Below, in pieces: positions 1 to 31,198 of a stretch of 31,198 nucleotides of DNA (position 1 is the stretch's first letter; each line of letters opens with the position of its first letter). The notes under the pieces are model-generated. The model searched no databases and had not been told where the DNA came from. It saw only the letters and a list, made by a program, of their open reading frames with translations. The stretch is taken from IMG/VR virus record IMGVR_UViG_3300048031_000124, positions 1-31,198 of that record. One strand, 5' to 3'. The stretch is from a virus. The position numbers and the translations under genes are program-made.

Positions 1-1643
1 GAACTCACAGATGCTCTAGCATTAGCAGTGTAAATCGCTGGATACCTAGCATTGTAAGTAAACGGTGTTTGAGAGTTACTTGGTGACTGAGCGTTAGCAG
101 GGTATCTTGCGTTGTAAGTAAACGGTGATTGTGCGTTACTAGGACTCTGAGCGTTAGCAGGATACCTAGCATTGTAAGTAAACGGCGATTGAGCATTACT
201 AGGTGACTGAGCGTTAGCAGGGTATCTAGCGTTAGCAATATATGGTTGCTGTGCTGATACTGGGTTTCTGTAACCAGCAGGTTGTCTAGCATTCGCAATG
301 TACGGAGTTTGACCATTCACTGGGTTTCTATACGTACTAGGTTGTCTGTTCTGATACGTAAATGGTACTCGATATCCTACAGGGTTTCTATAAGTGAACG
401 GTGACCTATTTTGATACGTAAATGGTACTTGATATCCTACAGGGTTTCTATATGTAAATGGAGACCTGTTTTGGTACGTAAATGGTTGTTGTCCGTTAAC
501 TGGGCTTCTGTATGTAAATGGAGACCTGTTCTGATACGTGAACGGTGTTCTACCTTGTCGGGCGTATGTGTTTGGTTGTCTAGCGTTAGCAATATAAGGC
601 GTTTGAGCATTCGCAATATATGGATACGGTTGTTGAGCATTCGCAATATATGGAGTCTGACTATTAGCAATATACGGATATGGTTGTTGTGCGTTCGCAA
701 TGTACGGATTTTGACCATTCACTGGGTTTCTATACGTAAATGGTTGTCTAGCATTCGCAATATAAGGCGTTTGAGCATTTACAGGGTTTCTATACGTAAA
801 TGGTTGTCTAGCATTAGCGATATATGGCGTTTGAGCATTTACAGGGTTTCTGTATGTAAATGGTTGTCTAGCATTAGCGATATATGGTTGTTGTGCAGAA
901 ACAGGATTTCTATATCCAGCAGGTTGTCTTGCCTGAGCAATGTAAGGTGTCTGTGAACTTGATGGATTCTGATAAATAGCAGGTTGTCTAGCGTTAGCAA
1001 TATAAGGCGTTTGAGCATTAGCAATATATGGATACGGTTGCTGGGCATTCGCAATATAAGGCGTTTGACTATTTGCTATATAAGGATACGGTTGTTGAGC
1101 GTTAGCGATATATGGGGTCTGACTATTAGCAATGTACGGATACGGTTGCTGAGCGTTAGCGATATAAGGCGTTTGAGCATTAACTGGGTTCCTATATGTA
1201 AATGGTGACCTGTTCTGATACGTAAATGGTGTCTGTGCATTTACAGGATTCCTATATGTAAAAGGAGCCCTATGTTGATATGTAAATGGAGTTTGACTAT
1301 TTGCTATATAAGGATACGGTTGTTGAGCGTTAGCGATATAAGGCGTCTGATTATTGGCAATGTACGGATACGGTTGCTGAGCGTTAGCGATATAAGGCGT
1401 CTGTGCATTAGCAATGTAAGGATACGGTTGCTGTGCATTCGCAATATATGGGGTCTGACTATTAGCAATGTATGGGTAAGGTTGTTGTACAGACTGTTGA
1501 CCCGATGCATTATTCCACCCTGTAGGTGTCTTAACGTAAATTTGGTCTACCGCTGACCATGTGGTTGAACCTGTTTTAACCCAAGCACCTTGGGTAGAAT
1601 TCCAGCCCTGCGGTGTTTTTACCTTCTGTGAACCTGATGCCAT
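1..1643 (-). CDS. Pro/Gln/Tyr/Asn-rich repeat protein (partial, C-terminus beyond left edge)
   Basis: Reading on the minus strand from the ATG at 1643, all 547 visible codons are open, and the frame runs off the left edge without a stop. Residues 1-48 form a small non-repetitive head with four Trp and two copies of a VKTPxGWN motif. From about residue 49 the protein is pure repeat: 18-residue units (QQPYPYIANA + QTPYIANA), 20-residue units (QTPFTYQNRS + PFTYRNPVNA) and, nearest the edge, 20-residue units with NARYPANAQSPSN. The repeat has essentially no Asp, Glu, Cys, Leu or Lys. An AAGG lies about 10 nt before the ATG as a possible ribosome binding site. It follows the fibre cluster and a terminator, and shares its repeats with the proteins at 9041-11771. 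I infer a virion fibre or adhesive component; the function is not recognised. Confidence 0.85.
   Translation of the reverse strand, partial: MASGSQKVKTPQGWNSTQGAWVKTGSTTWSAVDQIYVKTPTGWNNASGQQSVQQPYPYIANSQTPYIANAQQPYPYIANAQTPYIANAQQPYPYIANNQTPYIANAQQPYPYIANSQTPFTYQHRAPFTYRNPVNAQTPFTYQNRSPFTYRNPVNAQTPYIANAQQPYPYIANSQTPYIANAQQPYPYIANSQTPYIANAQQPYPYIANAQTPYIANARQPAIYQNPSSSQTPYIAQARQPAGYRNPVSAQQPYIANARQPFTYRNPVNAQTPYIANARQPFTYRNPVNAQTPYIANARQPFTYRNPVNGQNPYIANAQQPYPYIANSQTPYIANAQQPYPYIANAQTPYIANARQPNTYARQGRTPFTYQNRSPFTYRSPVNGQQPFTYQNRSPFTYRNPVGYQVPFTYQNRSPFTYRNPVGYRVPFTYQNRQPSTYRNPVNGQTPYIANARQPAGYRNPVSAQQPYIANARYPANAQSPSNAQSPFTYNARYPANAQSPSNAQSPFTYNARYPANAQSPSNSQTPFTYNARYPAIYTANARASVS
54..233. repeat. 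60-bp tandem repeat, three copies
   Basis: Three consecutive 60-bp units (54-113, 114-173, 174-233) differ at only a few positions. Each encodes one 20-residue unit containing SPFTYNARYPANA (reverse strand). The array lies inside the repeat protein and is in frame, so copy-number change would not break the reading frame. Confidence 0.9.
721..888. repeat. 60-bp tandem repeat, nearly three copies
   Basis: Units at 721-780, 781-840 and 841-888 are nearly identical and encode the 20-residue unit QTPYIANARQPFTYRNPVNA on the reverse strand. These are in-frame repeats within the partial gene at 1-1643. Confidence 0.9.
1021..1190. repeat. 54-bp tandem repeat encoding 18-residue units
   Basis: A GATACGGTTG core recurs every 54 bp here, encoding alternating PYPYIAN and TPYIAN half-units on the reverse strand. 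Copies differ mostly at synonymous positions, so the protein repeat is better conserved than the DNA repeat. Confidence 0.85.
1300..1490. repeat. 54-bp tandem repeat, second block
   Basis: The core (GATACGGTTG or a close variant) recurs near 1312, 1366, 1420 and 1474, a strict 54-bp spacing. It is separated from the first 54-bp block by 20-residue units of the PFTYRNPVNA type. It encodes the first repeats after the N-terminal head of the protein. Confidence 0.85.
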
Positions 1644-1660
1644 TTATATTATACCTTAAA

Positions 1661-1691
1661 AATTAAAAAAATATACTCTATTAAGAGTATA
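1661..1691 (-). terminator. Rho-independent terminator overlapping the end of the 852-residue gene
   Basis: TATACTCT (1672-1679) and AGAGTATA (1684-1691) form an 8-bp stem with a 4-nt loop. On the minus strand the stem is followed directly by seven T. The upstream half of the stem contains the last codons of the fibre gene ending at 1681, and its stop codon lies in the loop. Confidence 0.8.
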
Positions 1692-4239
1692 AAATCCACA
1701 TATCACCAACCGCACCATCACTACTTGAAGGTGCTGATGTGTTCTGATATATGTTTCTCACATATCCACCTGAATTACTAGCGTTAGTTGTAGTAATTGT
1801 TCCTAGTGTTGCGTTTGAACCACTCTCGTATTTAGTGTTCAAAGCAGTCTGTAATCCGTCAACATTTGCAATCGTATGATTATGTGAATCATCTGCAACT
1901 GCAGCTGAAATTGTGATATTACCAGTTCCATCAAATGATGCAGAACCTGATAAGTCTCCACCCAATGCAATTGTTCTTGCAGTAGTTAACTTAGCAGCAC
2001 TAGATGCAGTAGAAGCGTTTCCTGTCAATGAACCTTCAAAAGAAGATGCCTTAACATTATACGAACCAAATGTCCATTCGTCTTCTGACTCGTCCCATGT
2101 CAATGAAACATTAGCAGAAGTTCCTCTTTCAACTTCAATACCTGAATCCTGTGAAGGTGTTCCAGTAACATCATTGTTAAGTGTAATGATATTATCAGAT
2201 ACATTAAGTGTTGCAGTGTTAACAGTTGTTGTAGTTCCGTTAACAGTCAAATCGCCTGAAAGTGTAAGGTCTGCAAAAGACACATCACTAGTTGTTGAAA
2301 CTGCCTGACCAATACTGAATTGACCACCACTGTATGCAACACCAGTACCAGCACTTAAATGAGCACGTGTCTCAGCAGCACTAGGGCCTGTATATGTTAT
2401 TACACCAGTACCACTATTATATGCAAGTGAACCATCTCCACCTGAATCGGTGACTGATAATTTACCTCTTACTTGTGAATCACTAATACCTGAATATGTA
2501 ATTGCACCAGTTGAAGAGTTGTATGATAGTGAACCATCTCCAGCGTTATCAGTAACTGAGATTAGACCTCTTACTTCTGCATCTGTTCTTTCTGTGAATG
2601 AGAAAGCACCAGTTCCACTGTTATATGATAAATCACCACCAGCAGATACTAATCCTCTGATATTTGCATCTGATAAACCAGCAAGTGTAAGTGTTCCAGC
2701 AGTATCGTCATATGTTGATGTGATGTTTGTTCCACCAACTATCAAACCATTTACGATATCTTCGATTTCTTCTTCAGTTTTTCCTGAAGAGTTAATTGTA
2801 AGTGTTCCAGCAGTATCGTCATATGATACTGTGATGTTAGTTCCTGCTGTTGCCATACTACCAACAACATCTTGCACTCTTTCTGTTGTATGATAAAGGT
2901 TACCATTTTCTGATACATCACCAGTGTCTAGTGTGACTGCACTACCTAAGGCAGTTGCACTTCCGTTAACTGTGATTGAACTATTAGCAAGTTTTGCGTT
3001 TGATATAGAACCCGCCAACATAGCGTCTGTAATACCTAATGCTTTTACTTGAAGTGTGTCTGAACTTGTTTCGATTGAACTACCGTCAACATTTACTGCA
3101 AGAGATAATGCACCTGTAGTTCCACCGCCTGATAAACCGTCTCCAGCAGTGACACTTTCGATATCACCAGCATCGTTTGTGAAACTAATTACACCAGTTG
3201 AGTTATCGTATGATAAATCTCCACTTGCTGATATTAAACCTCTAACATGTGATGTTGATACTGCAAGGTCGATTGCACCATCGTTTGCATCGTCATAAGA
3301 TGCAGTAAGACCTGTATGTGTACCATTGGTTGCAATCTGAGCACCAACTGTATCTTGAATATTTTCGTAAGGTACTCTAATTTCTAGTGTTCCAGCTGCA
3401 TCGTCATAAGTTGTTGCAACGTTTACACCAGCAGTAACTAAAGCACTAACTCTATCGTCAACTCTTTCATTTGTGAAAAATAGATTTCCGTTTTCTGCAA
3501 AATCACCAGTGTCTAAATTTAATGTCCCACCTAATGATAATGAATTAGAATTTATTGTTACACTTGAATTGGATAGTTTATTATTATCAACAGAACCCGC
3601 CAACATGGCATTAGTAATACCACCTGCTTTGACTCTTAATGTGTCTGAATCTGTTTCGATTGAACTGTCATCTACTTGGACAGCAAGTGATACATTACCA
3701 CTTGTACCGCCACCTGTAAGACCATCACCAGCAGTAACACCTGTAATATCACCAACTTGTCCGTTAAGTGTAAGTGTTCCAGCAGCATCATCGTATGTAG
3801 ATGTAAGTCCTGTTCCAGCAACAATTAAAGAATTAACTCTGTCGTCAACTCTTTCGTTTGTGAAGTATAGGTTTGAGCCTTCTGATAAATCACCTGTATC
3901 GAATGCAGACATATTGACTGCAATGTCATCTGCGTTTACAGTAATACCTGTACCAGCACCAATGTTTAATGTTGCATCACCTGAAGTTGCAGTACCAGTT
4001 AAACCAGCACCAGCATTTACTCCTGTGATATCTCCAACTTGTCCTGTGATTGTTAATGTGTTAGCAGAATCATCATATGATAATCCAATACCAGCACCAG
4101 CAGTTAGTAACGAAGCAACTCTATCGTCAATAGTCTCACTACCAATAGCAGCACCAGTAATAGAACCACTAGAGTCTATAACCTCTACGCCATTGACGTT
4201 TAAACCATTCTTAATATTAAAATTCTTTTCACCAGCCAT
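1681..4239 (-). CDS. Large modular tail-fibre-like protein
   Basis: This 852-residue protein has no transmembrane segment or enzyme motif. Residues 1-40 carry an NGLNVNGVEVIDSSG head related to the 76-residue protein just upstream. The body repeats modules of the forms GDITGVTAGDGLTGGG, LYFTNERVDDRV and TYDDAAGTLTL, typical of marine T4-like phage fibres. At about residues 663-735 lies an LTVNGTTTTVN module that also occurs in the proteins at 6656 and 4553. The C-terminus ends in an aromatic GDMWILYS, comparable with GHLWFVI in the 847-residue protein. The start overlaps the preceding stop by one base (TAATG), with GGAGG upstream, so translation is probably coupled. A role as a fibre or fibre-like virion protein is inferred from modules and position. 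Confidence 0.85.
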   Translation of the reverse strand: MAGEKNFNIKNGLNVNGVEVIDSSGSITGAAIGSETIDDRVASLLTAGAGIGLSYDDSANTLTITGQVGDITGVNAGAGLTGTATSGDATLNIGAGTGITVNADDIAVNMSAFDTGDLSEGSNLYFTNERVDDRVNSLIVAGTGLTSTYDDAAGTLTLNGQVGDITGVTAGDGLTGGGTSGNVSLAVQVDDSSIETDSDTLRVKAGGITNAMLAGSVDNNKLSNSSVTINSNSLSLGGTLNLDTGDFAENGNLFFTNERVDDRVSALVTAGVNVATTYDDAAGTLEIRVPYENIQDTVGAQIATNGTHTGLTASYDDANDGAIDLAVSTSHVRGLISASGDLSYDNSTGVISFTNDAGDIESVTAGDGLSGGGTTGALSLAVNVDGSSIETSSDTLQVKALGITDAMLAGSISNAKLANSSITVNGSATALGSAVTLDTGDVSENGNLYHTTERVQDVVGSMATAGTNITVSYDDTAGTLTINSSGKTEEEIEDIVNGLIVGGTNITSTYDDTAGTLTLAGLSDANIRGLVSAGGDLSYNSGTGAFSFTERTDAEVRGLISVTDNAGDGSLSYNSSTGAITYSGISDSQVRGKLSVTDSGGDGSLAYNSGTGVITYTGPSAAETRAHLSAGTGVAYSGGQFSIGQAVSTTSDVSFADLTLSGDLTVNGTTTTVNTATLNVSDNIITLNNDVTGTPSQDSGIEVERGTSANVSLTWDESEDEWTFGSYNVKASSFEGSLTGNASTASSAAKLTTARTIALGGDLSGSASFDGTGNITISAAVADDSHNHTIANVDGLQTALNTKYESGSNATLGTITTTNASNSGGYVRNIYQNTSAPSSSDGAVGDMWILYS

Positions 4240-4469
4240 TAGATAGTTCCTCCGTCAATCTGAACATTGTTCAGTGTCTTAGATGTCGATGCATCCGACA
4301 TGTGTGTGTCTACTAAAGAGTTTGCGTAGTACTTAGCGGAACCTTCGGAAAGATTATCAGTTGTTAAATCTGAAATTGCAGCTGCAACGATTTTTCCTGA
4401 TGAATTAATTACTTCGGTGGTTCCAACACTGACTCCGTACTCTACTACAAATTTATTTTGTGTTGCCAT
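4239..4469 (-). CDS. Small fibre-associated protein (76 residues)
   Basis: Residues 2-34 resemble the head of the 852-residue protein (KF..EYGVSVGTTEVINSSGKI). Residues 36-50 contain half of the LSEGSxxYY module found there. It ends in QIDGGTI, matching the DGGTF ends of the proteins at 8439 and 6656. The size and content suggest either a short adaptor or a fibre gene reduced to its two ends. An AGGACA about 12 nt before the ATG is a modest ribosome binding site. It is coupled by a one-base overlap to the next gene. Function unknown. Confidence 0.75.
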   Translation of the reverse strand: MATQNKFVVEYGVSVGTTEVINSSGKIVAAAISDLTTDNLSEGSAKYYANSLVDTHMSDASTSKTLNNVQIDGGTI

Positions 4470-4512
4470 TTTTGCGTGTGTCCTGTACGTTAAATGTGAT
4501 TTCTTACTACTG

Positions 4513-4520
4513 TATTTAGA
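4513..4520 (-). promoter_or_regulatory. Possible variant late promoter box TCTAAATA
   Basis: On the minus strand TCTAAATA differs at one position from the T4 late box TATAAATA. It lies in the 83-bp gap upstream of the 76-residue gene, about 44 nt before its ATG. It lacks the flanking G on both sides seen in the four perfect boxes, so it may be chance. Confidence 0.25.
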
Positions 4521-4552
4521 ACATTGGAGTGTTCATAACAAGGTGAATCGGG

Positions 4553-5296
4553 TTAAACTTTTAAAATATTTCTACTAAATTTGAATACTGTTGAATTTGC
4601 TGAAGCGGGGATGACTCTAAGTCTAACACTACCCGAGGAAGTGTCAACAGATAGGGTAAATAACGAAGTTCCTGTTGTTATATCACCGTATTGTGAAAAG
4701 TAAGCATTACTTCCATCATGTATTACCATAACTTCTGTTGCATGATAATTACTTCCACTAGTTGCCTGTAAATGATACTTTCCACTTCTGTATGCTAGTA
4801 GTGAAAACGTATCTAATGTAGCTTCAGTTGTTGAAGTTGTAGTGACTGAATCATTAGCATCTACTCTTAGATTACCTAAACTCAGTGGCCCAACTGCTGT
4901 CAACTGACCTGTCGCTTCTATATCACCAGCTTTAAAATCTGCAAATGCAAATCCTGAACCAGTAGCGTCAACAGTATTGCCTGGTTCTAATTCTAATCCG
5001 TCAAACAACTTCCATGTTGAGTCAGAAGCATCTCTGAATAAACCAGTATATTCAGTTGCGCCATCTGACAATCCATCATCATAGTTTCCATAAAGACCAA
5101 TATCGATTAAGTCACTTGAAGTGTTCCCACTTGCAAGTTCAAACATAGAATCTGTAACAGAAACTGTTGTTGAATCAATTGTAAAACTAGTGCCCGAAAC
5201 AGTTAGATTTCCAGTGACCGTTAAGTCCCCATCTACTGTCGAGTTATCTTGGGATGCTATCCCTAGGTCTGTGTAGAACTTTGATTTCGTTGCCAT
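4553..5296 (-). CDS. Fibre-like structural protein with shared C-terminal domain (247 residues)
   Basis: Residues about 20-100 hold an LTVTGNLTVSGTSFTIDSTTV module related to modules in the proteins at 1681 and 6656. Residues about 150-247 are a domain shared with the two upstream proteins (136 and 274 residues), recognisable by tEVMVIHDGSNAYFSQYG and a VRLRVIPAS motif near the end. No enzyme motif is visible. A perfect late promoter box sits 5 nt before the ATG, after a strong terminator, so this gene begins a new transcription unit, possibly leaderless. Likely a virion protein; the exact site is unknown. Confidence 0.85.
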   Translation of the reverse strand: MATKSKFYTDLGIASQDNSTVDGDLTVTGNLTVSGTSFTIDSTTVSVTDSMFELASGNTSSDLIDIGLYGNYDDGLSDGATEYTGLFRDASDSTWKLFDGLELEPGNTVDATGSGFAFADFKAGDIEATGQLTAVGPLSLGNLRVDANDSVTTTSTTEATLDTFSLLAYRSGKYHLQATSGSNYHATEVMVIHDGSNAYFSQYGDITTGTSLFTLSVDTSSGSVRLRVIPASANSTVFKFSRNILKV

Positions 5297-5301
5297 GATA
5301 C

Positions 5302-5309
5302 TATTTATA
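5302..5309 (-). promoter_or_regulatory. T4-type late promoter TATAAATA
   Basis: A perfect TATAAATA box on the minus strand, in the context GTATAAATAGTAT. It lies 5 nt upstream of the ATG at 5296 and just downstream of a terminator. In T4 the late start site lies a few bases after the box, so the transcript should begin at or very near the ATG. Confidence 0.85.
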
Positions 5310-5322
5310 CATTATGAGAGTT

Positions 5323-5348
5323 AAAAAAAGGGGACTGAAAAGTCCCCT
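5323..5348 (-). terminator. Strong Rho-independent terminator
   Basis: AGGGGACT (5329-5336) pairs with AGTCCCCT (5341-5348) to give an 8-bp stem with a 4-nt loop. On the minus strand the stem is followed by a T run (5323-5328 and beyond). It separates the 136-residue gene from the late promoter of the 247-residue gene. Confidence 0.9.
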
Positions 5349-5368
5349 AAAAATAGTTTTTTTAATGA

Positions 5369-5779
5369 TTAAGCGTCTACCGTTGTCCTATCAAATTTGA
5401 TAACTGTAGATGAACTACTTGCTGGAGTTACTTTCAATCTTACATCTGTACCACTAATGTCAGCATCAAACGATGCAAGGTTAGATGATTTCAATGTTCC
5501 ATATTGAGTTAGAGTCACTGCTGAACCGTCATGTACTACGACAATTTCAGTAGAGTGAAAATCTGAACCCGAAGACATAGCAACAACATATCTTGCAGCC
5601 CTATACGTTGCATGAGCAAACGTATCGATAGCAACTTCTGTTACTGCAGTAGTGGTAGAACCACCCTGTGTATGTCCATTAGAACGAATATCCTTTGTAG
5701 TAGTAATAACATCATTACTGACATCAAACTGTATACCACGGATTAACTCGGCAAGTTCGAAACCTCTTGTTTTAGCCAT
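5369..5779 (-). CDS. Small structural protein with shared C-terminal domain (136 residues)
   Basis: A short head (about 40 residues, RGFELAELIRGIQFDVSN) is followed by the same roughly 95-residue domain found at the C-termini of the 247- and 274-residue neighbours. Landmarks are tEIVVVHDGSAVTLTQYG and VRLKVTPASSSSTVIKF. It is thus nearly a minimal version of that domain. The start is supported by GGGAGG about 9 nt upstream, and the gene begins 13 nt after the previous stop. A strong terminator follows. It is likely a virion protein; no catalytic motif is seen. Confidence 0.85.
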   Translation of the reverse strand: MAKTRGFELAELIRGIQFDVSNDVITTTKDIRSNGHTQGGSTTTAVTEVAIDTFAHATYRAARYVVAMSSGSDFHSTEIVVVHDGSAVTLTQYGTLKSSNLASFDADISGTDVRLKVTPASSSSTVIKFDRTTVDA

Positions 5780-5792
5780 TTCTTATGCCTCC

Positions 5793-6617
5793 CTATTGCA
5801 TTCTAATTTGGAACGTTTTAAATGTAGTATTCGTATTAGCAGGTGTTACTAGCAATCTCATGTTATTACTATTCATATCACTAGAAAGTGTGAATAGAGA
5901 TGAACCTGAGTATGCATCACCATACTGAACGAAGTATACATTCGAACCGTCATTGATTAAAAGAACCTCAGCAGCGTGAGTACCACCAGTAGCATGTGTT
6001 GCAACAATTACATGTTTAATTGCAATTACTGCTTTTGCGTTAGAAGTCAATACTTGGTCAGCAGTCGTTGCTGTTAAAGCAACTGTTGTGAAGAAACCTT
6101 GTACAAGGTTTGATATTGAAGTCTGTGCAACTACTTGTAATACATCTCCCGCCACAGCGTTCGCCTGTAATGTGATAACTGAAGTACTAGTTGTAGCATA
6201 GTCATCACCACTCACTAATTTAACACCATTCAGATAGACTTGTTCTAGTCCAACAGTGTAAGCAAGTGTTACACCATTATCATCTGAACCTGAAATTACG
6301 GTTGTGTTACCAGTTATATCATACTTGAAAGTTGTTACACCAGTGCTTGGTGCATTTACGAAACCTAAAGTTCCACTTCCATTTGTTGATAATAACTGTC
6401 CACTAGAACCGTCTGCAGTTGGGAATGTTAAAGCATCATTGATAGTTAGAGAAGTTGGGTTAGACCCAACCTCTACAACAGCAGCAGAACCATCATTCTT
6501 CTCAGTGTAAAACCTACCGTGATAGGTATTTACCGCCAATTCACCAAGTGCAAGGTCACTTACGCCTGGTAATGCGTTCTGAGTAGAACTTCTTTTAAAT
6601 TGGATTACTGTTGCCAT
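5793..6617 (-). CDS. Fibre-like structural protein (274 residues)
   Basis: The N-terminus (MATVIQFKRSS, then SDLALGELAVNT and FYTEKNDGS) is paralogous to the 544-residue protein just upstream and typical of marine phage fibre proteins. A PTADGSSGQLLSTNGSG motif follows at about residues 62-80. Residues about 100-180 contain a VYLNGVKL...GDVLQVVA module also seen in the 847- and 1179-residue proteins. Residues about 180-274 are the domain shared with the next two genes (INDGSNVYFVQYG, MRLLVTPA). AGGAG precedes the ATG. It is likely part of the host-contact apparatus; this is inferred. Confidence 0.85.
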   Translation of the reverse strand: MATVIQFKRSSTQNALPGVSDLALGELAVNTYHGRFYTEKNDGSAAVVEVGSNPTSLTINDALTFPTADGSSGQLLSTNGSGTLGFVNAPSTGVTTFKYDITGNTTVISGSDDNGVTLAYTVGLEQVYLNGVKLVSGDDYATTSTSVITLQANAVAGDVLQVVAQTSISNLVQGFFTTVALTATTADQVLTSNAKAVIAIKHVIVATHATGGTHAAEVLLINDGSNVYFVQYGDAYSGSSLFTLSSDMNSNNMRLLVTPANTNTTFKTFQIRMQ

Positions 6618-6655
6618 TTTATTCTCCTATTGAATCGGTTAATTTGGATTATTAA

Positions 6656-8290
6656 TTAAAATGTTCCGCCGTCAATAGCAGTAACTGTTACCGCACCACT
6701 TGATACTGTAAAGTTGTCTGAATGAAATGAAGCAATACCTTTTACTGAAGCAGTTGCATCTTTAATAGATACAGCACCACTTGAAACATCAAAGATAGCA
6801 GAAGCAAAACTTGCGATACCTTTATTAGATGTTGTAGCGTCTTCTGCAGACAATGTGATTGCACCGTCAGCATTAGTTACATCAATACCTTCACCAGCAG
6901 TTAAAGTTGCAAGTTCCATGTCTCCATTAGAACCATTACCAACCAATAACTGACCAGCAGCAGGAGCAGCACCGTCTACAGAAGTGATTGAACCACTTAA
7001 TGCAAGACCAGCACCTGAAAGGTTACCAGCTGTTGAAAGACTACCAACTGTTAATGCACCAAATTCTGCATCACCAACACTTCCTGAGAAGACTGAAGAT
7101 GTATCTGTTGCATCTTGGATGAACTTAAACTTACCATCTGAATCGTCCATACCAAAGAAACCAACTTTTGCAGCTGAACCATTGTGCCAGTTGAATTTGA
7201 TACCTCTGTCTAAGTTATCGTCTGAAGTTCCTTCACCGATTTCAAATACAGGGTCATCAATTTCTACTGTTGTAGAGTTAACTGTTGTTGTTGTTCCGTT
7301 TACTGTCAAGTTGCCAGAAACTGTTAGGTTACCTGAAGCAGCGATGTTAGTAGATGTGATGTCATCCGATGTAAGTGTTCCATCAACGTCTACGTTGTTG
7401 AAAGTTACGTTAGATGTTGTTGCAACTGCCTGACCAATAGATAAATCTACTGTTTGACCTGATACAGAAGTTGTTACACCAGTTCCACCACTAAATGTGA
7501 TTGACTGAGAGTCTAAGTCGACTGAACCACTTCCACTGTCACCAGCCATGTCTAAGTCTTGTGCTGTGATGTTTGAATCTACATATGCTTTAACAGATTG
7601 CTGAGAAGGAACTTTAACTGCAGAGTTTGAAGCCATATTGTCTTCGTCTACTAAGAAGTCGATTTTTCCTACTGTTACGTTAGCGTCAAGAATCTTAGCA
7701 GTTGTAACTTTATCGTTTCCGATTGTTACTGCACCACTAGATGCCATAGTTGCATCACCACTCATTGATACGTTATCGAATGAATTACTTCCATCATGAA
7801 CAAGCATTTGTCCGCCTGTTGGAGATGAAATATCTGAATCCGTTGCACCTGCTAGTGTTGATGTTGTTGATAAGAATGATAAGTTTCCACTACCATCTGT
7901 ACCAATTACTTGGTTTGCAGAACCGTCTGCAGTTGGAAGTACGAATGTAGTTGATGCAGCTAATGTATCGGCAGCTTTCAATGCAACGAAGTTTGTTCCG
8001 TTGTCTGAATCTTCCAATAACTGTACACTTGCACCAGCAGTTGCACCATTACCAACTTTAAAGTTAGCAGGTGTTGCAGCTGAACCACCTAGTATATCCG
8101 TATAATATTTACCACCAATTGCTTGAATAAGTGGAGTAGAGTTATCTGAGTCTACTGATTCGATATATAGTTTCGCACCAGCTCCCGAATTCGCTCTATC
8201 TTGTACATATGCCAACTCACCTACTGATAAATCACTCGTAGATGGAGCCGCAACACCTGTACTTCTTTTAATTTGAATTACTGTTGCCAT
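6656..8290 (-). CDS. Modular tail-fibre-like protein (544 residues)
   Basis: The N-terminus MATVIQIKRSTG with SDLSVGELAYVQD and KLYIESVDSD matches the family of its 274-residue neighbour. A PTADGSANQVIGTDGSG motif follows near residue 120. Residues about 320-395 carry an LTVNGTTTTVNSTTVEIDD module shared with two other proteins in this window. The last 60 residues contain two copies of a KGIASFxSxxFxVSSGAV motif and end in IDGGTF. CAGGAG lies upstream of the ATG, in a 148-bp leader with several hairpins. No enzyme motif was seen. A fibre or baseplate-attached appendage is the likely role. Confidence 0.85.
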   Translation of the reverse strand: MATVIQIKRSTGVAAPSTSDLSVGELAYVQDRANSGAGAKLYIESVDSDNSTPLIQAIGGKYYTDILGGSAATPANFKVGNGATAGASVQLLEDSDNGTNFVALKAADTLAASTTFVLPTADGSANQVIGTDGSGNLSFLSTTSTLAGATDSDISSPTGGQMLVHDGSNSFDNVSMSGDATMASSGAVTIGNDKVTTAKILDANVTVGKIDFLVDEDNMASNSAVKVPSQQSVKAYVDSNITAQDLDMAGDSGSGSVDLDSQSITFSGGTGVTTSVSGQTVDLSIGQAVATTSNVTFNNVDVDGTLTSDDITSTNIAASGNLTVSGNLTVNGTTTTVNSTTVEIDDPVFEIGEGTSDDNLDRGIKFNWHNGSAAKVGFFGMDDSDGKFKFIQDATDTSSVFSGSVGDAEFGALTVGSLSTAGNLSGAGLALSGSITSVDGAAPAAGQLLVGNGSNGDMELATLTAGEGIDVTNADGAITLSAEDATTSNKGIASFASAIFDVSSGAVSIKDATASVKGIASFHSDNFTVSSGAVTVTAIDGGTF

Positions 8291-8438
8291 TTTTTTCTCC
8301 TGAAAAAATTAGTTATTTTTTAATAAAATTATGTTAATTCTAGTTGTCTAGAATATGATTCATTATGTATTCTGTCCACTCACTATGTGGGTCGCTGTCT
8401 CACTGTCGACAACCTTGATTTGTCTTTTATTTAGACAA
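8291..8438 (-). other. 148-bp intergenic leader with hairpins
   Basis: This is the longest gap in the window. On the minus strand it holds TTGTCT/AGACAA (stem 8420-8425 and 8433-8438), directly after the upstream stop, and ATTCTAG/CTAGAAT (8337-8343 and 8348-8354, loop of 4). The second hairpin is followed by an A/T-rich stretch and then CAGGAG. A one-mismatch late box (TCTAAATA) lies at 8428-8435. Neither hairpin has a clean T run, so the region may be a processed leader or a weak terminator plus promoter. Confidence 0.45.
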
Positions 8439-8693
8439 TTAGAATGTTCCACCATCGAGGATGGTAGTTGTAGTCCACTTATCTGAAGCAGCATCGTAAG
8501 ATAGAAGACCGTCATCTGTTTCAGATGCGTTTACGTCTGCAAGTTCATTGATTGATTTTGTAGTTAAGTCCGAACCGCCCGAAACAGAAGCAGCATTTCC
8601 TACTGCAACTTGTTTCGCACGTAGATTGCTTCCACCTTGTACTCTGCCGCCTATTGTTGCGACTCTACTTAATGTTCCTTTAATATTGCTCAT
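8439..8693 (-). CDS. Small fibre-associated protein ending in DGGTF (84 residues)
   Basis: Residues about 48-77 contain a SINELADVNASETDDGLLSYD...W module, widespread in marine phage fibre proteins. The last residues are ILDGGTF, the same terminal tag as the 544-residue protein. It starts within an ATGA overlap with the preceding gene and has GGGAG about 8 nt upstream, so translation is coupled. The first 45 residues are Gly/Ala/Val-rich and not recognised. A short adaptor or fibre cap is possible; function unknown. Confidence 0.75.
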   Translation of the reverse strand: MSNIKGTLSRVATIGGRVQGGSNLRAKQVAVGNAASVSGGSDLTTKSINELADVNASETDDGLLSYDAASDKWTTTTILDGGTF

Positions 8694-9022
8694 CTTGTAA
8701 CTCCCGGCGTAATTATAGCTTGTCCTTCAACAACACGTGTCTTGAGACCATTACCATCAGTTGTGACCAAGTCATAAACATACCTGCCTGGACTCATAGC
8801 TGCTGTTACAGTGTCGGTGAGTGACATAGTGACCTGTCCTGTAGCATCTTGTACAGTACAAGCAAATGTTGCTGCTACTGTACTAGATTCATAAGTTTTT
8901 CGAATTTGTCCTGTTGCACTATACCCTGACATATTCAAAACTGCACCGTTAACATCTGTAACGTCAACAGTAATCTGAAAGTCAGCACCTTGGTCTACGA
9001 ATATATTTGCAATTATGGCCAT
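8690..9022 (-). CDS. Small beta-sandwich-like structural protein (110 residues)
   Basis: The sequence alternates strand-like segments: FVDQGADFQITVDVTD, a GYSATGQIRKTYES motif near residues 33-46, and PGRYVYDLVTTD near 79-90. This pattern is common in small tail proteins of T4-like cyanophages that resemble an Ig-like fold. It begins a transcription unit: a perfect late box is 5 nt before the ATG. Its stop overlaps the next start (ATGA). No catalytic residues are apparent. It is probably a small baseplate or fibre accessory; confidence in a specific role is low. Confidence 0.8.
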   Translation of the reverse strand: MAIIANIFVDQGADFQITVDVTDVNGAVLNMSGYSATGQIRKTYESSTVAATFACTVQDATGQVTMSLTDTVTAAMSPGRYVYDLVTTDGNGLKTRVVEGQAIITPGVTR

Positions 9023-9027
9023 TTAAC

Positions 9028-9035
9028 TATTTATA
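9028..9035 (-). promoter_or_regulatory. T4-type late promoter TATAAATA
   Basis: A perfect box on the minus strand in the context GTATAAATAG, 5 nt upstream of the ATG at 9022. It sits in the 18-bp gap after the stop of the 372-residue repeat gene, with no terminator between. An AAGG lies upstream of the box and would probably not be in the transcript. Confidence 0.85.
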
Positions 9036-9040
9036 CCTTT

Positions 9041-10159
9041 TTATGTTTTACTAAACTGTGCAGTTGGAACAGATTGGTGAATATTCTCAACAGTGCCACT
9101 ATCATTGACGTACACTTTATTTAGTTTCTTTATTTGGTTTCCATCATTTACATATATCCCTTTAACTTTAGCGATCGGCCCAATACTTCTAGTTGTACTA
9201 TAATCTTGTTGATATATGTAAGGTTGTTGTACTTGATATGCAACTTGATACGTAACTTGGTATGTAGTGGGTTGTCTAGCATTAGCAATATAAGGTTGCT
9301 GTGCATTCGCAATATACGGATAAGGTTGTTGTGTTATCCTAATAACAGGGGTGTTATATGCCCTCTGTAAAATATAAGGTGTCTGTGCATTAGCAATGTA
9401 AGGTGTTTGTGCATTTACAGGATTCCTATATGTAAATGGATTCCTATTCTGATACGTAAATGGTGTCTGAGCATTAGCAACTGCAGTACTAGGTTGTCTA
9501 TGTTGATAGGTGAACGGTGTCTGTGCCTCAGCAGTATATGGATATGTTGTTATCGCTGGTTGCTGATGATTATAATTCCTCGTCCTTATTACAGGGTATG
9601 TAGTAGGTTGTCTAGCATTAGCAATATAAGGTTGTCTAGCTTCTCTAGTATATGTAAACGGTGTTTGTCCTTGTCTAGCATATGTAAATGGATGTCTATA
9701 AGACACCTGTGTTTGTGCAACACCTTGTCTAGAATATGTTGTCGGGTGTCGATATGCAACTTGGTATGTAGCAGGTTGTCTATGTTGATAAGTAGACGGT
9801 TGCTGTGAAGTAGTCGGACTCTGATGCTGATATGTAGAAGGTTGTTGGTTTATATACGGAGCATTTTGCTGTATAGTTACCTGTATTTCTTTCTGTGCTG
9901 TTCTTGGATACGTAAATGGACTCTGATAAGTCGTCTGTGCTTGAGCATTTGCAGTATATGGTTGAGTACCGATAACAGGTGTTCTGTAACTAGCAGGGTG
10001 TTGATACGTAACTTGATAATCTTGTTGTCCGATAGCAGGATATGAATACGTAGCTGGTTGTTGTGCTATAGCAGGTACAGGTCTTCTTCCTTCAGTTTCC
10101 ACACTCAACGTTTGTTGGAATGTGAAAGGGTTATTTTGTTGTGTAAATCCTGTGGCCAT
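9041..10159 (-). CDS. Pro/Gln/Tyr/Asn-rich repeat protein (372 residues)
   Basis: Residues about 30-320 are low-complexity repeats of [QR]xPxTYxxx half-units with interspersed PYIANA segments. The pattern is close to the partial protein at 1-1643 and the 536-residue protein upstream, but less regular. Residues about 325-372 form a non-repeat tail with two tandem copies of a [GK][IV]YVND motif, the only charged and acidic part. The start follows the previous stop closely (GAGGTT upstream), so the two repeat genes are co-transcribed. The repeat is rich in Tyr, Pro, Gln and Arg and nearly free of Asp, Glu, Cys and Lys. An extended or adhesive virion component is inferred; the family is not recognised. 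Confidence 0.85.
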   Translation of the reverse strand: MATGFTQQNNPFTFQQTLSVETEGRRPVPAIAQQPATYSYPAIGQQDYQVTYQHPASYRTPVIGTQPYTANAQAQTTYQSPFTYPRTAQKEIQVTIQQNAPYINQQPSTYQHQSPTTSQQPSTYQHRQPATYQVAYRHPTTYSRQGVAQTQVSYRHPFTYARQGQTPFTYTREARQPYIANARQPTTYPVIRTRNYNHQQPAITTYPYTAEAQTPFTYQHRQPSTAVANAQTPFTYQNRNPFTYRNPVNAQTPYIANAQTPYILQRAYNTPVIRITQQPYPYIANAQQPYIANARQPTTYQVTYQVAYQVQQPYIYQQDYSTTRSIGPIAKVKGIYVNDGNQIKKLNKVYVNDSGTVENIHQSVPTAQFSKT

Positions 10160-10160
10160 C

Positions 10161-11771
10161 TTAATAGAACCTCAATCGTTTAGGGGCATTAACCACTGTG
10201 AACCCCTGATGAGCTGATGGTAGTCCTCCACCAACAATCCAGTTCACCCCTTGAATATTATATACTCCGCCAGATGGAGACCCTGTATTGACCGCTTGCA
10301 TATATATCACTGGTATTCCACTAATGTGATTCCAAGTATTACTCTGATAACTCCAGTAAGCATATTCTATCCTACTCCACTGACCAGTAGCATTTAATCT
10401 CATAGGTTGACTTGGTTTTAATTGTATATGATTATTCACAGCTGGGTCATGTGAGTACAACCCAGTCCAAGTCATTGTTCCACCCATTCTTTGAGTTGTC
10501 TTCCAAGATGTTGGTACGCCTTGTGTTCCTTGACCCGCTAAAACTTGGGCGGGTACCCCCGAGAATGGGGGTAAGAAAGCACCTGTTGCGCCAGATTGAG
10601 GGGAACCACTGTTAGTATTACCATCAACACCTGCTGGAGCATAGAATGACCCAAGTCTTGAGCCCATGGCAGCAAATTCGTCTGTTCCAACCAAACCACC
10701 ATAACTATACTGTTGGTGATTTCCTGGGCCATGGAAATATTCTCCAACTATAGGGTCGGGATACTGATAAGCGACCGCTAGTTGGTTTTGTCCTATAGCA
10801 GGAACTTGATTTGGTTGCTGATATATGTAAGGTTGTTGTATCGTGGTTTGATAACTTGCTTGGTAATTACCAGTCGCTGTATATATCACTGGTCTTTGAG
10901 CAATTGATTGTGTAGTGAACTGATATGTTGCTGGTTGTCTAAACCCATAATTACCTTGTATCTGAGCAATATAAGGTGATTGCGCTTGTACACTCGCCTG
11001 AGCGTTTGCTTGATATGTGTATTCTTGTATTGCTGGTTGTTGTGCAATAACTTGATATGTAGCATTTACCGCTGTTTGTCTATTTGCAATTGAAGGATTA
11101 GCATTATCAATCGTAGTTTGTCTATTTGCAATTACAGGATGTCTGTAAGACGCTGGTTGTTGAGCAGTGTTTTGTCTATTCGCAATGTACGGATATGTAT
11201 AAGGTTGCTGTGTTTGTGCTACATATTGTCCATTAGCAATGTATGGATACGGTTGCTGAGCATTAGCAGTATATTGATACGTTGTTTGATTGTTATACGT
11301 AAACGGTATCTGTTTATTTACTTGGTTTTGATAAGGTTGTTGTGCAATAACAGGATTCTGATACGGAATATTACCCTGTAGGTTATAGATACTAGGTTGT
11401 CTTGCATTAGCAATATACGGTGTTTGAATCTGATTTTGATATGTACTCGGTTGTCTTGCATTAGCAATATATGGTTGTCGACCATTCACTGGATTTCTAT
11501 ACGTACTAGGTTGCTGATTTACATAGGTAGAGGGTTGTCTACCTTGTCCAACATATGTAGCAGGAACTTGATGCTGATATGGTGTTGGCGTTCGTCCCTG
11601 TCTAGCATAGGTGAATGGACTCCTATTCTGATATGTAAAGGGTACTTGTTGATTGGCAGGTTGTCGAGCTATACGTTGTCTTATGACTGGTGCTGTACCA
11701 GTTGCAATAGCTTGTCCTTGATACGGTTGTTGTATCGTAGAGCCAATGTTTATATAAATTTCATCTGCCAT
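10161..11771 (-). CDS. Pro/Gln/Tyr/Asn-rich repeat protein with globular C-terminal domain (536 residues)
   Basis: The first residues contain EIYINIGSTI, then residues about 17-345 are repeats: PFTY, PYIANAR, QPSTY and PVIANRQ elements at irregular 8-14-residue spacing. From about residue 350 to the end lies a non-repeat domain rich in Gly, Trp, His and Tyr (FHGPGNHQQYSYGG, WTGLYSHDP, WNHISGIPVIYMQ, APKRLRFY). That layout, a flexible or fibrous stalk with a distal globular head, suits a receptor-binding or capping protein, though this is inference. The ATG is one base downstream of the preceding stop codon (TGATATG), with no obvious ribosome binding site of its own. Confidence 0.85.
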   Translation of the reverse strand: MADEIYINIGSTIQQPYQGQAIATGTAPVIRQRIARQPANQQVPFTYQNRSPFTYARQGRTPTPYQHQVPATYVGQGRQPSTYVNQQPSTYRNPVNGRQPYIANARQPSTYQNQIQTPYIANARQPSIYNLQGNIPYQNPVIAQQPYQNQVNKQIPFTYNNQTTYQYTANAQQPYPYIANGQYVAQTQQPYTYPYIANRQNTAQQPASYRHPVIANRQTTIDNANPSIANRQTAVNATYQVIAQQPAIQEYTYQANAQASVQAQSPYIAQIQGNYGFRQPATYQFTTQSIAQRPVIYTATGNYQASYQTTIQQPYIYQQPNQVPAIGQNQLAVAYQYPDPIVGEYFHGPGNHQQYSYGGLVGTDEFAAMGSRLGSFYAPAGVDGNTNSGSPQSGATGAFLPPFSGVPAQVLAGQGTQGVPTSWKTTQRMGGTMTWTGLYSHDPAVNNHIQLKPSQPMRLNATGQWSRIEYAYWSYQSNTWNHISGIPVIYMQAVNTGSPSGGVYNIQGVNWIVGGGLPSAHQGFTVVNAPKRLRFY

Positions 11772-11772
11772 A

Positions 11773-14316
11773 TCATATCACAAACCATAGATGACCACTA
11801 CTAGTACTTCCGACTGATGTAGGTGCGCTACTTGTTATTTCATAATCTAATGCCAAATCTATTCTCCCATCGGTAGTAGTGTTGTTACCACCGTCTGCGT
11901 TATCGTTATATGATAATTTGATACCATTATTATATGTAGGTGTTCCGTTTGAGACCTTTAATGTGTCTGCAACTCTATCGTCTGTGAAATATACAAAGTT
12001 AGCATCCTCACCTACAGAACTTGTACTTGTACTTTGGTCGCCTGGCGCCCAAGCAGAACCACTCCACACTAGTACCTGACCACTACTTGCACCACTACTA
12101 ACATTACTTAGGTCTTCTATACTAGCAAGACTAATTCTACCATCTGCTCTTGCATCTGCTCTAGCGTTCGTAAAGTACAGATTAGTCTCTTCAGTTATGC
12201 CTGAAGTTTTAAGTGTAATATCACTTGAACCATCGAATGATTGACCTGAAATAGTTCTTGCATTGGCAAGTGTAGTTGCTGTTCCAGCATTACCACTTGT
12301 GTCTTGATTACCACTAGCGTTTACGCCAGGTAAATCAATAGCAGCAGAACCATTAAATGACACTCCACCAATATTTCTTGCAGTTTCTAATATTGTAGCA
12401 CTGGCTGCATTACCACTTGTGTCTTGATTACCACTAGCGTTTACGCCTGGCAAGTCAATATTTGCAGTACCATCAAATGATACACCACCAAGTGTTCTTG
12501 CGGTCTCAAGTGCAGTAGCAGTAGATGCATTTCCAGTCAATTCACCATAGAAATCTTTTGCGTAGATTTTCCTCCATGTCTTACCATCAGCACCTAAATC
12601 ATAAGTCTCATGGTCATCTGGCATGATACCTGAATCGACATCAGCATTAAAAACAATATTGTCTGTATCTGCATCACCGAATGTTATATTACCGTTTGCA
12701 GTAATATTTCCAGTAGCAGTAATGTTACCACCGACATTTAAATTCTTTGCGATTGCAACACCACCATCAACAATCAAAGCACCACTTGACAAAGTTGTTG
12801 ATTGTGCAGTATTATTTAAATTTGTTTGACCAGTTACGTCTAGTGTACCACTCAAAGATGCATCACTTAAAGATGTAAGTCCTGTAACTCCAAGCGTTCC
12901 GCCAACAGAAGTATTTCCTGTAACTCCAAGTGTTCCGCCAAGAGAAGTATTTCCTGTAACTCCAAGTGTTCCGCCAACATGAGTATTCTTTGCAATTCCA
13001 AGACCGCCGTCAATTCTAACTGCACCTGTAGTAGTACTTGAAGACTGAGTAGTGCTATTAAAGTTAGTAATACCATTTACATCTAGTGTACTTGATAATG
13101 ATGTAGCACCTGTAACTCCTAAAGTTCCGCCTATTAATGCGTTAGTAGAGATGTCTGCACTACCGTTAAGGTCTAAATCACCATCGATTCTTGTTCCGTC
13201 TAATGTTGTAGCACCATCAACGTCCAACGTTCCTGTCATTGATGTATTACCAAGAACACCTAAATCTGCTCGTAATGTTGTGTTATTAAGAACGTCTAGT
13301 GTTGAATCGATATCTGTAGCACCATCAATGTTAACACTTCCACTTAATGTTGAGTTACCATCTACTTGTAGATTAGCAGCAAAGTCGACATTCCCACCGA
13401 CAAATAATTTCTTTTTGATTCCAACACCACCATCAACAATCAAAGCACCTGTTGAAGTACTTGAAGATTCTGTCGTGCTGTTTAAATTTGTTATACCAGT
13501 TACATCTAATGAACTAGATAATGTTGAAGCACCTTGAACACCAAATGTGCCTCCAACTGTTGTATTACCTGTGACACCAAGTGTACCACCAAACGTACCA
13601 GCATCGCCGACACTCAAGTCTCCAGTAAGTGTTGCATCAATACCAGCGTAATCACCACCAGTAATTGTAGCACCACTACCATCTGTAAGTGTTGGAGATG
13701 TTAATGTACCTCCAGTATGGACGGTTACATCACCATTGATTTTTGTTTTACCTTCTAACTGAATTTTGATATCAGAACTTTCACGAGAGGTTACCCTAGG
13801 GTCAACCTCACCGTTAATGATAACACCTTTTGAGTTATTATTATAGATATCACCTGTAGCAGTAGTAGACCAAAAACCTGTTGTTGAACCAGCGGCATCT
13901 GTTCCTAAGTATGAACCTGTGAATGAGAAGACGGTTACTTCATCGCCGACTGAAGCAGCAGACTGTAACTGAATTGAATTGTAAGTAGTTGCGTTAAGTA
14001 TACCAAATCCACCGATAGAATATTCACTAGAAAAGTTCTTTTGTATACCATTGACATACACTTGAACTCTATTAGCTTTAAATTCTAACTCGTGATTTGC
14101 AACATCATTACCACTAAACGTGGTTTGACCTGCTGTTGCAACGAAGCGATATTCTTGGAAAAAGAATGCTTTATCTTCAATACTATTAACTGCATCGACA
14201 AGAGTTTCTTGACTTTCTGTTCTCAGACCACTTGTGTCTCCCATATCCGAAGATACTTCATTGAAGACTTGTCTGAATGTTTCTATAGTACTGTATTGGT
14301 CTACTTGTTTAGCCAT
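11773..14316 (-). CDS. Long tail-fibre-like protein with N-terminal anchor and beta-repeat shaft (847 residues)
   Basis: Residues about 1-145 are a non-repetitive head; within it an ATAGQTTF...VQVYVNGIQ...GDEVTVF module occurs, shared with two other proteins here. Residues about 150-560 form the shaft, with GTLGVTGNTSVG 12-residue repeats and at least three longer units of the form LDVTGxTNLNST...GALIVDGGVGI. Then come LTGNASTA...LETAR modules and LYFTNARADARADGR, ending in GHLWFVI. The design matches trimeric fibres of marine T4-like phages. The start overlaps the preceding gene by 8 bp. It is a probable baseplate-attached fibre; which T4 protein it replaces cannot be told. Confidence 0.85.
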   Translation of the reverse strand: MAKQVDQYSTIETFRQVFNEVSSDMGDTSGLRTESQETLVDAVNSIEDKAFFFQEYRFVATAGQTTFSGNDVANHELEFKANRVQVYVNGIQKNFSSEYSIGGFGILNATTYNSIQLQSAASVGDEVTVFSFTGSYLGTDAAGSTTGFWSTTATGDIYNNNSKGVIINGEVDPRVTSRESSDIKIQLEGKTKINGDVTVHTGGTLTSPTLTDGSGATITGGDYAGIDATLTGDLSVGDAGTFGGTLGVTGNTTVGGTFGVQGASTLSSSLDVTGITNLNSTTESSSTSTGALIVDGGVGIKKKLFVGGNVDFAANLQVDGNSTLSGSVNIDGATDIDSTLDVLNNTTLRADLGVLGNTSMTGTLDVDGATTLDGTRIDGDLDLNGSADISTNALIGGTLGVTGATSLSSTLDVNGITNFNSTTQSSSTTTGAVRIDGGLGIAKNTHVGGTLGVTGNTSLGGTLGVTGNTSVGGTLGVTGLTSLSDASLSGTLDVTGQTNLNNTAQSTTLSSGALIVDGGVAIAKNLNVGGNITATGNITANGNITFGDADTDNIVFNADVDSGIMPDDHETYDLGADGKTWRKIYAKDFYGELTGNASTATALETARTLGGVSFDGTANIDLPGVNASGNQDTSGNAASATILETARNIGGVSFNGSAAIDLPGVNASGNQDTSGNAGTATTLANARTISGQSFDGSSDITLKTSGITEETNLYFTNARADARADGRISLASIEDLSNVSSGASSGQVLVWSGSAWAPGDQSTSTSSVGEDANFVYFTDDRVADTLKVSNGTPTYNNGIKLSYNDNADGGNNTTTDGRIDLALDYEITSSAPTSVGSTSSGHLWFVI
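12885..12995. repeat. 36-bp tandem repeat in the fibre shaft
   Basis: Three near-identical 36-bp units, each including CTCCAAGTGTTCCGCC, encode the 12-residue unit GTLGVTGNTSVG on the reverse strand. The repeat is in frame and lies within the 847-residue fibre gene. Confidence 0.85.
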
Positions 14317-14521
14317 GAATTTTATCTACCAGTTGTGTTAATAATGTTTTAATATCTGAAACATCTTTCTTTAAATTATTTATCTCTTCTACTTGTTTTT
14401 TGAAGGTTTCTTTCCTAAGTTTTTGCGCCCTATAAGCATTAATATCAGTATTCACCACAGCAGTAGATTCCGAATCTCTTGCTAATGATGAATGACCTTC
14501 TACTTTCCAATATTCAGTCAC
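14309..14521 (-). CDS. Small coiled-coil protein (70 residues, GTG start preferred)
   Basis: The protein begins TEYWKVEGHSSLARDSES after the initiator and ends in a heptad-like segment rich in Lys, Glu and Leu (EEINNLKKDVSDIKTLLTQL), a likely short coiled coil. An upstream ATG at 14539 is in frame, but it lacks a ribosome binding site and would overlap the 2254-residue gene by 19 bp. The GTG at 14521 overlaps that stop codon by one base (TAGTG) and has AGGA 8 nt upstream, so I prefer it. The reading frame overlaps the next start by 8 bp. It sits between two large structural genes and may be a small linker or assembly protein; function unknown. Confidence 0.7.
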   Translation of the reverse strand: MTEYWKVEGHSSLARDSESTAVVNTDINAYRAQKLRKETFKKQVEEINNLKKDVSDIKTLLTQLVDKIHG

Positions 14522-17500
14522 TATGCAAGTCCTAAACATCTAAGAGCAGATACCATAGGAATTACTGAAGTGTTTGTTCCCTTACCTACAATCTTAACTG
14601 AGAAAGCACTGAACTCTGGCAAGTCTTCGACTGACCATTCGTTTTCTTTAAAGTTTCTAGCATCCGATTCTACTACAGTGTTTGGCGAACCATCACCATT
14701 AAAGTATGTCCACCCCAAATCATCAAACGGTGTTGAGTCATCATTTTTCAACACCTTATATAGTACTTCAACACCAGTAGTTTCGGGTTTAAATACATCT
14801 GCAACAACTCTTAGAGATGTAGCAGGAGTTTTTAGATTGACTTTTCTAGTGATATAAACCATTGCGTTGTTATCACCATCGGGGTCTGTTGACGGGATGT
14901 AATTAGTAACAGGACTTCCAGGCTCTCCAGGCACGTCTGCAGAAGTATCAATGTTGTTAATTCTATTCAATATCGCAATAGCACCAATTGTACCCACGTC
15001 TATGACTGGTGATATATTAGGTGTTGCTGATTGTAGTTGCAACGTACATGTAAAGGATTTCGTACTTGCCATTTCATTTTGTTCATTGATTGGCGATGCA
15101 ACAACACTTGATGTTCCAAAGTATGCGTTATCATTTAGTGTAATGAAATCTTGTGTTGAGTTTTTATCATATGCGTTCCCACCTTGGTTGTAACCTTCAG
15201 GCGTGTCCATAGGTGTTCTAGTTACTGCAGCCAAAACTCTTGTCAATGGCGGAATAACATTCGGAATCATTGTGTGTATAGAATCGTAATAGTAGTTTCT
15301 TGTTGCAAAAGAATTTGCTCCACCACCTACTGTAGATTCCAAGGCACCATAACTTGCTTTTAAATCATATGATGATAGGTCGGGTACTATTGTGAATGCA
15401 TCGATTTCTATATTACTAATAGTACTATATCCAAGAGTTTTATTCAACTCTTCGAGTGGGAACCCACCTAGAGTATCACCAACCGCATCGATAACTATTG
15501 TACAAGACGCTGTTCCACCATCAAAGTTTGTGAATGTTAAAGTGTTACCAACAGCATGTCCTTGGCCAGGGTTCGTAATAGTAGAACTAGTGATGTTATT
15601 ATTTACAACTACAATTTCTACAGAACAACCAGTACCACTACCAGTTGTACTTGTTTGTTGTACAGTATATGTACCAGCACTTGGTGTTCCCGATACACTA
15701 GGTGTTGCAATTCGTAATGCACCATTTAATGCATTACCTGTTAATCCACTTAGAATAACATTTGAATCTGACTTATACATACCATGTGAGTAGTTATATA
15801 CCTTCACATAGTTTTTACCAATGTATGTTTCAATCGGGTTCGATTGTAGTTTTGTAGTTGGTAATGCATCATTTTCAAATACCAATTTTGGTGTTTTTGA
15901 TTGATTAAATACAGCCCTTCTGATTGTAAACTTGAGGTCATCTTCCTGTGTAGCAGTCCATGTTGATGCGTTCTGTGATAAGAACAATGAACCAGCATAT
16001 GGTTGTCCAGCAATTGTCTGACCTGTTGCAATATCTTTTTCGCCCATTCTAGATATGAAAGCCTCATACTCATTTGAGTTAGAGTAAACTACGAAACAAT
16101 ACTCAACATCTTGTTGAAGGTATACTGGTGACTCAAAAGTAAATGATGTCGCCTTGCTTCCATCTTGTGATGTGGCCACAGCAGATGGGTTCAATGTTAC
16201 CACTGAGAAAGGCAATACTATTTGGCCAGGATAACCATTAACCATGTTTCTAATTTCAACAGAAACTGGGATATGTGTATCTTTAGACTGGAAGAATACA
16301 TCAATTCCAGTTGCAAAGGTACCACCTGATTGTTCTACTAGGAACGATTGAGCAAGTGGGTCACCCCATCCTCTTTCCATTTCGGGGAATTGAGGTTGTG
16401 TAAATCGACCTGTGAAATCTCGCCAACCATCGAACTCTTCCAAAACTGGTTCTGGCGGTATTATTGGAACAGGTGGAACCAAAACAGGTGGCGGAGTTGT
16501 ATCTTCCGGCAATGGAATGAAAACAGGCGGTGATTGAATTACTGATATAACAGGAACTTCAACCTCCACGATTCTTTCAATAATAACTTCTTCTATTAAA
16601 ATTTGTGGTGGAAGTTCAATGTAAACTTCTCTAATAGGTGGTATTTCGGGAATAGGTACTGGTGGTGCAACAGTATCCCAAGGCAAGACATTCGTCCTTT
16701 CGCCAGGTTTTGTAATCTGTCTTTCACCAGCTGTTCTTTCACGAATAACTCTACCATTTCTTGTAGATGTAATTTCAGTTTGAGTCGATGTTAAATGACC
16801 CTGAGCCTGATACATACCACTACCGTGTGAATTAGGTGATGATATATTATTGTAACTTGAAGTAACTCTTAATTCTCTTTGACCAGTAGGGAATTTACCG
16901 CCAGGCAAAAAGAAGTTCGCCTTCAGTTCACCATTTTTATCTGTCTTTGGAATTGATGCAAGTGAGACTGAACCATTATGTGAGTATACAGCAGTACTAG
17001 GTGCGATGAAACTATCTATTCTTTCGTTATCAAAGAAGAAATAATGGAATGTATTTGGTTTTAAGTTTGTACAATGTATCGCAATAGTTCTAGCACGCAT
17101 GAATGGTATAAGTGTTACACTTACAACTCTGTCATTTCTTGTTTCTACAAAGTCTTCAACAACACTTGTTGATACACCAGTTCTTGTTTGTGTTTCTACA
17201 GTCTCTGTAATCTCTCTTGTTACCTGAAATCCTGAAGTCCATCTACCATGTTGTGTTGGGTCTCCATTCCAAGAACCATTTGAAGTTGCTTGTACTTCAG
17301 TAGCAACAGTTTCGGGTTTACCCGCCCATGTAGTCTGCCATTCGTTCCAAACGGTTCCCATAGCATTTTTATTTTCAGACACAAGTGCATCGAAGTTACC
17401 TTCTCTATTAATTCTTACTTCTGGCAATTGGTCTCTGTCTTGCCATATATCTGTTTCGGGTGTTAACTTGACATTACCAAAGAAACTGAATACGTGATAT

Positions 17501-20500
17501 GGGTTGACATTGATATGTCTAGAGGACTTATCATTTTGTGCTAAATTGACATTTGTGTATGGTAAGGTAATTAAATCCCCTGTCTTCTGATAATCTGAAG
17601 AAAGAGCAGTGTTTAAAGATATATCAAAGAACTGTGAGAAGTTCTTAGGTCTCATAGCACCAAGTTCAGTGTCAATAGCAACGTTATAGTCGGGATGGTT
17701 AACATCTCCAACTCTGTGTCCTTTAAAGTTATCTACTAAAAATCCTGATTTAAATCTATCGAAACCATCGGAATCTAGTATCTGTTTTGTTTGTGTGTCT
17801 TTTTCTAATAGAGAAAGAGATGTAATTCTTTCTAAGTTAGTCACACGGCTATTAATCCTACCGATGTCTTTCATCGTATATCTACGATGGTCGTGTGACC
17901 TTACTTTAACATTTTTTAAACTAGCAGTATAAGCAGGAATCTCTAGTTCGAATAACTCAATAGCATCATCTATACCTTTTGGTTTAGTTGGTGATAGTGA
18001 AGGTATCCCTACTGCAGTTTGGAATGTGCCTGATTTGTGTAGATATACTTTATCGATTCTACCTACATAGAATTTTATGTCACCAGTTACACTTGAGCCT
18101 GGAACTGGGGAATCAGTTGTGATTGCATGTGTTTGCGTAATGCCATCTCTTGAGTCACCAAAGTTTCTACCTGTATCATAACCAAACGGAGCAAATACAG
18201 CACCAGTTGTATTATTTGATAAATCAATTGCGTTGGTTGGAGTAGATGCATTGTTTATTTTAAAATTAGAAGTTCCAAGAATCTGTCCAGCAACTGGTCT
18301 AAAGTCAATACAATCTGAGAGTTCGAATGTTCCATCGGGTTCTAAACCACCTAAGTCTATTCTATTGGGGGAATATACTGGTATGTCATCATAGTCGATT
18401 GACCTATATGATTCAACATCAAAATATTCTCCAGCACCAGCAGAAAAATAATCGAAACAAATAAGTAGTGGGCCGTTAGGAGAAGGTTCTCCAGTTTTTC
18501 TTGTTAGTTTTCCAAGGTCATAGTACCCATCTCTTTGACCATTGTCAAAGAAGTATCTACTCTTAATATCTTCTGAACCTTGATGTACGTTTGATATAGT
18601 AACAGATGCACCTGATGATGCGCCAACAATTACCTCACTCTCAACAAATGAACCACTAACCATTCTGTAATGAGATATAGCACCACTACCAGCATAGTAT
18701 ACTAATATTGCACGTGCATTTGATGTCTGTCCAACCAAAGTTTCGTATTGTGTAAATGTTCCAGTAACTGTACCAAAACTCGCATTCGGCATAACTGGTG
18801 CAGTTCCACCTTCGTATATTGCATGAATCTTATGAACGTCAGCAACACCTAGTGTAATTTCTTTATCATCATATGCAGTTCCATAAAAACCATTAGCACT
18901 TCTAGGTTGAGTGACTTTAAGCAATCTTGATTTGTTTAGTGTTTTGGAACGAGCTTTTGGCGAAGTCAACAATACTGTAGATGTAACTTTAAGAATCGCA
19001 CCACTATTGTTTGCTAGTGTACATGTTAACTGATTACCAGTCACATTTGGACTTAGGTTTTCGATGTCTAGTAAATCACCAGCATCGAATGCGTTACTAT
19101 CTGTAGATGCTTTTACTACTGCGATTGAGAAGTTATCTGTATTTCTTGCTTCGAAGGTTGCTTGTGAACCAGCACTAATAGTGAATGCACCACTGTTTAT
19201 TGTTACTATGTGTTGTCTTCTTACTTTAACATTCTTACCAGCATGTTCAGCAACCCAATCTCTAGGCCATGCGTAAATAGCTGCAGTTTGGTCTTGTTTA
19301 TGAATTCTAACTCTACGTCTTGTTACACTACCGTTTGAGATTGGAGATACGCCAGAGGTGGCGGTACATTGGGCATTGTTAGCATCTGTAACAGTTTGAA
19401 TAACTCTTTGGGTACCAGTACCGTCAATGATGATGTCACCTTCTTTAAGTTCGGTTGCGAATCTTGAACCAAATCCTGTTAGTGCGCCGCCTCCCGATAA
19501 TGAAATAGAACCCGATAAAGTATTGTCGGCATCTGCAACAGCATCACCAACGAATGTTTGTAAAGTATCATCTTTTGAAGCTTGTGTAACCCCACGAGTA
19601 CGGTCTACGTTATAGGTTCTTGTCTCTGTGATTGTTCCTGTTGCACTTGTCTTACCTTTAGTGGATATAGTATCACCAGTATAGAACCCACCAGTAACAT
19701 CGTGAATATACACAGTTGTGTTACTTGTGTTGTATGCAACAATACCTGTACCAACAATTTGACCTGCTGAGTTTGTAGATACTATTTGGTCACCTTCAGT
19801 AAATGTACCAGTAAATGTATTTGCTTTAACTTCAGTATACATTTTGATATCAAATAAATATATGTTCCATTGAGAAGCTTGGTTGTATTCGCCACTTGAA
19901 TCATCGACACCACTATGTAAGTCTATATTTCTAATACGTGCTTTACCAATATGCTTTCCAGCAAAACTTGGGGAACTAGCATTAACGTTTGTTGAATTCT
20001 GTACAGTATCATACAAGTCCATATCACCATATCTTTCTTGACTTGCATTTGTGCCTTCATTACCAAATTCTGGCAATCCATGTGCATTTGTGACTCTTAA
20101 AATATTACCTAATCTGACTGGTGTATTAGAACCAGCGAGTGTGACTGTTGACCTCGCTTTTGCAAAGTTTAGAGATGTTGTACCAATTTTATCAATCTCA
20201 AAACCTTTGACATACGCTTTACCTGGCGATATTTGCATAACAAATCTGTCTGCATCACCACCATATTGTTCAGTATAAAAACCGTTGTTTGTTGTGTTGT
20301 TTAAATGTTCTCTAAGACTATGTGTAAATTGATTGACAACAAAATCACCGTTAGCATCAAATGTTCTTCGTGCTAATGTTTGTTCAATCTGACCATACTG
20401 CGGTCTAGTGATTTTACTTTCGATGATACCACCATTAACTTTTACAAGTTCAATAAAGTCAGCATCATCTGTTGTGTCTAATTTAAATTTGGAGAGGACA

Positions 20501-21285
20501 AGTTCCATCTTAAGTCTGTCTGCACCAGCAGCATTCTCGTTTGATGTACCTTGTGAGTTGTCCAATAGTGTAGTGTCTGTTGCACTATCTATAATTGTTT
20601 CTGTTACGTTTAGACCTACTCTATAACTTGGAGCAGCAGAATATTTCTCTAGAACAATTTGTTGTTTATCTACTAAACAGAAGAATCCTCTAATAAAAAC
20701 AATACCTTCTGAAATACTAGCAAGAGATGCCCTACCTATCGGGTCGTCTGTAGTTGCTTTTATTGTAAACTGATTATTATTACCACCAACAACGTTAATC
20801 GTACCATCTTCAGAAATCGATACTTCCTGTAGTACCTCATTTTGATAGAATACAGGTGAGTTATAAACATCTGTACCCTGTGAATGGAAATGAAGGAATA
20901 GTGTTACAGGGTCGTCTGTAGTTTCTGCTGTAGAGTTTGTTACCTTTGCAACAACACCTGAACTTTTACCTTGAACATATTTACCATGAAATGCAGTTCT
21001 GTACGATTCAACCGATGTTTCGCCCTCAGCATTAGGATTAGCAGATTTAACCTTCACATAAAAGACATCCATATCAATATCAGATTCCGCACCTGTTACT
21101 AATGAACCTTCTTCAAAGATATGAGAACCAAATCTCTCAATCTGTCCTTGAAGAATGGATTGGGATTGTGTTAGTTCTCTTGCTTGTAGAGGACGCCCAG
21201 CTCGATAAAGTATTTTACTATACTTTTTATCTTCTGAGTAATCGTCATAATACGGAGATATATTTAAATCTGTCTTTTCTGGCAT
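14521..21285 (-). CDS. Giant DUF4815-type virion structural protein (2254 residues)
   Basis: Residues about 27-63 carry the LYRAGRPLQARELTQSQSI and QGQIERFGSHIFEEGS segments characteristic of DUF4815 proteins of T4-like marine phages. The DUF-like region appears to extend far beyond. Around residues 1390-1425 lies the IPFMRARTIAI...LKPNTFHYFFFD motif. A proline-rich stretch (about 1535-1615) separates this from a DPLAQSFLV-headed beta-rich domain (about 1635-1790). A Gly-rich GSGTG...GQGH module follows, and the C-terminus ends in VSALRCLGLA. Its position after gp8 is where T4 has its gp9-gp12 baseplate-periphery genes. It is probably a baseplate or fibre-attachment component. No strong Shine-Dalgarno is visible; GAGTGG lies before the ATG. 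Confidence 0.85.
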   Translation of the reverse strand: MPEKTDLNISPYYDDYSEDKKYSKILYRAGRPLQARELTQSQSILQGQIERFGSHIFEEGSLVTGAESDIDMDVFYVKVKSANPNAEGETSVESYRTAFHGKYVQGKSSGVVAKVTNSTAETTDDPVTLFLHFHSQGTDVYNSPVFYQNEVLQEVSISEDGTINVVGGNNNQFTIKATTDDPIGRASLASISEGIVFIRGFFCLVDKQQIVLEKYSAAPSYRVGLNVTETIIDSATDTTLLDNSQGTSNENAAGADRLKMELVLSKFKLDTTDDADFIELVKVNGGIIESKITRPQYGQIEQTLARRTFDANGDFVVNQFTHSLREHLNNTTNNGFYTEQYGGDADRFVMQISPGKAYVKGFEIDKIGTTSLNFAKARSTVTLAGSNTPVRLGNILRVTNAHGLPEFGNEGTNASQERYGDMDLYDTVQNSTNVNASSPSFAGKHIGKARIRNIDLHSGVDDSSGEYNQASQWNIYLFDIKMYTEVKANTFTGTFTEGDQIVSTNSAGQIVGTGIVAYNTSNTTVYIHDVTGGFYTGDTISTKGKTSATGTITETRTYNVDRTRGVTQASKDDTLQTFVGDAVADADNTLSGSISLSGGGALTGFGSRFATELKEGDIIIDGTGTQRVIQTVTDANNAQCTATSGVSPISNGSVTRRRVRIHKQDQTAAIYAWPRDWVAEHAGKNVKVRRQHIVTINSGAFTISAGSQATFEARNTDNFSIAVVKASTDSNAFDAGDLLDIENLSPNVTGNQLTCTLANNSGAILKVTSTVLLTSPKARSKTLNKSRLLKVTQPRSANGFYGTAYDDKEITLGVADVHKIHAIYEGGTAPVMPNASFGTVTGTFTQYETLVGQTSNARAILVYYAGSGAISHYRMVSGSFVESEVIVGASSGASVTISNVHQGSEDIKSRYFFDNGQRDGYYDLGKLTRKTGEPSPNGPLLICFDYFSAGAGEYFDVESYRSIDYDDIPVYSPNRIDLGGLEPDGTFELSDCIDFRPVAGQILGTSNFKINNASTPTNAIDLSNNTTGAVFAPFGYDTGRNFGDSRDGITQTHAITTDSPVPGSSVTGDIKFYVGRIDKVYLHKSGTFQTAVGIPSLSPTKPKGIDDAIELFELEIPAYTASLKNVKVRSHDHRRYTMKDIGRINSRVTNLERITSLSLLEKDTQTKQILDSDGFDRFKSGFLVDNFKGHRVGDVNHPDYNVAIDTELGAMRPKNFSQFFDISLNTALSSDYQKTGDLITLPYTNVNLAQNDKSSRHINVNPYHVFSFFGNVKLTPETDIWQDRDQLPEVRINREGNFDALVSENKNAMGTVWNEWQTTWAGKPETVATEVQATSNGSWNGDPTQHGRWTSGFQVTREITETVETQTRTGVSTSVVEDFVETRNDRVVSVTLIPFMRARTIAIHCTNLKPNTFHYFFFDNERIDSFIAPSTAVYSHNGSVSLASIPKTDKNGELKANFFLPGGKFPTGQRELRVTSSYNNISSPNSHGSGMYQAQGHLTSTQTEITSTRNGRVIRERTAGERQITKPGERTNVLPWDTVAPPVPIPEIPPIREVYIELPPQILIEEVIIERIVEVEVPVISVIQSPPVFIPLPEDTTPPPVLVPPVPIIPPEPVLEEFDGWRDFTGRFTQPQFPEMERGWGDPLAQSFLVEQSGGTFATGIDVFFQSKDTHIPVSVEIRNMVNGYPGQIVLPFSVVTLNPSAVATSQDGSKATSFTFESPVYLQQDVEYCFVVYSNSNEYEAFISRMGEKDIATGQTIAGQPYAGSLFLSQNASTWTATQEDDLKFTIRRAVFNQSKTPKLVFENDALPTTKLQSNPIETYIGKNYVKVYNYSHGMYKSDSNVILSGLTGNALNGALRIATPSVSGTPSAGTYTVQQTSTTGSGTGCSVEIVVVNNNITSSTITNPGQGHAVGNTLTFTNFDGGTASCTIVIDAVGDTLGGFPLEELNKTLGYSTISNIEIDAFTIVPDLSSYDLKASYGALESTVGGGANSFATRNYYYDSIHTMIPNVIPPLTRVLAAVTRTPMDTPEGYNQGGNAYDKNSTQDFITLNDNAYFGTSSVVASPINEQNEMASTKSFTCTLQLQSATPNISPVIDVGTIGAIAILNRINNIDTSADVPGEPGSPVTNYIPSTDPDGDNNAMVYITRKVNLKTPATSLRVVADVFKPETTGVEVLYKVLKNDDSTPFDDLGWTYFNGDGSPNTVVESDARNFKENEWSVEDLPEFSAFSVKIVGKGTNTSVIPMVSALRCLGLA
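14530..14533 (-). promoter_or_regulatory. Ribosome binding site supporting the GTG start at 14521
   Basis: AGGA on the minus strand lies 8 nt before GTG. No comparable signal precedes the alternative ATG at 14539. Confidence 0.5.
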
Positions 21286-21307
21286 AATTCCACTCTTTTA
21301 TTTTAAT

Positions 21308-21326
21308 GTGGGGAACAAGTCCCCAC
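21308..21326 (-). other. Hairpin between gp8 and the DUF4815 gene
   Basis: GTGGGGA (21308-21314) pairs with TCCCCAC (21320-21326) around a 5-nt loop, 4 nt after the gp8 stop codon. On the minus strand it is followed by ATTAAAATAAAAG rather than a T run. It may be a weak terminator, a processing site, or an mRNA-stabilising hairpin. Confidence 0.55.
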
Positions 21327-21329
21327 GAA

Positions 21330-22811
21330 TTACATTTCGATGATAAGTTTGATATCTTCGATTTGGTCAGCAGCACGTGTTACCGCACCTCTGTTTTCAA
21401 CATATAATAAATTACCACTAAATCTTTCTACTTCGGGGAATGCACTATCTACTGAAGAAACATCACTAATACTACTTGAACCTCTGAACACTGTGTCGGA
21501 AGAAGTGAAGTTTACATATGCACCTTTAGTATTAGCGATCGGCTGGTGAGTAACAACGTTACCACTTACTGAGATTACTCTAGATTTAGCAGTTCCCGAT
21601 ACTTCAGTACCAGCAGAAGCAATTAAATCATCAACCTCTAAAGAACTAGCGTTTGCAAGTGTCATTTTTGAACATACATTTGCAGTTGTATCTGTAAATA
21701 CAGATGTAGTACCCTTAGCAAATGGGTCTTGTAGAAGACCGATTCTTCTAAAGTCATTGTCTGTTGGGAAGTCGCCTGAACCTTCAGCAAACTCAAATCT
21801 TGAGTTTACAATGATATGGTTACCACCAAGTTCTTCAACTGGGTCTGCACCATGTCCGTTCATAGGTGAAATGATTGGTGTTAATACTGCACCCGAACCA
21901 GCAACAAGTCCTGATTGACCTGATTCAGCAAGTTCGATTGAAGCACGTTTGTAACCCGAACCATATGCGGTTGTAGTTAAGTTAACTGAATCGATAGCGC
22001 CATCACTACCAACAACAATTGAACATGTAGCACCTGTACCATCCCCAGCAATTGGAACTCCAGTATATGTTCCAGCAGTGTAACTTGCACCACCGTTGTC
22101 AACTCTTACGTGATATATGGCACCATTAACTGCACTATTCTCAACATCCCACAATGAAGAAGAATCGTCTGTTGCAGTAGACCCCAATGTACCATTACTA
22201 CCAGTACCAGCAACAGCTGCTACAGCACCAAGAGTTTTAACTGGGATGAAATCTGAAGTAACATATTTGATTGTATCAGCGGCAGTAACTGTATACATAT
22301 ACTTCCAAATATATCCTTGTGGATAAGCGTTGTTTGAACCATCAACATCTGCAGTGTAAATCAAAGATGTTGCTGATGTTCCTGTAGGTTTAACGTTTGA
22401 ACCAACTACAGCGCCTGCACTGTTTCTTGCAGTTCTAATACATTTGTATACATTGTAGTCATCTGTCATTACATAGAATTTACCACCCCATAGGTTACTA
22501 CCATTATTTGGTGTAGTGTTTCCTGTACTGTAATCGTGTGCATACTCATCGTAAATTGTGTTTAGAGTCCAATCGTATCTTGGTAAACAATGTGATACAT
22601 CACCACTACCCACTTTCTTCATTGAAAGCATGTCATCAAATGAATCCATCTCTTCGCTGGTTCCGTTTACTGGAACAGGGGGTGAAGTATCAGTTGGCCA
22701 TGCGTGTGACCTTCCTATGAAAATATACGTTGATGAAGCTGATTCACCAAAATCCTCTTTGAACTGTTTCGCATTATGGGTACGAAACTTTTCTGTTATA
22801 ATTGCTGCCAT
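21330..22811 (-). CDS. 8: Baseplate wedge protein gp8
   Basis: The ends match T4 gp8. The N-terminal part has TEKFRTHN, GRSHAW (33-38), PRYDW (77-81), VYKC (121-124) and GYIWKYMY (166-173), equivalent to T4 SKFRTE, GRSEPW, PRRDW, VYRC and GYVWEYLF. The C-terminus LLYVENRGAVTRAADQIEDI parallels the T4 end MIYMENRPPIIMAMDQTEEI. It is 493 residues against 334 in T4; the surplus is mostly at about 200-325, a Gly-rich stretch with GGASYTAG, GDGTGATCSIVV and GSGYKRA elements. gp8 is a dimer in the T4 wedge. A TAGGAG ribosome site and a perfect late promoter precede it. Confidence 0.9.
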   Translation of the reverse strand: MAAIITEKFRTHNAKQFKEDFGESASSTYIFIGRSHAWPTDTSPPVPVNGTSEEMDSFDDMLSMKKVGSGDVSHCLPRYDWTLNTIYDEYAHDYSTGNTTPNNGSNLWGGKFYVMTDDYNVYKCIRTARNSAGAVVGSNVKPTGTSATSLIYTADVDGSNNAYPQGYIWKYMYTVTAADTIKYVTSDFIPVKTLGAVAAVAGTGSNGTLGSTATDDSSSLWDVENSAVNGAIYHVRVDNGGASYTAGTYTGVPIAGDGTGATCSIVVGSDGAIDSVNLTTTAYGSGYKRASIELAESGQSGLVAGSGAVLTPIISPMNGHGADPVEELGGNHIIVNSRFEFAEGSGDFPTDNDFRRIGLLQDPFAKGTTSVFTDTTANVCSKMTLANASSLEVDDLIASAGTEVSGTAKSRVISVSGNVVTHQPIANTKGAYVNFTSSDTVFRGSSSISDVSSVDSAFPEVERFSGNLLYVENRGAVTRAADQIEDIKLIIEM

Positions 22812-22843
22812 TTTTAGTTATCTCCTACAGATATTTATTATAC

Positions 22844-22851
22844 TATTTATA
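22844..22851 (-). promoter_or_regulatory. T4-type late promoter TATAAATA for gp8
   Basis: A perfect box on the minus strand in the context GTATAAATAGTAT, identical over these 13 bases to the box at 5302. Here the ATG is 32 nt downstream and TAGGAGA lies between, so this transcript would have a normal leader. A second box-like AATAAATA is at 22832-22839. Confidence 0.85.
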
Positions 22852-22854
22852 CAG

Positions 22855-25800
22855 TTATGCCGACTTTACGTAGGCAGAATATGATAAATCTATGCGTTTT
22901 CTTTCGTTAGTCTTAAACTTAGGCATAAACATCTTCGGATAAACAAAATCCAAATCTGAAATTCTAAGTCCTTCGGGTATGGAATCTTCATTTAACATGG
23001 TTCCATATCCGTCCTCCATCAATATACCATCATCTTCTTCATCTTTAATATAATAGGAGATGCGATATGTCTGTTGACCGCTCATTGTATTTATGGTTTT
23101 AAATGTTGGGCCAAATGGGATATATGTTGTAATACTATTTTCAGAAGATTCTTCGTCTGTTATTGGGGAACCATCTTCCATCACCAATCTTAAACCGTCT
23201 TCTGTCAATGTATATTTATCATCAAAATCAATTGTAGCTTCTGAGACAAAGAATGTTTTCTCTTCGTCTGTTGTAGCACTTTCTAATCTTATATTGAACT
23301 CACCATCCTCTGATACGAATGTAGAACCAAACTCACCTTTAACGATAGCACCCACTTGTTCTTCTGCTCTCATTAAACATGCATCTTCTTCGAATTCTAT
23401 ATAACAACCGTCTTCCATAATGAGTCTTTCTTCACTATGTACATGTAAACTTTGTATCTTACCTTGGTCAGCTGCAACGAACTTTCTATTATGATAATCA
23501 AGTGTTATTTGATTGTCCATTAAATTGACTGAACCTACAGACCTAACAACACCTCTCACATTATCTACTCTAACTGAAGGAACTGATTTATTGACAATCT
23601 TAAGGATGTTCATATGTCGACTTCTATGTGAAGAATCGCCATATTCTGTTCTTGGTTCTGTTATTTCACCACCAGTTCTTGGGTCTGTATTATTAGTTGG
23701 TTGACCTGCTTCATCAAGTGTTAATAGTCCAACACCACCTTCGGGGCCTGTTGAAGACATATCTGCATGGAGTAAATATGTTCTCAATGAGTTTGAGAAT
23801 GCATCGGGTACATACAAAACAGGTTTCATAACCAAGATAATTGTTGGCACAAATTTAGATGTAGGTGTAATACCTGTTACTGACTTTTCTAGTCCAACCT
23901 CACCAAAGAATATATGTCCAGCAGGATGTAACAAGTCTTTTACTACTGACCTGTATTTGTTAATAGACTCTGCAACTTTAATTACATATGAGTGTGTTTG
24001 GTAATATAAACTATCTTGTAAGTGGTTAGCGGAAGTATTGAGTTGTCCTTTGTCTGTGACAAACTGTTCTTGCATGTTACCTTCACCAGCAAACTTACCA
24101 ATACCATTATATGGATTTGTTTTTAAAATCTTAAATGTGTCGACATTGTTAAATGCAACAGTCTCGTTATCAGCGAAACAACCACTTAAGTTTTTATACA
24201 CTAGTATGTGTCTTGTTGCATCATACTTAACAATGGTTGCAGTACTTCCTGAAACTTGTCCTTCAATGACTACATTTTGTTGTGGTACTGCTGATGGACT
24301 ACTAATTAACATTGGGAAGAAACTAGTATCTGATAAAATACCATCTGAATAGAAATGACTACCCTGTTCTATGAGATTTATAGATGTGATACCACCGATA
24401 TCATCTGAGTATGCAAATAGTCTAGCACCCTCACCTCTAGTAACCTGTGTTTCGATATTCACTCTACTAGTGGATGTTGTACCACCAATAATTGTTTCTC
24501 CATTTTGGTATCCACCAGTGTCTGTCGGCAATCGTTTGACCACTAGTCGGTTTCTATCTTCTTCTATACGCAAGATAGTAGATGTTGCACCAGTGGTGCC
24601 ACCTGTAACTGTTTCACCAACTTCAAATCCACTAAGGTCATTAAAGTAAATGTAACCACCAGGCCAACAAGCAGGGACTTGTTCGTATCCACTACCACCT
24701 GATTTAATTCGTATACTTCTAACATTCCCTACGGTAGTTTCTAGTACAATGGTATCCCCATTGTTTGTATTATCTTCATATGTTAGTCTGTTAAATTCGG
24801 TGTATAAGTCAACTCTATCGCCAGCATTCAAACCTGCGGTGAATACAACTCTATCATTTCTATGTGTATAATCGTGTGTAGTGTAAGTAGTGTTTGGTGT
24901 TTGTCTTATATCATTTTTAAAAACTACAAGGTCTGCATCATTGAAGAATATTGCCATACCATTGTCATCTGTAACTCCAGCACCACCAAATAGGGTTTGT
25001 CCTTGAGTTGCAGTAATAGTAAAGTGACCATATACTGTACCACCTTCGAGCATGACTTCGTCACCTACAGAACCAATTACTGCTTCTGCACCACCACCTG
25101 AAGTTCCAGCATTATCAAATACAATTAAGTCCTCGCCATCATAACCAGTACCTTCTGTATCGATGTAGATTTTAGTGATACCACCTCTAGTCAAACCATC
25201 AACTGCACCTCTAGCGTTTAGTGCTGTGTGATTACTTTTACTTCCAGCGAATTCTATAATATCATTCTTGGTGTATAATGAACCTACACCTTGTTGTTCG
25301 AATAATAGTCCACCAGTATTTTCACCTTCTAGTAAGATGACACCGTCATCGTCATGCGATACATAAGTTGAAGAGGATTCTCTACTGACTTGATTGATGA
25401 TACCTAATATAGTACCAGTATACTCTGTTATACCATCTCTGTCAATGAAAGTTACTACACTACCTTGAGTGAATGTGCCTGAGTGATTTATAGTAATCTC
25501 TAAGGCATACTCTTTTTCATCGAAGTTATCTACAAACACATTTTCGATAATAGCTTCTGCTTCTATAAATGTGCTGTTGGGGGTGTATTGAATAATTCTA
25601 TCTGTTGCAGATGGTAGTCCTGTATCTACTACAACACGTAATCTTCTAATTTCGTTATAACCCGATTCGGATATATACTGTGTTTCATTATCGGGATATC
25701 TAATTGTTGCATCTTCACCGTACAACAATCTCATAAGGAACTTGACTGATTCAGCAGTACCCTTTGATTGATATAAATCTTTTATGTTTTTAATCGTAAG

Positions 25801-26394
25801 TCTACGATTAACAGTATTACCAATATCCAAAGATGGGATTAAATCATTTTGGAAATACTGAAGGAATTCTTCTGTTGTTCTGTCTACATCCGAATAGTCT
25901 AACAACTTATTTGTTGCAAGAACTGTATTCTGTTTGAAACTTTCTACAACTGCTGTTTGTAAAGACTCTCTACCAGTAATAGTTTCTTCTTTTTGAAAAC
26001 CATGTCCTTCAATTGTCTGTACATATAGTTTATCAGTTGTAACTAATGTTACCTTACCAACTGACTTACTTTTATTACCAACAACATACTCACCCTTAGT
26101 AAATGGGCCAGCAGTCTTTTCTGTGTTAGTAACACTTTGTTCTGTGACTATCTTTCTTGACTCATCACTAAACCTGTTAGAGACGGTGGCGTCTTCTAAT
26201 ATTAAGTCCCCGACACCGTCTTCTAAACTCAAGTTATCTAAAGTAGATTGTGAAGAGAGAGTAATAATCTCTGCTTCTAAAAATTCAAAGTACGCCTTTA
26301 GAAAGCTTTCAAGCGCTGGAGATTCTTCCTTCAAATACTCGGGAAGTAGAGAAGGAAGTCTCGAACTCAAACTATCTGTTTGGTACTCTTGCAT
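22855..26394 (-). CDS. Baseplate wedge protein in the gp7 position (1179 residues)
   Basis: It lies between gp6 and gp8, where T4 has gp7 (1032 residues). The N-terminus SLLPEYLKEESPALESFLKA with FEFLEAE is typical of a large structural protein of marine T4-like phages. Residues about 450-535 contain a TITATQGQTLFGG...VVFKNDI...GDRVDLY module, also in two fibre proteins here. GGSGY-type elements lie near 420-440 and 560-575. The C-terminal third repeats an acidic motif (RLIMEDGCYIE, RLVMEDGSP, GILMEDGYG). I see no clear similarity to the T4 gp7 N-terminus, so the name rests on position. The start lies 10 bp after the previous stop, without a visible ribosome site. Confidence 0.65.
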   Translation of the reverse strand: MQEYQTDSLSSRLPSLLPEYLKEESPALESFLKAYFEFLEAEIITLSSQSTLDNLSLEDGVGDLILEDATVSNRFSDESRKIVTEQSVTNTEKTAGPFTKGEYVVGNKSKSVGKVTLVTTDKLYVQTIEGHGFQKEETITGRESLQTAVVESFKQNTVLATNKLLDYSDVDRTTEEFLQYFQNDLIPSLDIGNTVNRRLTIKNIKDLYQSKGTAESVKFLMRLLYGEDATIRYPDNETQYISESGYNEIRRLRVVVDTGLPSATDRIIQYTPNSTFIEAEAIIENVFVDNFDEKEYALEITINHSGTFTQGSVVTFIDRDGITEYTGTILGIINQVSRESSSTYVSHDDDGVILLEGENTGGLLFEQQGVGSLYTKNDIIEFAGSKSNHTALNARGAVDGLTRGGITKIYIDTEGTGYDGEDLIVFDNAGTSGGGAEAVIGSVGDEVMLEGGTVYGHFTITATQGQTLFGGAGVTDDNGMAIFFNDADLVVFKNDIRQTPNTTYTTHDYTHRNDRVVFTAGLNAGDRVDLYTEFNRLTYEDNTNNGDTIVLETTVGNVRSIRIKSGGSGYEQVPACWPGGYIYFNDLSGFEVGETVTGGTTGATSTILRIEEDRNRLVVKRLPTDTGGYQNGETIIGGTTSTSRVNIETQVTRGEGARLFAYSDDIGGITSINLIEQGSHFYSDGILSDTSFFPMLISSPSAVPQQNVVIEGQVSGSTATIVKYDATRHILVYKNLSGCFADNETVAFNNVDTFKILKTNPYNGIGKFAGEGNMQEQFVTDKGQLNTSANHLQDSLYYQTHSYVIKVAESINKYRSVVKDLLHPAGHIFFGEVGLEKSVTGITPTSKFVPTIILVMKPVLYVPDAFSNSLRTYLLHADMSSTGPEGGVGLLTLDEAGQPTNNTDPRTGGEITEPRTEYGDSSHRSRHMNILKIVNKSVPSVRVDNVRGVVRSVGSVNLMDNQITLDYHNRKFVAADQGKIQSLHVHSEERLIMEDGCYIEFEEDACLMRAEEQVGAIVKGEFGSTFVSEDGEFNIRLESATTDEEKTFFVSEATIDFDDKYTLTEDGLRLVMEDGSPITDEESSENSITTYIPFGPTFKTINTMSGQQTYRISYYIKDEEDDGILMEDGYGTMLNEDSIPEGLRISDLDFVYPKMFMPKFKTNERKRIDLSYSAYVKSA

Positions 26395-26404
26395 ATATAT
26401 CTAC

Positions 26405-26884
26405 TTAAGCAAAACTTACTGTTGCGCCAGTGTTAGCGACTAGGTTCCATGCAGTACCAGTCCAAATCAATACAACAGCTTCACCTTGTGAATCTAATTT
26501 GATTTGTGGAGCAGCTGTAGTTGACTTCTGCCAATTAGTAACTGTAATCCTACCTTCGTATGAAGATGCTGGTTCTGTACCTGCAATAATAATTTTTAAC
26601 TGACCAATTGCAGTACCGTCATCCAACGTAAAGTTGGTATGAGCACCCCAACCATTACCATTAATAATAGTAACGAATGAAGATGCAAGGTCTGTTGCAC
26701 TTGCTGTTAAAGTTGTGATATCGTCACTCGCCAAGAATGTAGGGATGTTCTTAAAAAGTTGAGCAATAGTCATCTTTTTATTAACAGGTGTACCGCCTGG
26801 GTTATCTACGATATGTAGTAAATCATCTCCACCAATTGCTGCGTCAGCAACCGCTGTTAATGCGCTAATTTTTTTATCTGCCAT
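26405..26884 (-). CDS. Structural protein between gp6 and the gp7-position gene (159 residues)
   Basis: The N-terminus (KISALTAVADAAIGGDDLLH then VDNPGG and KKMTIAQLFKNIP) is a module found at the start of many marine phage tail and fibre proteins. The C-terminal half (LKIIIAG, GRITVTNW, VVLIWTGTAWNLV) is beta-rich and resembles fibre head domains. A strong AGGAG precedes the ATG, after an 81-bp gap containing a hairpin. T4 has no gene between 6 and 7, so this is an insertion or marine addition. It is probably a virion protein; role unknown. Confidence 0.8.
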   Translation of the reverse strand: MADKKISALTAVADAAIGGDDLLHIVDNPGGTPVNKKMTIAQLFKNIPTFLASDDITTLTASATDLASSFVTIINGNGWGAHTNFTLDDGTAIGQLKIIIAGTEPASSYEGRITVTNWQKSTTAAPQIKLDSQGEAVVLIWTGTAWNLVANTGATVSFA

Positions 26885-26925
26885 TTTGTTTTTCTCCTAT
26901 AAAAACCAAGTTAATGGAATGCTAC

Positions 26926-26951
26926 TCTAGGCACACACCATGTGTCCTAGA
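26926..26951 (-). other. Long hairpin in the gp6 to 159-residue gap
   Basis: TCTAGG (26926-26931) pairs with CCTAGA (26946-26951), and ACACA (26933-26937) with TGTGT (26941-26945), leaving one unpaired base and a 3-nt loop. This gives 11 bp in an 81-bp gap. No T run follows on the minus strand, so it looks more like a structured or processed mRNA element than a terminator. Confidence 0.6.
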
Positions 26952-26965
26952 CCACTTTATGCATA

Positions 26966-28840
26966 CTAATATGATGTACTAGATGTTGAGTTATACCCAA
27001 CACCAGCACTACTTTCACCACTTGCGATGGTGTCTATCTCACCTTTAACCGAAATCATTTGTTGGTCGATGTCAACTAGATTACCTCTAGAAGCAACAAC
27101 ATCAAATGATGCTGGTATAATGGTGAAGTCAATCGTACTATCTGTCTTCTCTGTTGAAGTGAAGAAGATATTATTAATTGAAATTTTACCAGTAGAATAC
27201 TCAACTGTTCCAGCTGAATTATCTAGATAAATTCTTGTTGCGCCTGATAGATAGAATCTTCTTAGATTTCCCTTTCCATCATCGTCAAAATATTGTGTGT
27301 TTACTGTGTCCCCTGACACCTTGAAACCAGTGGTAACTATGATACCACCTATTTCTGTTGCATAACCTGATACAGGGTTATAGAACCCATTACCAAAGTC
27401 TACTGTAACACCTTTAGATTGGTCTGTAACCACTTTCTGTGATTTACGTAATCTTAGGTTTGTGATGTTAGAGAGTATAGAATCATTTGCTTCGTCTATA
27501 GATTTTACTAAATTAGAATGTCTGAATATAGAATCGAAGTTACTCAAATTAGATGCATCAAATGTGTTAATAGCATTGGTTATAATACTCTCAAGTTCAC
27601 CTTTACTTAGTGTGGTTCCAGCAGGGTTGTATTTGAATGTAGTAGAAATTAATATCTTAATAATCTCGGGGTTGACAATAGTTGGTCTAACTGTTAACAT
27701 GTTTAATGCATTCAGTTTTTGAACAACTTGTTTCTGTTCTACTTCTGATAGGTAGTCTGCGTTCTTAGGTTTAAGTGCAATAAACACTTTACCATATTCG
27801 GGTGGGTTGTTGTCTTCACCACCCCATACCGCAACTGCATCTGCGTTTGGATAATACTCACTGACCTTTGCTTTATAGTCATTCAGTGTTACCAGTCTGT
27901 TTTGTGAAGTGTAAAACTTTGTTGCTTTAAATTTGATTGAGTCGATAGATTCTTTTTCAGAACCACCAGCGGCCTTACTACTAGTCAATACAGAAATATT
28001 ACTGAACCCATTAATACCATTTACAGGTGTGAATGTCTGAGCACCATTTGCATGATAGTCATCAACTACGATATAAGTTACTGTAATGATGTCACCATCT
28101 TTAAGAGCTGCACCTAGTACACCATCTCCAAAATATATTTCTCTATACCCATCTTCGTTTTCTTGTTCATAGAATACTTTAGATGTAGTTGTGATATTTG
28201 AGATACCAGTTGACAGTGTGTAAGCAGCAGAAGAACCACCCGAGTTCACACTTATTTGGATGTGTTGTTTATCTACTCTGGCATTACTAAGGACAAACTT
28301 TGGATTTGACATTTGTGTATCAAATACAAAGGTATCATTTGCATAAGTGCCTTGTGTAAGTCCTACGTTTGAATATCTAAATTCATTTCCGTTCTGAGAT
28401 GGTTTCGCACTTTCTGTAACAACAAAATCATAAGTACTTCCATCATATACAGTTTGATAGATTGCACCCCTGTTGAGTGTCATGTCGCCAGAAGTTGGTA
28501 TGCTACCATCACCATTTCTAACATTTGAAAGAGTTAAATCGACAAGTGCTGTTGCACCAGTTTCTGAAGAGGGAACAAATCCCAAATCTTTAGCACGAGA
28601 TACTACATTCTTTCTTATCTGTGCGGAATCAAGAAACAATTCACTACCAGCAATGTTAGTGTTAACTGCACTGATATGAGAAGAGTATGCAAGAAGGTCA
28701 ATCAATACTGACATAGTCGACCCTTCGAAGTTATAATCTTTTAGTTGGTCTTGTCCCTTTAAAAAGTCTTTTAGATTCAGAGCAATATTATCAAAGTCTA
28801 ATTCCGTAATGTTTAATTGTGAACTGTTTACTTTTGCCAT
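26966..28840 (-). CDS. 6: Baseplate wedge protein gp6
   Basis: At 624 residues it is close to T4 gp6 (660). The N-terminal region (SQLNITELDFDNIALNLKD) and the VLIDLLAYSSHISAVNTNIA segment near residues 45-65 fit gp6 of marine T4-like phages. Residues about 231-260 contain REIYFGDGVLGAALKDGDII, the FGDG signature of baseplate J/gp6 proteins. In T4, gp6 dimers form the ring that holds the wedges. It follows gp25 by 1 bp, with GAGGGTAA upstream of the ATG. Position next to gp25 supports the call. Confidence 0.9.
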   Translation of the reverse strand: MAKVNSSQLNITELDFDNIALNLKDFLKGQDQLKDYNFEGSTMSVLIDLLAYSSHISAVNTNIAGSELFLDSAQIRKNVVSRAKDLGFVPSSETGATALVDLTLSNVRNGDGSIPTSGDMTLNRGAIYQTVYDGSTYDFVVTESAKPSQNGNEFRYSNVGLTQGTYANDTFVFDTQMSNPKFVLSNARVDKQHIQISVNSGGSSAAYTLSTGISNITTTSKVFYEQENEDGYREIYFGDGVLGAALKDGDIITVTYIVVDDYHANGAQTFTPVNGINGFSNISVLTSSKAAGGSEKESIDSIKFKATKFYTSQNRLVTLNDYKAKVSEYYPNADAVAVWGGEDNNPPEYGKVFIALKPKNADYLSEVEQKQVVQKLNALNMLTVRPTIVNPEIIKILISTTFKYNPAGTTLSKGELESIITNAINTFDASNLSNFDSIFRHSNLVKSIDEANDSILSNITNLRLRKSQKVVTDQSKGVTVDFGNGFYNPVSGYATEIGGIIVTTGFKVSGDTVNTQYFDDDGKGNLRRFYLSGATRIYLDNSAGTVEYSTGKISINNIFFTSTEKTDSTIDFTIIPASFDVVASRGNLVDIDQQMISVKGEIDTIASGESSAGVGYNSTSSTSY

Positions 28841-28841
28841 T

Positions 28842-29264
28842 TTATCTTACCCTCGTTACTGCGATTTTTACGGATTGGTCTCTTACTCCATTTTTAATAC
28901 TATATGATACTGATACATCTAGTGTATTGGTATCGAATTTATCTTCATCTATACGAATTGTTACATTCTCAACTCTTGGTTCGAAGGTTGTTATAGTTTT
29001 AGATAACGATTCCCCAACTCTTCGGATTCCTCTATCTGTATTTAATTCAAATAGTTTACTTGTTAGATTACCACCAAAGCCTGGTTTGAATGGTCTTTCA
29101 TATGCATTTGTTAGAACAATATTTCTTACTGCCCTTTTAATAGATGCAACATCTGTTTTCCTAGTCACATCTCCAGTAACTGGATGTGGTTGAAACAATA
29201 AATCCAAATCAGAATATAGATTTGAAGTTGCTACGGTTGAAGCATTGTTTTTTACATCTTTCAT
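28842..29264 (-). CDS. 25: Baseplate wedge protein gp25
   Basis: At 140 residues it is about the size of T4 gp25 (132). The family features are visible: AVRNIVLTNAYERPF with PGFGGNL at about 45-66, LSKTI near 87-91 and the EPR motif at about 95-97 followed by VENVTIRIDE. The EPR motif of gp25/TssE proteins helps start sheath assembly. In T4 gene 25 lies in a different cluster; here it is next to gp6, as in marine relatives. A perfect late box is 5 nt before the ATG and no ribosome binding site lies between them. Confidence 0.92.
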   Translation of the reverse strand: MKDVKNNASTVATSNLYSDLDLLFQPHPVTGDVTRKTDVASIKRAVRNIVLTNAYERPFKPGFGGNLTSKLFELNTDRGIRRVGESLSKTITTFEPRVENVTIRIDEDKFDTNTLDVSVSYSIKNGVRDQSVKIAVTRVR

Positions 29265-29269
29265 AGTTC

Positions 29270-29277
29270 TATTTATA
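29270..29277 (-). promoter_or_regulatory. T4-type late promoter TATAAATA for gp25
   Basis: A perfect box on the minus strand (GTATAAATAG) in the 25-bp gap after gp5. The ATG of gp25 is 5 nt further on, so the predicted transcript begins at or next to the start codon. Confidence 0.85.
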
Positions 29278-29289
29278 CGTTCTCATACA

Positions 29290-30609
29290 TTACTCATCGG
29301 CAACACTTGTATTTTTCTTCTTACCTGCATTAGAACCTGAACCAGTATCTTGTGAAGTCGCTTTGTGTTTATGTGTTGCAAGTGTTGGGGCATTTCCTTC
29401 ATCAGTTGATATATCACCGACTGCATGAATTGTAGAATCATTTGTCTGAGCACCAGTGATATGAACTGTACCATCAACAGTTAAGTTTGTAGTCATAAGT
29501 GTTTCGGGTGATGTGAATGTAGTATTACCAACCACATCAGCATTAAGTGTTCCACCAATCTGTGAATCAACATTACCATCAATGACCTCGGATACATTAC
29601 CTTTAACATATAAGTCAACGTTTCCTTCCATAACCTTAGTGTCAACATTACCCTTGAGTACTGTTGTGGATACATTACCTGTATTCACATTGATAGTGAC
29701 ATTACCTTTTTCTACAGTTATATCAGCATTACCTGCTATATAAAGTTTGTTGTCCTTTGCAATTACTTGATAGTTATCATTTACTATACGTTGCACCACA
29801 CTACCATCGGGATGGATTTCCTGAAACGTTCCTGAACGATGTTCGATAGCTAGTCTTTCTAGTGTAGGAGTGTCATCGATTTCTATCAAGTGTCCCGATT
29901 CAGTTTCTATTGTTTTGTTAAAAGGATATATTGGTGCCGCTACTGAAGGTATCATACCCATCGGTGTATCGGGTTTGGAGTTAACTGCACTTATATCTCT
30001 ACTAGTGTAATCCTTATCTCCTGTTGCGGATTGAGATACATCTGTCTTATCATAATACAACGGATAGTATGGTAAGTCTGAATCAGTAAGTTCCAACTCT
30101 GTTATTGTTGACCCTGTTCCATCTATAAGATTGATTTCTATCTCTTGAGGTTTCTTGGGGAACTCATCTAAACCTTTCTCTAAACCAAATGTACGATTTG
30201 GGGATTGTGTAGGTGAAGCGCCATCGGGGGTGTCGGCATAGTCTGCTGATGTCAATCTACGTGGGTCATTAAATCCTTTGATGACCTCTCTCTTTATTAA
30301 CTCATCGGTTATAGATTCTCTATATCCTTGAGCAGGAATACCAGCAACAGACCCTGTTACTACAAAATCTTGCTGAACATTTTCATCTCTAAAGTAACCA
30401 ATAACAGTAGACCCCTCAACGAGTCCGTGTTGTGTTCCGAATCCTGATAGTCCAGCAGAAGTTGTTGGTAGAATAACTTGAGACCATGACAAATCGGGGG
30501 TTGCAATCATCTGTTTATCATCTGTATGTAAACCATGTACACGAACACGAACCCTACCAATCTTTAGTGGGTCGTTACGGTCTTCTACTATACCATAAAA
30601 CATTTTCAT
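29290..30609 (-). CDS. 5: Baseplate hub / needle protein gp5, without lysozyme domain
   Basis: Residues about 1-115 are the gp5/gpV OB-fold (MFYGIVEDRNDPLKIGRVRV, then HGLHTDDK, SGFGTQHG and GSTVIGYFRDEN). Residues about 225-275 have the NKTIETESGHLIEIDD...HPDGSVV stretch common to spike proteins. A needle follows with GNV-centred repeats: four at 9-residue and then four at 8-residue spacing. The end has THKH and a Gly/Ser/Lys-rich tail. T4 gp5 has 575 residues and a lysozyme between OB-fold and needle; here about 110 residues link the two and no lysozyme motif is seen. TAATG overlap with the preceding gene and GAGGA 6 nt upstream support the start. Confidence 0.88.
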   Translation of the reverse strand: MKMFYGIVEDRNDPLKIGRVRVRVHGLHTDDKQMIATPDLSWSQVILPTTSAGLSGFGTQHGLVEGSTVIGYFRDENVQQDFVVTGSVAGIPAQGYRESITDELIKREVIKGFNDPRRLTSADYADTPDGASPTQSPNRTFGLEKGLDEFPKKPQEIEINLIDGTGSTITELELTDSDLPYYPLYYDKTDVSQSATGDKDYTSRDISAVNSKPDTPMGMIPSVAAPIYPFNKTIETESGHLIEIDDTPTLERLAIEHRSGTFQEIHPDGSVVQRIVNDNYQVIAKDNKLYIAGNADITVEKGNVTINVNTGNVSTTVLKGNVDTKVMEGNVDLYVKGNVSEVIDGNVDSQIGGTLNADVVGNTTFTSPETLMTTNLTVDGTVHITGAQTNDSTIHAVGDISTDEGNAPTLATHKHKATSQDTGSGSNAGKKKNTSVADE

Positions 30610-31198
30610 TAATCGTCCTCGGGTGCTTCCATAGTGTCTTGTGGGTTGATGGATGTTATCGCTTTAGCAAAACTCTCCTTAACACACTCTATATTACATA
30701 GACCACCATTCTCTAATACATTTCCTTGGAAACATATATCAGTAATTAAATATCTACCGTCATTCAGTTTATCTTTACTTTCTGCACTAGATGCTAGTTG
30801 CGGTTCGGGTAATTCTAAGTTGATAATAGTTCCGCAACTAATATCTGTTCTAAATGGAATGGACACTACCATAGTATGTTGTTGTAGTATCTCCATCATC
30901 GATTGTCTTTCTAATTTTGCGTTGTCTTTATTCTTCTGACCTTGGAACACCTCATTTTCAGTAAGAGATGTTGATTGGTCAAATACATGTGTAGTAGTGT
31001 AATCATAGACCACAACACTGTCAAATGCTTTGTTGGGTGCTAAATTAACATCCACCTCAGTCACATTGGGAGATACAAATTTGTCAACAATATCTTCTGT
31101 AGTAAGTGTCATCTCAGTAAAAGATTCACCACCATCTGTTAATATTATTGGATTTTTGCCAGAGACATGGTTACCCTTTTTAAAACTTTCTTCCAAGT
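30609..31198 (-). CDS. Probable gp27-like baseplate hub protein (partial, N-terminus beyond right edge)
   Basis: The reading frame is open at the right edge. Its first complete codon in the window, at 31196, is TTG (Leu), so this is not a convincing start. The visible 196 codons include VSIPFRTDISCGTIINLELP and NDGRYLITDICFQGNV. These resemble the C-terminal beta domains of hub proteins (gp27 and P2 gpD types), where a GxVI..LP segment precedes a GRYLIT strand. It directly precedes gp5 with a one-base overlap, as expected for a partner of the gp5 spike. gp27 forms the trimer that carries gp5 in T4. The identification is moderate; another hub component is possible. Confidence 0.55.
   Translation of the reverse strand, partial: LEESFKKGNHVSGKNPIILTDGGESFTEMTLTTEDIVDKFVSPNVTEVDVNLAPNKAFDSVVVYDYTTTHVFDQSTSLTENEVFQGQKNKDNAKLERQSMMEILQQHTMVVSIPFRTDISCGTIINLELPEPQLASSAESKDKLNDGRYLITDICFQGNVLENGGLCNIECVKESFAKAITSINPQDTMEAPEDD

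Follow-up and report, generated by a model that had tools for sequence, protein, structure and literature searches.

The window, by which we mean the whole 31,198-nucleotide stretch analyzed here (positions 1 to 31,198 of IMG/VR virus record IMGVR_UViG_3300048031_000124), covers part of the genome of a T4-like marine phage. Its baseplate genes lie on the minus strand and encode a gp5-like hub (Gp5_OB; 29290 to 30609) and the wedge proteins gp25 (28842 to 29264), gp6 (26966 to 28840), and gp8 (21330 to 22811), with gp6 finding its best isolate matches in Melnitz, Mosig, and HTVC008M (37 to 42%). Downstream on the same strand are a 2254-codon DUF4815 protein (14521 to 21285), which takes the label VrlC by position, as in HTVC008M; an 847-codon tail fiber (11773 to 14316; PHROGs phrog_6722, E 1e-48); genes D (10161 to 11771) and C (9041 to 10159); further genes, the last of them encoding an 852-codon protein (1681 to 4239) whose similarity to 'Phage tail repeat like' is weak (16.4 bits, cut-off 27); and, directly after it, gene A (3 to 1643), the main subject of this analysis. 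For pelagimyophages, one study (PMC7029224) describes a variable 'host recognition cluster' that follows VrlC and includes tail fibers, and gene A is likewise encoded in the tail and host-recognition region, as expected of a tail fiber. The 847-codon tail fiber has tandem repeats of its own (120 bp at 12287 to 12535 and 36 bp at 12880 to 12987). Three adjacent genes at 4553 to 5296, 5369 to 5779, and 5793 to 6617 share, by eye, a similar end domain (..EVMVIHDGS.....QYG...), and appear to form a small group of paralogs encoding virion-type proteins.

Gene A (P0001) is read on the minus strand from position 1643 and stays open for 547 codons to the left edge of the window, with no stop codon, just as the first-pass annotation had described it. 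Its first ~50 residues (1494 to 1643) lack the shaft repeats and form an N-domain with VKTPxGW repeats that is conserved in class A relatives, and residues 55 to 543 (15 to 1481) form a Pro/Tyr shaft. The 54-bp and 60-bp arrays noted earlier are recovered by Tandem Repeats Finder between positions 40 and 1484. Their description as 18- or 20-residue units holds in that successive prolines are spaced 2, 8, and 8 residues apart (18) or 6, 6, and 8 apart (20), with one 10-residue segment departing from these patterns, but it is not the deepest rule in the protein. Nor is the constant unit length proposed at the same time the invariant feature: lengths shift in even steps, and a two-residue phase stays. 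Genes C and D are two further carriers of the same repeats in the window, not mentioned in the first-pass annotation; gene C ends in a KVKG..YVNDSG..IHQ domain and gene D in a nonrepeat tip.

From residue 55 of gene A on, all 75 prolines fall in one two-residue phase, and each of the 74 distances between successive prolines is an even number (2, 6, 8, or 10). The phase opposite to proline is occupied by Tyr (63/63), Phe (17/17), Val (15/15), and Ala (69/70), the phase of proline itself by Ile (27/27) and Arg (31/32), and Asn, Gln, Ser, and Thr occur in both phases. When the residues of gene A were shuffled 10,000 times, no more than 54 of the 75 prolines shared a phase. Even Pro-Pro spacings also prevail in gene C (35/36) and gene D (34/34). 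Such alternation between two faces is typical of extended beta strands; the period of a polyproline helix is three residues. A strict two-residue phase kept over ~490 residues reads as a design rule for a fiber.

The same pattern extends through the family. For relatives of class A, the phase opposite to proline takes 3089 of 3119 Tyr, 957 of 985 Phe, and 2958 of 3148 Ala. It also recurs in 32 later-found shafts, distinct sequences outside the proteins in which the rule was noticed (13 of 45 that overlapped or equalled earlier ones were set aside); here the prolines are single-phase by choice of the stretch, and the other residues, which were not so chosen, fall opposite to proline in 932 of 936 cases for Tyr, 362 of 370 for Phe, 163 of 168 for Val, and 804 of 892 for Ala, with 416 of 463 Ile in phase with it. 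Family-wide, distinct Pro-to-Pro segments span 2 to 14 residues, and 1407 of 1544 are even despite their differing lengths, with 137 odd, so that the rule is strong but not absolute. Longest single-phase proline runs are 25 to 73 in the 53 distinct shafts from the first set of cassette loci described below and 27 to 68 in the 32 new ones from the second; no other frame of the window or of seven isolate stretches has a run longer than 10. Across 289 pairs, 1024 of 1073 gaps within shafts are even versus 27 of 69 outside, which is not independent evidence, because the shaft is defined by single-phase prolines, favoring even gaps, and the pairs overlap. Proteins in which A and its partner B (see below) are fused change proline phase once, with about half of their prolines in the longest single-phase run; for the fused form, this argues against a single phase from end to end.

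No established family had been recognized for gene A, and searches of Pfam, PHROG, and NCBIfam agree in giving no tail-fiber or other credible match. Cementoin (PF10511) scores 29.1 bits against P0001 (cut-off 27) over 27 repeat residues, which we read as probable chance similarity because three relatives score below the 27-bit cut-off (L131, 20.3; L126, 20.7; L197, 24.1). A collagen-like fiber was considered and rejected, as there are 8 Gly in 497 residues and no Gly-X-Y triplets, and a PDB sequence search with P0001 returned DNA polymerase II only, at E 0.15, a chance match. The first-pass annotation had suggested either a repeating structural coil or a fibrous protein. The fibrous alternative is favored by the tail-region location and by the layout of N-domain, shaft, and tip, whereas a monomeric coil is not backed by AlphaFold: for full-length relative L126 with 20 homologues, mean pLDDT was 31.7 (~30 in the shaft) with no secondary structure in the shaft, although the alignment was noisy, and monomer prediction thus gives no confident fold.

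In IMG/VR, 235 stretches encode a relative and 421 encode a relative of the glycosyltransferase that lies downstream. Searches of 50,697 phage isolate records turned up no relative, in a set from which records very near the window were possibly left out. The search filter is not the cause of this negative, since a local tblastn control with P0001 and the default filter recovered nine divergent family loci (E 6e-58 to 1e-137; weakest two, 1e-38 to 1e-44). Stretches of ~42 kb from each of HTVC008M, Mosig, and Melnitz contain no such repeats, and a literature search with the repeat peptide strings matched no paper. A single locus comes from a bacterial genome, a Flavobacteriales MAG contig (L206), and is perhaps a binned phage. 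The sequence to the left of the window, which the first-pass annotation had recommended obtaining, was available through a relative (L127) that is 99.8% identical to the window across 9607 bases and continues past the left edge; there, gene A continues with 20-residue units and a 145-residue tip, followed by an 86-codon open reading frame and then a second shaft gene, B. In relative L126, full-length gene A has 719 codons. A 60-bp unit near the shaft end (window 46 to 233) differs in copy number among the near-identical phages L126, L100, and L129, whose gene A lengths of 719, 739, and 735 codons reflect either real length variation or an assembly effect.

Sorted by their ends, the repeat proteins comprise 81 of class A, 73 of class B, 19 of class C, and 19 of class D, with 8 cut. 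Relatives show a layout of N-domain, shaft, and exchangeable C-terminal tip; the tip of the window's own gene A lies past the edge and, like the cassette described below, was read in relatives. Complete A and D proteins number 89, and 53 of them carry a tail of at least 100 amino acids; these tails form clusters of 25, 11, 8, and 5 plus 4 singletons; the remaining complete proteins have short tails, many of them Gly-rich. Globular, Gly-rich, and Hint/intein-like types are swapped among relatives, and the cluster of 25 consists of Hint-like tips plus a few non-Hint tails. In phage L067, the tips of A (792 to 2333) and D (10238 to 11515) are 95% identical, as if copied between genes. A single protein combining the A N-domain with the B C-terminus is encoded in L206 (4811 to 5944) and at several loci among L357 to L376.

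Hint/intein profiles score above cut-off in L105 (PF14890, 45.1 versus 35.8), L076 (PF05203, 37.4 versus 32.1), and L182 (PF14623, 27.5 versus 27); L197 and L011 fall below the Hint profile cut-off, and L090 and L071 have no Hint match. A CFxAGT-type start, usually placed directly after a Gly run, occurs in 13 of the 89 complete proteins: at the C-termini of class A proteins in L007, L031, L061, L096, L099, L105, L115, L182, L187, L188, L195, and L197, and of a class D protein in L076. Nineteen of the 89 end in HN followed by a short tail that starts with G, A, F, M, I, or K. Because the Cys, Ser, or Thr of standard splicing never follows the terminal Asn in these 19 proteins, the tips may self-cleave rather than splice in the standard way.

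After A and B, on the same strand, follows a cassette of five genes in the order GT531, u196, Oxy283, p7084, and Oxy247. At 79 loci bearing A, GT531 and u196 are present in 77, and Oxy283, p7084, and Oxy247 in 76; at L175, L177, and L157 the sequence ends there, and L206 has no separate B. We also searched from the cassette, taking the best 80 of 421, best 80 of 315, and best 80 of 385 relatives. In the first set of loci (best 80 per search), all five genes occur in order in 140 of 149, with the other nine lacking leading genes only, and in the second (best 80 of the relatives; 11 of 80 loci seen earlier were left out), in 68 of 69. Of the loci with at least 700 bases available upstream, and hence testable, all 123 in the first set and all 58 in the second (best 80 per search) carry a shaft gene directly upstream of the cassette; 17 and 11 loci were too short, and nine in the first set have no GT gene. 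The 123 loci contain 53 distinct shafts, 11 of them new relative to the early proteins, and the 58 loci contain 45, with 32 new. These loci share ancestry and the same contigs recur between searches; proteins across them are ~41 to 67% identical. PF13640 matches number 1 to 8 in each of 18 contigs of these phages, and because 2OG oxygenases are so common here, a single such gene close to a fiber says little by itself; more weight falls on the constant order of the five genes. Away from any shaft, a GT531 homologue in isolate Mosig sits beside methyltransferase and sulfotransferase genes. In isolate cyanophage S-SCSM2R (L354, 202814 to 217413), a GT531-like gene lies among sugar-metabolism genes without a shaft, and two annotated 2OG oxygenases are found 4 to 6 kb beyond it.

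The cassette enzymes were read in relative L127. Oxy283 matches PF13640 (35.3 bits, cut-off 27) and, by profile, a prolyl 4-hydroxylase in the PDB (E 5e-4). Its H165, D167, H235, and R249 are invariant in 21 sequences, and we take these to be the HxD...H...R residues of 2OG-Fe(II) oxygenases. By family, Oxy283 is a prolyl-hydroxylase-like 2OG-Fe(II) oxygenase whose activity is predicted. Oxy247 matches PF13759 (70.6 bits, cut-off 27), its profile matches two uncharacterized PDB proteins, and H118, H120, H181, and R192 are invariant in 22 sequences. For GT531, a structure model (pLDDT 83) aligns over its C-domain (~298 to 531) with LgtC (Z 13.4, rmsd 3.3, 205 aligned) and glycogenin (Z 12.4, rmsd 3.2, 193 aligned), as well as with UGGT, LARGE1, and Skp1 galactosyltransferase (Z 11.8), and the DxD residues D387 and D389 are invariant in 22 sequences, in keeping with a GT-A/GT8 fold. 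Pfam Glyco_transf_8 matches 14 of 22 GT531 members weakly (E ≤0.01, best 6.8e-5), with no match for the L127 member. The model points to a GT8-fold glycosyltransferase, a shared fold being no proof of substrate. PDB profile searches gave nothing at E 0.1 for GT531 or p7084, and only E 0.61 or worse for u196. Relatives of p7084 (phrog_7084; L127, 15035 to 15979) occur in 47 halovirus records. The relative lies close to tail genes in two haloviruses, near tail fiber and adhesin genes in HCTV-8, and no 2OG oxygenase is annotated beside it in those two.

Gene A is probably the long shaft of a host-recognition fiber of uncultured ocean phages, and the fixed genes that neighbor it in relatives, apparently able to hydroxylate proteins and to add sugar to them, suggest that the fiber is chemically decorated. 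We propose that gene A would contribute three parts: an N-domain that is small and conserved; a long shaft, rich in Pro, Tyr, Gln, and Asn, with residues alternating strictly between two faces, beta-like and probably homo-oligomeric; and a C-terminal tip that can be replaced. The protein would work with its partner shaft protein B, encoded just downstream and part of one protein in some phages, the two forming host-recognition fibers in which the tip may bind the receptor. The two 2OG-Fe(II) oxygenases, one of them prolyl-4-hydroxylase-like, would hydroxylate Pro, Tyr, or Asn side chains of the shaft, GT531 would add sugar to hydroxylated residues or to Tyr/Ser/Thr, and the outcome would be a stiff, protease-resistant, sugar-coated fiber. 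We lean, by a little over an even chance, toward such a modular host-recognition fiber with its Pro/Tyr-rich shaft hydroxylated and glycosylated by its own operon. The phase, the modular layout, the gene linkage, and the enzyme families with their conserved catalytic residues are observations, from which placement in the virion, oligomerization, modification, and a receptor role of the tip are inferred. The fiber could also be real and unmodified, with the cassette acting elsewhere, on host envelope sugars or small molecules, and merely co-transcribed. We regard this as unlikely, if well short of negligible: the glycosyltransferase homologues of Mosig and S-SCSM2R among sugar-type genes with no shaft are in its favor, as are the abundance of 2OG oxygenases in these phages and the glycosyltransferases that, by the pelagimyophage study, fiber regions often hold (PMC7029224), but it does not readily explain why, in the best 80 per search, no testable cassette locus lacks a shaft upstream and the gene order stays the same despite the divergence of the proteins.

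Other readings concern the shaft itself. The 18/20-residue units and strict in-out alternation could describe a monomeric beta-solenoid with 18 to 20 residues per coil, which we consider improbable given the lack of shaft strands in the AlphaFold model, with its noisy alignment, and the differing lengths of some segments and of units family-wide. That the model looks disorder-like, together with the simple composition and the copy-number variation, might indicate a disordered low-complexity expansion free of structural constraint; retention of the phase across differing segment lengths, and in sequences outside the set that revealed it, leaves this hardly credible. It is also quite improbable that the repeat proteins operate outside the virion, in host-surface action or as a decoy, for their position among tail genes and their exchangeable tips point the other way, even if they match no known fiber family.

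The decorated fiber that we favor resembles the modular tail fibers of T4-like marine myoviruses (pelagimyophage and cyanomyophage) in its place in the genome and in combining a shaft with an exchangeable tip; it differs in that the gene A shaft matches no Pfam, PHROG, or NCBIfam tail-fiber model. In mussel foot proteins and plant extensins, short repeats of Pro and Tyr undergo hydroxylation, and those of extensins are glycosylated as well. We know of no strict two-residue phase in either, and the likeness to the shaft is in Pro/Tyr repeats only, with no homology claimed. The prolyl 4-hydroxylase of chlorella virus PBCV-1 reportedly acted on peptide substrates that included noncollagen proline-rich repeats, and we know of no linkage of its gene to a phased shaft. 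PBCV-1, for which the enzyme is on record (Eriksson 1999, as cited in a passage of PMC9301287), belongs to a different virus class from the tailed phages with the cassette, although both encode a prolyl hydroxylase or prolyl-hydroxylase-like gene. Mimivirus encodes collagen-like proteins and collagen-modifying enzymes, as stated in one report (PMC9546862), and likewise joins a virus-encoded fibrous repeat protein with modifying enzymes, putative ones in the phages described here; unlike mimivirus, the shaft has no Gly-X-Y, the enzyme families are others, and the virus is a tailed phage. Within the literature searched, on marine fibers, on glycosylated tails, and on fibers in connection with prolyl hydroxylase, oxygenases, or Hint, we did not find a description of a phased noncollagen shaft with a fixed hydroxylase-glycosyltransferase cassette.

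In the words of a passage from a 2022 Baltic Sea study, viral use of prolyl 4-hydroxylase 'remains cryptic' (PMC9301287). Marine phages carry many 2OG-Fe(II) oxygenase and prolyl-hydroxylase genes of puzzling purpose, and here such genes are tied to one candidate substrate. Because two oxygenases and a GT8-fold glycosyltransferase are linked to it gene for gene, their purpose is directly testable. It is a tentative proposal, somewhat below an even chance, that a widespread clade of uncultured ocean phages makes its host-recognition fibers with a new fibrous fold, a Pro/Tyr shaft of strict two-residue phase, and that a dedicated cassette of five genes first hydroxylates this shaft (on Pro or on Tyr/Asn) and then glycosylates it, making it a phage counterpart of the hydroxyproline-rich glycoproteins. 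If true, these phages would decorate their own fibers, with consequences for their host range, for masking, and for how stable they are in sea water.
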